A stretch of DNA of 64,000 bases. Origin: Chaetoderma sp. LZ-2023a. Its lineage: Eukaryota; Mollusca; Caudofoveata; Chaetodermatida; Chaetodermatidae. The notes under the pieces are model-generated. The model was not told the origin of the DNA and made no database searches. It worked only from the letters and a program-made list of their open reading frames with translations. Of the stretch, positions 1-64,000 are shown in pieces. Each line of letters opens with the position of its first letter. Positions within the stretch are counted from its first letter, which is position 1. The stretch covers positions 105,255,387 through 105,319,386 of the forward strand of contig CM067370.1 in NCBI GenBank assembly GCA_034401795.1, given 5' to 3'. The position numbers and the translations under genes were made by a program.

Positions 1-1365
1 AGCTTGATACTCCCAAACAGTTTTTTGAAAGCGGCTCCAGTTAAATATTGGTTAGTTTTATATGACTGTTGCAGATTGGGAGTTATGGACCCCTACATTT
101 TCAGTTTAAGGCCTCAAGAGTTTGGAGTGGAGGGTCCAGGTGACCCCCACAAACCTGGACCCCCACTATTAAGACGGGATCAGTTTTATCCAAATTACCA
201 AAAATGAGATTGTTGATGTAATATACATGTACATGTAATTATACACACATATAATTCTGGCTGAAGTTCTCTGTCATTTTGCTATATTCTCTGGAATTCG
301 AAGACAAGAAGAAAGCTTTTTAAAGATGATCTATATTATTATTGTTGAGGATGAGAGCATAAAATCGTATCATCACAGTGAATGAATAGTATTATATGCA
401 TTGTCAAAAGTTGTATGATGTGATTTCTCGTATTGACTTGTAATAATAAAAATAGTATACACTGGTGTTATTTGCGGTTAGAGCATACATGCTGTTGCTC
501 GCTCGTCAATATTTAGCTGTCGCCTTGTCGTCATCATCACCATACACGCCGTCGCATGTGTATTAACCAATATGGGAGGTTGAACAGTTTTCCGCAGCCG
601 CTGTCGTCGAGACTAAAGATTGAGGCAGCCGGTATGATTATGATTCCACAGTTGCTCGGGTTGTTGTTGCTAAGCGGTGAGAATTGGTGTGGTGACATTT
701 TACCATGACAGTCAGTGAGTGTTTGTGTATACGTGTATGTTTTCATAGCCGTGTAGAGAGTTGTTGACAACAGCCAGAACTGAGTACCAGTACTTTGCGC
801 ATTCAGGCTTGCATGTAAATAGATTTGTATCTAGATAATATATATATTAATTCAACTGAAGATGTGGATTATTTTATAAAATTTTTTAGGCGACTAAAAA
901 CTTGAAAATAAATTTTTTTGAAAGTTGTCGTTGCTATTGTTCCATATTTAACTTGGTGTAATGGAAATATTTACTTATATATGTATTATATGAGTTGCTA
1001 CAAAATTTAATGGGGATCTGAGCCATCACTCGAGTATTTGACGTCTTAATCAAATACATTATACATTAGCTGACGTTGCAATCATAAGGACATGGTTGAG
1101 TCGTCAAAAAAAGCTAAAGGTCAGTCACAAAATTTGGCCACTTGTATGTCTTTGTGATAAATTTACAATTTAAAATAAGAATCTGTTGTTTTGAAACTAA
1201 TGTGACTGGAAGATGTTGTCGCCATGGGCTGCAACAGATCCCAGTCAAATTTGTTTCAAAATACCTAACGGTTTATTTACATATAATTACGTTGAAATTG
1301 AGATGCCGTAACTACAGGATTAGTATATAAATTGATCCCACTGCATGTGAAAGTGGATGGAGATT
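1..1365. other. AT-rich non-coding DNA, no gene seen
   Basis: No ORF here has recognisable protein features. The sequence is AT-rich with no clear tandem or inverted structure. It lies upstream of the first recognised liprin-alpha exon on the plus strand and is probably an earlier intron or 5' flank of that gene, but no upstream liprin exon was recognised. Confidence 0.5.
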
Positions 1366-1493
1366 TTAACACTTAGCACTCTGAGGTCAAAGATAGAAAC
1401 ATCATCCACCAAATTTGTTGAAAAATGTACACCAGTTTCTTTCTTATTGACACAGTAAAAGATAGAATATTGACATAGAGTAGTATGGGTTAA
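1366..1493. repeat. Foldback MITE, family A (decayed copy)
   Basis: This copy shares the interior motifs 'CACCAAATTTGTTGAAAA' and 'ACAGTAAAAGATAGAATATT' with the copies at 2562-2747 and 16795-16996. Its terminal sequences are mutated forms of TTAACCCTTACCACTCTGATGT. It has no coding capacity. Confidence 0.7.
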
Positions 1494-2360
1494 ACTAGAA
1501 ATGGGAGGGCATAGCTAGAAATGGATTCTTCTAAATTTCTCTTTATCGCTTCGAAAACGAACTTCAAGGTAATATAGGAATGGTCCCGTTCGTATGTACG
1601 TATGTCTGTGCAAGAACTTGTGTTAGACTAAAAGGATCTCGCCCAAATTTGGAATATAATTTAATAGCCATAAGATGGATGGCATGTTTATGTTCCATTA
1701 GTTTTCGTCAGTATTTGCCAGAGTTATCCCCCTTGAAATTAAAAAAAAAAAATTGATCTACAATACCTTTTATTGAACCCAAACGGATTTGAACCAGATT
1801 CAGACTATAACGTAATAATATAAAGACTGGTCCATTAGTTTTTGTCAATATTTGCAAGAGTTATTGCCCTTGAAATAGATGAACTTTAATTATTCCGAAC
1901 AATAACATGTTAGACTAAACGGATTCGGGTTCAAATCCAGAATATAATTTAATGGAATCGAGGCAGAGGACATATTTGTGTTTCATTAAGTTGTGTCAGT
2001 ATTTTCTGAAGTTATCCCCCTTGAAAAATATAAACTTTAATTTAACAGTTTCCAGACAATAACGTGTTTCATTAGTGTCCATCAATATTTGCCAGAGCTA
2101 TCGATATCACACTTGAAAAATACAAACTTCGTTCATTTGGCACCATTCCCTTACAATAAACACTGTAATGTAAGCTCATATATCAGTTATATGGAGCAGG
2201 CAAGTGAATTGCCCAAATTCCTTACATGTTATTTCAACAAAAGCGGGAATCTAGGGGATTTGTATTGCTTGCAATGCCTTGTTTTGAATAGATCTCTGAA
2301 ACAAGAGATTATTGAAAAAAGTCAATACATTTATCTAACATTTAACCATTTAACCCTGAA
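1494..2360. repeat. Degenerate tandem block, no gene
   Basis: A motif resembling 'TATTTGCCAGAGTTATC' followed by 'CCTTGAAA' recurs near 1710, 1850, 2000 and 2085, each time after a CATTAGTTTT-like stretch. This suggests four decayed units of roughly 90-150 bp. The flanking 'GGGCATAGCTAGAAATGG' (around 1507) belongs to the widespread GGACCTTTCC-type MITE. The ORF crossing 2089-2442 is a chance frame through these repeats. Confidence 0.5.
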
Positions 2361-2362
2361 AT

Positions 2363-2540
2363 TTGTTTTAATTTTCTCAATAGAAAATGTCCCTTTGCAT
2401 ATCAAGAAAAAATTGTTCTTTAAAATTTTACCACTGGAATAACTGGCTCGTTTATTGGGCCAATCATTGCATTGGTAATTTTCCAAAAATATGGTTCTCT
2501 AGGTCAGCAAATGGACATTTCTCAGAACCACTACAGAAGA
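2363..2540. repeat. Foldback MITE, family B (degenerate)
   Basis: This is a diverged palindrome of the family best seen at 17901-18134 and 43789-44015. The left arm carries 'AAAATGTCCCTTTGCA' then 'TTACCACTGGAATAACTGG'; the right arm has the complement and ends in 'GCAAATGGACATTTCTC'. It is non-coding. Confidence 0.65.
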
Positions 2541-2561
2541 GATTTTTGGCCTTCATGACTA

Positions 2562-2747
2562 TTAACCCTTACCACTCTGATGTCGATGTTCTGTGTTTTA
2601 CTGTGTCCATAGCAAAGAAACTGGTGTGCATCTTTCAACAACTTTGGTGGACGATGTTGCTGTCCACCAAATTTGTTGAAAACACCAGTTCATCTTTTAA
2701 TTTAATCTGAAAATTAAAAATGTTAACATCAGAGTGGTAAGGGTTAA
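2562..2747. repeat. Foldback MITE, family A
   Basis: The ends are inverted: TTAACCCTTACCACTCTGAT at the left and its complement, ending in GTGGTAAGGGTTAA, at the right. A central smaller palindrome pairs CACCAAATTTGTTGAAAA with TTTCAACAACTTTGGTGG. No target duplication is obvious. Confidence 0.8.
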
Positions 2748-3984
2748 AGGGTGATAAATCACTCGACCTCACAGTAGGTCAGCTTTAACACATTTTTTTT
2801 TAGATGTAAGAATGATCTGTTTGAATGTGTTAAAATTAATTTTCAAAACTGGTAGTAGTTGCTCTTCAATTCAAGTTCCATGGTACTTTCAAAAAATGTA
2901 TCAGTCGAATAACTAGTATTATATACTTGCTCTGAAATTGGGTCAGCTGAGGATATCATGTTTGCGCCAGCCACGCTGGTACATGTAAACTGCTATATAT
3001 TTTAATTTTAAGGTAATTTCTCTGGATTCTTGCAACTGCTTCCGGTCAAATAGATTAAAAAAATAGTTAAAATATTTCATAGACATTGCAATTTGTTGTA
3101 TCTCAGGCCTGTAGTTTACAAAAGGTTAAACATCGCAATAAGCACTTTAGTCCTTTTCCTAAACGTGCTATTGTGTGGATGATCCATTGCCATTTACACG
3201 CTGTCCGCCCGCTGCCCCGGACTATTTCATGTCTTTCTCCTGAGGATTGAATACTCTGGTGATCAGTTTCATATGGATGTTTTAAATAGGATGCTTGACC
3301 ATCTCCAGCTCAATTTGTAATGAACTGGCTACATTTACAGCACATTTATGTATGCGTTCTCCAATATGTGATAAAAATATTGTGGATATCTAGATTAAGA
3401 AACTATATATTACCTTGTACATTCCAATGATTACCAGACATTTGCTGATATTAAAATGTGTGTGAGTAATTGTCATTGTCTCTCACCCATGCTATGATCA
3501 CATGTATCATTAAACTCTCCGAGTTACTTCAATTAATTTCGTATTTACCATACAATGTAATAGAAATGGAATATATATTGTTGAATGGAGTTACTGCAGG
3601 TAATATTTTGTGAATTAATAATGAAGTATTTCAATGTTAAACGCTATTGGTAATATAAAAGATGTTCATTTTTTGTGCAACGTTCTGATAAAAATTGAAA
3701 TGTGACTTACATATTGTGCAAGATCCATACCTATTGCGGGATTAGCGTTTTTACGAATTCCGATGGCTAACGGCTTTAACCTGCATTTGGATTTACGCAT
3801 ACGAGGCGTTGACTACGTGGTTACGTACTTGAAAAAGGGAGGTGATCGCAGGCTGAGATTCTTCGTTCAAGTATGTATAGACACCGCTTTTGACATACTT
3901 GTCATCTCACCGATCTCATCAGAATGGACCTTAAACTAACTAGTAGTTCATTCTATAATACGTGAATGCTGTGGGCCCATCCAA
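2748..3984. other. AT-rich non-coding DNA
   Basis: No ORF, repeat family or RNA gene was recognised in this stretch. Confidence 0.5.
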
Positions 3985-4640
3985 TTTTTAGCTAACCTGG
4001 CCCTCGGCCAAGTGAGCTTATGCCATGGTGGCCGTCCACATCCATCCATCGATCCCTCCGTCAAATCGCATCTCCTCATTTATGCTTTGACCGATTTCAA
4101 CCAAATTTTTCTGGAAGGATCCTATAGTGGTAGGCTCCAGAACACCTATACAGAATTTTGATTGGTCAATCTTTCTGGCAACCATCTTAGATTTTCTGTT
4201 ATAAATCTACTCGTCATTAACCACTTGGCCAATTTCAAGCAAACTCAGTCGGGAGGACCCTAGAGTGGTATGCTTCAGAACTTGTATACAGAATTTTGAT
4301 TGGTCAATTTTTTAGTGGCCATCTTGAATTTTCCGAAAAATGGCGGGAAGTTGTTTAAAATGCTACTCCTCATTAACTACGTGGGCAAATTCAACCAGAC
4401 TTGGCTGAAAGGATACTAGGCTGGTAGGTTTCATTGGGGCTGACTAGCGAGTTGAAATTGCAGGTTGATATGTTTAAAATCTAGAGGCTACGGGGTCACT
4501 AAGTACATAGTGAAATATACATTTTTTGCCATAACTATGGAATGCAAGAAGCTAAAATCACCAAAATTGGATAAACCATTCAAACCTTAGTTAGCTGAAA
4601 ATTGAATTTCAGCTTAAAGGGTCAAATAATTAGGTCACTG
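3985..4640. repeat. Bivalve-type dispersed repeat (partial)
   Basis: It starts with 'TAGCTAACCTGGCCCTCGGC' and 'CAAGTGAGCTTATG', matching the start of the larger repeat at 59737-62676. It also contains two short internal units, each with 'TTTTGATTGGTCAAT' followed by 'GGCCATCTTGAATTTTC'-like text. The tail (4480-4600) resembles the tail of the repeat at 12693-13292. No ORF is present. Confidence 0.65.
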
Positions 4641-4752
4641 AAGGCCAGTAATTTTATTGGCAAAATAGACTAAAGACTTAAGTTAGCACCTGAATGTCTG
4701 AGTGAAGTCTAGTTAATCATATTAATACTTAAATCACATGTACTCAGTGTGT

Positions 4753-5437
4753 ATTAAAGATGTTGTGAGGACTAGATACCTGATCGCGCTGATTAACTTG
4801 AAATCATAATACAGATTCTCCTTTACTAGAACAAAATGATTTTTAAATTTTTGTAATCGCCCCAGCCAAAGCTGAGATAAGCATATAGCAACCACCTTGA
4901 CAACCAAACATTTTTGGCTATCGCGCTAGATTTGTGACGTCACACCGGGATGACACCAATTCCTATTAGTCTAGATTATTATCTTGGGGAGCATAGCTAG
5001 GCTCTCTACTGCTGCACGTATTAGGCACCTATGCAACTATTCTTTGATAATTCATTGTTCACACAGGGACACTACATTGTTAGAGATGCACAAAGGTTCA
5101 ATAATATCGAAGTTGATGATATTTTTGTTGATTAAACTTAAAGGACAGACCTCATGGTCACGGTGCCTAACATCACAATTCTAATGTATAGGCCTGTTAG
5201 AGGTGACAGTAACATCGGATTTCGTGTACGTGAATTAGGCTATATTTAATCAAACCCACCCACAAACTTCTTGGAATACAATTCTACAAATGCATATATA
5301 TCTTATCTTTCTGGATTGACTGTAGAGATTTTGCATAGATGATAGGCATGCATGTACACAAATGTACAACTTTTTAAATGATAGTTAAGTAGGCCTACAC
5401 CGTTCAGTGCACATATGGTCGCGATTTACCATTGTGT
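4753..5437 (+). repeat. Dispersed ~690 bp repeat, copy 1
   Basis: This block is collinear and closely similar to 63031-63727 in the same orientation, about 58 kb away. Shared landmarks are 'TGTTGTGAGGACTAGATACC', 'CCCAGCCAAAGCTGAGATAA', 'GACGTCACACCGGGATGACA' and 'GATAGTTAAGTAGGCCTACA'. Terminal inverted repeats, a poly(A) tail and coding sequence were not found, so its class is unknown. The short ORF at 4984-5184 is not preserved as a gene-like frame. Confidence 0.85.
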
Positions 5438-5589
5438 CGTTATCGACCACAAGTCCTCACAAGACCTTTAAATTGCAATAAAATTGACAAGTCCAGATAA
5501 GAGGATATTGAAGGTGATCATGAAATAAGTTCTTGATGTTGCATATACCGTATCACAGCTGGGCAGCTCCAAAGGCAACTCTAGACAAA

Positions 5590-6055
5590 CCCAATGCCTG
5601 CCACCGCAAACACATTTCGCACCATCACTGGACACCGATGGCCAGACAGCATAATCTCCAACGATGCACTATACAAGATGTGTAATACGTCGCCGCTGTC
5701 TGTAAAGGTCGCCCAGCAAAGATGGTCCATGTTTGGCCATGTGCTAAGGATGCCAGAAGAGACACCAGTACAGAGAGCCTTGGAATTCGCTCTACTCAGA
5801 GCCAGCAAATGCAAAGCTAGGAGAGGACGTCATTGCATAAATCTGCTAAGCCCGCTACGACGTGACCTCAAGAAAGCAGGACTCGGTACACTCAAGTCAA
5901 GAATGGACCTGAGGAAGCTAAGGATTTCAGCTGAGGACAAGACACAGTGGGCAAAAGTGAAGAAGACTGATTGCAGCTGTAGGATGTGTCTGCTACTTGA
6001 AGCGCAGAATACAGTAATCATATATACCATATTGGCCTTAACAAAAGCCAGTTGA
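5590..6055 (+). pseudogene. LINE ORF2 C-terminal fragment
   Basis: The open frame encodes the end of a non-LTR retrotransposon ORF2, after the reverse transcriptase core. Recognisable pieces are 'TITGHRWPDSIISNDALY', then 'RWSMFGHVLRMPEETPVQRA', then a 'RRGRH' basic stretch and a helical tail 'LRRDLKKAGLGTLKSRMDL'. This order (W-FGHV-RM, then R-RGR, then DL-KLR...W) is typical of the tails of RTE/CR1-like elements in marine invertebrates; the exact clade is uncertain. The RT palm is absent, so the copy is 5'-truncated near 5590. It lies in liprin-alpha flanking or intron DNA and has no host function that I can see. Confidence 0.75.
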
Positions 6056-6430
6056 GATGTAGTTAACTTATAGAGCTTAGCTACATTGTAGCAACGAAGA
6101 ACCGGGTTGGGGGTTTGTAAAGCAGTAGCAAGGTACCTTTTCACTGACAAATCCGTGAAAAATGTAAATTGTTCATATAAAATTTATTCCGTTGAATATT
6201 TTGAATTTAATTTAAAGCAGTAGCAAGGTGACCCTTGACCCTTTCACCAACAAATCCCTGAAAATGTAAATTATTCATATAATATTTACCCTGTTGATTG
6301 TTTTGAAATTAATTTGACTGGATTTCAGTCAAATTAATTTCAAAATACTCAACAGTTTTCATGTATGGTTGCCTTGAAAATGAGGTATGAGAAATTCATT
6401 GATGAAAGGGTTAATAAGCACAGCTGCAAA
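6056..6430. repeat. Non-coding repeat DNA with a MITE hairpin at 6291-6355
   Basis: Two similar blocks start at about 6120 and 6211 ('GCAGTAGCAAGGT', then 'CAAATCC.TGAAAA.TGTAAATT'), so this is a short tandem duplication. At 6291-6355 there is a nearly perfect hairpin: TTTTGAAATTAATTTGACTG, a short loop and its complement, ending in CAACAG. It is the minimal form of the CTGTTGAATATTTTGAAAC family found throughout the window. Confidence 0.75.
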
Positions 6431-6544
6431 TAGGTTGATGTGCAACAACTTCTTCTTTTCGATCGCTGGTATCACACTTGGAGAGCCGTTCTCAAGATGA
6501 AATCTGTGGTTTTCTGCAGTTCTTCCACAGGCCCATACAGCTTT

Positions 6545-7159
6545 TCAAGAAAAGAGGTTGACAAAGGCCAGATCTCTTCTCTCAGCAGCTGATACGTACT
6601 GCAACATTGAAGTATGTGCTCTGTGGTCTGTTCTGCTTTTCCACTCTGGACAAGTGGGCGATGTCGTAAGGTGGAACCGCCTGTACGTGTGTTGGTTTAG
6701 TCTGTTGTGTCCAGTTCTGAGACGAAAAACGGTCACTTTCTCTGGCCTCAAGAGATGATGGTAGGCATCTTCTCATTGAGGGGTTCTATAGAGTGACTTG
6801 ATGATAGTCTTCATCTCTGTATGGGTAACCATGTTTTCTGTCTGATTCTCTTCTGCACCCACCCTTGCCATCTTGTCTGCTTCCTCATTTCCTTGGACTC
6901 CACAGTGTGAGGGGATCCACTGCAGTGCTATCCGAAAGCAGTTGATGGCTTGTAGTGCTTCTTCAAGTTGTGGCAGCTTACCTTTGGTGATAGCCTCAAG
7001 GACGGAGCGGGCATCAGATAAAAAGACAATCTGTGCAATAGGGTCTACTGTTCTGCTGATGGTATTACCTGCATGAACCAGTGCTTCGACTTCAGCTCTG
7101 TAGTTTGTGCAGTGTTTGCCTGTCGGTATTGCAGCTGACTCATGTTGTCTGTTTGGATA
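6545..7159 (-). pseudogene. LINE RNase H domain and C-terminal tail
   Basis: Reading the minus strand below 7159, RNase H continues in other frames: 'VFLSDARSVLEAI' (conserved Asp), then 'ALQWIPSHCGVQGNEEADKM' (the H-C-G-x-x-G-N-E-x-A-D motif with catalytic His and Asp). From 6751 to 6545 comes 'FRLRTGHNRLNQHTYRRFHL' and 'SPTCP', the usual post-RNase H tail of such LINEs. At least one stop and one frameshift interrupt it. The identity is clear despite the decay. Confidence 0.85.
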
Positions 7160-8401
7160 CTATATGTGCAGTTTGGCACCTCCGCTCCTAATTGCATCTT
7201 TGGCTGATCCATCTGTGTAGATCCTTATCCATGTCTCCTGAGGGTACATTTCTTCCAGCATGGCTAGGGTCAGGGTCTTCTTGCTCACATCACTGTGTTC
7301 ATCTTTGGTTGTGAGATGAAGTACTGTGGTGCGAATAGCTATGCTCTCTAGTTTGTTTTCCCATGGTGGAGGATCAAAGGTGTGGTTTGGGTCTTCTATT
7401 TGTGCTGGCAACATTTCTTGGTGTTTCCTTTGAAGCGCTTTTGTCTCTTTCACAAAACTTGATCTTTTAAGTCTTCCTGATGACAGCTGTGCTTGCCTGA
7501 TCTTCATCGGGTGGTTGTTGAACGATTTGAACTTTGCAGCTTGGATCAGTGCTTTGCATTCCCTTCCTTTGCTAAGTGGGGGGATGCCTGCTGTCTGCTC
7601 CATTTTTTGTATTGATGTTGATCTCATTCCACCAGTGATGATGCGCAGTGCCTGGTTTTGTACTCTGTCGAGGTTCTGTTGATGAGATTTAGCTGCTGGC
7701 ATCCATGAGCTGGATCCATACTCAAGGTGTGGTCGTACGGCACCTAGGTAGATGGTCTTGAGGATCCTTTCATTGGCACCCCACTTTGTTCCTGCCAGCT
7801 TCCTCATGATGTTTAGCTTTCCTCTGGCCTTTGCCTCTGCATTCTGGATGTGCTCCTTCCATGTTAATCTTCTGTCATAGGTGACTCCCAGGTATGTCTG
7901 CTGGTCCTCATACTCGAGTGGAGTACCGCCCAGTGTCAGATTGCCAACCTTGGTTTTGGTGGACAGTGAGAATAATATGGCTGATGATTTTTCTTTGTTG
8001 ATGGTAATACACCAGCGATTGGCCCAAGCTGTAATTCTGTCCAAGGCATTCTGCATTCTGTACGTGGCAGTCGTTGTGTACTCCTCGGTGCACCAGAGTA
8101 CGAGGTCATCTGCATAGAGGGCTGCTTGGATCCCATTGGGCAGCTCTGCTACAATGTGGTTAATGAAGAGTATGAACAGAGTTGGTGATAATACTCCGCT
8201 TTGTGGCACCCCTTGTCTCAGCAATACATTCTGTCCAGATTGTCCATCCACCAGCACCCTAGCTCTGCGATTGTGTAGGTATGACTTGGCCCATCGGAAC
8301 ATGTTGCCACCGATGCCTGTGCGCCGGAGCTTCACGAGGAGGCCATCCTTCCACACCTTGTCAAATGCCTTCTGCAGATCGATAAAGGCAGCTAGCATCA
8401 C
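7160..8401 (-). pseudogene. LINE reverse transcriptase palm/thumb and start of RNase H
   Basis: A 413-residue open frame. It begins with 'AAFIDLQKAFDKVWKDGLL' (RT motif A, catalytic Asp), has 'QGVPQSGVLSPTLFILFIN' (motif B) and 'ALYADDLVLW' near residue 95 (motif C, YADD with two catalytic Asp). 'YLGVTYDRRLTWKEHIQNAE' (thumb) and a long connector follow. Near residue 395 the first RNase H motif 'IRIYTDGSA' appears, then the frame is lost at 7160. It is the longest open piece of this element, but the frame is broken on both sides. Confidence 0.92.
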
Positions 8402-8488
8402 CGTCTTGGCTTGAAAAGTGTCGTCTATGACCTGTGCAAGATGTGTTGTTTGATCTTCTGTGCTCCTGTATCTTCTGAAGCCGGCCTG

Positions 8489-8941
8489 CTATGAAACTAT
8501 AATGTTCTCCGACTCCAGGTACCACTGCAACCGCTGGTTGCTGATGCGCTCCATGGTCTTGCATATGCAGCTTGTAAGACTGATAGGACGGTAGCTCAGC
8601 ACTTTCGTCTTGTTCTTCCCTTTTTTCAGAATAGGAGTCATTCTGGCTTCCTTCCAGCACTGAGGAACCTCTCCATTGGTCCAACTGAGATAAAAGATGT
8701 CTAGCAACTTGCGGAGAGATGCATTACCAAGGTGTTGGATCATTTCATTCATAGTGCCATCTGGCCCGGGAGATTTCTTCAATTGGCGGATAGCCTTCTT
8801 CAGTTCTACTAAACTAATGTCAACTTTCATTGCTTCGTGAGTATTGGTGTCTGTTCTTTCCTTTTGCTCTTTTCTAACCTCTTTGATGCATTCGTGGTAT
8901 AGAAATGTTGCTTTCTTTTGCATATGCCTTCGCAAAGGCAT
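8489..8941 (-). pseudogene. LINE reverse transcriptase N-terminal part
   Basis: This 150-residue frame contains RT motifs 0-2: 'AIRQLKKSPGPDGTMNEMIQ' (the SPGPDG motif), then 'VPQCWKEARMTPILKKGK' and 'LSYRPISLTSCICKTMERI' (YRPISLTS). These are diagnostic of non-LTR RT fingers. It is interrupted at 8489 by a stop, after which the RT continues in another frame from about 8401. It is part of the element spanning 6430-9547. Confidence 0.9.
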
Positions 8942-9025
8942 CTGCAGCCATCTTTCCTGTCAGTATTTGTCCATCTTCTTCAAGAGTAATCTTCTCTCCC
9001 CCGACGCCCTCATTCAGTGCTTTAG

Positions 9026-9547
9026 TCAGTCTCCATAGCTTTGTGGTGTCTCTAAATTAAACCCTGCCGTCTTTTCCCTCCAGCTTCTTCTTTTGGCCTC
9101 CAGCTTGGTCTTTAGATACCTGGCTTTAGTTTGTTGTAGCGTGAAGTGGTTTTCATGACAGGGATTACCCTCTGCATCTTCTCTGGCCTTGTCTACTTTA
9201 TCATGTCCTGCTTGCAGTTCTGTTGTCCAGTATGGGCGGTAGTTTTTCCTGAACCCTCGAGGAATCGCTTCGTTGGCAGCCTTGAGGATACTTGAATTAA
9301 ATTCCTTGACCACGTTGTTGATGTTTCTCCCTTCTACTGCTATATTTTGGGTAAGCTCATTGGAACGAATGCCGAACAGACTCCAATTTGCCTTTTTGTA
9401 GTTCCACCTTGGATGTTGAGGTGAACTTGTCGAAATACTTCCAGAAAGAGAGAGGAGGACTGGGCTGTGGTCGCTTCCTCCTAACTGCGATCCGACCACT
9501 CTACTGAGGTTTCTGTGAATGTCTTCTGTACAAAATGCCATGTGCAA
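9026..9547 (-). pseudogene. LINE endonuclease C-terminus and linker
   Basis: The frame opens with 'CTEDIHRNLSRVVGSQLGGS' and continues into 'GSDHSPVLLSL'. That SDH motif is the hallmark of the last catalytic block of APE-like LINE endonucleases, with the conserved Asp-His pair. A basic linker follows ('NYRPYWTTELQAGHDKVDKA'). The N-terminal three quarters of the endonuclease is missing. The frame ends in a stop at 9026 before the reverse transcriptase fragment in another frame, so at least one frameshift separates them. Confidence 0.8.
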
Positions 9548-9819
9548 CTATAAGTGGCAAAGTATTGCGGAGGCATCTTGAGTATGAACCAATGCAGAGG
9601 CACCCAGGCAGCGGCATCTGCAGCGGTTCCAATGATGCAAGTTACCGTATTCTGTCTATTTGAAGCCGGGCTTCTATTATGACAAGAGGTGTTCAATTTC
9701 CAAACCAACAATGTCTGAGAAAGGGTGTGGGCTTATATTAGGTATTTTTCAAGAAAAAGTTGAGATCCTTTCTCCCAAGACGCTTTAAACTGATAACTCA
9801 AAAATCAAACTCAATACAC

Positions 9820-10394
9820 CTTTCCCACATTGACGTGATTACACTGGGATTTCCCTAAATCAACGCTCAGAGCAAAACTGCTGGCTGGTATAACCACCAA
9901 CAAGCAGCTGACCCACATTGAATTACTAACGCACTAAAATACACCGCAATCTAAACCGTTCCTATGATAAACTAAAATCATTATATTGTTTAAATCATGT
10001 ATCATTGGAAAGCGCATTTAATTGCCGAAACATTAATACATTATGTTTTCACTGTGTTATTTGCGTATATAAAATTCACCATTCAACTTAGATTCATTAA
10101 ATCAAGTGGACAATAGGGGATATTTTAAAATTGCACTCAACTGTATTAAATTTTTCAAGACTATAAAAACTAACACAGAAATGTATAGAAAATTGGCTTA
10201 GCTTTCCAATGATGTATGACTTCAATAATATTATGAACATAGTTTTTCATATGCACCGCTTAAAGTGCACTGTATCTGATTCCCATAGTAAAGTAATACT
10301 GTTTGCGAGTCGGCTATCGTGATTACCAGCCGGAAGTGGTATGCATGATGCATTCCGGGAAGGTATTTCCCCAAAATACGTTAATGTGGGAAAG
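9820..10394. repeat. Candidate MITE with inverted ends
   Basis: The left end reads CTTTCCCACATTGACGT and the right end (10378-10394) is ACGTTAATGTGGGAAAG, the complement with one mismatch. A second pair of similar blocks ('GGGATTTCCC' left, 'GGTATTTCCCC' right) lies just inside. There is no coding potential and no clear target-site duplication. Confidence 0.6.
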
Positions 10395-10399
10395 ATCTA

Positions 10400-11240
10400 T
10401 TTCCCGGTACAAATTCTTGGTGCTTTACGAGTATGTTTAATGTATACCTAAAAAACATCATCGCGGAAGTGAAATTATTAAATTATGGCCTAAATATTAT
10501 ATATATATTCTCATTAATCATTAATAAAGATCGTTTATTACATCAAAATTAATCCTGAATTTAACAAAATGTTATCATGAAAAAATATAAATCAAGTGGT
10601 ATTAGGAATTCGCTACAGTTTTTACGAGAACACGAATATGTGCCTCCAATCGCCAAAGAAGTTTATTTAGAGCGAGTACTCAGATATAAATATCCTGGAC
10701 TCGGAGCACGGAAATAGTTATATGTTATCATTGCATGACGGTGTAATGGGTACCCATTTGATAACTTATAGAATGTTGATAGGAGTCGTTTCAGACAAAG
10801 AAGGGTTAGATCAATGCGATCTAATCTGTCCCTATCTCAAATTCCTGTTAGCGTATGGAATCTCACGAGACCACTGCGCATCCAATCACAAAAGAGCCAG
10901 GGCACTCACCAACATAAGAAGCGATACATCTCTTTTAAATTCTCGGTCTATCAAGGAATTTTTGTCATATGTCTTGATTATGTTTTGGATCATTTTATGT
11001 TGGTTGGTTGGACATTACAAAATTAATGCTCTAAATGGACCGTGTGGTTGGTACATAAATTTGATCTTAATATATTTGTATAAGGAAGATATTTATCCGA
11101 CTGTTTGACATGTATTTTAACAACAAAAGTATGGAATAAACTTTATATCTTGAACATAAGCGGCCCACTACTGTTAATAGTAAACTAATAGGTAGCCGAG
11201 ATCGGCAAATCTGGCTGGTATGGATTTCTAGGGGGCCGCG
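10400..11240. repeat. Relic sharing blocks with the hAT-type MITEs
   Basis: At 10435-10600 the sequence resembles the reverse complement of 19460-19650 (for example 'CATCATCGCGGAAGTGAAAT'). At 10870-11010 it resembles 50325-50480 ('CCAATCACAAAAGAG' and 'ATTTTATGTTGGT'). The outer parts carry opposed GCGGCCC (11160) and GGGCCGC (11233) sequences. A 46-codon ORF (10577-10717) and the ORFs at 10722-11108 match nothing I recognise and are probably incidental. This is a decayed, rearranged non-autonomous element. Confidence 0.5.
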
Positions 11241-12045
11241 AATGTATCAGGGCAGGGAGCGGTGTAAGTTAGACAGATTCCTTGACACGATTGCTATTAT
11301 TATACACGCTATTCTTACAAGTTTGGTCTTAAAAATGTTTTCTCTTATGCAAACTGCTGAGTTAGGGGATTGGCGTCTAATACAGGGTTTTACCATTTTA
11401 AAACTGCTAAGAAATCATTGGAGCTCATATGTCAAAGGTGGGGAGGGGGTGGGCTTCTGTTCGAGCATGGGCTTCAAATAGGTGAAATACGGTAAGAACA
11501 CCATTCCCATTATTAGCTCACCTGGCTCGTGTGAGCTGATATAACCAGACTTGGCTAGAATGACCCTAGTGTAGTTAGCTTCAGAACTTCTGTATGGAAT
11601 GACAGGTGATTCGTAGGTTGTACGAGACAGATCTGCGGTAATGGTAGTGACTTCTTTAATGCTCTCTGGCATTCGGTAATTGTATAAAGCATGGTCATAA
11701 TATCTTAGAAACGTTATATATGCGATATTGGTGATATATGTGGCCCATCACTTGTCGGTATGCCATGAAGTATATAACGAATCTCAAGATTATAATGTAC
11801 TTATATGCTTAAATATGGAATAGATTTGCCTACCTTAGTCTATATAATTGTATATCCATCAGTTTATACTGCTGTCTGCCATGTCACTTGAATGTAAATC
11901 AAGCTCTTAATTGTGTTGAATCTGATATTTAGGTGATATTGAGCATCATTGGCGTGGTAGAAAGAAATGATAATATGACCTATCATAGTCACCTACAATC
12001 TTGGTGTCAAGATTAAGTCTGTACAAACATTAATCATAGTGGTCA
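11241..12045. other. Non-coding intergenic/intronic DNA
   Basis: No gene was recognised. A short 'TAGCTCACCTGGCTCGTGTG' piece at 11515 is the start of the bivalve-type repeat in truncated form. The rest is AT-rich. Confidence 0.5.
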
Positions 12046-12049
12046 AGCT

Positions 12050-12573
12050 TCGTCAAGGGAATAGAAATTTTCTCTTAGTCTGTGGATATTGTCCATTTGC
12101 AAAACAAGAGAATATTTTGAAAATTTACCACCAGAATAAATGGCTCAATACATTTTTTGAATTTACATGTAGCTCTCTTAATCCTCTAACACTCGAAGTC
12201 AACTAAAACATCTTCAGCATGGTTTGGAGAAATGTCCATTTCAGACCAAGAGAAGGGTATTTTTTTTTAATTTACCACTAGAATTACTGGCTCGAGCCAG
12301 CTATTTCAGAGGTAAATTTGTAAAAAAAAAAGTCCTTGGTCTACAAATGGAAATTTTCTATGAAAAATCTTCCTCAAGACCAAGTGCTGCAAAATCCATG
12401 TTTGGCTATCTTGACCATTTAATTGTTGACTGTTTCAATGATAAACTCCCCCTATCTCAATCTTGGCAAACAGGAAAGATGTTGAATATTTTGAAATTAA
12501 TATGACTGGAAGCCATAATACTGCCTTATGCAGCAGTGGCTTCCAGTGATATTAATGTAAAAATTTTCAACAG
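12050..12573. repeat. Nested MITEs (family B foldback plus a CTGTTGAATATTTTG hairpin)
   Basis: From 12050 to about 12445 there are decayed family B arms ('TGTCCATTTGCA' near 12090, 'TACCACTAGAATTACTGGCT' near 12272, 'CTACAAATGGAAATTTTCTA' near 12342). From 12480 to 12573 there is a hairpin that starts GTTGAATATTTTGAAATTAA, passes through complementary AAGCCATAATACTGC/GCAGCAGTGGCTT arms and ends in TTTTCAACAG. The 93-residue ORF 12224-12505 simply crosses them. Confidence 0.65.
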
Positions 12574-12692
12574 AATATGTTATAAATTGTACAGAATTTA
12601 ACCTTTTCAAGGATTTGTCAGTGAGATGGTTAATTCAAAGCTGTCAATTATAACTGACCACCTGTAAATTAGCAGACTGCTGTATTGTTGCT

Positions 12693-13292
12693 CAGGCCAC
12701 CGAAGGCCGGGGTGAGTATTGCAGTTGCTGCTTGTTGTCTGTCTGTCTGTCTGTGTGGCGAGCTGTCTGTATGTCGAGCTGGTTCTGTTTGTCTGTCTGT
12801 CTGTCTGTGTGTCTGTCTGTCTGTCTACCAGAATGCACATTTTCATTAATAACTCTGCACTGCAAGAAGGTAGAATCACTAAATCGCTAAAATTATTGCC
12901 GTTGGCTAGAAGTAAAATTTTGTTTCAGGTCAAAAGTTCAAATATCTAGGTCACTGTGTCATTAGGTGCATCCCAATATATACTTTTATAGCCATAAATC
13001 AGGAATGCAAGTAGGTAAAATCATCAAATTTGGTCGATTATTTCATATTATATGTGGCTAGAAGTTCTATGAATTTCAGGACAAAGCATCACATATGTAG
13101 TTCACAGGGTCACAAAGTGCATACTTTGCATACTACGGGTAAAATCACCAGACTTAGCACATGCCTTCATATTCATAAAGCATATGATTGCTTTGAGTTT
13201 GAGGTCAACAGGTCAACTATTTAGGTCATTAGGGTAACTAAGTACATTGTCACGCCTGAGCGCAAAGGCGTGAGTCGGCATCGCCCTCAAGT
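12693..13292 (+). repeat. Dispersed repeat with (TGTC)n tract
   Basis: It starts with 'GGCCACCGAAGGCCGGGGTG', continues into (TGTC)n at about 12735-12830, then repeats a motif of the type 'GGAATGCAAGTAGGTAAAAT' followed by 'GGTCA..TAGGTCA' several times, and ends in 'CGCCTGAGCGCAAAGGCGTG'. The internal motif also occurs at 4490-4640. The short ORFs on both strands are simple-repeat translations. Confidence 0.65.
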
Positions 13293-14560
13293 ACATTCTA
13301 GTTAATTATTGTTTTATCCTTGAGCTATTATTTTCATTCTACCATTGATATTGAATTGAGGTGGGAGGGAGGGAATTTTGCATTGAAGAACTTTCGTAAT
13401 AAGCTTAGTCGGCGAACCGAATGATAAGCAAGCAGAAATGCTTGGGGAGTATATCTACTGGGAAGCACAGCTCCAAGTTCATTGGTCTGCTGATTGTCCA
13501 AATGCATGTGCCTACGATTACCCAAGCAATGTGATAGGCTAATCCATTTTTCATGGCTAAATTCTAGTGACGACGATGCTCCCTCAATCCTGGCTTCCTT
13601 CCCACAAAAGCTACCCAAGCACAACTGTGCCAAATTCGGGGCATTGTTATCAGGCATCCAGATTCCTTGTGACAAATCACACTTAAATGGCTTTACTGGA
13701 ATCGAGTCAGGGTTGATCAAACAACGCACAATAAGTTGATAATAAGGTTCCCCCCACTCCCTGCCATTAATAGCATATTAATAATATTAATATTCCCATT
13801 AATCACAGGGTGAGAGGCCCCCCCCCACCCAGGGTGAGGGCATTGCTGCAGGACATAGAACAATAAGACTAGTTTGGGTGACATGGTAATCCATAAATTT
13901 TTAATGCGTGCAGAGAAAGTTTAAAGAGCCTTGACAATTCAAGGTTATAGCAAAAATCTATGGACCTCCAAACAAAACCCACCCAAATACATGTAGCTAA
14001 TCTGTTGAATGTTCTGAAACTAATTTGATTTGTAATGCATCAGCAAGTTCTTCCAGTCAAATTAGTTACAAAATTTCAACATAGTATTCCTTACTCCTTA
14101 AAGGATTTTATCTGGTTAACGATATAGGAAGGATGAAATGCCAATGGAGGGATCCGATTTGTCACTCAAATATCCAACATCATAATAAAATACATCACAT
14201 GTTACCTGATGTCACAATCAAAGGACATTTAGCTCTGTCACGAAAATTTAAAATCTTTTGACAGAAATGTGACATTAATACTCATTTGTAGTTGTGCCTG
14301 CATTCAGCTTTCCTTGTGTATGTAACAAGAGATGGTTCAATGATCCATATACATATGATACATCATGTCTTCAAAAGCAATAAATTAAGTACGTGATTTA
14401 CATGATCACTATCTTGCAGCATCAATGTAGCCATTTAACTCTCAAGCTGACCAAAAACAGCTTCTGCAGTAATCTTGAGAAAGACCAACAGAAGAATAAG
14501 TCCAACTAATTGTTACCTAGCTCTGGATTCATAATTAGACATTTTTAAATGACTTGATGC
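13293..14560. other. Non-coding; one MITE hairpin at 14002-14082
   Basis: Overlapping ORFs of 131 and 81 residues on opposite strands (13334-13739) show no domain or repeat character and are not supported as genes. At 14002-14082 there is a member of the CTGTTGAATATTTTGAAAC hairpin family, with the CTGTTGAATGTTCTGAAAC arm and its complement TTTGTAACTAATTTGACTGG. Nothing else was recognised. Confidence 0.5.
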
Positions 14561-14579
14561 TAATTTATTAACTCACTTG

Positions 14580-14630
14580 GAATATCTCGCTCAGATCGCC
14601 TGAGCTTCATCAGCCACACTGATCTCGGGT
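14580..14630 (-). ncRNA. Degenerate hammerhead-like motif
   Basis: On the minus strand the order is CTGATGA, then a stem GCTCAG/CTGAGC with a short loop, then CGAGATATTCC. This is the C-U-G-A-U-G-A, stem II, G-A-A-A order of a hammerhead, except that the last core box reads GAGA. It lies just downstream of the endonuclease stop, where PLE hammerheads sit. Stem III and the cleavage site are not clear, so activity is doubtful. Confidence 0.4.
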
Positions 14631-14689
14631 TCATTCCGAGACTCGGCGAGATCTCGCGGGATCAGTCATAAATCGATGGGAGTTCTAGT

Positions 14690-14990
14690 CTCTTGTCTCT
14701 GTTCATGGTCGGTTTAAACTGTTTGATCAGTATGGCCTCATGAATCTCTCCTTTGCCCCAACGCTCTTCTATTGTTAGTATTTTGATGTTATCCATGCTA
14801 ATCTGATGTGCATGTTCAGTGCAGTGTTCGTGCATATTGCAGATGAGGCTCTGGTCTGGTGTACTTTAGCTCTCACCCCTAATGCTCTACCAGTCTCACC
14901 GACGTAGTTGTCGTCACAGTTGTCACATGTGACCTGGTAGAGCGCAATGCCGATCTCTTTCTGAGTTTTTTCTTTGACATGTGTCATTCA
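14690..14990 (-). pseudogene. GIY-YIG endonuclease of a Penelope-like element
   Basis: The minus frame 14987-14775 includes 'ALYQVTCDNCDDNYVGETGR', which combines the CxxC pair and the 'YVGETGR' core of the PLE-type GIY-YIG nuclease (Tyr of the second motif and the invariant Arg). After a frameshift near 14830 the other frame gives 'MDNIKILTIEERWGKGEIHE' and 'AILIKQFKPTMNRDK', with the conserved Glu-containing helix and Asn-Arg-Asp end seen in PLE tails. A stop follows 'LPSIYD'. It is broken and cannot give an intact enzyme. Confidence 0.8.
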
Positions 14991-15229
14991 CAATCGTAAG
15001 GAGTTCACAGGGTTATGGTACATGTCAACTCTGTGTGATTTGAATGCTCTTTGCAGGTGCTCAGACCCCACTCTGATGTTTGGGATGCCTGCTGTGATGC
15101 GTTTCTCCTAGTTGGTCTCCTCGGGTCTAAAAGTAGTTCTCATCTTTGGAACATCTAACATCCAATCATGGTAGTTGTTGGCCCTGAGGGAAGATTTGAT
15201 ATGCCCCAATTCTAGATTTGTCTTCTTTG

Positions 15230-15290
15230 TTGCTGATTTGATGAAGCTCAGCCGATTTGAGCGAAATATTCCAAGTGAGTTAATAAAATA
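15230..15290 (+). ncRNA. Degenerate hammerhead-like motif (inverted partner)
   Basis: The plus strand reads TTGATGA, then stem GCTCAG/TTGAGC, then CGAAATATTCC. It complements the copy at 14580-14630. Here GAAA is intact but the first core base is T instead of C. Each of the two copies thus has a different core mutation, suggesting an intact ancestor. Confidence 0.4.
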
Positions 15291-15539
15291 GCTGCGAGTC
15301 CTTTAAAACTGTCTAACAGAATACAAGTTCTGAGCCAGTCAAATTACTGAATGACAAATTTTCAAAATTAATCTCTTGTCCTGCAAATGAACATTTTCTA
15401 TTAGAAAATTTTAACACATTTGAGCATACTTAACTCTTGTCAATATTTACAAGAGTTATCTCATTAAACCGTGTTTAAAAAATCTGTGTTCAGAAGGATA
15501 AGCTTAGAAAGTCTGCATGAATCCACTTCAAATCTGGTG

Positions 15540-15960
15540 CATTAATCATGTTGTTTTACATCGTCATGTGTGTCTCGGTCAGTCGATCTCTGTTTGTCTG
15601 GCTGGCTGGCTGCCTGCCTGTCCATCCATCCATCTGTCCGTCCGTCCCCGCCAGCTCGCCCACCTGCCTGTCTGTCTGTCTGCCTGATCAGTCAGTATTT
15701 GTCTGCAGATGTAGTTACTGATCTGTACAGATCTACTGATACAATTTGAATCAAAATTTAAAACAAAATGGATTGTTACCATCAACTAGGATTTCCAGAT
15801 GTTTGTTGCGATGCAGCTTTAAAATTTGGATCCAGATCGGATCAAATTCTGGCGCTATATAGCTATCTCTGAAACTTCCAATCTGATTTGGCTAAAATGT
15901 TTGCACAAGAAAGATTGCTACAACCTACTTTACACTGGCATTGATCTGGTGAAAAATCCA
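15540..15960. repeat. Dispersed repeat with (TGTC/GGCT)n tract
   Basis: It has the same organisation as 12693-13292 and 52600-53222: a lead-in, a run of TGTCTG/GGCTGG/GTCC repeats at 15595-15690, then text such as 'GATCCAGATCGGATCAAATT'. It is non-coding; the ORF at 15579-15785 is a translation of the simple repeat. Confidence 0.6.
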
Positions 15961-16794
15961 TGAAGTCCAGGTTGAAAGAAAAAGGGGACAAAAAATATGA
16001 GAGTGTTTGTCCGTAATCTCTGACCTTATTTCAACTCGCACTAATGTTGGGGTGTGAACTGGTCTTTTATTATGTTCAATTAAGACATGTAGCTAATGAA
16101 TGTTAGACTTGTCACTACTAATGAAATTTAGTGTTCTGACTGACATCATATGCCATATTCTAGAGGACATGCAATGTCTTAATTTTTGGAGTAAAATAAG
16201 GTGAAAACATGTTATATATTGCCCCCCTTCCTTAGAGAACCACCATCCTTAATATTGACATCATAAAGCAGGTGGTCACTTCAGTGGTAGATTAGACTGT
16301 CTTTAATTGAATGCATCTTCTATGATGCTAAGCGTTACATTCTATGATGCTAAGTGTTACATCGCAGTACAGTTAAGATTACCTTAGTTGTAAAAGACAA
16401 TGACATGACTTCATAAATCTGGATTTGTGGATTGTCACTGTGCACTCTAGAGCCAATTAATTAGCGACTAGCGGAAGTGTTTGCCGCATCAAAGGGCATT
16501 TGGAAGAATCACCCGTGGGTCGATTATGCTGAGCCGTTTTGAAGCAGAGAAATTTTGTGAGTAATTACGATTGAGGCGCAAGGATTTATGTCAGTCGTGC
16601 TAATGGAGAAATAAAGTGCATAACTGTGTAATAATGACCCAATGTGTCAATATTCAATATGGGATTTCTTATGGAAACTGATGGCATCTCTCTCGTAAGA
16701 TATGTTTCAGATTTAATTAAGCGATATTATGCTGACATTCAAGATGCGAATCGCGCATACATGTATGAAACCATTGAAAATCCACCCTGCTTCT
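15961..16794. other. Non-coding intron or flank
   Basis: No gene was recognised. A short direct repeat 'TCTATGATGCTAAG.GTTACAT' occurs twice near 16320-16365. Confidence 0.5.
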
Positions 16795-16996
16795 TTAACC
16801 CTTACCACTCTGATGTTAGAATTAAAAATTTCATATTTAAATTAAAAATGGAACTGTTTTCAATAAATTTGGTGGAAGATGGTGCTGTCGCAGACAGCAG
16901 CATCTTCCAGCAAAATTGTTGAAAAATGTACACCAGTTTCTTTGATATTGACCCAGTAAAAGATAGAATATTGACATCAGAGTGGTAATGGTTAAG
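16795..16996. repeat. Foldback MITE, family A
   Basis: The left end is TTAACCCTTACCACTCTGAT and the right end its complement (CATCAGAGTGGTAATGGTTAA). A central palindrome pairs 'GATGGTGCTGTCGCA' with 'CAGCAGCATCTTCCA'. It is the same family as 2562-2747. The ORF 16644-16922 crosses it by chance. Confidence 0.8.
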
Positions 16997-17427
16997 TCTG
17001 GAGTCTGCTTATCTATAATAAATATATGAAATCAATCAGTTTTGTGTATTTATTTTTATTAGTGGAATGTCAATTAGTCATCAGAATATTTAATACTAAT
17101 AATTTGATTGAAAGTTCATGCTATAGCTAATCCATGGCAATATGTTGCAGATTTTAAGTTGTGACTCGCAACTGAAGTATATGTTGGTCTGTTTGACAGT
17201 CTCAGCCATGTAGCATATGTTTATATAGAGTGTCGCACATTCTTTGTCAACATATCGTCAAAGTTAGCAAATCTTTTTTTCCAAAATAACCTCGCTTTGA
17301 TTGTATTCATATGATCACAACTTGCTAAGTGTTTTGCGATCAGACCTCAAAGAAAGTAATATAGGAAAAAGCTTGTAGTTGAAAGAATTTTTATTTTTTC
17401 AGGTGCAGAACATATATAAGTAGTCAC

Positions 17428-17429
17428 AC

Positions 17430-17477
<48 letters not shown>

Positions 17478-17507
17478 TATTATTATTATTATGACCACCA
17501 CCACCAC
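17428..17507. repeat. (ATC)n, (ATT)n and (CCA)n microsatellite
   Basis: A run of about 15 CATs changes into ATT repeats and then CCA repeats. It lies about 130 bp upstream of the liprin-alpha exon acceptor site. Confidence 0.95.
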
Positions 17508-17635
17508 CTGACCAGTGGAGAATTTGAAAGGTACCTTATGATTATCTCTTCAATTCCATTGATTAGTGATCATTATAGAATTGTTTTAAAAATTATTCAC
17601 CATACAATTACTCATGTTGGGCTTCTGTGTTTCAG

Positions 17636-17737
17636 GAATTGGCAACATTAACCAAAGAGTTGAACATTGTCCGCGATCATTTATTAGAGAGAGAAGAAGA
17701 GATCTGTGAACTCAAGGCAGAGAGAAACAACACACGG
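17636..17737 (+). CDS. PPFIA: Liprin-alpha exon (N-terminal coiled coil)
   Basis: This is a 102 bp exon (34 codons, phase 0 on both sides) of liprin-alpha, the scaffold that organises presynaptic active zones and binds RIM, ELKS, GIT and LAR-type phosphatases through its N-terminal coiled coils. The acceptor is TTTCAG|GAA and the donor CGG|GTAAGC. It encodes '[20 protein letters not shown]' and then '[14 protein letters not shown]', the well-conserved liprin-alpha coiled-coil block, with heptad leucines visible. In vertebrate genes this block is likewise followed directly by the LLLEHLECL exon, which is found here at 51180. The upstream exon carrying the start codon was not recognised in the window. 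Liprin-beta is less likely because the LTKEL...AERNNTR sequence is alpha-type. Confidence 0.95.
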
Positions 17738-17900
17738 GTAAGCACTTATTGATGGCTCTATGTTTAGTTAACCTGTTATTCCTCAAATTTGTCCAAGAAA
17801 ATTACAATTTTCTCATAGAAAACGTCTATTTACGGAACAAGAGAAGATTAGTTTTGAAGATTCATCAATGAAATGACGAGATGAATTATCAGTTATATTT

Positions 17901-18134
17901 TAACCCTTTAACATTCATATCACCCAAAAACGGCTTGTGCAGTGGTCTTGTGAAATGTCCGTTTGCAAACCAAGAGAAGACTACTTTTGAAAATTTACTA
18001 CTGAAATGATTGGCTCAATAACCGATCCAGTCATTCCAATGGTAAATTTTCAAAAACTCATTGATCTGCAAATGGACACTTTTTAGAGCAAATAAAATTA
18101 TTTTTTTAACAAATTTGAGTGTTAAAGGATTAAA
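17901..18134. repeat. Foldback MITE, family B
   Basis: It starts with TAACCCTTTAACATTCATAT and ends with GTGTTAAAGGATTA. The left arm has 'GTCCGTTTGCAAACCAAGAG' and 'ACTACTTTTGAAAATTTAC'; the right arm has 'GGTAAATTTTCAAAAA' and 'TCTGCAAATGGAC'. The centre is 'TGGCTCAATAACCGATCCAG'. An intact copy could fold into a hairpin of about 110 bp. A partial second copy lies at 17783-17870. Confidence 0.8.
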
Positions 18135-18751
18135 CCACCTATATGGATTTTGATCCCAATCGGATCGGCATCAGAACAAAAGAAGAGTTGACCAGACCAA
18201 TTTATCCTGATGCCTATATATAGGCTGAATATTTTGAATCTACTATGTCTGCGGACTGCTTGCTGCCTACAGAATGTTTATTAAGTTGTAAATTCATCTA
18301 AGACTTGCAGACTGATTTTCGTGACGTGATTGCGCTGTCAGCTAATAAGCGACATTTTGATTATGATATCAGATATTTTAGTGACAGATCATATCCCTCC
18401 ATTGTCCATATTTCAGAGTGTCATTAATCTATAATGCTAGATAAAGCACTTTATACATTAATCATATTACATGATCTAATACTAAAGAAGCTGCTCATAC
18501 TCATGCCATAATTGCATGCCGCAAACATTTATTATAGCTATTGCACCGTAAGTAGATATGATATTGGTTGTCTGTACTTGTCTATCTGTCTTCTAGCCAT
18601 TAATGTGCCTGTAATTGGTAAAGTGATATCTTGAGAGGACAATATACTGTATAGCTTGCCAGAATAGAGGAATCTATTTCTAGCTATGCTCCACCCGTTT
18701 CTAGCTTAGCTCTGCCCGAATTAAATTGTAAATTCATCAATGACATACAAT
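18135..18751. other. Non-coding intron
   Basis: No gene was recognised. A short piece of the GGACCTTTCC-type MITE ('TTTCTAGCTATGCTCCACCC') lies at about 18675-18715. The last eight bases (CATACAAT, 18744-18751) are the left target duplication of the next element. Confidence 0.5.
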
Positions 18752-19800
18752 TAGGGCTGCGCGATATACCGATACCATATTTAAAACCGATATCCTGCAC
18801 TGACGGTTTCATAACCGATTATAAAAAATAAATATCGAAACACCGAATATGAACATATTTTCGGTTTTTCGTATAAGGATTGTTAAAAATAAAAGATACT
18901 AACGAGCATGAAAAGCTTAATGAATAATAATGGCCATACTTTCCATTAAGCTACATTCGGGGCAACTAATAATTGAATGTGGCCTCAATTGCGCATATTG
19001 TGTAACTCCAACTAACTCGCTGTACGCCGAGAGAAATCAAGCAGCGAATTAATTAAATAAATATCCACTCGTCTTTTCTCTGGTAGTCTCAGATAAATTT
19101 GCAATATAAAACACAATACTAATGTGGGAATTTGTCATTAAAATTTGTATCGAGGAAAACATTTCTAAACAACGGCATCCATTTTATTTACGTCACCGGC
19201 TAATTAACAGAATGCAAAGTCATCCCAAAACTAAATCGCCCGAATGCATAAAAATCTCGCCAATAAATATAATGCTGAATACATTTTGCTGATTAGGACA
19301 TAATTTTAAATAAAATTATTACTCAAACCGTTTTTAAAACGTTATCTTCTATACACAATATCATATTAACTTATGAAATTCGCGTTCGCAATATTACAGT
19401 TAATATTTTCTTCAAGGCATGATTTCGTCCTTGGGCCGAATTGGAAATGAAAGAAGAAAGGGAGATAATTACATCATAATTAATTACAATCGCGTGATTT
19501 ACGTCTTTTCACAACCTGTTTTGCTGATTTATGATTAATTTTGACAAAATAAACGGTGTTTATTTAACTGTGTGTAATATTTAGGCGGTCTAATTAATAA
19601 TTTCACTCCCGCGATGATGGATATTATAAGGTATATTAAGCTTTAAAGGCGTAAAACGTTACGAATGTATCAGGGCGTGAAAATACGTTCTGTTTTCGTG
19701 CTAATCTTTATCATTTAAATTTTTTGTTTCATGTCCATAAAACCGATATGAAAAGTCATATCGAAACAGATATGGCTGTAAGCCAAACCGCGCAGCCCTA
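18752..19800. mobile_element. hAT-type non-autonomous element (1,049 bp)
   Basis: The ends are inverted: TAGGGCTGCGCGATAT at the left and GCGCAGCCCTA at the right. The element is flanked by a perfect 8 bp direct repeat CATACAAT (18744-18751 and 19801-19808), which is the hAT target-duplication length. Subterminal GATAT-rich stretches occur at both ends (CCGATACC left, 'ATATCGAAACAGATATGG' right). There is no transposase ORF, so mobilisation would need an hAT transposase in trans. Interior blocks are shared with 49372-51019. Confidence 0.9.
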
Positions 19801-19808
19801 CATACAAT

Positions 19809-20164
19809 AGACCTTTCCAGTTTTAGCTGTGTCCCACCCACCTCTAGCTAAGCTCCACCCACACTTCGCCGTGTTGGGATTGATCGATCCCCGAATGCCC
19901 TAACTATCAATTTCCTGAAAACTATACAGATAAGCTGTTGAATATTTTGTAACTAATTTGACTTGGCAGTCAAATTAGTTTCAACAGAATATATGTTAAA
20001 TAGGAAAGACATAATTCGTAGAAAAATGCATGGTCCGTCTTCAAATAGGCATTCGTGACGTACTTATCTACGTCATTCATGATGTCATTCATCATGATGG
20101 CATTCTACACCTCACGTAATTGACTATGACATCATATTATTGGATGGATACAGTTGAAAGGTCC
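19809..20164. repeat. MITE with GGACCTTTCCAG-type inverted ends
   Basis: The left end is AGACCTTTCCAGTTTTAGCT, the right end is CAGTTGAAAGGTCCAT. The inside carries 'CTAGCTAAGCTCCACCCACA', 'TTGGGATTGATCGATCCC', a CTGTTGAATATTTTG piece and several 'TGATGTCATTC' blocks. The same family occurs at 42942-43332, 45009-45400, 51581-52218 and 53858-54130. It is non-coding. Confidence 0.75.
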
Positions 20165-20329
20165 ATTCATACGGTTTCATTACATACTTTGACTTTGGTG
20201 ATGTACCGGTAACTACATCATCTTGATAGTGATGTCAGCTAACAAATGACATATTTGATTATGACATCAGATACTTTATTAATTCACAAACTTGTCTCTA
20301 ATCCATCTGTATATCACTTAATGGTCAAG

Positions 20330-20540
20330 CAGATTAAAATTTCTTCCTTAAAGTGAATGTCCATTTGACATGTTTGTGCAACATGAGTTCATAAGACAAT
20401 TTTTGAAGATTTACGACTGGAATGACTGACCAGGTCCTCGAACCAGCTATTTATGCAGCTAATTTCTTTTTACTGTGCCTTATCTTGGCCTGCAAAAGAC
20501 CACTACAGAAGGCATTATTGACCAGCTTGAACATTAAATA
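20330..20540. repeat. Foldback MITE, family B (degenerate)
   Basis: The left arm has 'GAATGTCCATTTGACATG' and 'TTGAAGATTTACGACTGGAA'; the right arm has 'GGCCTGCAAAAGACCACT'. It is a decayed copy of the 17901-18134 family. Confidence 0.5.
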
Positions 20541-22600
20541 ATTACTTAATTATACTAATAATATACTATTAATAAACACTTAATATTGATATATTGATGA
20601 TTGCATTGTATATGTTATAAATGATATTAACTATTAGACACCTGCAACAAATAAAAAAAAATTAAGCACTTTAGTAATATTGTGTTAATCATATTCATTA
20701 ATTACTAGACCTCACATTTAGGCATCACGTGACAAACTAGAATTCAGGAGTACAATGGTTAAGCAATATTACGTTATTGCATAATAGCTATTATATTGAA
20801 AGTGCAGCCAAACAAATCAATCAATTTTCTTCAGAATTGCTGTCTGCGTTATAATCCTCGCGATTGAGCATGTTCCGAGGTTTGCATTTTTCTATCATTC
20901 TCATACTGATTTGAATATCGTAATATGTTTATTTCTGTACTCGCTTCACATGATCATCAGATTTGTCCTATTGGGAATTTGTATCATGGCCGAGTACTAC
21001 TGAACAAGTGTGATGAGGCGTTGGATTGTTAGCATTCTCCTAGCTTGGTCAACTCTTTGATTTCTATTCCCTGAATTACTAGTGTATTCATTTCCAATCA
21101 AATTATTTTCAAAATATTTAACATCTCCTTTACAGTTACCTTAAAGCGGACAGAATGGGATTTCACGGATGACAGACTACTGCCATTTGCCTTTCATCAG
21201 CCTGCATTATTAATTTCAATTTTGACTGAGCCTTTCACAAAAGATCATTTTAAAAATGGACAGCTATGTTGTCTGTCCTACATTTTGTTCAAACTCATAT
21301 AAACAAGCATTCTAGAGAATTTGTAGGCTCCATTCAACCCTTTTAATTGACCCTGACCTTCTACCTCTTGACCTCCCAATCAATGTTGTTCCTTGTGACC
21401 CCATGGGCAAACAGCTAGCCAAAGTTGGGCAATATCCATTTAGTAGAACGTGAGATATTGTGCCGAACATACATGTACATGCATGCAGGCTTTCTCATAC
21501 GGGTCCTTTTGAGGGTATAGACCCCCAAAATATAACGGGGGGCCCCCCAAAAGTTGTGTTAGTGTGTCCCATGGGACCCCTGAAAATCTTGCATGATTGT
21601 TAAATATTAATTAGATTTATAGGTTTTTGCACAAAGACACCCACAAAAGCTAGCATTGGACCCCATAATTCATACCTGTGCACCCATGATACTCTCTAAT
21701 CTTAGCATGGATGAGAAAAACTGCATGAGAATCCTAAATTTCAGTTTGGGGCCCCCAGATTTCAGGTTAGGACCCATAGATTTCTAGGTGTGGTGTCACT
21801 GGGACCTCCAAAATTTAGATGCCATGAGAAACACTGCACGCATGCTTGTACAAATATAGTTATCTAATAGTAGGGGCCTGCCACAGAGCCATCTAAAGTG
21901 ACGTCATTTACCACAGAACCACCTGCAACTGAAGAAGGTACCTAGGTTGACCACCGATGCTTGATTCAGCTATGCTGTCTCACACTTTGAAAATGAGAAA
22001 GAGGGATAATCATTTGAAAGTGAGTCAGTGACATGATGAATCAGTACCTATAGTAAGGCAAAAGGCAGATAAAGTAAGATGGCAGAGTGGGAAGTGTGAA
22101 TCAAGCAATTTCCAGTAAAAGTTTGATTCCTCATCACTAACTAGACTAAAGGCTGGGCTGACATCACTAATTCCTAGCAATCCGCTAGATGACTGGGATG
22201 TAATCTTTCAGTGTCTTCCTTTCTTGCCACAAGGCAAGAATGATGTTGAACTCAAGTTGTGGACAATTTCATTCATAAATAATCGCCGGATATTCAGACA
22301 TGATGATGATGATGATGATGACGACGATGAGTGATTGTTCTGCAGCTGAAGAAGTGAAAACTTCTTTCAGCTGCAATCCATTCTTTCTTCAACCTTATCC
22401 ACTGTGTCTTGTCCCCTGCAAGCATCCGAGATCCTTTAGGTTCTTTGTCGTCTTTAGTGATCATAGATTACGCTTTTTGAGATCTGATCTGATCTCCAAA
22501 GAGTTAGTATGACTACAAATTCTAGTGCTCTCTGAGCAGGCATATTTTCTAGCATTCAAATAATGTGTCTGAACATAGACCCTTACTATTGAGATCTTGA
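20541..22600. other. Intron without recognised gene
   Basis: It is AT-rich to about 21100. A 'GACCCC'-rich stretch from 21480 to 21830 looks like a diverged dispersed repeat with units such as 'GGGGCCCCCAGATTTCAGGT'. A (GAT)n microsatellite sits at 22300-22325. The 70-residue ORF at 22300-22512 begins inside it and has no support. Confidence 0.5.
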
Positions 22601-22614
22601 AATCAAAACCTGCC

Positions 22615-22905
22615 CATCTCTAGCTAAACTCCACCCACGCTGTGCACTTGTTGGGATCAATCGATCCCCTGCACTCTGAATGTCTGTCTCCAGAAAACTA
22701 TACAGGTAAGCTGTTGAATATCTGGAAACTAATTTGAATGGGTGCATGTTTATTTAATAGTAAAGACATACAATTTGTACAACTTGACGGACGATTAAGC
22801 CTTTATAACAGACTAAATCGTGTAATGCTTGATGTCACTAATTATGACATTAGCCTATATTTGATGTAGTTGATTATGACATCATATGGTTGACTGAGAA
22901 ACTGG
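22615..22905. repeat. MITE of the GGACCTTTCC type, decayed
   Basis: It contains the family interior 'TCTAGCTAAACTCCACCCAC', 'GTTGGGATCAATCGATCCCC' and 'AGCTGTTGAATATCTGGAAA', followed by 'TTGATTATGACATCATATG'. The terminal GGACCTTTCC is lost. Confidence 0.6.
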
Positions 22906-23679
22906 ATTCATCAATTATCCAACCGACTCCTAGCTCGGAAGACGTGCCCAGACATAGATTTTCAGTCTGAGAACAGGCCACTGCAGGCTAAATGCCATCC
23001 TAGAACAAGATAAAGATACTACTGTCAGCCATGCTTCCTTGTAATACAGGGAATACAGGGAATCAAATATTAGAACACATTTGCCAGGCCTGTCCTACTT
23101 ACAATGGCACATGCTATTGATCTGTTCTCAAGAATACCTACACCAAGACAAATTGTTGAGCAACAGAGACGACCTGCTATAGGCGGAAAGGTTGAAGGAA
23201 GCAACTCTTCTAACAGGTTAGACGTCAATGTATAGGAAATCGAATGCAGAAAAAGGATGAAAATTGAGGATGCTGTATCAACTGTTGGATCAATTTTAAA
23301 ATGTACATTTCAAAAAGGTATAACTAAGCACAATAACGGTGCCACTAGTGCTGCTAAAATTGGTAATATCTTTTGTAATGAAGTGAATGAATCTGTAAAA
23401 AATTTCCTTTTTAACTATTGAAGAGTTTGGTGACTTCGATAGACTAAACATTTTAGTTGAACGGCATAAGTTACTGTGTCATGTCATCTTAGAATGGCTG
23501 AATGAGTCTTATGCGTGTCAGAGATGTGTTCATGATTGTCATTAGACCATTAGATATTTTTAATTGTAACTCAAACTATGTAAATGTATTATAACGATCT
23601 GCTTTGTTCAAGTAGCTTTTCCTAAGGCATGTCAGGAACTATGGTTTTGATTTGCCTCAAAACGTAACACAGCGCACCA
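22906..23679. other. Intron without recognised gene
   Basis: No coding or repeat signal was recognised. Confidence 0.5.
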
Positions 23680-25320
23680 GTCTGGTCAGTGCTCCATGTA
23701 TGTGGTACTTGATCATCTTGTCTGCTCAGTGATTGATGCACGATGACCTTATCTGTGGCCAATAAATGACACACCTAGTGCTTGATGACCTTAACTGGTC
23801 AGTGACACATCCAATGCATGATGACCTAGTTTGTGGTCAGTCCTCATTACACCTAGTGCTTGGTGATCTAGTGTGTGAGCAGTGCTTGTTACACCTAGTG
23901 CTTGACGACCTAGTTTGTGCTCAGTGCTCGATACACCTAGTGCTTATGACCTAGTTTGTGATCAGTGCTCGATACACATAGTGCTTGATGACCTAGTGTG
24001 TGAGCAGTGCTTGATACACCTAGTGTGTGATGGTTTAGTCTTGTCAGTGCTCAATACACATAGTGCTTGATGACCTAGTTTGTGGTCAGTGCTCGATACA
24101 CCTAGTGCTTGATGACCTAGTTTGTGGTCAGTGCTCGATATACCTAGTGCTTGTGACCTAGTTTGTGATCAGTGTTCGATACACATAGTGCTTGATGACC
24201 TAGTGTGTGAGCAGTGCTTGATACACCTAGTGCGTGATGATCTAGTCTTGTCAGTACTCAATACACCTAGTGCTTGATACACCTAGTGCTTGATGACCTA
24301 GTTTGTGGTCAGTGCTCGATACACCTAGTGCTTGGGACCTAATTTGTGATCAGTGCTCGATACACCTAGTGCTTAGGACCTAGTTTGTGATCAGTTCTCG
24401 ATACACCTAGGGCTTGATGACTTAGTGTGTGAGCAGTGCTTGATACACCTAGTGCTTGATGATCTAGTCTTGTCAGTGCTCAATACACCTAGTGCTTGAT
24501 GATCTAGTGTATGAGCAGTGCTTGATACACCCAGTGCTTGATGACCTAGTTTGTCATTAGTGCTCGATACACCTAGTGCTTGATAACCTAGTGTGTGAGC
24601 AGTGCTTGATACACCTGGTGCTTGATGATCTAGTGTGTGATCAGTGCTCGATACACCTAGTGCGTGATGACCTAGTGGGTGGTCAGCGCCCAATATACTT
24701 AGTGCTTGACCTAGTGGGTGTCAGTGCTCGATACACCTAGTGCGAGATGACCTAGTTTGTGATCAGTGCTCGATAACCTATTGCTTGATAATCTAATCTG
24801 TGGTCAGTGCTCGTTATACCTAGTGCTGTGTGACCTAGTCTCTGGTCAGTGAAGAAAGAGTTAGTGCTTGCTGACCTACTGTGATCAGTACTCGATACAT
24901 CGAGTGCTTGCTGACCTTGTCTGTTGGCAGTGCTGAATATACCTGGTGCTTGACGACCAGGTCTCTGGTTACTGAAGAAAGACCTAGTGCTTGATGATGT
25001 AGGTTGTGTTCAATGCTCAATAGCCTATTGCCTGATGACCTAGTTTGTGGTCAGTGCTCGATACACCTAGTGCTTAATGACGTAGTTTATCATGAGTGCT
25101 CAATGCACCTCGTGCTAGCTGACCTAGTTTGTGGTCAATGTTCAATATGCCGAGTGCTTGATGATCTAGTCTGTGGTGAGTGCTCGATACACCTTTTGTC
25201 TTAGTGCATGATGGCATAGATTGTGGCCACTTCTCAATACACCTTCTGCTTGATGATCTAATTTGTGGTCAGTGCTCAATACACCTAGTACTTGATGACT
25301 TATGGTCTTTGGTCAGTACC
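23680..25320. repeat. Minisatellite, 42 bp unit, about 38 copies
   Basis: The unit reads approximately AGTGCTCGATACACCTAGTG followed by CTTGATGACCTAGTTTGTGG and TC. Units diverge by substitutions and small deletions, and higher-order alternation of TTGTGGTCAG and TGTGAGCAG variants is visible. As 42 is a multiple of three, spurious ORFs on both strands run through it with repeats such as 'HLVLDDLVC'; these are artefacts. There are no spacers as in a CRISPR array. Confidence 0.95.
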
Positions 25321-25334
25321 ATTTGCAGACCAAT

Positions 25335-25500
25335 AGGGGACAATGTTTTAAAATTTATCACTGGAATGACTGTCTCATTAACCCAGACAGTCATTCCACT
25401 GATAGGTTTGCAAAAATTGTCTTATTGGTCTGCAATGGATGATTATTTTCTATGAGAAAGGAGAATTTTCTTTTACCAAATCTGAACATTAAAGTGTTAA
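25335..25500. repeat. Foldback MITE, family B
   Basis: It contains 'AAATTTATCACTGGAATGAC' and 'CCAGACAGTCATTCCACTGA' as opposed arms, with 'CAAAAATTGTCTTATTGGTC' beyond. It sits at the end of the minisatellite. Confidence 0.65.
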
Positions 25501-26599
25501 ACTTGTAGAGGACTGATGAGAGTGTGACAGTGTGCTATTACTTTCACAAGCACAAATCTAATTCAATTATTCTCGATTGTCCAATTTCATCACCTGTTAA
25601 TAGAAGATAATTTATAGTCTTTCAGTAATAAAATCTCTTATCTGAAGTCAATTGTTTTGTGTGGGATATTGTTTCCTTCTCAATCTGTTATCAAATTCAT
25701 ACGCTGTCCTGCTATTTATAGAATTGTAAAGATTTCTCAAAATTGAATAATTTATTACTAACTCGGAGTTTTCCTTATAATGAGTTGGGATATCGTGAAT
25801 TATATTTATTGTTAATAAGAATCTTGCAAAGCAATAGGAGCAAATTTGTAATGTCACAGTTGATGAAGATAGACGGCTAGTCTTGCAGCTGATACATAAA
25901 ATTGTGGCACAATAAATTCATAAATTTGTGGCACTAAAGATAAGAAGCCATCATTTATTCTCCATAATCCAGAAAAAATAGTTCCCAATTGACTGAATTG
26001 CTACTTGTTAAGCTTGCATTCAATCTCCGGATAATGAGGTTAGTGATACGCTGAGGTGATTCCTTTATTCAATGCTAGATTAGCTATAGCATTGCCTCGA
26101 TGAAGCGCTTGATACAGGAGTAACTGTTTCAAACTGTTTCATCCTCGGTACTACTGACATGATTGACTCCCTGGGGCTATTGGCATGATGGGAGGGGCAT
26201 AACTGGTTTACCAACAAGCTATTTCCATTTCACTCTTGTCTTTATCCCTGGTTTCCAGCTGTCCCTATGTGCAACACGTGATTCTTGCTTTTGTCTCTGG
26301 ACCACGTACATGTAGTTCATAGTCTTCCTTGTTAGTTTGACTTAGGAAGTAAAACAAGCTATTGCGATACCATCTATATCATCCCACGGAGCAATGGTGG
26401 CGGCGGCAACATCGTCATCCAATTTACATTTTGCTCAACTTAGAGGTTCATATTTCGTGTTATGTAAATCATACTGAACCCAAACTTGGACACATGCTTA
26501 CTTGTGATTCTAAACAGAGGTTGACACAATTACCATAGCATCAAAATTTCCCAGAGCAGGGTCACTGATAACAGTTTTGATCAGCGTAATAGTATGTAT
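25501..26599. other. Intron without recognised gene
   Basis: No gene was recognised. The sequence is AT-rich until base composition changes at about 26600. Confidence 0.5.
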
Positions 26600-26614
26600 A
26601 TTAAGGTATGTATA

Positions 26615-26800
26615 TTATATCAGAACAGAGGGTGGTGGTAGCTGTGGATCGCCGATCGGCGGCTACAGGAGGGAGGTGGGCCCACGAGGTGGTGGGAGCC
26701 AACTGTTGTAGACTGTTTTATATCGGTGGTAGCTGCGGATTGCCGATCGGCAGCTACAGAAGGGAGGTGGGCTATCAGAACAGAGGGACGGCTGGCTGCG
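26615..26800. repeat. Imperfect direct repeats (~50 bp)
   Basis: A segment with 'GGTGGTAGCTG.GGAT.GCC' and 'GATCGGC.GCTACAG' then 'GGGAGGTGGGC' occurs at about 26632-26681 and again at 26724-26773. 'TATCAGAACAGAGGG' occurs at about 26618 and 26775. ORFs in three frames cross this region; none is convincing. It marks the left part of the virus-like block. Confidence 0.75.
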
Positions 26801-27351
26801 ATGTGTTTCACAACGTAGGACCCACCGGGGGGTCCCAGTGGGGCCCCCATCCATTGTTCAGACCATGCCAGGCAAATACAAAACTTCCATTTAGACCTAT
26901 GACATCATAAATTTATTCACGCCAGGCAAGTACAAAGCTTCTACTACAAACTGTACTAAACTACAGGTTTACTCAGAAGGTTCCAAACCATGGATATACG
27001 CAATCACAATAAGTTCACATATGAGGTGTATTACAACGTAGGGCCCACCAGGACCCCTCACAGCGAGCCACACATTCCAGCACCATACAGGAAGCCCAAA
27101 GCAGAGACACGCCTGCACCCATACAGGAAGCCCAAAGCAGATACACCTGCACAAGAATCTCACAGATGAGGCGCTCGACCTCATCTTCGTCTGCCTCATT
27201 GATGATATTACTCTAAAATAAAAAATCTAGCAACACATTTATTTTGGTTCGATAGCGTCATCCATATTGATACTGTGGATCGTTAGCAGATGATCTAAAT
27301 ACTGTTTTGGTTCTGTCATTGCCATTGCTGTCAGTGGATAGCATCTGACCC
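26800..27351. other. Left part of the block, no supported gene
   Basis: A second imperfect repeat is seen: 'ACAACGTAGGACCCACCGGG' near 26811 and 'ACAACGTAGGGCCCACCAGG' near 27034. Plus-strand reading of 27000-27150 is proline-rich ('PAPYRKPKAETRLHPYRKPK'), based on a 27 bp duplication (ATACAGGAAGCCCAAAGCAG, twice). It may be part of a lost gene, but no start or stable frame was found. Confidence 0.4.
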
Positions 27352-27555
27352 CTAACTCGACGCCTGGGGGGTGGGGTTTCGGGCGAGTACCTCGTCTAAT
27401 ACTATTGCGAATGATAGGTCAGGAGAAGCTCTCCAGAACTCAAGTGATTTTTTTGCATAGTCGCTCAGGTCATGTAATGATCTTGTCACTTTTTCCCGCC
27501 GTGCCACACAGCCTACACCATGCATGTAACTCCATAGTTCTTCGGGGTAACCCAT
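27352..27555 (-). CDS. Hypothetical protein, 67 aa
   Basis: A small minus-strand ORF beginning MGYPEELWSYMHGVGCVARR with a charged middle and no membrane segment or known motif. It is the leftmost plausible gene of the virus-like block and has the same strand as the next two genes. Support is limited to its length, its composition and its context; it could be a chance frame. Confidence 0.3.
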   Translation of the reverse strand: MGYPEELWSYMHGVGCVARREKVTRSLHDLSDYAKKSLEFWRASPDLSFAIVLDEVLARNPTPQASS

Positions 27556-27669
27556 GATTGAGTTTCAGATTCAGTTACCTTGATTGATTGAGAGATTCTG
27601 TTACCTATACAGTTGTGTTTCTCTAATAGGGCACCACCTGGTGGTGGGAGCCCGTTCTAAAACACTTAT

Positions 27670-27775
27670 TAACTACTGATGATAATGATAGACATAATGC
27701 TGATGATGATGATAAACATAATGCTGATGATGATGATAGACATAATGCTGATGATGATGATAGACCTAATATTGG
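27670..27775. repeat. Tandem repeat, 24 bp unit, about 4 copies
   Basis: The unit is TGATGATGATGATAGACATA followed by ATGC. The minus-strand reading gives an 8-residue repeat 'LSSSSALC', which explains the ORF at 27623-27847; that ORF is not taken as a gene. Confidence 0.9.
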
Positions 27776-27827
27776 ATCACAAATACATGCCCACCCAGCC
27801 TCATGTCTCCATATCAAACAAACTGAA

Positions 27828-28226
27828 TCAAACAAATATGAAGTCATGACCAGTGTGACATCGGCATGAGGGGATTACCCACAGACCCTTCCAGCTGCCT
27901 TGGCAATGCTCACTTGGCAGAATGCCAAAGTGCCTACCATCTGTACCATGGCAGACTCTGGCATGTTCACAGGTGACACAGAGGATCTGGTGTTGTAGCG
28001 AGAACCGCAGCCGCAGACAACCATGTCCACACCTTTCTACACCATAGAAGTGGCAGACAGACTCAATTTCCTCACGTGGGTGAAATCGGTCGTAGATATT
28101 TTTCCGCAGATCGTCGTGGAAGGGATTGGACTGGGGCTCGTCTCGGAAGTGGGCCCACTTGGCATCTAATATCATGGCTGTCTGTGAGGCAGCCACCACA
28201 GGTATGAGCAGTAGTATAACCAGCAT
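27828..28226 (-). CDS. Predicted secreted or membrane-anchored Cys/His-rich protein
   Basis: A 132-residue ORF on the minus strand. It begins MLVILLLIPVVAASQ, a good signal peptide with cleavage likely after VAAS. The mature part has 'ILDAKWAHFRDEPQSNPFHD' and a dense Cys/His region (about residues 58-95: C-H, C-G-H-G-C, C-V-T-C, C-H) that could bind metal or form disulfides. The last 30 residues may be out of the original frame. It is the second minus-strand gene of the block, about 130 bp downstream of the larger gene 28359-29215. No family was recognised. A secreted or envelope-associated role is only inference. Confidence 0.45.
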   Translation of the reverse strand: MLVILLLIPVVAASQTAMILDAKWAHFRDEPQSNPFHDDLRKNIYDRFHPREEIESVCHFYGVERCGHGCLRLRFSLQHQILCVTCEHARVCHGTDGRHFGILPSEHCQGSWKGLWVIPSCRCHTGHDFIFV

Positions 28227-28358
28227 CCTATATATGGAGGGTTAAACTGAACCAGGTGAACCCCTCGAGAAATATCTGTGTCATATCGAGCCCTGTGCTG
28301 TCTTCGATGCCGATCGTCATGCCTTCATGCTTTCAGGGGCAGGTCTTAGCTGCTTCAC

Positions 28359-29210
28359 TTACCACCAGCTAGAAGCCGCAGGTCTAGCACAATATGGGTT
28401 GTTTGCGGACTTGTGAGCCCGACACGCTTGAGCAGCTTCACTGAGCCCTTCACGTTCGAGGAGTGCGACACCCTCTATCTGCAGGATGCCATCCTGAATA
28501 TTGATGGCTTCCTCTGGTCCATCAAAGGGGTGATGCAGCAGGAGCTTTCCTCCAGTGACCCCAATTCTATAACCCACTGCAACTAGGGTTGAGCCGTGTC
28601 CTATATAGGTCAGGAAAGATGGCCCCCGGTTATAAAGCTTCCGGACCATGCCATCTTTCTTCACAATGGGGGAGAGTGGGGTGACCTCCAGGTCAATAAT
28701 AGCTGGAGGCCTATATAGTGGCACCCACGTTTGCCAGTTACCACCAGGTCCAGTGCAATACCACACCGCATTCTTTTCGAAGACTACCTGCAGCTGTTTC
28801 GCCAGGGCCAACACCACACCATCATTTGACATCGGTGGGGCATGCTTCACAGTCAGCTCTAAGACATGAAAGCTGAGGTCAGCATCCAAGGTGTTAACAT
28901 CCTCAACCGTGTCTAGTGACTGCTCTATCAGGGGGTGGAGGATGAACTTATTCTTCGGGAAGTCATGGCGGAACACTATTTTGTCTCCATCCCTCTCTCG
29001 ACCCAGACGTTCCTTCGAGACATCCTTTAGGTCAGTGAGCAGCTCTACACCATCTCCACCGACGGGATGGAGGGAGAATGTCTTGAGTCTGCTCCATATT
29101 GGAGGACGAACAACCTGCCATCGCTTTCCTTGACCTTGACGGCATCAACGTTGTACATGTCCACGAGATCAGCTAGACTGGTTGAGTGAGAAAATATGGG
29201 CTCCATTGTG

Positions 29211-29215
<5 letters not shown>
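28359..29215 (-). pseudogene. Virus-like block gene, about 290 aa, one frameshift
   Basis: The minus strand encodes a protein starting MEPIFSHSTSLADLVDMYNV (start near 29212). The frame is lost near 29046 and resumes in another frame, running to a stop at 28359. The long second part includes 'FILHPLIEQSLDTVEDVNTL', 'VWYCTGPGGNWQTWVPLYRP' and 'GKLLLHHPFDGPEEAINIQD', which look like beta-strand-rich globular sequence. The coding nature is supported by continuity across the frameshift: both sides read cleanly and there are no stops in over 200 codons. No known fold was identified; a capsid or minor structural protein is possible but unproven. It is divergent from the plus-strand genes that start at 29288, so a bidirectional promoter would lie between 29215 and 29288. 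Confidence 0.55.

Positions 29216-29254
<39 letters not shown>
29214..29254. repeat. (TA)n microsatellite
   Basis: About 20 TA dinucleotides lie between the divergent minus gene (start near 29212) and plus gene (start 29288). It may have expanded from an AT-rich divergent promoter. ORFs reading IYIYIY through it are artefacts. Confidence 0.95.
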
Positions 29255-29257
<3 letters not shown>

Positions 29258-29287
29258 TTTAAACGGAGTGTATATATATTTATAGCC

Positions 29288-29671
29288 ATGCCGATTGTCC
29301 AATTGCTACTCCAAAAAGGGGAGAATGTCATCAGACCATCTCTAGTTGGTAGACATGCTGTTCGGTATCGCATTGAATGGGTTCTCTTCAAGGTAGCTCA
29401 GCATTCCACCACATACGTACATGCCAATGTGTTACATCTGCCACCTGGAATTACCTACCACAGTTCACTGACTGAAGTAGGGTTAGACGTGATAGAATAT
29501 CTGCCAGGAGCCAGCAGCAAAATGTGGAAAGCGATCAGCCCCAACAGGTTCACCCACATTAATCACATGTATGACAGCTCGACCATTAGTTTATATGGAA
29601 GCATGGATGGTCTGTCAGATGCCCAATTAGAGTTTATGCCGCTGCTACATATTTACCTATCATCATCATGA
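29288..29671 (+). CDS. Hypothetical protein, 127 aa, beta-rich
   Basis: The start is taken at ATG 29288 (after the TA repeat), giving MPIVQLLLQKGENVIRPSLV and continuing 'HAVRYRIEWVLFKVAQHSTT', 'NVLHLPPGITYHSSLTEVGL' and 'DSSTISLYGSMDGLSDAQLE'. Alternating hydrophobic residues suggest a compact beta fold, reminiscent of small single jelly-roll virion proteins, but I cannot assign one. The stop overlaps the next gene's start by 4 bp (ATGA). Frames stay open for 127 codons, so this is one of the few apparently unbroken genes in the block. It is the first gene of the rightward series. Confidence 0.5.
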   Translation: MPIVQLLLQKGENVIRPSLVGRHAVRYRIEWVLFKVAQHSTTYVHANVLHLPPGITYHSSLTEVGLDVIEYLPGASSKMWKAISPNRFTHINHMYDSSTISLYGSMDGLSDAQLEFMPLLHIYLSSS

Positions 29672-30165
29672 CGATGACGATATCATATCAGACCTATCAG
29701 GCATTCGCCAAGTTGTGGAAAAGGGAGATAGAGGAGCCACACACTTTCTCCGGGATGGCAGATATAGCGGTACAGGAAATGCGCTGTCGACAAGAAGGCG
29801 AGCGACTGCAGCAGGTGAGCTGGTATGAACAGAATGCTAGAGAGGCAAGGAGACGAAGGGACTACAACTCTGTCCAAGAATGGGAGAGCCTCATCCAGGA
29901 AGAGGAGGGTGTTGTAGGGCCAAACTTATATGATTACTTGGATGATGAGTGTGATGAGTCTGTAGAAGTCTTGCGGTGGGAAGAGGAGAAGTATAAATCC
30001 AAAAAATTCCACCAACGACGGGTGTACTATCAGAGTGACAAGATGAAGTTCCAGATGTCACGGCAGCGAAAGCAACTGGCACCTGACATTATGCTAGATG
30101 AGGGGTGTTTGAGGGAGGTATGTCTCCACACCAACAAGCTTGTTTGGTTCGGCAGGCTCTCCTAG
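29668..30165 (+). CDS. Hypothetical charged helical protein (probably frameshifted at its end)
   Basis: It begins MTMTISYQTYQAFAKLWKRE on an ATGA overlap with the upstream gene. The 165 residues are highly charged and helix-prone: 'REIEEPHTFSGMADIAVQEM', 'YEQNAREARRRRDYNSVQEW' and an acidic stretch 'YDYLDDECDESVEVLRW' followed by basic 'KSKKFHQRRVYYQS'. The last ~20 residues look foreign. In another frame the sequence continues as 'QALLDESHNDSSADPTGDAE' to a TAA at about 30228, just before the next gene, so a frameshift near 30110-30150 is likely. Acidic/basic composition would suit a nucleic-acid-associated or scaffold protein. No family was identified. Confidence 0.5.
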   Translation: MTMTISYQTYQAFAKLWKREIEEPHTFSGMADIAVQEMRCRQEGERLQQVSWYEQNAREARRRRDYNSVQEWESLIQEEEGVVGPNLYDYLDDECDESVEVLRWEEEKYKSKKFHQRRVYYQSDKMKFQMSRQRKQLAPDIMLDEGCLREVCLHTNKLVWFGRLS

Positions 30166-30241
30166 ATGAATCCCATAATGACTCATCAGCAGATCCTACA
30201 GGTGATGCAGAGCTAGCTCGCATTTAAGAACTAGGTATACC

Positions 30242-30637
30242 ATGGCTAAATCGGAGTGGCGAAAGCAGCCTGAACTATATCCCACCCTGGCAGCTGAGGA
30301 GGGTGGTACAGTCAACGGCGGGCGATATAAAACAGCCTCCAATAATCTAGCACGCATAACCACAGCTGCGGGTGTGATTGGAGCCAGTGCTGGTGTGGCC
30401 GCCATTTCCACCCTCGCTACAGTGGTGGGTGTTTTCGTCGCTATCCTGCTGTGTGGTGTGACACTTTCCGCTACTGTCCTGGCCACCGGCTTGGGGGTTG
30501 GACAGTATCAGATCACCAGGAAGCTGGAGACGCATGGTAAGTATGTAACACTGGCAAATAGCAGCCTACGGACTATCGACGAGTCTGTCAGCAAAGCTCT
30601 CGAGGATGGGCAGGTCAGTGATACCACCATATATTGA
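30242..30637 (+). CDS. Predicted membrane protein, 131 aa, truncated by a stop
   Basis: It begins MAKSEWRKQPELYPTLAAEE. Two hydrophobic helices follow at about residues 38-60 and 62-86 ('AGVIGASAGVAAISTLATVV' and 'AILLCGVTLSATVLATGLGV'), a helical-hairpin membrane topology. Then comes a soluble coil 'KYVTLANSSLRTIDESVSKA' and 'LEDGQVSDTTIY'. After the TGA the same frame stays open for about 35 more codons to 30746 and looks coding ('RQQYLKGSSGWVDMEELKNE'), so the TGA is probably a mutation or readthrough site. I have an impression, from memory only, that the 'SKALEDGQVSD' type of tail occurs in unannotated cnidarian and mollusc proteins. Confidence 0.55.
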   Translation: MAKSEWRKQPELYPTLAAEEGGTVNGGRYKTASNNLARITTAAGVIGASAGVAAISTLATVVGVFVAILLCGVTLSATVLATGLGVGQYQITRKLETHGKYVTLANSSLRTIDESVSKALEDGQVSDTTIY

Positions 30638-30811
30638 CGCTCCAAACCCTGTACTGCACAGAAACCTAAAGTGCGCCAGCAATACCTCAAAGGCTCCAGC
30701 GGGTGGGTGGACATGGAGGAGTTAAAAAATGAGATGCTGCGGTAGGGCCGCATTGAAGATCTCTGGTGTCAAATAGTATGTTGCGTCCGTGGCTGGAACA
30801 GCAGCTTTAAG

Positions 30812-32117
30812 ATGACTGCTATAGATGGCCTTCCCGACGAACCTCACAACCAGACCCTCCTGGGTACACTCTGGACCCGCTCGAGAGCTGAAATACGTGG
30901 TTGCCTGGATGACATATCGGACCTAATCCCGATCTCCATTACGGTCGACGTGCGGTCCCGCATCAGCTTCTTCAATCTGGGACCACTGATCAACCTCGCA
31001 ATCACCATCAAGGATGCGAAGAAAGCTCTTAGCTGGATGGCAGGCCCGAATCTCGTTCTGGAACCAACAGCTGAACTTTGCCATGTGGTGTGCCACAGCA
31101 GGATGCGGCATCGGTGCGGGTTTGCTGCACTCCTATTCTGGTACCCCCGAAGCTGTGCTCATTGCCAGCTGTCTCAGATTCCATGTGTACTACACAGTGA
31201 GATGAATCCTCCATGAGCTGGGCGCAAGCCTGCCTGATATGAAATTATTTTGATCCGCAGCCTGTCGGCACCGCTAGCTACAGCCTCTCAGCAGCCAGTA
31301 GACTCGAGCGAGAGTTCAATGCCCACTCAGACTATCGTTTCCATGGTGGAGACAACAGTGGTCTAGGCGTTATGTGTGGCAACCCGAGACGAGACGACTC
31401 AGGCTTCCCCTATCAAACACCCCAACAAAATCGGCTGTCGGAAGACAGCGACGTTCTTATTCGATCCAGACTCGGAGCCCGGGGCACTGATGCAGAATAC
31501 GCATACCACCGGAATCAGGCAGGACCATCCAGAGGCGGGGAAAAACATTGTCCCACACACAAGCTCATGGCTCACACCAGCAGGGATTGTTCAAATCAAC
31601 CAGTCCTTAGAAGCATTATGTTATTGTCTCCTGACAGCCCAGACCAAGCTGCGCTATTCCATAGATGGGGTGAGTGGAAAAGAGGTGCAGGCCATGGTCA
31701 GAAGCCTTGTTGAGGACATGATCATTGTTGCAGATCCCAGTAGCCTCATTGCCAAGTTCCAGCAAACCTTACAGAAGGCTGTCGCAAGCTCGACTATATC
31801 GCCACACCTATGACCTTCTGAGCAATATGATCGTGAACGTTGAGGGTCTGAAGATTAGGGGCTACAATAGCACGATAGTCGAGGGGAATTCCCCAGGTAT
31901 GCACTTTGGGTTTAACACTGACATCAATTCGGCCGCGCATGTCGTCCCGATGCCCATGACACCTAGGTCCCTATGGTCTCCTACGAGGGCAAGTGCTACC
32001 GTCATTCCAACTGTCATTCCGACCACTGGAACAGTAGGAGTGCTGGACGACAAACGGCGACCCGTGCTGACACCCACCACCCCGCCCAGCAGTGCTAGCA
32101 GGATGATAGCCCTATGA
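30812..32117 (+). pseudogene. Large virus-like block protein (at least 3 frameshifts)
   Basis: This is probably one gene split into frames. Frame 2 runs from 30812 (MTAIDGLPDEPHNQ), then frame 3 contains 'QQLNFAMWCATAGCGIGAGL' and 'ASCLRFHVYYTVRRILHELG' (about 31050-31230). After stops, 31376-31813 contains 'TPAGIVQINQSLEALCYCLL', and a third frame carries 'NMIVNVEGLKIRGYNSTIVE' and 'GMHFGFNTDINSAA' up to 32117, ending in a Pro/Thr-rich tail. The reconstructed length would be over 400 residues, the biggest in the block. The segments look like one conserved globular protein; I have an uncertain impression of similar unannotated proteins in cnidarians. Its size and position make it a candidate major virion protein, but no fold was recognised. 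I did not join the frames. Confidence 0.5.
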
Positions 32118-32230
32118 GTAGTGTCAGGTCTGGCTATTGCTGTGCTTATCACCAGTCTTCTCCACCATGAGTAGATCCTGCTCGTAGAGCAATAGATCAC
32201 CCTGACGCTCTTCCGGTGCGGGAGTCATGG
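31900..32230 (-). other. Possible antisense membrane-protein ORF, uncertain
   Basis: On the minus strand an ORF starts at 32228 (MTPAPEERQGDLLLYEQDLL) and stops after about 37 codons. Another frame continues with a hydrophobic stretch 'AIILLALLGGVVGVSTG' and 'VGMTVGMTVALALVG'. It overlaps the Pro/Thr-rich tail of the plus-strand gene. Either strand could be the real gene in 31.95-32.1 kb; both are reported. Confidence 0.3.
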
Positions 32231-32365
32231 CAAATGAGGTTGCCTGAAATAGCTTGGCCTGGCAGACAGCCCCCAAACACGCTGTCAGCATACACACCCA
32301 AGGACTACGGTTCGGTGGTACAGCCTTTTTCCTGCTTGTAATAGTGCAGAGCCTTGTTCAACTCA

Positions 32366-32640
32366 AGAGTCGGGGGATGCCATGGATGCCTGCAACTGCT
32401 GGAACATGTCCGATAGATACTCCCGATCCTTGTAGCATCCCTTAGTACACAGGAGCTGCTCTACAATACTGCCTCCCATAATGAGGTATTCGACGAAGCA
32501 GATCTGCCCCTTACCAAATCCTAGGTAGCGTTTCACATCTGTCAGCTCTGCTAACTCGGCGTTAGAGAGCCGGGCGAGCTCATCTGATGACTTCTTCTTA
32601 TAGTCGGCAGTTCGGTGCAGACAACATCATAGTACCTAGT
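32366..32640 (-). pseudogene. Hypothetical helical protein, minus strand, no start codon
   Basis: A minus-strand frame open for about 85 codons, ending at a TGA near 32366 and bounded upstream by a TGA near 32636, without an ATG at its beginning. It reads 'DELARLSNAELAELTDVKRY', then 'LGFGKGQICFVEYLIMGGSI' and 'CYKDREYLSDMFQQLQASMA'. The amphipathic helices and absence of low complexity suggest real former coding sequence. The upstream part must be missing or out of frame. No family was recognised. Confidence 0.4.
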
Positions 32641-32674
32641 ACATAGTACTAGTAGGTCCATGGTTTAAGCCGCT

Positions 32675-32914
32675 ATGTATAGTGCTATGGATATTCCCGT
32701 GTACCAATCTAAGCAGCTGACAGATGCAGACTGGTTAGAGCTGCTTAGCGCTCTCAAGGTAGAATGTACACATTTAAACGTGTTGTATACTCAGGGCTTA
32801 AATGATGGCGTCAACGATACAGATTGTAAAGCAACTCCCGGAGAGCCAGGCGAGTCTCCAGAAGGTGGAGAAGCTGCTCAAAAGCAAGACCCAGAAGCTA
32901 CTGACACAGGCTAA
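32675..32914 (+). CDS. Hypothetical protein, about 79 aa
   Basis: The in-frame start MYSAMDIPVYQSKQLTDADW could be at codon 1 or at M5. The first ~45 residues ('LLSALKVECTHLNVLYTQGL') look like a small amphipathic domain; the last 35 are Gly/Glu/Pro-rich ('PGEPGESPEGGEAAQKQDPE') and are the shadow of the overlapping gene that starts at 32802. The true gene may therefore have ended near 32800. Confidence 0.4.
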   Translation: MYSAMDIPVYQSKQLTDADWLELLSALKVECTHLNVLYTQGLNDGVNDTDCKATPGEPGESPEGGEAAQKQDPEATDTG

Positions 32915-33171
32915 GCCCCTGGCCATTCATGTCGCCAGTAACGTGGCTGCGAATGTGGCCGTGGTGAAGATGACAGGTGGTAATGAGGTTATTCCTGCTG
33001 CTGGAGCCGCTGTCCTCGCTACAGTGGCGAGTACGGTTGTCGACCACTGTCTAGGAATAACATCCCGTCCCAAAGATCGCCATCGGTGGCACCTCATATG
33101 CTGTTGCCGCCAAGATCATGGGCGAATGCATCCCTCTAATGGAAGCCGCGGTTCTAGGGTGAGCGACGAGT
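32802..33171 (+). pseudogene. Predicted membrane protein, one frameshift
   Basis: It starts MMASTIQIVKQLPESQASLQ in an overlap with the previous ORF. A basic helical region 'KVEKLLKSKTQKLLTQAKPL' is followed by a hydrophobic segment 'VIPAAGAAVLATVASTVVDH'. Near 33065 the frame shifts. In the next frame 'KIAIGGTSYAVAAKIMGECI' and 'PLMEAAVLG' follow, with a stop at about 33170, so the original protein was about 120 residues. The helix-plus-membrane layout resembles other small proteins in this block. No family was recognised. Confidence 0.45.
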
Positions 33172-33267
33172 GCTATGGCCAAGATTATCGTGGCCTATGT
33201 CTAGCTTTAAGATGCTATATATAATGGAAGCTTGGCAGGTCCATGACACAACAGTATCTTGTTAGGT

Positions 33268-33552
33268 ATGGCAGGCTATGTCAGAGTCAGTAGCGCATAG
33301 TCAACCACATGGACTGAGGATTTCCAATTCCCCGAAATGGTGGTTAGCCCAGGGAAGGCCAGGATCCTGAGCACTGCTACCTATTTCCTTGGCCAACCGC
33401 ATGGTCGACCTATGCCCACCTATTCCACTGGAGATATAACTAGGTTTAAGACCTATGTATACACCAACAATGTCTCTGTCACTCACAGACCTAGAAAGTC
33501 AGGAGCTAGGTGGTCTCGCTCACTTGGGCGAGGCACGCCTCGGTTCAGATGA
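33268..33552 (+). pseudogene. Hypothetical protein with an in-frame stop
   Basis: The frame starts MAGYVRVSSA at 33268, meets a TAG after ten codons, and continues 'STTWTEDFQFPEMVVSPGKA', 'RILSTATYFLGQPHGRPMPT' and 'YSTGDITRFKTYVYTNN'. It then overlaps the next gene (start 33470), and the end of the frame is that gene's shadow. It was probably a protein of about 70-75 residues with one nonsense mutation. No family was recognised. Confidence 0.4.
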
Positions 33553-33947
33553 GGCTGTTGCCTCCATCTCCTTCCTAGACTTCGATGAGAATGGAGAACC
33601 TCGAGAGATCCGATGTTCCATCCCAGCTAAAGATCTCATCGGAAACACTGACACGGAAGGATACAAGGCCAAGACTGTATACAAGGGGATGGGCAGTGAT
33701 GCTCGGTATGCTCGGGGTCGATGAGGCTGGTGCCATCAAGGTTATGGCCGAGTCCTACGTACAGGACCTGGTTACGGATCTCCTGAAACCACCGAGCTCA
33801 TTCCAACAAGATGGTGAGGATCTCGAGGTAGGCACCATCAGCCTGAGCCATATCACGGTTGATGGCCAAGCGAATGCAACAGCAAAGCTCCAACTACCCG
33901 AGGTGAAGAAGTCGGGATTCTTTGGCCTGCCATTTAAGATCACTTAA
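33470..33947 (+). pseudogene. Hypothetical protein, about 155 aa, one frameshift
   Basis: The start is ATG 33470 (MSLSLTDLESQELGGLAHLG). The first frame reads 'AVASISFLDFDENGEPREIR' to about 33700. A frameshift then leads into 'LGVDEAGAIKVMAESYVQDL', 'DLEVGTISLSHITVDGQANA' and 'KKSGFFGLPFKIT', with a stop at 33947. Both halves have beta-rich, acidic, globular character. It ends 5 bp before the next ATG (33953), consistent with tight packing. No family was recognised. Confidence 0.5.
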
Positions 33948-33952
33948 TAAGT

Positions 33953-34240
33953 ATGGCTGCTCGAGCTTGCATCATACGGATACTCGAGGTGCTAGACACT
34001 GCGGGCACTGAAACAGGCCCTCTGCATTACCTTCTCAGCTGTTGTTGGGATTTCATGCTTGATGCCTCTATCGCATCCTTCATATCCGCCAGCGGTACAA
34101 TGCTACCCACAGAGCAGGCAAAAGAACTGGTACAGGAAGTACTGCTATTTAATCTCCCAGATATAGACGAGGCTATGGCTGTAGAGCTGCTGATCATCCT
34201 TCACGCACACGTGCGACATGTCAGCGCCATACAGCAGTAG
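33953..34240 (+). CDS. Hypothetical all-helical protein, 95 aa
   Basis: It reads MAARACIIRILEVLDTAGTE, then 'HYLLSCCWDFMLDASIASFI' and 'DEAMAVELLIILHAHVRHVS'. The sequence is leucine/alanine-rich and amphipathic with no obvious membrane-spanning helix. The frame is unbroken. Its last 23 bp overlap the start of the ATPase-like gene, suggesting a shared transcript and coupled arrangement. No family was recognised. Confidence 0.5.
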   Translation: MAARACIIRILEVLDTAGTETGPLHYLLSCCWDFMLDASIASFISASGTMLPTEQAKELVQEVLLFNLPDIDEAMAVELLIILHAHVRHVSAIQQ

Positions 34241-34784
34241 ACCAATTGATGCCGGTCAGGTGGTGCTAATCATTGTCCCATCAGGACATGGGGAAAACAT
34301 CTTGCTGCGGCCCCTGCTCGCCGAACATCTTCAGTCTCGATACATCCTCTTGGTGTCCGACCCCGCGATGGACCAGAAGACAGTCACATACCTCAGCAAC
34401 ATCACCACACGCATTCGGCACACCAAGATCACTGTCTTCATCCTCTTTCAGAAGTACACCTGTGAGATATCGACAGATATCCAGCACAATGCGAGGCTCC
34501 TGTACTTTAGCTCGAAGAGTGGTCATGCCCTGCTTGAGACGATATACGGCGGCCTGACCCTAAAGGAGACCAAGCAAGACTTCATTGCAGGCGTGCAGAA
34601 GGTCGCAGATCTATACCTCTTCATCTTCAGCAACAAGGAGACAGGTGAGCTGTCCCGCTTCAAGCCTTCTCTGGAGAAAGCAGAAAACTTCAGCTACAAG
34701 CTGGATCCTGCCAGGAAGATAATGTGGAAGCTGAGCCGCGACAGTAGTAGTAGCGGCGGGGACGGAACTTTGTCAGAAACTTGA
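34218..34784 (+). pseudogene. Decayed packaging-ATPase-like protein (FtsK/HerA-A32 type)
   Basis: A 188-residue ORF. Near residue 18 is 'VPSGHGENILLRPLLAEH', shaped like a Walker A P-loop (GxxGxGK[ST]) but with Glu replacing the Lys. 'ILLVSDPAMD' resembles a Walker B strand plus acidic end, and 'IRHTKITVFILFQKYTCEIS' with 'DIQHNARLLYFSSK' matches the helix and sensor region of viral genome-packaging ATPases (H..I.V..L.QKY...I..N). Between P-loop and Walker B only about 15 residues remain, against roughly 80-100 in the family, so a segment is missing. Such ATPases pump DNA into capsids in Polintons, virophages and large DNA viruses. With the catalytic Lys lost and the deletion, it is not functional. 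The assignment rests on motifs only. Confidence 0.45.
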
Positions 34785-34905
34785 GGAACTTCGTCAGAAG
34801 CTTGAGGAACTTGGTCAGTGGTCTCCGCTACTTGAGGAACGTCGTTAGGAGCTTGAGAAACTTCGTCAGATGCTTGAGGAACTGTGCCATCTTCTTGAGA
34901 ATGCT
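34763..34905 (+). repeat. 21 bp tandem repeat encoding heptads
   Basis: About six imperfect copies of CTTGAGGAACTTCGTCAGAA plus G. In one plus-strand frame it encodes LEELRQK heptads, a leucine-zipper-like coiled coil. It overlaps the end of the ATPase-like ORF in a different frame, so it may be the original C-terminal extension displaced by a frameshift, or a separate repeat. Confidence 0.75.
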
Positions 34906-34926
34906 TCTGAAACTATCCATTGAGGA

Positions 34927-35643
34927 TCAAATGCCGCGACTATTCTTCTGAAACTTCTCGCGGAAGACACACTTCAGCCATGCCCTCTTAGCATTTGCCT
35001 TGAAGCAACATTTGATGAGGTAGTCCTGGTAGTTCTCGGCGGGGAATATTCTAAATGCTGCCTGATTTCTTGCCAGCCGCTCGCGCCCTCTTTGGTTGAA
35101 GATGTGCTCGTCGGCCTCCTTGTGGCCGGCAGCTAACCCCTCCTCTCTACCTTCAGTGTGACCAGTGGCATGCGCAGCCTCATGGCCCTCAGTCACGTCT
35201 GCACCAATCTCCTCTCGGAAGTAATCTATGGCCCCAGCCTGTATAGCATCCAGTGTTTATCATGAGTGTGGAGGCTGAATACACCAGGCCACTTCCCGAC
35301 CATTAGTAGATCTTTGGGATCAACCCTAGCCTTCTGGAGAGCTAGAATTACAGGACTTAGTGGGTGCCCTGGGGAGATCTAGTGACCTGCCCTGGGCGCT
35401 GTTAAGCTTCCGTTAGAGTGTCCGAGTCAGGAGTTCCTTTGTACTGCGGGCCGGCGTGGTCTCTATGGCAGTCGGTATCTCCGCATCAGACGGAGGCGGG
35501 ACCTTGGCTCACTCGTGGATAATGTTGACGTCACGAAGTAGTCGTTGGACCCTGTCAATCGGCAGCTGTACTGGTTTCTTCTTGGAGGGTTGCACTGGTT
35601 TCTGCCCTCCAAAGACGATCTGCTGGAGAACTTTACCAAACAT
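34927..35643 (-). pseudogene. Minus-strand gene of the virus-like block, about 230 aa, broken
   Basis: The start is at ATG 35643-35641 (MFGKVLQQIVFGGQKPVQPS, then a basic 'KKKPVQLPIDRVQRLLRDVN'). A TGA follows after about 44 codons, with more stops and at least two frameshifts to 34927. Recognisable pieces include 'KARVDPKDLLMVGKWPGVFS', 'ENYQDYLIKCCFKANAKRAW' and 'GHEAAHATGHTEGREEGLAA', a His/Glu/Gly repeat region. It converges on the plus-strand series and marks the right end of the block. I considered an adenain-like protease because of 'THDKHWMLY', but the other catalytic residues were not seen. Confidence 0.4.
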
Positions 35644-35655
35644 CACCGTTTAAAA

Positions 35656-36277
35656 ACCTGTATATTCAGAGACAGGTCATACAATGACAAAAACTACAGG
35701 TGGTTGTCTTCTAAAATGGTTTAAGACAACACCCACATCCCACGTGCTGGTGTAAGTTTGAAAACTTTTTACAAATCTTCGATTAACTTGTCTTCATCTC
35801 CAATACTGCCCCCATTATCAACGGTATTGAAGACAATGCACTCCTAACAAAATGGCTAATTGCCGCCACCAATCTCTCGACAGTCTCGGTCATAGCTGAC
35901 ATTGAGTTTTTTAAATCTGTAAATTCACAACATGAGGTGACTCCATATTAATGGTAGTCCCTGTGTTCGCTCAACTATTAGATGAGTCTCTGTTCTTAGA
36001 ATGAGACGATTCGCACTTCTTATAAGCATCATTGCTTTGTTTTTCATTGCTCATGCCGTCATTCTCGATCATCATAGAAGACTCGCTATATTCTAAAGCC
36101 TTTGACAAACTATCCAAGATGCTGACACAGTCAGATTCCGAGCATCATTCAGAGATCATCATGACCAAACAAATTAATTAATCCGAACTTAGCACTGACA
36201 GTTACAAAACTACTTTTTACGCTCAAATTTCCCAATCAAAGACGATTTTTCTAACCAAAACTGTATCACAACATCTT
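35656..36277. other. AT-rich spacer between virus-like block and PLE
   Basis: No gene was recognised. A stretch 'GGTTTAAGACAACACCCACA' followed by TCCCAC (35722-35747) is close to 'GGTTTAGAACAACACGCACA' followed by TCCCAC at 59463-59488, just beyond the second PLE fragment. The meaning is unclear. Confidence 0.45.
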
Positions 36278-36339
36278 GGATCCTGTTGGTATTAATCATG
36301 CAAATTGGTAACCCCCACACCCTGTGGGTGAGACACCAT
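36278..36339 (+). repeat. PLE 1 left direct repeat (tail of preceding copy)
   Basis: It matches 40654-40715 at 58 of 62 positions (starts GGATCCTGTTGGTATTAATC, ends GAGACACCAT). In the right copy the same bases encode the end of the endonuclease, so the left copy is the 3' end of an upstream, otherwise lost, tandem PLE copy. Confidence 0.9.
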
Positions 36340-36410
36340 ACATACACCTTGGGTTACCATTCTCCCAACTCGGGACAACAGACTATGACGTCAAACCCAA
36401 CATGTCACAC

Positions 36411-36424
36411 ACACGCACGCACGC

Positions 36425-36469
<45 letters not shown>

Positions 36470-36470
36470 C
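36411..36470. repeat. (ACGC)n microsatellite
   Basis: About 14 ACGC tetramers. It lies inside the ORF 36324-36905 and yields an artificial RTHA repeat in the translation. Confidence 0.95.
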
Positions 36471-36479
36471 ATCAACAAG

Positions 36480-36905
36480 AAACACGAGAGTGGACCACAA
36501 ACTGACAACTTCAGCCCTCCACAGACACACACGGTGAGAAGTAGCACACCCGCCAGGGGAGGAACTTCTCCCTTCCTGACCACCAGCATTTCTACACTCA
36601 CAACTGCACAAGAGGAACCTCTAGATTTGTCCAACTACAACACTGTTCCAACTATCAACACCATCACTGCCGCTGAAGCGAGGTTCGACACCTTAGAGCC
36701 ACCTATACTTCCGGTCGTTCTCGACCGCGCCACTTTTGATAGAGAGCTCCATGAATTTCTATATTCAGACCCGCTCCTCTACAACAACTTTGTTCCAGCT
36801 GTACCCACTTATAGCCACGAGGACGAGCACATTTTTTATCCTCAAGCCGATATCAATTTTGACCTGCTGGACCACCCGTTTCCATCCACACCGGACAGCG
36901 GGTGA
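36480..36905 (+). CDS. PLE 1 upstream ORF (function unknown)
   Basis: The frame is open from 36324, but the first part is upstream repeat and microsatellite; the plausible coding part is from about 36480. It contains 'LTTAQEEPLDLSNYNTVPTI', 'DTLEPPILPVVLDRATFDRE' and 'HIFYPQADINFDLLDHPFPS', a Pro/acidic-rich protein with no catalytic motif. It occupies the same place, between PLE tail and hammerhead, as the zinc-finger/acidic ORF at 57645-58361 in PLE 2. The PLDLS-like motif resembles CtBP-binding motifs, but this may be chance. Confidence 0.45.
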   Translation, partial: KHESGPQTDNFSPPQTHTVRSSTPARGGTSPFLTTSISTLTTAQEEPLDLSNYNTVPTINTITAAEARFDTLEPPILPVVLDRATFDRELHEFLYSDPLLYNNFVPAVPTYSHEDEHIFYPQADINFDLLDHPFPSTPDSG

Positions 36906-37149
36906 ATGACAACGAAGAGGAAGACCAGCCCTCCCCTCACTAGTCCCCATCAATCCGGCCCACGTCGCCCAGATTGATAGACCACTCTTCCCGGACGGCC
37001 AAGAGAACCACATAATCCTCTCGCTCCCACATGGATCAGCGTTTTGCATACACAGATCCACACAGACAGAATACAGGTAAGATTAATTCACATAAATACA
37101 TTCCTTATCTGTAAACCACAGATATATCCGAGCAAATTTAAGGTTTCAG

Positions 37150-37206
37150 AAGTCCTCTGATGAGTAAACTAAACTAGGTACGAAACCTGATGAGTCTGGA
37201 TCACTG
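37150..37206 (+). ncRNA. Type I hammerhead ribozyme of PLE 1
   Basis: The core CTGATGA is at 37157-37163, stem II region GTAAACT...AGGTAC (37164-37181), then GAAA (37182-37185). Stem III is A-C/G-T (37185-37186 with 37194-37195) around a 7-base loop, and GTC ends at 37196, where cleavage is expected. Stem I pairs GTCC (37152-37155) with GGAT (37198-37201), with a T-T mismatch next to the core. Hammerheads with very short stem III are known from Penelope-like elements; the fold matches copy 2 at 58451-58508, where the pairing is better. Confidence 0.85.
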
Positions 37207-37387
37207 GGATGTGATGTACACCACATCATTGATGCCTCTCTTTAGATATGCAAGACTTGCAATCTACGATCTCTTAAGAACAAATAACCACGCAGTTGTG
37301 GTTTAATGCGGTAATGGCGGACAACACCGCATCCCCGCATTAGCTGCACCCAGATCGGATGTAGCACAGTTACCCGCACTGGGAACA

Positions 37388-37427
37388 TATATAAAGGGTC
37401 AGAATCTGATCATTGGCATCCAGACTC
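37388..37427 (+). promoter_or_regulatory. PLE 1 TATA promoter and conserved start element
   Basis: TATATAAAG at 37388, with ATTGGCATCCAGACTC beginning at 37412. PLE 2 has TATAAAAG at 59017 and ATTGGTATCCAGACTC at 59041, at the same spacing. The conserved AGAC may act as a downstream promoter element; this is inference. Confidence 0.65.
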
Positions 37428-37537
37428 TTCTTAAACTAAGAAAGCGTCAGGCAATTAGTTCTCGAGTTTAGTCATTATCATTTACAAAAACGAGAGAAGC
37501 GTGTGTTACCTTGAAGATAGCAGACAAAAGTAATAAG

Positions 37538-38826
37538 ATGGCTGCCATTGCAAGAAGCAGTTCTGGTGTATCGGTCGATTCAACAGAAACTATTATCAAT
37601 CTTTTTGAGAAAAACGAAATCCAGGGACGTGAATGTGCACCTAGCAGAAAGAGAACTCGTCCGGATAGTGACACAAACATGAGTGTTCCTTTAGACAATT
37701 CAAACGCTAACTTACATGAAAATCCCAGGAAACGACCTGAGATTCCTGAGACACACCTCCCTGCGTACAAATTTTGGAGGAATAGTGCCTGTCGACAAAC
37801 ACGAGCGGCATTCGAAGAATCACTAAGCCGTGATGTTATTCCTGGACCATTAGTTATATCAGTTCGTTTCACACCACCTAGTGACGATCTAGAACTTTCA
37901 AAACTATGGGAGAAAAAAATGTGTGACATTAACTTACAACTAACCGTGCACGCCATTGATTTACTGCGTAACCGTGCTGACAAACTCAGAGGTTACTAGA
38001 AAACATAAAGCGAATTTCCTTCTGGCTGTGGAAAGCGAAACTGTGTTTTAAGAAGCAGAGCAAGCTGTCCGCAACACCATTATGCGCACACGGGAAAGAT
38101 CTGCGAGTCCACCCAAATGAGCGAGGGGACCGTCCCTGCAACAAGGCAGACCCAACAGGGGAAGGAAACAACAAGGTCCACCGAAACAGCAAAACCAACA
38201 GAAACGTGTCGAAAAATGAAATACATGCAGACCAAACAGAAGTCCAAATCGATCCAGAAACAGAACACAGGTAAATGGCCAAGGGAGGAACAAGACACTC
38301 AACGCAGTGTGCAAACTTTTGGAACCATTAACATAAACTATGTTACTGTTAATTATGTGACAACTTTGTCCGATATATTGAATTTAAATATGTTCCTCCA
38401 ATATAAAATTGACCATCCTGTTGTAAACAAACCATTTGTAGTCAATCTTTCATCATGGGCCATTTCCCAAACATTAAGGAGTACCCTTGACTGTGGACTA
38501 GGCTTTAGTCCCACTATCATTGAGCCAAACATGGGCCAACTGTATAAAGACCTCACTAGATTCTTTAGAAGACTCAGATTGAAACTCCACTTCCAACACC
38601 CACCATATCTTGGGAACGATTCATCCATAGATGTCGCTGAAACTACCGTCACAACACAATCTGACAATTTCTGCAACAAACTGTCAAAGAAATTTAAACC
38701 ATCTAGTCTATGGACACCACGTCCAGGCAATGACGCTACGCTAGATGCGTTCATTAGAGCAGTCAAATCTGCTCTGGTCAATTCCAAACATGGAGATCCA
38801 AATCGGACAACCTTTCCAAACTACTA
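37538..38826 (+). pseudogene. PLE 1 main ORF, N-terminal region
   Basis: ATG 37538 (AAGATGG context; MAAIARSSSGVSVDSTETII) is preferred to the in-frame 37511. The frame runs to a stop at 37999 and, after two stops, stays open in the same frame to 38826. It has 'EKKMCDINLQLTVHAIDLLR', a basic linker and 'VVNLSSWAISQTLRSTLDCG' then 'LGFSPTIIEPNMGQLYKDLT', the conserved N-terminal PLE block ('L..GL.F.P') before the RT. A frameshift near 38805 separates it from the RT frame. It is inactive. Confidence 0.8.
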
Positions 38827-39807
38827 AGGAAAGAACGTACACTATTAGCAGATGACAAAACTATAGTCATCAAAAAAGCTGACAAAGGTCAGGCCACTGT
38901 CATACAGGACTCAACTGCCTACAACACAGAGGCATTAAGACAGCTAAATGACCAACAATTCTACCATGAACAGGACACTGAACTCACTGCCCAACACTCT
39001 GAAAAAGTAGAAACAGCCATAACCTCTATGGTGCTAAATGGCGAAATCACCACTGATATCGCAAATGGTCTAAGAATTGACAAACCCAGAAGCTCGAGAT
39101 TCTACCTATTGCCAAAAATACACAAGACAAAGGATGGTACATCCATCCCAGGTAGACTAATCATAAGTGGCAACGGCAACCCCACTGAACACATCAGTAG
39201 TTTTGTTGATGAACACATCAAAATTCATCTATCAAAAATGACGTCATACGTCAGGGACACCACTGATTTCATAAACAAGCTTGAATCATATGGTGTCCTA
39301 CCAGAGAATGCTCTTCTCGTCACAAGGGATGTCACATCTCTATACACGAATATCCCAAACGAGGAGGGGATTAGAGCTACAGCGAAATTCATCGGGGCCA
39401 ATGGCACCCCGGGCCAGGCCAGCCCGAGGTCGGTATTGTCCTTGTTGAAAATCGTTCTGACATGCAACAACTTCACTTTCAACAATAAGCATTACCTCCA
39501 AATTGGAGGTACAGCTATGGGTACAAAGGTAGCACCTAGCTACGCCATAATTTTCATGGCGGACCTAGAAAACAGACTACTCAGTAGCGCACCACACCAA
39601 CCTGCTATTTACCTTCGTTATATCGATGACATCTTCATACTATGGTTAGAAGGAAGGGAGAAACTGAATATGTTCATTCAACATATGAACACGTCACATG
39701 ACACTATCAAATTCACGGCTGAAATCTCATCAACAAAAGTGAGCTTTCTTGACACACTAGTTTCGATTCCAGACAAACATAACACTCCAATTCGACCTCT
39801 TCACTAA
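38810..39807 (+). pseudogene. PLE 1 reverse transcriptase
   Basis: This frame contains all PLE RT blocks: 'IVIKKADKGQATVI' (about 38870), 'FYLLPKIHKTKDGTSIPGRL', 'LVTRDVTSLYTNIPNEEGI' (motif A Asp), 'QIGGTAMGTKVAPSYAIIFM' (motif B) and 'RYIDDIFILW' (motif C, YIDD) followed by 'KVSFLDTLV'. These are characteristic of Penelope-like RTs, which are related to telomerase. The frame ends at 39807 and the coding sequence resumes in the next frame ('LQFDLFTKPTDTHGYLHYQS'). Confidence 0.95.
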
Positions 39808-40687
39808 ACCCACTGACACTCATGGGTACCTACACTACCAGTCAGCACACCCTAACTCCACCAAAGACGCCAGTCCATATGGCCAATTCCTGAGACTATG
39901 CAGAATCTTCAGCAACATCGAAGAGAAACATGCTTGTGACACAATTGCACATTACGAGAATCGTGGTTATCCCACCAATCTCCTAATAGACAGCTATAAC
40001 AAAGTCCTCCAAAAGGAGAGACTATCACTCTTAAAACCGAAAGAGAATAAAACCAAAAACCAAAGGATACCTCTCATCACAGATTACCACCCACGCAGTA
40101 TCCGTCTCAAGAAAATTATCAACCGACACTGGGATCTCCTACAAACCAGCCCCAAATGTAGGGACACATTTTCTGAGAAACCATTCTCGCGTAGAGACCA
40201 ACTAGTCCGTGCTGATTTCACCTACCCCGCTATCAAAGGATACCAGGGCAGTTTGATACCAAACAAAGTCGAACCATGCCAAAAATGAAACTGTTCTTTT
40301 TGTCACAGAATGGAGAAAGGGAAAACTTTCCAGAGCACACATACATGTTTAACATATAGATGTCACATGAAAACATACTGCTCAACTATGAATCTCTTCA
40401 CCTGTGCTGTTTGCAACAAACAATACATGGGAGAAACCAAGAGAGAATTCCAGATCCGTATCAAAGAACATTTGAGAGATGTCAACAAACATAAAGACAC
40501 ACCGGTCGCACTACATTTCAACCTGCCAGGACACGATACAAACAGTATCAGATACAGAGTCATAGAAGTTCTGCGCCACGATCCTGATAGCACTGAGGCC
40601 ACTGCCTCCAGCAAGGACCAAGAATCTTACTGGATCCACCAACTCCATACAATGGATCCTGTTGGTATTAATCACGCAGATTGGTAA
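39790..40687 (+). pseudogene. PLE 1 RT thumb/linker and GIY-YIG endonuclease
   Basis: From about 39790 the frame has 'TKPTDTHGYLHYQSAHP' and a basic linker ('PRSIRLKKIINRHWDLLQTS'), meets a stop near 40286 (after 'VEPCQK') and continues 'NCSFCHRMEKGKTFQSTHTC', a Cys-rich finger. Next is the nuclease: 'NLFTCAVCNKQYMGETKREF' (Y-M-G-E-T, the YIG block), 'RIKEHLRDV' (catalytic Arg), 'TPVALHFNLPGHD' and 'KDQESYWIHQLHTMDPVGIN' (Glu helix), ending HADW-stop at 40687. GIY-YIG nucleases nick DNA to prime PLE insertion. Coding decay makes this copy inactive. Confidence 0.92.
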
Positions 40688-40739
40688 CCCTCACACCCTG
40701 TGGTTGAGACACCATGTATCACATCTATTCACTAATTAA

Positions 40740-42320
40740 AGGACAATTCCGGGATGATAAAAAGTGTGCTTTATTTGAAAGATTATTATATGTTTAATGA
40801 AATTGCGCCAGAATAATAACCAGATAGAAATCCTGTAACCAACTATCGCTAGATAAAGTTGGTAAAATTGACAATTTTTCACACATCAGGGTGCTGCCAT
40901 TTTATCGCGTCTAGCTATGTCAGCCCCGAACCACCGCTATTGCTATAACTGGATGAGCGAGGCCAATAGATGCGGGTATATATTTTAAGGAAGTATACGA
41001 AAATGATAATAGCAAACGAACTGCTGAAGCGATTCCAATGATTCTAGGATCTCTAAATAGGTGCCGACCTCGGGATTAATATCATATAATGGATGTTAAT
41101 ATCGGACAAGAGGTTCAAAAGACTGGAATATATTACAAAAATTATTCATCTAAGATTCGACCTGAGAATATGTTATCCTTTTTTTTGGTAAAATTCAGCG
41201 TGAGATGGTTTTTGTCTCGCAGATGCTTGAAAAATGGCTATTTGCTTGACCAATTATAATTTTTCTCACATGAATATTGCCAGAGATATCACCAAATGAA
41301 TTAACATTTTTACATAAAATCTGGGAATTTTCAGCGCCGACAATATTGCCCGACAACCTGTAGTAATTTTAATAATTAAAATATTTTGATGGAATTTTTC
41401 CCGTTATGTGATAACATTGTAAAGCTTCGGCACAGCAAATTCTGTCGTTGTAGCTGTAATACTCATTGTGATATGGGATGATGGATAGAGCGCATCCTGA
41501 AATTTTTGTTTGACATTTTGCTGGCCTAGTTTTTCCCGCATGCAGAGTGTATCTTTTGAACCACTAGGCCGTTTCTAACATCCCTAGTATTGGATAAATC
41601 TTCCGCATTTGCAGCTACAGGTAGGTATCAGAATTATTACAATCGGTTCTGTGGTTCCGGCAATATTATCATATATGTTTTATTGGAATATATATTTACA
41701 CTGCCTGCAACACGCTATAACAGTATCTTGAGTCGGCTGAGTAATTTGACAATACGCACGTGTCAAGTGTGCCACTTCATTTAACCATTATCGCGTGTTG
41801 TAAAATGCGTAATAGCCTACTTACAGAGGTAGTGGCGGGATACATTTTGGAAAAAAAATGTTGCTGAAACGTGTTGCTGACTTACAGCAGCATTGTTACC
41901 AACATGAACGCATTCTGATAGGATAGAGAAAATGGATTCTATGCTTAAGCGGTCTAGGGGTTAACGATTCCCCACCGACTTCGGATACTAGAATTACTTG
42001 AAAAACTTACTAGCTTAACTGGACAATGTCCTAACGCGATTACAAATTAGCTCATGTTAGGGCTCTATGCATATACATATTTACTGTCCAACCTTTGTGC
42101 TCGGCAAAGATAGCGTTGGTGCGGGGATGACGTCAGGATCTTGTGAAATCTCGCTCTCGTTGCAAGAAAATGGCGCCGCTCGGGAGATAAAATAATCCCA
42201 TGTGTACGATGGTATAATTACTCGTATTATTTGTCTATTGTTCTTATTTAGGATCCAATATGTTAGTCATATAATAGTCTTTCAAATAAAGTACACTTTT
42301 ACCAATCCCGGAATTGTCCT
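40740..42320. mobile_element. Non-autonomous DNA element with TTAA target duplication (1,581 bp)
   Basis: The terminal inverted repeats are 53 bp: AGGACAATTCCGGGATGATA onward at 40740-40792 and its near-perfect complement at 42268-42320. They are flanked by TTAA at 40736-40739 and 42321-42324. TTAA duplication is the piggyBac hallmark, but the AGGACAATTCC end is not the usual CCC start, so the superfamily is uncertain. No transposase ORF exists inside; the longest ORF (41590-41784) has no motif. It inserted just after PLE 1. Confidence 0.85.
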
Positions 42321-42324
42321 TTAA

Positions 42325-42940
42325 TGAAAGTATTTAAAAAATAATATATCTCTAATTTAACCTAGAGTTCTTAAATTAATTCTTATGCTAAATTAAAAAA
42401 CGTCTGGCTCACTTGTTTAAACAAAGGCAGGCCTTCACCTGGCTTGCGAGATCATGTGCACAATCTAGAGTAGATCGGAGCATCAGATTGGTTAGCATAA
42501 TTAGAACTTAAGCTTCATAATTCATTGCGATGTAAAGTTGACCTTCATGGTTTCATTACAACAAAGTTTATGCTTTACATTACCAAATACCGGTACATAT
42601 TCCCGTAGTCTTGGCAGAGACCATGCCAGCTTAAATGCTAGATAATACTTCCTAGTTGTGTATGTCGAAGCCATTCTCATTTCCTTTTCTGGATCCAGAT
42701 CATCAAGATGCTAATTTTGTCCTGGTCGGAAAGTGTCCATTATAGTGATAGATGTTTATATTGGTGATAGATGTTTATATTGGTGAAAGGTATTTATATT
42801 AACCCCTATCTAAATGGATTGCGGATATATATCATCCTTCCCTTTTCCGTGAATTTGGCTGGCTGGCCCATCTCGGCTTCCATTTCGGCATGAAGCCTCA
42901 AGTTCAATTGAATAGATCTTCACCTATCTTGACCTAGTAA
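42325..42940. other. Intron without recognised gene
   Basis: A short 'GATAGATGTTTATATTGGTG' duplication is visible at about 42747-42790. Nothing else was recognised. Confidence 0.5.
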
Positions 42941-42941
42941 T

Positions 42942-43332
42942 GGACCTTTCCAATTTTAGCTATGTCCTGCCCATCTGTAGCTAAGCGCCTCCCACACCTC
43001 GCTCGTGTTGGGACCGATTGATCTCTGAACTCCCTGTCTAAGAATTTCCAGAAAACTATACAAGCAAGCTATTGAATATTTTGGAGCTAATTTGACTGGG
43101 CGCTGCTGCTGCCTATGGCAGCAACAGCATCCCATCAAAATTAGTTTCAAAATTATATTCAACAGCATGTTTATTAAATAGTAGAGACATACAAGTTGTA
43201 CAATGTGTCGGGCTATTAAGAGTTAAAGATGGGCCAAATAGAATCATTTATGATGTAATGATTTTGATGTCATCCTACACGCCACTTAGCTGATTATGAC
43301 ATCACATTGATAGAGAGATACTCTGGAAAGGT
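42942..43332. repeat. GGACCTTTCC-type MITE with nested hairpin
   Basis: It begins GGACCTTTCCAATTTTAGCT and ends ACTCTGGAAAGGT. The interior holds 'GGGACCGATTGATCTCTGAA' and a palindrome at 43071-43165: TTTTGGAGCTAATTTGACTG, then GCTGCTGCTGCC/GGCAGCAACAGC arms, then 'AAAATTAGTTTCAAAA'. It is non-coding. Confidence 0.75.
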
Positions 43333-43788
43333 GTATTTGTTGTCTGATGAACCATATAGATATGGGTGTCAAAGGTCACGGTTGTGATTACAGAGAAATT
43401 TCACGAATGATAACTTAAGTTGTATTGAGCAGATCATCATTGGCTTGGCATGTCCATTACCCTTGAATATGCCACGTATATATGTGTAGGTCAACATATC
43501 AATGTGCCAAAAAACATCCTGCCATGTCTTCAAATTTTGAAACTATTTTAGTATTAATAAAGCTACAGAAAACAGAGTTACAAAATCTCTGGCGTGCTGC
43601 ATGGCAATGATTAATTGGCTACCAATACATTAGAAGATGGAAAGAATACTAGAAATAATGGCCTAGAATTCTAACATTGTTTTTCTCATTTCTATAGAAA
43701 AATTATGTTAAGATTGTTTGTAAAATAAAGAACTAAATTCAATCTTTAAGTCATTTCATATTCAAGGTATCTGACTTTATCCCTTTAA
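43333..43788. other. Intron without recognised gene
   Basis: Nothing was recognised beyond AT-rich sequence. Confidence 0.5.
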
Positions 43789-44015
43789 GCCTCATATCAG
43801 CCAAAATGGCTTTTGCAATGGTCTTGAGAAATGTCCATTTACAGACCAAGAGAAGACTATTTTTGAAAATTTACCACGAATGACTTGGCTTGATAACTGA
43901 GCCAGTCATTCCAGTTCTATATTTTCAAAAACAGTCTTCTCTTGGTCTGCAAATGGACATTTTCTATGAGAAAATTGAAATTTTCTTGAGCAAATTCGAG
44001 TGTTAAAGGGTTAAG
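43789..44015. repeat. Foldback MITE, family B (best-preserved copy)
   Basis: Arms are 'GTCCATTTACAGACCAAGAG' and 'AAGACTATTTTTGAAAATTT' on the left, 'TTTTCAAAAACAGTCTTCTC' and 'TTGGTCTGCAAATGGAC' on the right; the centre is 'TTGGCTTGATAACTGAGCCA'. The outer ends are CCCTTTAAGCC and GTGTTAAAGGGTTAA. It would form a long near-perfect hairpin if transcribed. Confidence 0.85.
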
Positions 44016-45008
44016 CTGAGATGAGATGCTTCTCTTTATTATGTAGCATGGTATGACCAGATAAACGTGAGCCATCCGCTATTTCATCATGTTATCTTAT
44101 TACGAGAATTCCTATCTGTTTTTTCAGTGACAATTATTTTAAGTGATTTCAGCAGATGCCAAATAATATAAAAATTTACAACACTACATGACAGTTTTAA
44201 TCCAGTGTCACACAGTTTATAGTCATTGATCACGAGAATGGCACACTTAGAACTTCACCGTATTAACATGTATCAAATTTTCTAATCAGGTTTCTGCCTT
44301 GTGAAATGTTGGGAACACACACAGATTGTTCACTATTGAGTTCAGGATAGAGCCTCTTAACGCTACCATAATTCTGAAGAAATGTCAAATGTCCCTCAAG
44401 CACGTTCTGTTAACCTTTGTGATATATAATTACTTTCCATGGTTTTGAATGATTCAGAATTATCTAAATCAATTGTGTGTGTGATAAGGGAATGGAGTTT
44501 ATCAAAATCGGTCCAATATAAATTCAGTGTGGCCGTGAGACAGCCAGCCTGAAACTATATAAGTTTCTGTGCAATAAATACATGTAGTCAGATAATTAGT
44601 CGGTTGTTTTGATCAATTAAGTCAAAACATTGTAAGCCAATTCACATTTCCAGAGTATCCATCCATCATCTGACCTCGTATGTCTGTCATAATCATCTCA
44701 GCGCGTGTATGGTGATGTCACAATCATTACGTCACAAAGGGTTCCATATAGACCGTCATCAAATCTCAACGAGTCTGACACGTATAAATTGTATGTCTTT
44801 ATAATTCTTTGCTATTTAATAAACATGCTGTTGAATATTTTAAAACTAATTTGACTGGGCGTTAGCTAGAGATGGACGGGGCATAGCTAAAACAGGAAAG
44901 GTCCATTGGCTGTAGTGTTTGGAAGATCATGATCGAAGTTTAAGTTTGAATATGAAATCCCACATGTCCAAGTCATACAGCAGTTGTTTACAAGTTGTTT
45001 TAACCAAT
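44016..45008. other. Intron; fragment of a GGACCTTTCC-type MITE
   Basis: At about 44815-44915 part of the MITE family appears ('TTGAATATTTTAAAACTAAT', then GGGCATAGCTAAAACAGGAAAGGTCC), ending in the terminal sequence on the opposite side. The remainder has no recognised feature. Confidence 0.5.
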
Positions 45009-45400
45009 GGATCTTTCCAGTTTTAGTTATGCCCTGCCCATCACTGGCTAAGCTCCACCCACACCTTGCTCGTGTTGGGATCGATCGATCCCTGAACTCT
45101 GTGACTATCAATTTCCAGAAAACTATATAGGTAAGATGTTAAATATTTTGAAACTAATTTGACTGGGCACTTGCTGCCCGATGCTGTTGCTAACATCGTC
45201 CAATCAAATTATTTTCACTATGTGGAACAGAATGTTTATTAAAGAGCAAGGACATACAATTCGTACAATGTGTCAGACTGTTAAGCGTTTAAGACAGACT
45301 ATTTTGAATCCTTCATGACGTCATGATTATGATGTCTTCCTACACATCACATAGTTGATTATGACACCGTATGATGGATGGATAAACTGGAAAGGGCCAT
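45009..45400. repeat. GGACCTTTCC-type MITE
   Basis: It begins GGATCTTTCCAGTTTTAGTT and ends TAAACTGGAAAGGGCC. It has the family blocks 'GGCTAAGCTCCACCCACACC', 'GTTGGGATCGATCGATCCCT' and 'TTGATTATGACACCGTATG'. It is non-coding. Confidence 0.75.
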
Positions 45401-46485
45401 TGATTCAAAGCTTTGTAAATCACTTAGCTATGGTCAGAGGAGCCTCCTATTCTATTGAAATTGATTGTGGCATGTGGAGGAGAATATTGGAATCTAAGGG
45501 GTGGGTGCGATGTGTGTGTGTGTGCGTGCGTGCATGCGTGTGTAGGAATGTTATTTTTACATTCACATTAGTGCAGGTCAATCTATTCAATGCATATGGC
45601 CTGTAGTACTTGGTATTAACAATTGGTAAGCTCAGTTTGGGCATTGTATACAGTATAATGTAAGGATTAATGCGAAGGGCTAATGCGAGATTGCACACAT
45701 GATATAGCAAGCCAGCATTCAAGGTAGACCCAATAGTAACACCAAACTACCAAAAAAGTATTTCTTCACCATAATCATAATGGGCGGAAATCTCGGGTTC
45801 AGAAACATTAGCCCTCTGCATCCTGATCGTTTAGCATAATGAGAATCAAATCTCGCCTAACAGATAAGCCTCCTTACAATATACTAACCAATCAGATGCT
45901 TCGGTCTACTGTGAGACTTTAAAGAATGAACTATTTGTGTTTAGTATTAATCCCACATTATGAACTACAAGTTCTAACATTTAATAATAATAAATGGTCT
46001 GTCACCAAGAGTAATAAGCGCTTATGCATACTATTTACTCTATGTCCAAATATAAATGTTATACATAATGACAAACAAACTGTAGAAGGTAAGAAATCTG
46101 GTCTTAAAAGGTAGGGAATCCAAATGGAACGGAAATTAGATCTTTACCTGGAAAAATAATTCAAGGGTTAAATAGTTCCATGTAAAGCTTAAAAAAAAAA
46201 AACCCCACTGGTTGGTAAAACTAAACAGCAAAATAAAATGCTGAATGAGAACTGAACCAGTGCTCATTAACGCAAGGGGCATGTGACAAAGGCTTACTAG
46301 ATCATGTGGGCCATCAATCTCACAGTAGACCGAAGCATCTGATTGGTTAGCATAATGGATCAAATGGCCTCAGACTTTTACGCCTCTCCATTATAATGTT
46401 GGAGCAGTTTATGACTTCATCCACTAGATAAATATGCCATGCCATGCCATAGCAATTCTGACACACACTATTTTGTTGTACTGTT
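45401..46485. other. Intron; (TG)n microsatellite at 45508-45542
   Basis: No gene was recognised. ORFs on both strands at 45355-45722 cross the microsatellite and are artefacts. Two short blocks near 45660-45730 and 46270-46350 contain similar text ('CAATCTCACAGTAGACCGAA'-type and 'GATGCTTCGGTCTACTGTGA'), apparently inverted relative to one another. Confidence 0.5.
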
Positions 46486-46489
46486 GGAT

Positions 46490-47278
46490 TAGGGCTGTAG
46501 CAATGCACAATGCATATTAGGTGTCGCAAGTTTAGCCTGGCAGTACACATATCATATCACCTACTGTGTATCATGATATGGAGATGAATACCTAACCTCA
46601 TCTCATGATATCTATACAGATGAGCTAATAGGCCACTCATAAACTATGCATGCAGTTTTAAGCTTTTTATCATTCCATCAAAGAAAGATATTCAGGCTTT
46701 ATTAGCTCAATGTTGATACCTTTCTACGACATATGAAGGCTGTCGTGATTTACTTTTCAACCAATCCGAACAAACCTAGCGTGTCTGCCTCGATATATGC
46801 GCTCAGTCATAGAGGTGCTATCTATAGCTAGGCAGTGTGGTATAAAAGCAACCATGCAGGTAAGTTGTTGGATATTTTGAAACTAATTTAACTGGAAGTT
46901 GTTGCTGCTTTAGGCAGCAACAACTTCCAGTCAAATTAGCTTCAAATTAGCTTCAAAATAATTAACAAGATAATTATTACATAAAGAATGCAATGCTTTG
47001 ACACTTACATGACATCACACACTAGATCGCTAGAGGAGACAAAATGGTGGAGAGCACTGTTCAACACTTACTCGATAATACAAAGCAGATAATTGTGATA
47101 CAGAACAGGGAATGTGACAGAATATGAATGATATGGAAATTGAACCATAATCTATTGGTGCAGTACACCATTTGAGATGAGATTAGCATCCCTTTAGTTA
47201 ATATTGTGTATCGTATCAACACTAGTGTATTGTGATACATGGTGTATGATTGTGTCAAAGTATATCGTTACATCCCTT
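46490..47278. repeat. Possible hAT-type MITE with a nested hairpin
   Basis: The left end is TAGGGCTGTAGCAATGCAC and the right end is GTATATCGTTACATCCC, roughly complementary to the TAGGGATGTAACGATATAC pattern of hAT ends. A palindromic MITE lies inside at 46865-46969 (TTGTTGGATATTTTGAAACT, GTTGTTGCTGC/GCAGCAACAAC, complement). The target duplication is unclear. Confidence 0.45.
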
Positions 47279-48480
47279 GCTGTTTGTCAAAATTAACTAA
47301 ATTTATTTGCTGCGACAGCACCTTTAACTTTAAAACTTGGGCATGGGTGAGTGAGTGAGAGAACATTTGGAATATGTGCATCTGTAGAAAGTTACTTGAT
47401 ACTTATGAGGTCTTTGAGTCATCAATTTTAATATTTTATAGCCGCAGTTGCAAATTTAACAGGGATGTACTGTGAGGTGTAATTATACACATGTACAGTC
47501 AGAACACTTGTTTCTATCTATATTATCACAACTAATATATCCTGACTCGACAAAAACACTGACATTTTCCAACTGGAATCCATCCAAATCGAATGGATTG
47601 ACAATAAAGCGGTAATGATTTTCTCACCGTTTAAATAATTGATTGCTGCTTGCTATTGATTATAATTGTCTGTCTGTAATGACTATAGACATTGGTTTCG
47701 TGCATCCATACCACTCTTGAATCTTTATACACCCACAGGGCCAGCTAAAATAACCGTTATCTCTTACTGTAAATCCATACTTTATATGTATAGATATTAT
47801 TTTCTTATTTGAGTCATTGCCAAGTATATGCCACGGCTGTAGGAAATGTATGGAGAATAATTGTTTTTCAATTAGTCCTCATTTGTTCTACCACATTCTC
47901 CATCCCGCCCTCTGTCACTCTCTCTCTCTCTCTCACACCAACCTTATGTCTCCACTGCCTCTGTCTCCTTTTGTTTCTTTCTTTCCACCCTTCCACTCCT
48001 CCCTCCCTCCCTCCCTCTCACTTACACATGCATGCACGCACGCATACGCTATATGTCAAAGGTATATTTTTGGTATAAAGTTGGTGTATCCAATGTGTGT
48101 CATTGTCTTCACACCACGTCTGAGTGTTGGTCGCCTGGATCAGAGAAAAAAGTCTGGATGATATATGATTCTCTGTATCTTTCCTACATGTTAGGAGTGA
48201 AATGTTTTGAGACCATGTCTTATTTGGGCAGAACATTTTTTTGTGTCCTTGCTCATGCAGCCATGTTCTTTGTCTTCCTTTAAATCATTCCTACAAGCTT
48301 GAATATTAATGAAGACCCAGTGGTCCTATCTGTCCCACAAGTATCTGATGGCATAGTCAAAGATATCACTTATTAGATGATATCACAATCAAAGTGATGT
48401 ACATCCATCACGAAAGTGGAAAACGTCTGTCATGATGAAATTGGTTCTCTTTGGTGAATTTGCAATTTAATAAATATTCT
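47279..48480. other. Intron without recognised gene
   Basis: It contains a pyrimidine-rich (TC)n/(CCCT)n tract at 47915-48020 crossed by spurious ORFs on both strands. No coding evidence. Confidence 0.5.
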
Positions 48481-48541
48481 TTTGAATATTTTGAATGTTG
48501 CTCCCAGAGGCAGCAACAACCCCCAGTCAAAATGTTCAACA
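48481..48541. repeat. Short MITE hairpin
   Basis: TTTTGAATATTTTGAATGTT, then TTGCTCCCAGAGGCAGCAACAA-like arms, then CAGTCAAAATGTTCAACAG. It is a reduced member of the CTGTTGAATATTTTG family. Confidence 0.65.
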
Positions 48542-49371
48542 GATTACCTGTGTAGTCATAGTTGAAATTGGCATTCTGGGAATTAATGGTTCAAAGTGTT
48601 AACCTTTTAACCAATGAATTCTCCATATCTTACTTTCAAGGCAACCATGATACTGGAAAATTGTTGAATATTTTGAAATTAATTTGAATGGAAGCCGTTA
48701 TAAAAATTCAACAAAATAAGTTTTATAGAGCAAGGAATATTCATTTTCCGGGATTTGTCAATGAATGGGTTAAAATTGATTCAAACATGGGTACAAAGTG
48801 GTTGGCGGGTAGGCAGAGAGGGATCCCTCTATTTAATAACTTACAAGGCAATCTAAAAATAGAGGTGTGTCTTCAAGAATACACCTCTAATGTAATGACC
48901 GGCCATCTTATTACGTCATCACAATGACTAGACTGTTACACAGACTCCACCTCGAAGATCAGACAGATCGGGACCAGCCTATCTCTGTAGTGGACTGTAA
49001 AAGCAACACTGTGGATTGTGTTGATTTTTGTATCATCTTAGCCGCTGTATCACTAGCTTGATACAGACATTAAAATCGACTCGTTCCATCCGGTGGTTCG
49101 TGCGATATTGGCATCTACGCAACGTCAGCAAATTCGTGACCTCATTTTGTGTGCGACAGATTTGAATTTTGCGACGAATTAAGAGGAACTATTAACAACT
49201 TAACATAGAGACTACTATAGTCTTTATATCGTCTTGTTTTACGTGAAATAATATTGTCTGGTATGAGAAGAGTAGCTCGTGTGTCTTAAGTTTAATTCTC
49301 TCTACCACCATATTCTGGTGGAAATCACTCAATACACACAAGATTCTTTTCTCATATCGAAGATCTCGCAA
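48542..49371. other. Intron without recognised gene
   Basis: A partial CTGTTGAATATTTTG arm lies at 48663-48695. The 79-residue ORF at 48688-48927 has no motif and is not supported. Confidence 0.5.
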
Positions 49372-51019
49372 GTAGAGCCCTGTGAAGCTTCGAGTATTCT
49401 ATTCGATATTGTCAGGAAGCTTCGATTCGATTCGATTTTTGTTGATTCCAGATTTTCGAATAGTGGCTAGGTTTTAGAACTTTAAAGTATTGTACAATAT
49501 AGAATAATGGCTTGGATAGTGTGATAATGTATCTAATGTAAATCGTTTAATAAATATTATTTTGTGTCTTCTGGCCTTTGAAATCTTGTTTTGAGCTGAC
49601 AGCTGACTGGTGTTTTTTGTGCCCGGATCAGTATTTTAAACAGGCCATCATGATAAAGTGTTAACTGATCCGTGTTGATCAGAGCATAACGTTTTCTGCA
49701 AAATTAATTTAGCATTTTCAGCTCTATTATGCGCTCCAATACATAGTATGCAGGCAGAAATTTGGTACATAGTATGCAGTCAAAAATCTTGACCAAATCT
49801 GCGCAAAAATGTCTTATACATGTGTTAAAATACTGTCGCCAGTTGCAAAAGGGGAATCCCCATTCGTGTTCTCGTGATGTCTACGCTAATGAGAGAGAGA
49901 TAGCTTATTCTCGGCTTGATTGAGAGCAATGTAATGATATGTACAGGTATTCTCAAATAAATTTGCACTATAAAAGAATAAAATCGCAGCAATTTGGAAT
50001 TTATTGTTTGAAAATTTGTATCGGAAAGATTTGTAAAAGAATGACATCCATTAAATTTACTTCGGTGAGGAGCCATCTAATTATCATAATGTAACCAAGT
50101 CGTCCCAAACTAAGTCGCCCAAGTGAACACAAATTTCACCAATAAATATAATGGTGAATGAATTTGCTGATTAGGACATAGTGAAATTATTACTCAAACT
50201 GTTTTAAAAACATTTTGTGTACATAATATCATATTAATTTGCAATGTTTATGTTCTCAATGTGACAAAATCCATTCATATTTGTGATGCCTTCCAGTATA
50301 TTACTATATATTATATAGTTCAGTGGAATGCCTCCAATCACAAAAGAGGTATAATTTTAACCGACCTGCCAGCATAAGAAGTGACCTACTGCGTTTGAAT
50401 TTCTCTGGCAATCAAGCAATTTTTTGGCATATGTCTGATTTTTTTTTGGGAACATTTTATGTTGGTCACTTAGATAACTGCCAAAACGGATGCGCAGGAA
50501 GGTAGATCTTATTTTTACCCAAATGATGATGATGATAATACTATATTAAATTTTATGAATAGACCATGGTATGAATTCTGGGAAAATCTGCATCTCAATA
50601 TATCCTAAACAAATGGCTCCACACTGAAATGTAGGCATAATTCTGACGGCTCCTAGCACATATATTAGCGATTTTACACATTTTCATGGAACCGGGACAA
50701 ATATATCAGTTATTCATCTTGTTCAGCAAGAGTAACAGTAATGTCCAGTGTGTTCTATGAATTACAACGCTGGAACATAATATTTTATTCTTAGCGGTTT
50801 CTTAATTTCTGAGAAATTATCTCATCTTCAATTCCTGTCTAGTGTATGCATACACACCCAGGTTTTCTATCCCAGGCATTGTATTTTTTTAATTCCTTGC
50901 TATGATCGAACCACAAATTGATTTACACAACATGACACCGGAATATTCACATAGGCCTACATTTCCATTATTCGAGTCGATAATCAATTTGAACGGAAAT
51001 TAAAAATTTGCAGGGCCCT
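49372..51019. mobile_element. hAT-type non-autonomous element, diverged copy
   Basis: The left end is TAGAGCCCTGTGAAGCTTCG, the right end GCAGGGCCCTA; the flanks CTCGCAAG (49364-49371) and CTCGTGAG (51020-51027) agree at 6 of 8 positions, consistent with an old 8 bp duplication. The interior 49940-50240 aligns with 19065-19380 of the 18752-19800 element ('CCAATAAATATAATG', 'TGCTGATTAGGACATA'). 50325-50480 matches 10870-11010. It sits 160 bp upstream of the second liprin-alpha exon. There is no transposase ORF. Confidence 0.75.
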
Positions 51020-51131
51020 ACTCGTGAGACACGAATGAACTTAAGGATACATCTGTCGCTTTAGTAACTACTGTTGGCTGCGCTTCCTCGGTGATGGGTG
51101 CAGCTTAAAGATTCAAATATTCAACTATTGA

Positions 51132-51580
<449 letters not shown>

Positions 51581-52218
51581 TGGACCTTTCCATTTTTATC
51601 CATGCCCCGCCCATCACTAGCTAAGCTCCACCCACACCTCGCCGTGTTGGGATTGATCGATCCCTGAATGTCCTAGCTATCAATTTCCTGTAAACTATAC
51701 AGGGAGGCTGTTGAATATTTTATAACTAATTTGACTGGGTCGGAACTCAAGCTCTATGATCAGTTAATGCCTGACATTTGGTCATTCGTGATTCCAATGT
51801 CTAAATGCCAAATGCCAGCAATGAGTTCTTCGTCCTGCCTTTAACCCTTTAAACCCTGAATTCGCAGACTCTTAATTTCAAGATAACTATGCAGGCAAGT
51901 CGTCAAATATTTTGAAATTAATTTGACAGGAGCCTGTTGCTGCCCTAGGCAGCAACAGATTCAAGCCAAATTAGTTACAAAATATTCCACATAATATTTA
52001 TTAAATTGTACCCACGAACCGAGTCAAATTAGTTTCAAAATACTCAACAGAATATTTATTAAATAGTAAAAGCAAACAATTTGTACAACAACGCATAGAC
52101 CGTCTTCAAATATGCGTTCTTGACGTACTTATCGACGTCATTCATGACATCATTCATTATGATGTCATTGTACACAGTTCATTATGACGTCATATAATGG
52201 GTGGGTACTCTGGAAAGG
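51581..52218. repeat. GGACCTTTCC-type MITE, enlarged by a nested insertion
   Basis: It begins TGGACCTTTCCATTTTTATC and ends CTCTGGAAAGGT. Family interior blocks occur at 51600-51740 and 52020-52200 ('CATTATGATGTCATT'). The middle (51740-52010) is the left arm of a long inverted repeat and interrupts the family alignment. Confidence 0.7.
51740..52010 (+). repeat. Long inverted repeat, left arm (271 bp)
   Basis: It matches the reverse complement of 53471-53740 along the whole length with few differences. Landmarks are 'TCGGAACTCAAGCTCTATGA', 'ATGCCAAATGCCAGCAATGA' and 'AACCCTGAATTCGCAGACTC'. It contains a CTGTTGAATATTTTG-family hairpin at its inner side. Confidence 0.95.
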
Positions 52219-52590
52219 TGAATTATGTTCATAATATTCATCAGAACATGTTATTTTGTTTTGTATGGTTTTGTTGATCAGCTGAGCATTGTGACATGTG
52301 ATCGTCCTGTTTTGATTGTAATCATGTACTGCCTCAAGGCGAGGAAGAATGATTCTGTTCCTTAGTTTCATTGGGTACTCACAGTGTCCGCCAGATGACA
52401 TTATAAAGCTTGTCTTTGTATCCTCCATCAGCACTCTTCTAGAGATGTGACGGAACATGATGCTACACAACATATTTCCTGGAATTTGAGAAACGTCTTC
52501 GCCATGTAGACATTGTAAAATGAGACTGTGGCTTTGCTATTTACCCTTGCTTAGTAAGGGGAAGAGGGTATTGCGATCAGATCTGTTTGC
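52219..52590. other. Intron without recognised gene
   Basis: A 102-residue minus-strand ORF (52165-52473) shows no domain or codon character that would support a gene. Confidence 0.4.
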
Positions 52591-53222
52591 CTGCATGTTT
52601 GCGTGTCTCTCTGTCTGTCTACAGGGCTGTCTGTGTAGAGGTCTGTCTGTCGCTGTACCTAAAAACTACTTTTCTGATTTGGCTCACGTTTTAACGCAAG
52701 GATGGAACTTGCCGTGCATAAGGATCTCCAGATGTTGGCTATGTTCTGGGTAAAGGAATCAGGATCCAGATTAGATCAAATGCTGTATCTATGGATATTT
52801 GGGAAACTGCTGATACAATTTTGCTCAAATCTTAGCACAAGAAAAGGTGCAAGCATACACTAAGATTCCACAACTTTCCGTGTCATCCTATAAAATCAAT
52901 TTTAACAGTTATATTCAAGCATTTTGCTGTGAATATGCACCTTAAAAAGTTTGTCCAGTTGATACGTCCAAAAAACATGTCTGCCATGAATCAATCAAAA
53001 TTTAGCGTTTTTGCCATATCTCTTGTACTCTCTGCAAATTTCTGAGAAAATCATAAAAAGACTACTAGTACTTTTTAACCACTAGACCAATTTTAATAAA
53101 ACCTGGCTAAATCTTCACAAATATTAGATTGGTAAATTTTCCCACTTTTCTGGTTTTGTTTGGTTGTCCCGGTGGCCAATAATTCCAGGTGAGTGATACA
53201 GGACCCTAGGGCCGCTTGTTTA
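52590..53222. repeat. Bivalve-type dispersed repeat (3' part)
   Basis: It includes a (CTGT)n tract at 52605-52655 and ends with 'CCAGGTGAGTGATACAGGAC' and 'GGGCCGCTTGTTTAA', the same ending as the repeat at 59737-62676. It is non-coding. Confidence 0.7.
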
Positions 53223-53470
53223 AATCTGAATGTATTATCTACATCCAAAATGGAGCATGATTTGAAATCTATAGCATCCTATATAGCCTGAGCGGGTTCA
53301 ATGTTCAGAGAAGAACATTGTCTATGCTCGATAATCTAGGTAAATCATGTCATCATTTATGCTTAGTGCAACTAAAGCTAGCGAGTTGATGTAGAATCCT
53401 GAGCTTACTTCACTTAATATCGATCAGAGAATATTAACCCAAACACTACAGGCCAAATTCAAAATCGCGA

Positions 53471-53740
53471 GTACAATTTAATAAATATGTGGAATATTTT
53501 GTAACTAATTTGGCTTGAATCTGTTGCTGCCCAGGGCAACAACAGGCTCCCGTCAAATTAGTTTCAAAATATTTGACGACTTGCCTGCACAGTTACTTTG
53601 AAATTAAGAGTCTGCGAATTCAGGGTTTAAAGGGTTAAAGGCAGGACGAAGAACTCATTGCTGGCATTTGGCATTTAGACATTGGAATCACGAATGACCA
53701 AATGTCAGGCATTAACTGATCATAGAGCTTGAGTTCCGAC
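53471..53740 (-). repeat. Long inverted repeat, right arm (about 270 bp)
   Basis: It is the reverse complement of 51740-52010. The two arms are 1.46 kb apart and would form a long duplex in the liprin-alpha pre-mRNA. Confidence 0.95.
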
Positions 53741-53857
53741 AACATTAGCTTTGTAGCTATCAAAGAACAATTTGGATACATTATGCATGTTTTGATTGTT
53801 TTCTTCATTTTCTGCGCTTAGCGCTTGTAGCAGCTTTCAGTAACACTACCTTCTGAT

Positions 53858-54130
53858 GGACCTTTCCAGTTTTAGCTATACCCTGCCCACCTCTAGCTAA
53901 GCTCCGCCCACACTTCGTCCTGTTGGGATTGATCGATCCCAGAATGCCATAACTATCAATTTCCTGAAAACTATACATGTAAGCCGTTGAATTTTTTGTA
54001 ACTAATTTGACTTGGTGCTGTTTCTGCCTATGTTGCTGCCTTACTTATCGACTTCATTCATTATGATGTCATTCTACACTCGCGTAGTTAATTATGACAT
54101 CATAGGATGGGTTGATAAGGTGGAAAGGTC
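53858..54130. repeat. GGACCTTTCC-type MITE
   Basis: It begins GGACCTTTCCAGTTTTAGCT and ends AAGGTGGAAAGGTC. It contains 'CTAGCTAAGCTCCGCCCACA' and 'TTGGGATTGATCGATCCCAG'. It is non-coding. Confidence 0.75.
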
Positions 54131-54433
54131 TATTGGCCATGTCAATATGTTCCTTGCTTCAAAATCAATCTTTCAATCAGATCTATACTACAGGTAATTT
54201 CAGTGTCAATTGTGGTGGTTTCCCGCCCCCTCACTTGCCATGTAAATTCTAGTCTGCCAGTAGAACATTGTCAATGCAGGTGGCAATACCTGCAGCTAAA
54301 CTATTATAACAGATCGATGGTCCATTATCTTCTACAATACATGGATGAGTCCACAGACTGAAATGATCAAATTATGCAGTTTGCTTTTAAACAGATTGGC
54401 ACAAAGTTACATAGTAAAGATATTTGCGCTATC
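54131..54433. other. Intron without recognised gene
   Basis: Nothing was recognised. Confidence 0.5.
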
Positions 54434-54670
54434 TTAACCCTTTAATGGTCCAGCCAATCAAAACCGACCTCTGGAGTGGTCTTGAAGTATGTCCATTTGC
54501 AGGCCAAGAGAGGACTATTTTTGAAAATTTACCCCTGGAAGCCTGGCTTGATAACCGAACCAGTCATTCCAGTGATAAAATTTCAAAAAAAGGCGTTTCT
54601 TGGCGTGCAAACGAACATTCAGTAAGCAAATGCTTTGATTTTCTTGACAATTTTGTCCATTAAAGGGTTA
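54434..54670. repeat. Foldback MITE, family B
   Basis: It begins TTAACCCTTTAATGGTCCAG and ends TCCATTAAAGGGTTA. Arms include 'GTCCATTTGCAGGCCAAGAG' and 'GGCGTTTCTTGGCGTGCAAA'. A second decayed copy follows at about 54680-55075. The ORF 54424-54663 is a translation of the palindrome. Confidence 0.75.
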
Positions 54671-55075
54671 CTTTGTCCATTATGTCTCTGCTTCTCCACT
54701 GTTCTTGAGAAAAGCCCCACTTTCAGACCAGGAAAGGGTATTAAAATTTACTACTAGAATGAAGCCATGAAGCAAAAGGTTTGATTTTCTTAACCACTTT
54801 TTATTGGCATGAGAAATGAATTTTGTGTACAAAAGTTGTTTCTTCTTTGACCATTTTATCGTCTAATTTCTATCTTCTGATAGAAAATGTCGATTTGGAT
54901 CTTAAAAAGAGTATTTTTGGAAAATTTCTCACCAGAATGATTGTCTTGGTTAATATTACTATATTATGTCGATAACCGAGCCAGTTATTCCAGTGTTAAA
55001 TTTTCAAAACTAGTATTCTCTTAGTCTGCAAATGGAAATTTTTTTTTTTTAATTTTAAAGAGCAGACATCTTTGT

Positions 55076-55770
55076 TCATAAAAGGTGTGTTGTTTCTCTA
55101 ATATGGTGGCACATTCTCAGACATAAAGCAGTCACATATGCCCAATATGATAAAGTTTGGTTGATTGCCTTTGGCACGAGAATTTGAGCAGCTGAGTCTA
55201 CTAATAATGATTGATGATGAGAAAATGAGAACCGATCAGTTACAAATCCTGCTTAGCATTATGACAGATCATTTATTAATTGTCTATAGCAAAAAAGGAT
55301 TGAGGAAATTTTACTGGTTTGTTTCTGCGGAGGTTAGTATTCATAACGGTGGTACCATGGTGACATAGAAAGGTCATAGTATGTTACACCCAGTCAATGC
55401 CAGTAATAGATGGGCTGATTTAAATTAGCTTCTTGTAAAATAGAATAATGTTATGTCATATTAACAATTTGGTCTTGGTGCATAATTACAAAAACATTGT
55501 CCTCAATTTGCATTTTATTTTTAAGCGATTAATCTGGCTCTTTGACTGTATTTGAATATTATCTAGATTATGGCAGTAGTTTAAATCCACTCATTTAGCA
55601 GAACCATGTGGAGTTGGCTACTGTTTATTGGTAGTCACCTTAGCAAATGACAAATCTATTGAGGTGCTATTTTGACAAATTTAGGTGCAAGCTCTGTATG
55701 TCTCGCATGAGTCCCTTCAGGTGGTAAACATCTAGGTGCATGTTCTCTGCTGGTTATCTGTCTTAGCTCT
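55076..55770. other. Intron without recognised gene
   Basis: The 67-residue ORF at 55165-55368 has no recognisable motif or splice-site context and is not supported. Confidence 0.5.
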
Positions 55771-56290
55771 TTAACAGAATGTTCATTTGCAAACCATTAT
55801 ACGACTATTTTTCAAAATCTACGATTGAAATGACTGGCTCGATAACTGAGCCCGCCATTCAAGTGGTAAATTTTCAAAAATAGTCCCCTTGGTCTGCCAA
55901 TGGAAATTTTCTTGAACAAATTTGAGGATTAATGGAAGGATCCGATTTGTCAGTCAAGTATCTGATGTCATAATCAATTACGTCACATGTAGGCTGCAGT
56001 CACAATACATAGATGCAACGTATTTAGCTCCTCCATGAAAATATGTCTACTATTTAATAAACATTGTGTTGAAGATTTTGAAACTAATTTGACTGGCCGT
56101 TGTTGCATAGGCAGCAACAGCACCCAGTCAAATTAGTTTCAAAATATAAAACAGCTTACCTGTGTAGTTACCTTAAATTGGGATTCTAGGAATTCAAGAT
56201 TCCTAGTATATAAGTTGATTCCAACATGTGTCAAAAGTGGGCGGAGCTTTTCTAGAAATGGGAAGGGCATAGCTAGAATGGATTGCTCTA
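55771..56290. repeat. Family B foldback and a CTGTTGAATATTTTG hairpin
   Basis: 55775-55935 has the arms 'GTTCATTTGCAAACCATTAT' and 'GTCTGCCAATGGAAATTTTC'. 56066-56154 is a hairpin: TTTTGAAACTAATTTGACTG, GTTGTTGC/GCAGCAAC, CAGTCAAATTAGTTTCAAAA. 56240-56290 carries 'GGCATAGCTAGAATGGATTG' from the GGACCTTTCC-type MITE. Confidence 0.7.
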
Positions 56291-56850
56291 TTAGTTTCTG
56301 GTTTGGTTAGTAATTAAGTCTCTGTGCTGATTTAGAGACTTAGGTGAAGTCCCTGCATTGGTTAGATCCGGGTAGGTGCAAGAAGCCCTGTAATGGTTAT
56401 CTGTCTTGGTTAGCGTTTGGGTGAAGTCTCTGCACTAGCTAGATGTCTTTTGTTCGGTACTTAGGCACATGCACTGTACTGCTTAGATCTGTCTTGGTTT
56501 AATGAAGAGATTAAGTGAACCTTACCTGGAAGATGAAGGTTGATCTTCATTATTCTAACCAATCTGGATGCTCAGGGCTAATGTGAGATTGCGTGTCTGT
56601 GCATGCTAGATCAGTATTCAAGGTAGACCACAACAGAGAAAGAAGGCTAATCAAACAATTCCTACACTCAGCAAACAATAGGGTGGGCTTAAAAGGTGGA
56701 TTTTTTTACCTTAAATGACTGAACTTCCATAAAGGAAATCTGCTAAATCCGATAAGCAAAATAGTTACACCTAACACAGACTTTACACTAACTATTACTG
56801 ATAATATACGTTAACTATACACTATGTACACAACTGAACCACTACTAGGA
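56291..56850. other. Intron without recognised gene
   Basis: A degenerate tandem structure appears at 56300-56500, with 'GGTTAGATC'/'TTAGGTGAAGTC.CTGCA' repeated about every 60-70 bp. No coding signal. Confidence 0.45.
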
Positions 56851-56855
56851 ATAGG

Positions 56856-57440
56856 TTAATTTTGAATCCAGCACATATTGGGCAAAACAAGACATAACAC
56901 CATAGTCAAGAGGCTTAAATAAATTAAAAAAACACCTAAAAGTCTCTTAGCCCAACCTGCAGTGTCTAGCACCTCTTTAGTGTCTGCCCCTTTCCTAAGA
57001 ACTGCAGAAGAAGAGGCTGCTTTACAACTATGCGGCTTAAACAAACTAGTGTCTATCCCAGCAAGAGACATAATTGACTTCAACGAACATGATATAGCAT
57101 CCCTGGACACTGGGAGATAAGGTTTGACAGTACTTATAAACAACCTAGGTGGTGAGCGTAATGATTTAGTTCTGTATATATATATACACACTAATGGTAT
57201 TAAACACGCACAAACGTTTGATAAACTGAGAATATAAGCCTGTTCTACCTTTTCAGGTCTAGCCCGTTTAAAGTTCCCTATTAGTCAGAACATGGTTCTA
57301 TCGTCTTCCTTATGCAAAAAGACTATGTCCAATAAATGTAATGATTGGTACCTCTGAGTGGATACTAGAGCCATCAGCATGGCGTCTGAGACTTGAAATT
57401 ATAGAAAGAAAAATTCTGCCATAAGTTGAGCTATCCTTAA
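56856..57440 (-). pseudogene. Tyrosine recombinase relic (DIRS- or Crypton-like)
   Basis: On the minus strand the distal half of a tyrosine recombinase is visible. The first frame has 'DAMLMALVSTQRYQSLHLLD' (first catalytic Arg), then a TGA after 'DDRTMF' and 'NFKRARPEKVEQAYILSL'. The 57191-56856 frame has 'RSPPRLFISTVKPYLPVSRD', 'SLAGIDTSLFKPHSCKAASS' (His, with Lys in place of the usual Arg) and 'EVLDTAGWAKRLLG' (AGW motif before the catalytic Tyr, which is not seen). Such recombinases integrate DIRS-like retroelements and Cryptons. The stop, frameshift and lost catalytic residue make it inactive. It lies next to the PLE 2 tail. Confidence 0.75.
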
Positions 57441-57644
57441 ATAATAAGTGAAAAATTCTGGATCCATCAACTACATTGTATGGACCCAATCAGCATCAAT
57501 CACGCTGATTGGTAACCATAATCTACCTTTGGTAGTAAAACTTATAATTGATTATTTGGTTACCAAGACTCCCTACTCTTGGTCACGCTTATGACGCCCT
57601 AACCCGACGTCACACCTGAAATTACGTCACAAGCAGGTATAACA

Positions 57645-58361
57645 TTGCGCTACACCAACGTCTCTACACACATACTCAATTTAGTCATTTACAAGTTATG
57701 GACAGATTCATCTGTCCACTCTGCACGGCCTCATTTGCCCACAGGACTTCTCGCCGACACCACATTAGGACAATCCACGAGAAGAAAGATTTCTGGTTTT
57801 GCGAAGTGTGCAACCACCATGACACCGGAACGGAGGATTGTCGTAGACACCTGGGCAACATACACAAAATCTTTCCAACCGCAGGAGAACTCATCCTTAC
57901 CACCTAACAATATAGATAGAATCATCAACCAAGCGGCTATTGATTCAGCTCTTAACCAAAGCCCGCACCGCTCACCAGGACAGCGTTCATCTCCTGCAAC
58001 TTCACCATCAACCGTAGACAACGACATTCAACTTATCGAGATTTTGGATTTAGAAAACCCGCCCAACTACTCACCACTATCAAGCTGTAGAGATACTCCA
58101 AACTCGGATTTATTTAGCGGCGCCACACCACCTGAGGTTTTCGATCCAGGTTACAACAGTCCTGATAGTGGGGTCTCAGGACCAACACTAGAAGAGGACC
58201 TTCAAACTGACCAGGACACCATCTCCTTAGAAGACCCCTTCCTCCCGTTATCCAACAACAATGAAGAGTCTGATTATCTATTTCCCACGGAAGAGGATAA
58301 TCAAGAAGAGGACGCCTTGTCTGCAGATAACTTGCTCCGCATTCTTAATGAATTGGACTGA
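57645..58361 (+). CDS. PLE 2 upstream ORF (zinc fingers plus acidic domain, frames split)
   Basis: Two overlapping frames. 57698-57907 encodes MDRFICPLCTASFAHRTSRR and 'FWFCEVCNHHDTGTEDCRRH': two C2H2 zinc fingers (C-x2-C...H-x3/4-H). The other frame continues from about 57900 as 'NNIDRIINQAAIDSALNQSP', 'DPGYNSPDSGVSGPTLEEDL' and an acidic end 'SADNLLRILNELD'. The parts probably formed one protein before a frameshift near 57890, with zinc fingers first and an acidic, activator-like tail. It may bind the repeat array downstream; this is inference. The equivalent ORF in PLE 1 (36480-36905) lacks visible zinc fingers. Confidence 0.55.
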   Translation: MRYTNVSTHILNLVIYKLWTDSSVHSARPHLPTGLLADTTLGQSTRRKISGFAKCATTMTPERRIVVDTWATYTKSFQPQENSSLPPNNIDRIINQAAIDSALNQSPHRSPGQRSSPATSPSTVDNDIQLIEILDLENPPNYSPLSSCRDTPNSDLFSGATPPEVFDPGYNSPDSGVSGPTLEEDLQTDQDTISLEDPFLPLSNNNEESDYLFPTEEDNQEEDALSADNLLRILNELD

Positions 58362-58450
58362 AGGTAAGAAAATAACTTTTTACACCTTTTTTTTAAACTA
58401 AATTAACCATCCAAAAATATGGATGATAAGATATATCCCTTATATATTAT

Positions 58451-58508
58451 GTCTCCTCTGATGAGTATAACCAAACTTGGTACGAAACGCTACGAGTCAG
58501 GATCTCAC
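58451..58508 (+). ncRNA. Type I hammerhead ribozyme of PLE 2
   Basis: CTGATGA is at 58458-58464, stem II region with ACCA/TGGT and outer GT/AC pairs (58465-58483), then GAAA (58484-58487). Stem III is A-C/G-T (58487-58488 with 58496-58497) with a 7-base loop, and GTC ends at 58498. Stem I pairs TCCT (58454-58457) with AGGA (58499-58502). All invariant core bases are present. The layout is identical to 37150-37206. The ORF 58419-58601 across it is a chance frame. Confidence 0.88.
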
Positions 58509-58689
58509 TGGAACGAATACTTCAACCAGTATTCACTTACCAATTCTACTTCTCCTTTAGGCTATGACCACGATGACTATAAATTTAAACTAAATTTATA
58601 ATAATATCCCCAAATAGACATAATGACCACCCGCAAGTGGCCATTTTGAACAGAAAACTATAAACCCAAAATATTTTCTGATCACGGTT

Positions 58690-59010
58690 GCACAAACACG
58701 GCTGCAACCGGCTACATCTGAAAACAAAACCGGCTACACTGTCTTAAAATTCAAACCAAACCGGCTACGGTAGCTACCCCCTCTGGCTACACCACAAAAT
58801 GAATCCGGCTACACCGTTCAAGTTTCAACCCAATCCGGCTACAGTAGCTACCTCTACCGGCTACATACCAAGCCAATCCAGCTACGGGATGACCTAATCC
58901 CGGCTACATAACTTGATCAACCGGCTACACAAGCCATAGATCCGGCTACCAAATGTCTAATCTGGCTACAAAAATCAGATCCGGTCACACACTCCCGTGT
59001 AGCCGCATCC
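58690..59010 (+). repeat. CCGGCTACA motif array upstream of the PLE 2 promoter
   Basis: About 14 copies of CCGGCTACA or one-base variants (CTGGCTAC, CCAGCTAC, CCGGTCACA) occur at irregular 15-40 bp spacing, with AT-rich text between. Two copies are paired with GTAGCTAC. The array ends just before the TATA box at 59017. It has the look of a multi-site protein-binding region. Confidence 0.85.
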
Positions 59011-59016
59011 GGAAAG

Positions 59017-59057
59017 TATAAAAGGAAGACACAAACTGTGTATTGGTATCCAGACTC
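59017..59057 (+). promoter_or_regulatory. PLE 2 TATA promoter and conserved start element
   Basis: TATAAAAG at 59017, followed by ATTGGTATCCAGACTC beginning at 59041. The arrangement repeats that of PLE 1 (TATATAAAG 37388; ATTGGCATCCAGACTC 37412) although the surrounding DNA differs, which supports function. Confidence 0.65.
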
Positions 59058-59139
59058 AAACTTGCACACAAGTTCGTGTCAGGACAAACAAGCGCAATCA
59101 AGCTTCTCTAAGAAGTATCCTTAAATAATAGTTTAGTTT

Positions 59140-59425
59140 TCCTCTCCCGACCAACCGTAAATAAAATCAGCCGACTCAAAATCTTTTTTTGTGGTTTCCT
59201 GTGAAGAATTTGTTTAATTTTCTGATGTAAGCTCATTGGGAGATTTAATTGACTCCTTTTGTCAAAATGGGTTCATATAGCTTTTAGAAATTGTTTACTT
59301 TATAGTTTGTTTCAAGTTCAAACAAAAACCTTCATGTTTTGTTCTTTAAATTCAACTTTGTAATGTAAAAAAAAAGAATTTCCCTACTTATCTACCTTAC
59401 TCCAACTATTGGTCGGGAGAGGACA
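59140..59425. repeat. Short MITE with 15 bp inverted ends
   Basis: TCCTCTCCCGACCAA near 59140 and its exact complement TTGGTCGGGAGAGGA near 59411 bound about 285 bp of AT-rich non-coding DNA. It directly follows the PLE 2 promoter region and probably truncated it. The target duplication was not identified. Confidence 0.7.
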
Positions 59426-59736
59426 ACCAATAAATCTTAAGGATGGCCTTGATTCCTAAAGTGGTTTAGAACAACACGCACATCCCACATTCTGATATAG
59501 TGGGGTACAGGTGGCCTTAGCTTAAATACTCCTGACAAAACAATGCACCAGATCATTCATTTCATTACTACTGCCATCATCCAACAGAAGTATTCATCAG
59601 ACAACAGTGCTGTAACTTAACATTTTGAGGTAAATGCCATCAGGGCATGCTACAAATTAAAGCAGAGTGCCCTCATTGAGGTTAGGCTGCCCGTATTCTA
59701 ACATGTCATGTAATAAATCGGTACACATACTTGCAT
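59426..59736. other. Non-coding spacer
   Basis: It contains 'GGTTTAGAACAACACGCACA', shared with 35722-35741, and 'CAGTGCTGTAACTTA' (59608-59622), whose complement occurs at about 62934-62948 on the other side of the repeat complex. No gene. Confidence 0.5.
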
Positions 59737-60291
59737 TATTAGCTCACTTGGCCTGAAAGGCCAAGTGAGCTTATGTCTTGGCGACCAGCCGTCGTCCGTC
59801 CGTCAACTTTTCCTTTAAAACGACTTCTTCTCAAGAACCACTGGGCCGATTTCAATTATATTTGGCAGGAAGCATCCCTAGGGCATAGAGATTCAAGTTT
59901 GTTCAAATGAAGCCGATCGGCCAAACTCCAAGATGGCCACCAGCCAAAATAGCCAATTTTTAGAAACACTTAAAAATGTCCGAAACCGCTGGAGGAATTG
60001 ATTCAAAACTCATAACACATCATCTAAGTTTGTTCAAGGCAACCTGATAGGTCTATTTGCCTGGCGGCCATCTTAGATGACCTAGTTTTCGCGAAAATGA
60101 CTTCTACCGAACTGCTGAAGGGATAGGTCTGAAATTTGGTAAATATGCTTAGGGACCAAGGTCCATTCAACTTTGTTCAAGGGAAGTTCGTACGTTAAAA
60201 AACATGGCCACCATCAACCAATCAAAATTTAGCGTTTGTTGGTCATATTGGCTTTTTTGTATTTGATGTATTTTGATGGCGAAAATCGCTT

Positions 60292-61960
60292 TATATACAC
60301 CTGTGCAAATGTTAAGCACCAGCAAAAACAATAGAACGTAGAAACATGATGGTACAACTAGGCTGCCATACTTTTTGTCCCCGCGTTAGCTGACATAATT
60401 CCAAGTACGAAATGCACATGCGTGCATGACTTCACGCCGCTTGATGTCCGTGCGTGGCGGGAAACAGCACACGTGTTCAGTTATGTAAAAGTCCAGTTTG
60501 AGGTGTAGAACATTACATACAGATTTAGGCGACAAGATTAGGAATTTTGTGTTCATGACCGTGGTTTATTTGTACAGAGAGAATTAGCTCTTGATTGTGA
60601 ACCGCTATGGCAAGACGAAGGTTAAGTGATCGTGTGAAATGGCAAATCATAGGCATGCATACCACTGGTATGTCATGCAGAGAGATTGGCAGACAGCTGA
60701 ACATTAACCATACTGTAATCAGTCGTTTGATTGCAAAACATGGGCAAACTAACGAGGTGAAGGACAGGCCTAGATCTGGAAGACCGAAGAAGACTACTGC
60801 CCGTGATGATCGAGCCCTAGTACGCCTTGTTAGGAGATCTCCATTCACCAACAGCAGAGTGCTCAGCCAGCAATGGGAAACGCGCAATAGAGTGTCAATG
60901 TCTACCGTCAAAAGGAGACTGTATGCTGCTGGCATGAAAGCTAGGAGACCTGTCAGACGTCCTCTCCTCACTGCACACCACAAAGAGGAGCGTCTGAGGT
61001 GGTGCAACGAAAGAAGACACTGGAACATGAGATCCTGGAGACGGGTACACTGGTCCGATGAAAGTCGGTTCCTGCTTCATGCCACAGATGGTCGAACTCA
61101 TGTATGGAGGTCCAGACGCACGGCGTACGACCAACGTAACATCATGGAAGAAGTTCCATTTGGTGGAGGTTCCGTTATGATATGGGGGTGCATCTCATTT
61201 GATTGTAAGCTGGATCTGTTGACTGTACCTGGAACACTAAATGGACAAAGATATCAAGATTCCATACTGGATAGAGTTGTGGTCCCTCATTTTGTAAATC
61301 ATGCACCTGGAACCCACCCTATATTCATGGATGACAACGCCCGACCACATCGTGCTAGAGCTGTGCATGAATACCTCCGCCAGAATGCCATCGAAACCCT
61401 ACCATGGCCAGCAAGGAGCCCTGACATGAACCCTATTGAGCATATCTGGGACATTCTGGGAAACATGGTGAGAAGGAGGGATCCTCCTGTGCAGAACCTA
61501 CAGGAATTAACAGACGCACTCCATCTTGAATGGCAACGAATACCACAATGGCGTATCAGTCGGTTGGTGACCAGCATGAGACGTCGTGTCCAGGCCGTCA
61601 TCCAGGCACAAGGTGGATATACCCGGTATTAATAATGACAGTCTCAAACTCGTGCACAGATGTTAAACTTCGTTTTCAGACACCATTAATGACAATCTAG
61701 CCACGTGTGTCAACTGTAGGGCAATAGTTGTCAGTTGTGTCAACGTAACCATATTCAGGCCTCGTTTTCAAGTTCAAACAAAAACATACAGTGTTTCCCC
61801 ACCATCATAATCAGCATTCCTCTAGTTGCATTATTACCTCTTGCACTAAGATGGATGGGTACATAAATGTTTATGCTATTGCTTTCTTCATAGCACATGA
61901 ATATACCCTCGCATGTGCGTAAAAATAGGGTGGTGCTTAACTTTTGCACAGGTGTATATA
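60292..61960 (+). mobile_element. Intact Tc1-type transposon, about 1.66 kb
   Basis: The terminal inverted repeats are TATATACACCTGTGCAAATG...CACCA at 60292-60321 and its complement at 61931-61960, matching at 29 of 30 positions. The flanking dinucleotides are TA, the Tc1/mariner target; because the ends read TATATA, the exact cut position is ambiguous. The single ORF (60607-61632) is complete. The element splits the first unit of the 59737-62676 repeat, and the undisturbed second unit (around 62520-62540) shows the empty-site context. Confidence 0.95.
60607..61632 (+). CDS. Tc1-type transposase, complete, DD34E
   Basis: 341 residues, a normal Tc1 transposase length, no stop or frameshift. 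The N-terminus (about 6-50) is a paired-like helix-turn-helix: 'LSDRVKWQIIGMHTTGMSCR' and 'EIGRQLNINHTVISRLIAKH'. 'RPRSGRPKKT' at 54-63 is the GRPR-like AT-hook linker, and a second HTH follows. The catalytic triad is Asp151 ('HWSDES'), Asp243 ('FMDDNARPH') and Glu278 ('PDMNPIEHIW'), with 34 residues between the last two: DD34E. 'GGGSVMIWGCIS' is the Gly-rich box. The enzyme cuts and pastes the element at TA sites. All key residues are present, so the gene may be active or recently was. Confidence 0.97.
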   Translation: MARRRLSDRVKWQIIGMHTTGMSCREIGRQLNINHTVISRLIAKHGQTNEVKDRPRSGRPKKTTARDDRALVRLVRRSPFTNSRVLSQQWETRNRVSMSTVKRRLYAAGMKARRPVRRPLLTAHHKEERLRWCNERRHWNMRSWRRVHWSDESRFLLHATDGRTHVWRSRRTAYDQRNIMEEVPFGGGSVMIWGCISFDCKLDLLTVPGTLNGQRYQDSILDRVVVPHFVNHAPGTHPIFMDDNARPHRARAVHEYLRQNAIETLPWPARSPDMNPIEHIWDILGNMVRRRDPPVQNLQELTDALHLEWQRIPQWRISRLVTSMRRRVQAVIQAQGGYTRY

Positions 61961-62088
61961 TGCTTATCAGTGTGGCGAGTTCAAATATGCCACTTTCGAG
62001 ACTATCGGATAAATGGTTTGACTGCCATCTTGGTTTGTTTTCCCGCCATAGGCTCCAATAGTAAAGCAATGGGGAATTCTTTAAACGA

Positions 62089-62120
<32 letters not shown>

Positions 62121-62676
62121 TTATATTTGGGAGGAAGAATTCATAGGGCATAGAGATCTACGTTTGTTCAAATGAACCAGATCGGCCAATTTGTCCGGCG
62201 GCCATCGTGGATTTAGGCCGATTTTAGGAAACATCTTTAAAAATCTTCTCCGAAACGGCTTGGGGGTGTTGATGCAAACCTCATGAAATATGATTTATGG
62301 CAAGGGAACTTGATTGGTCAAATGGTTCGGCGGCTATTCTCCAGAAGCGCTGAAGGGATCGTGCCAAAATTTGGCAGATATGATTAGGGCCTAAGGGCCA
62401 TTAAAGTTTGTTCAAGAGAAGTTGATCCGTCAAAAAACATGGCCGCCGTGGGCCCATCAAAATATAACATGTTTGGTGGCCATATTGGATTTTTTTATTT
62501 GATTGATTTTGAGGCCGAAATTGTTTTTATGTGTTTGGGTATTGTGATCTCAAATTTGCAATTTTCGAAACTGTCAGATAAATGGTTTGCTGGCCATCTT
62601 GTTGATAAAGAGCATTCTAGTTGAAATGCCTATTGTCCAGGTGAGTGATACAGGCCCCTTGGGCCTCTTGTTATAA

Positions 62677-63030
62677 AAATAATATTCATTGCATGAAGCT
62701 GCTATTAATCAACATTCAAAGTAACCATGATTTCCGAAATTGCATTTGTATTACACAATGATATGAGATAAAAATCAACAAACTGGATTTTTAAATATTC
62801 CTAAGTAGAAAAAATTTGACATGCTCATGAGTGCATCTGACTGTTGGGAGCGACATGCTCATGAGGGCATCTGACTGTTGGGAGCCACATGCTCTCAGTG
62901 ATTTTAACATGCATTTGCATCAGGGCACCCACTAAGTTACAGCACTGGACAATGCTCTCCTCGTAAAGCCTATGCCACTCTATCCCACCCCATCATCGGG
63001 AGAAATTTAAGAATAAAAACTAGGGATGGC
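62677..63030. repeat. 34 bp tandem duplication and spacer
   Basis: 'GACATGCTCATGAGTGCATC' followed by 'TGACTGTTGGGAGC' occurs twice in tandem at about 62818-62886, with a third partial copy. No gene. Confidence 0.75.
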
Positions 63031-63727
63031 TTAAAGACGTTGTGAGGACTAGATACCCGATCGCTCTGATTAACTTCACAATCATCCTACAGGTTCTCCT
63101 TTACTAGAAGAACAAAATGCTTTTTACATTTTTGTAATCGGCCCAGCCAAAGCTGAGATAAGCATGTAGCAACCACCTTGACAACCAAACGTTTTTAGCT
63201 ATCGCGCTAGAGTTGTGATGTCACACCGGGATGACACCAATTACTAGTAGTCTAGATTATTATCTCGGCCAGTAGGGGAGCATAGCTAGGCTCTCTACTG
63301 CTGCGCGTATTAGGCACCTATGCACCTATTCCTTGACAATTTATTGTTCACACAGGGACACTACATTGTTCGAGATGCACAAAGGTTCAATAATATCGAA
63401 GTTGATGATGTTTTTGTTGATTAAACTTAAAGGACAGACCTCATGGTCACGGAGCCTGACATCACAATTCTAACGTATAGGCAGGCCTGTTAGATGTGAC
63501 AGTAACATCGGATTTCGTGTACGTGAATTAGGCTATGTTTAATCAAACCCACCCACGCTCTTGTAATACAATTCTACAAATGCATATGTATCTTATCTTT
63601 CTAGATTGACTGCAGGGAATTTGCATAGATGATAGGTATGCATGTACACAAATGTACAACTTTTTAGATGATAGTTAAGTAGGCCTACACCGCTCAGTGC
63701 ACGTAGGATCGCAATTTATCATTGTGT
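63031..63727 (+). repeat. Dispersed ~690 bp repeat, copy 2
   Basis: It is collinear with 4753-5437 with scattered substitutions and a few small indels (an extra AGA near 63107, 'GGCAGGCCTG' in place of GGCCTG near 63481). Both copies have the same orientation. Confidence 0.85.
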
Positions 63728-63942
63728 GGGCTTATAAATAAATTTATTATTGCAAAATAGCACTTACTCCAGTTATGTGTTTAAAATTAACTAAAATGAC
63801 AGGTAAATATAAATTAATCTAATCTAAACTAATCTATTTGCGTATAGGCCACGGTTTGTTTACAATTTAGGCAGCGGTCGAGGCGCGTAGCGAGGCTTTC
63901 ACTGCCGTCCGCACGCTTATAGTACACTTTAAATAACATATA
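63728..63942. other. Non-coding
   Basis: Nothing was recognised apart from AT-rich sequence and a short GC-rich stretch 'GCGGTCGAGGCGCGTAGCGA' at 63872. Confidence 0.5.
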
Positions 63943-64000
63943 CTGTTGAATATTTTGAACATAATTAGGTTGGATTTCAACCCAAATTGTGTTCAAAATA
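63943..64000. repeat. MITE hairpin, cut by the window end
   Basis: CTGTTGAATATTTTGAACAT, then GGTTGGATTTCAACC, then the complementary arm TTGTGTTCAAAATA up to the last base. It belongs to the family seen at 6291, 14002, 46865 and 56066. Confidence 0.75.

What the first reader, a model, noticed from the sequence alone, without database searches (positions are those of the whole stretch)
26600..35655. Gene-dense, GC-richer virus-like block inside a liprin-alpha intron: possible undescribed element class
At least ten small ORFs are packed with overlaps and short gaps, with divergent genes at 29.2 kb and convergent genes at 34.9 kb, in contrast to the ORF-poor AT-rich intron around them. One ORF resembles a packaging ATPase, three have membrane segments and one a signal peptide. 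No polymerase, integrase, protease or Polinton-type capsid motif was recognised. The combination is what an endogenised small dsDNA virus or a degraded virus-derived transposon would look like, but it fits no family I can name.
Basis: partly seen in the sequence, partly recalled or inferred. Interest (0 to 1): 0.9.

Follow-up and report, generated by a model that had tools for sequence, protein, structure and literature searches.

The report
Truncated fossil Polinton (Maverick) copy
The gene-dense block is the left part of one dead, cut-off copy of a virus-derived mobile element of the known Polinton/Maverick kind, with thousands of decayed relatives in the same animal genome; it is not a new class of element.

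Summary
In detail: 26.62-35.67 kb is a GC-richer block (0.50 against 0.36-0.37) with more open frames than chance (17 of >=100 aa, 6.9 expected, 0 of 200 shuffles reach 17). "Undescribed class" does not hold. The block is one copy of a high-copy repeat, cut off on its right at about 35670; none of 39 other scored copies matches beyond that break. Four copies followed rightwards run on for about 5.6-7.3 kb, and there encode a retrovirus-like integrase (rve) and family-B DNA polymerase pieces. The "packaging ATPase" is real: a sibling's open piece passes Pfam's Pox_A32 cut-off; the window's copy has lost about 45 residues and matches nothing. One copy followed end to end is 15.59 kb. Ends are AGTAGT//ACTACT inverted repeats; 5-bp target duplications are exact in 8 of 10 pairs. 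That is a Polinton/Maverick. Lower bounds: 2862 ATPase and 1251 integrase word sites, controls 0. Thousands of Maverick copies are already in print for a bivalve. Capsid genes and protease were not confirmed. A left-end segment occurs in both orientations among copies, cause open. New family, known kind, low interest.

The parts
26620..35670 (+). Right-truncated Polinton/Maverick copy
   Evidence: collinear copies; right break not shared by 39 other scored copies
26620..27640 (.). Left-end unit; begins with the decayed inner part of the terminal repeat (TCAGAACAGAGGG at 26620), outermost ~20 bp not recognisable
27831..28241 (-). Open frame, function unknown; also open or partly open in sibling copies
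   Evidence: no Pfam match above cut-off
28362..29144 (-). Open frame of 261 aa, longest of the block; function unknown
   Evidence: siblings in alignment A1
29288..29671 (+). Open frame, function unknown
29668..30165 (+). Open frame, function unknown
30242..30637 (+). Open frame, function unknown (hydrophobic by eye)
30746..32114 (+). Remains of a longer gene in several frames; capsid candidate by position and size only (guess)
   Evidence: no family match
32366..32626 (-). Open piece, function unknown; a 167-aa open piece lies at the matching place of copy L047
32802..33224 (+). Open frame, function unknown
33440..33947 (+). Two overlapping pieces of one gene, function unknown
33938..34240 (+). 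Open frame, function unknown
34194..34784 (+). Packaging-ATPase remnant, about 45 residues shorter than its relative P0001
   Evidence: Pox_A32 match of sibling pieces, none for the window's own frame; comparison with P0001; 36 of 39 other scored copies carry 97-138 bases more at this place
34930..35256 (-). Open frame, function unknown; longer open pieces in siblings

Best explanation
The block is the left part of a dead, right-truncated copy of a Polinton/Maverick, a virus-like self-synthesising mobile element. Sibling copies encode an integrase, a family-B DNA polymerase, a packaging ATPase and several small proteins between inverted repeats. By analogy with Polintons, the polymerase copies the linear element, the ATPase and capsid proteins package it, and the integrase inserts it, leaving a 5-bp target duplication. 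Shown here: gene pieces, ends, target duplications, copy number. Inferred from the family: protein-primed replication, packaging, any virion. This copy cannot move by itself: integrase, polymerase and right end are absent and its ATPase has lost its middle.
For: Collinear copies; private right break; rve (E 8.9e-5; 1.3e-4), DNA_pol_B_2 (E 8.6e-5), Endonuclease_7 (E 3.9e-5, 23.9 bits against cut-off 23.6), PHROGs DNA polymerase (E 9e-5) and Pox_A32 (E 4.2e-5, 23.6 bits against cut-off 22.8); terminal 34-mer 168 sites, control 0; 5-bp duplications exact in 8 of 10 pairs; one copy 15.59 kb end to end; codon-phase bias against a diverged relative.
Against: rve and DNA_pol_B_2 matches are below Pfam's curated cut-offs. 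P0001's best Pfam match is AAA_33 (E 1.4e-4), Pox_A32 only E 0.0016, all below cut-off. Capsid and protease were not recognised in 81 open pieces, where three other single weak matches (ZrgA, DUF4781, RTX) also appeared. Target duplications are 5 bp, not the 6 bp of vertebrate Mavericks. The fold of a penton-like candidate failed.
Confidence: 0.95

Rival explanations
1. A cluster of ordinary host genes or retrocopies.
For: Open frames and high GC.
Against: Thousands of dispersed copies with defined ends; no host gene family matched.
Confidence: 0.005
2. An undescribed class of element without polymerase and integrase.
For: The window copy alone has neither; ATPase word sites (2862) outnumber integrase word sites (1251), which could mean many copies lack the right half, though the two words need not be equally conserved.
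Against: The break of the window copy is its own and collinear siblings carry both genes.
Confidence: 0.02
3. A Polinton-like virus or virophage-type element rather than a Polinton proper.
For: Divergent proteins; no capsid recognised.
Against: It has both rve integrase and family-B polymerase with endonuclease VII motif and AGTAGT ends, the Polinton combination.
Confidence: 0.025

Closest known systems
Polintons/Mavericks (Polintoviricetes; animal adintoviruses)
   Same: rve integrase, family-B polymerase with endonuclease VII-like zinc motif, A32-like ATPase, about 15.6 kb in the one copy followed through, AGTAGT//ACTACT inverted ends, short target duplication
   Different: Protein sequences far from anything in the collections searched; 5-bp duplication where vertebrate Mavericks have 6 bp; capsid and protease not confirmed; rearranged left end
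Vertebrate Mavericks (PMC8097293)
   Same: (AGT)2//(ACT)2 end motif, most copies defective
   Different: Average 22 and at most 287 copies per genome there (section 8 read), against more than a thousand here
Polinton-like viruses and mavirus-type virophages
   Same: Packaging ATPase, linear element with inverted repeats, integrase in some
   Different: Polinton-like viruses mostly lack polymerase and rve integrase (PMC11071308, passage)

Membership tests
Polinton/Maverick | Retroviral-type integrase (rve) | tested here: met
   sibling copies L014 and L048, E 8.9e-5 and 1.3e-4, below the curated cut-off; absent from the truncated window copy
[quoted passage not shown]
   DNA_pol_B_2 E 8.6e-5 (below cut-off), Endonuclease_7 E 3.9e-5 (above cut-off), PHROGs polymerase E 9e-5; the terminal-protein domain was not tested
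Polinton/Maverick | FtsK/A32-type packaging ATPase | tested here: met
   Pox_A32, 23.6 bits, cut-off 22.8, L014; window frame itself no match
Polinton/Maverick | Terminal inverted repeats with AG.../AGTAGT ends | tested here: met
   168 sites of the 34-mer, control 0; 9 of 10 pairs AGTAGT at both ends, the tenth AGCAGT on the right
Polinton/Maverick | 5-6 bp target site duplication (PMC8547959, passage) | tested here: met
   5 bp exact in 8 of 10 pairs, one with 1 mismatch, one without
Polinton/Maverick | Length 15-20 kb (PMC4028283, passage) | tested here: met
   15.59 kb in the one copy followed end to end; facing ends of the other 9 pairs are 6-22 kb apart, content not checked
Polinton/Maverick | Double jelly-roll major capsid and jelly-roll penton | tested here: inconclusive
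   no family match in 81 open pieces; fold of a penton-like piece at pLDDT 35.6
Polinton/Maverick | Ulp1/adenain-like cysteine protease (identifiable in 74% of Polintons, PMC4028283, passage) | tested here: inconclusive
   none among 81 open pieces at E 0.01, but the genes are broken into short pieces

The most novel reading that the evidence does not exclude
A divergent animal Polinton lineage whose left end carries a segment bounded by inverted copies of its own 27-bp terminus, which is flipped or swapped in by the element's own integration or replication chemistry, giving two interchangeable left ends, and which spread to thousands of copies in that form.
Probability: 0.1. Interest if true: 0.45.

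Novelty: new member of a known kind. Interest (0 to 1): 0.18.

Why it matters
It removes a candidate new class and shows why it looked like one: the hallmark genes are missing only because this copy is cut off. The family is a large fossil record of one animal Polinton in one genome, useful for dating an amplification and for studying how the ends of these elements rearrange.

Tried and rejected
Relatives elsewhere: five pieces against IMG/VR gave no confirmed relative (3, 12, 9, 2 and 6 pattern stretches, none confirmed by tblastn). The protein database gave one ATPase relative (P0001, 75% identical, 275 candidates) and none for a second gene (146 candidates); the third search was not used. 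PDB by sequence: no match for the window ATPase and the integrase piece, weak matches to FtsE and others for P0001 (best E 0.0041). Window frames against Pfam and PHROGs gave nothing above a cut-off. One AlphaFold job on a penton-like piece was useless (pLDDT 35.6, pTM 0.30). Codon-phase bias inside the window block against close copies is weak and mixed (max/min 1.04-2.59). Rejected: host genes; new class; see rivals. Counts for the 28.8-kb gene and the polymerase were not obtained.

Full report
What is there. The block at 26621-35670 differs from its surroundings: GC 0.503 against 0.363 and 0.369 in two flanking stretches, and 17 stop-free frames of at least 100 aa where 200 dinucleotide shuffles give 6.86 on average and never 17. 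A liprin-alpha exon within 51132-51470 matches Liprin-alpha-2 in the PDB (E 7.5e-11); exons on the other side were not looked for.

It is a repeat. A search of the same genome (2.44 Gb, 2753 contigs, unnamed) with 28359-28976 gave 2836 first-look candidates, 40 scored; the 39 besides the window are 90-92% identical. The 34218-34784 piece gave 2140 candidates, 40 scored. Fetched copies align collinearly to the window between about 26.6 and 35.67 kb, some with insertions or deletions. A query across the right edge (35540-35790; 883 candidates, 40 scored) matched 39 other copies up to 35665-35674 and none beyond: the window copy was cut there, and among those scored the cut is its own.

What lies beyond the cut. 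Four copies were followed rightwards, on C13, C9, C15 and C7; they stay alike for about 5.6 to 7.3 kb more. On C13 the element reaches an inverted copy of its left end and is 15.59 kb from end to end. The part missing from the window encodes an integrase on the plus strand (rve, E 8.9e-5 in L014 and 1.3e-4 in L048) and pieces of a family-B DNA polymerase on the minus strand (DNA_pol_B_2, E 8.6e-5; Endonuclease_7, E 3.9e-5; PHROGs DNA polymerase, E 9e-5 and endonuclease VII, E 5.5e-6). rve and DNA_pol_B_2 stay below Pfam's curated cut-offs; Endonuclease_7 is just above. In a scan of 81 open pieces (of 137 listed) two matched rve, two DNA_pol_B_2, two Pox_A32, one Endonuclease_7, and one each the unrelated ZrgA, DUF4781 and RTX, at E 0.01 or better.

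The ATPase. L014's open piece matches Pox_A32 with 23.6 bits against a cut-off of 22.8; L047's has 21.5 bits. P0001, a 220-aa JGI metagenome protein 75% identical to L047's piece, matches AAA_33 best (E 1.4e-4) and Pox_A32 at E 0.0016, below the cut-offs. The window's own frame matches nothing: against P0001 it lacks about 45 residues with the putative Walker B strand (motif name recalled). Of 39 other scored copies 36 have 97-138 bases there that the window lacks.

Ends and target sites. The terminal 34-mer has 97 forward and 71 reverse sites with up to 3 mismatches, control 0. I picked by eye 10 facing pairs, 6 to 22 kb apart, from the places listed. In 9 both ends read AGTAGT; in one the right end reads AGCAGT. 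Flanking 5-bp duplications are exact in 8, differ by one base in 1 and are absent in 1. Maverick/Polinton duplications are given as 5-6 bp in PMC8547959 (passages seen), as 6 bp for rve integrases in PMC12220804 (passages seen) and 6 bp for vertebrates, whose ends are (AG)3//(CT)3 or (AGT)2//(ACT)2, in PMC8097293 (passages seen). The two ends of the C13 copy are 85% alike over 92 bp, so that copy looks old.

Copy number and age. One 26-mer in the integrase has 1251 sites and one in the ATPase 2862, up to 3 mismatches, controls 0. The words need not be equally conserved, so their ratio does not measure truncation. The median identity to the window copy of 88 aligned stretches is 85.7%; stretches under 150 bases or under 78% identity were dropped before that count, and some loci are the same copy fetched twice, so true divergence is higher. 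Vertebrate Mavericks average 22 copies, the largest number printed being 287 (PMC8097293, section 8 read). A table row of the Mercenaria mercenaria genome paper gives Maverick 1.69, 7091, 31,368,848 and 1.93, 6453, 34,529,082, which I read as percent, copies and bases; the column heads were not seen (PMC8905726, passages). Thousands of copies are therefore not new among animals.

Coding. Between L014 and a diverged relative in L019 (66% identical) some stretches show substitutions mainly at one codon position, for example 0.16, 0.52, 0.16, while others are flat, for example 0.32, 0.30, 0.30. Inside the window block, against close copies, the bias is weak.

What was not shown. Neither capsid protein nor protease was recognised. 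The gene at 30.75-32.11 kb is broken in the window and in the copies looked at; by position and size it may be a capsid gene, which is a guess. The fold of L018:3806-4471 had mean pLDDT 35.6 and says nothing. Replication, packaging and virions are inferred from the family (PMC11071308 and PMC4028283, passages seen).

Mechanism. In Polintons the polymerase copies the linear element, capsid proteins and ATPase package it, and the integrase inserts it with a short duplication. The copy in the window was inserted long ago, lost its right part at about 35670 and decayed; it has no means of moving.

A left-end oddity. In four distinct copies (L009/L002, L013, L045, L047) the terminal sequence occurs again, inverted, about 950 bp inside the left end; in L009 and L013 it is 27 bp with at most one mismatch. 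It was not found in the window copy. Of 12 distinct copies that hold both this unit and the adjoining body, 6 have unit sequence in the window's orientation (L002/L009, L008, L013, L045, L047, L051) and 6 in the opposite one (L003, L005, L015, L017, L050, L054). The opposite ones match only about 90-270 bp of the unit, so simple flipping is not shown; a rearranged or separately added end fits as well.

Verdict. Observation confirmed; a Polinton/Maverick copy; a family not identified in the collections searched, of a known kind; low interest.

Noticed in passing
window 24000-25316: Tandem array with a 42-bp period; 21 copies reported in register, some overlapping.
   Followed up: no
window 7163-8488 (-): Reverse transcriptase frame of a retrotransposon (RVT_1, E 3.2e-28).
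   Followed up: partly
window 38758-40684 (+): Reverse transcriptase (RVT_1, E 7.6e-9) followed by a GIY-YIG-like piece (E 5.3e-4, below cut-off): by layout a Penelope-like element (name inferred).
   Followed up: partly
window 60601-61629 (+): Tc1/mariner-type transposase, open over 343 aa (HTH_Tnp_Tc3_2 E 4e-17, DDE_3 E 1.2e-11).
   Followed up: partly
window 56859-57284 (-): Weak tyrosine-recombinase match (Phage_integrase, E 0.0015, below cut-off).
   Followed up: no
L013:3961-4911, L009:4211-5165 and the loci: Left-end unit of the Polinton bounded by inverted copies of its terminus; unit sequence in both orientations among 12 distinct copies (6 and 6).
   Followed up: partly
L019:4415-7974: A second, diverged relative (66-73% identical) lies in opposite orientation about 1.2 kb beyond the C13 copy.
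   Followed up: partly
L018:1242-1766 and 3706-5011: A copy with large internal deletions and an insertion: 30421 is followed after about 150 bases by 35368 of the window's numbering.
   Followed up: no
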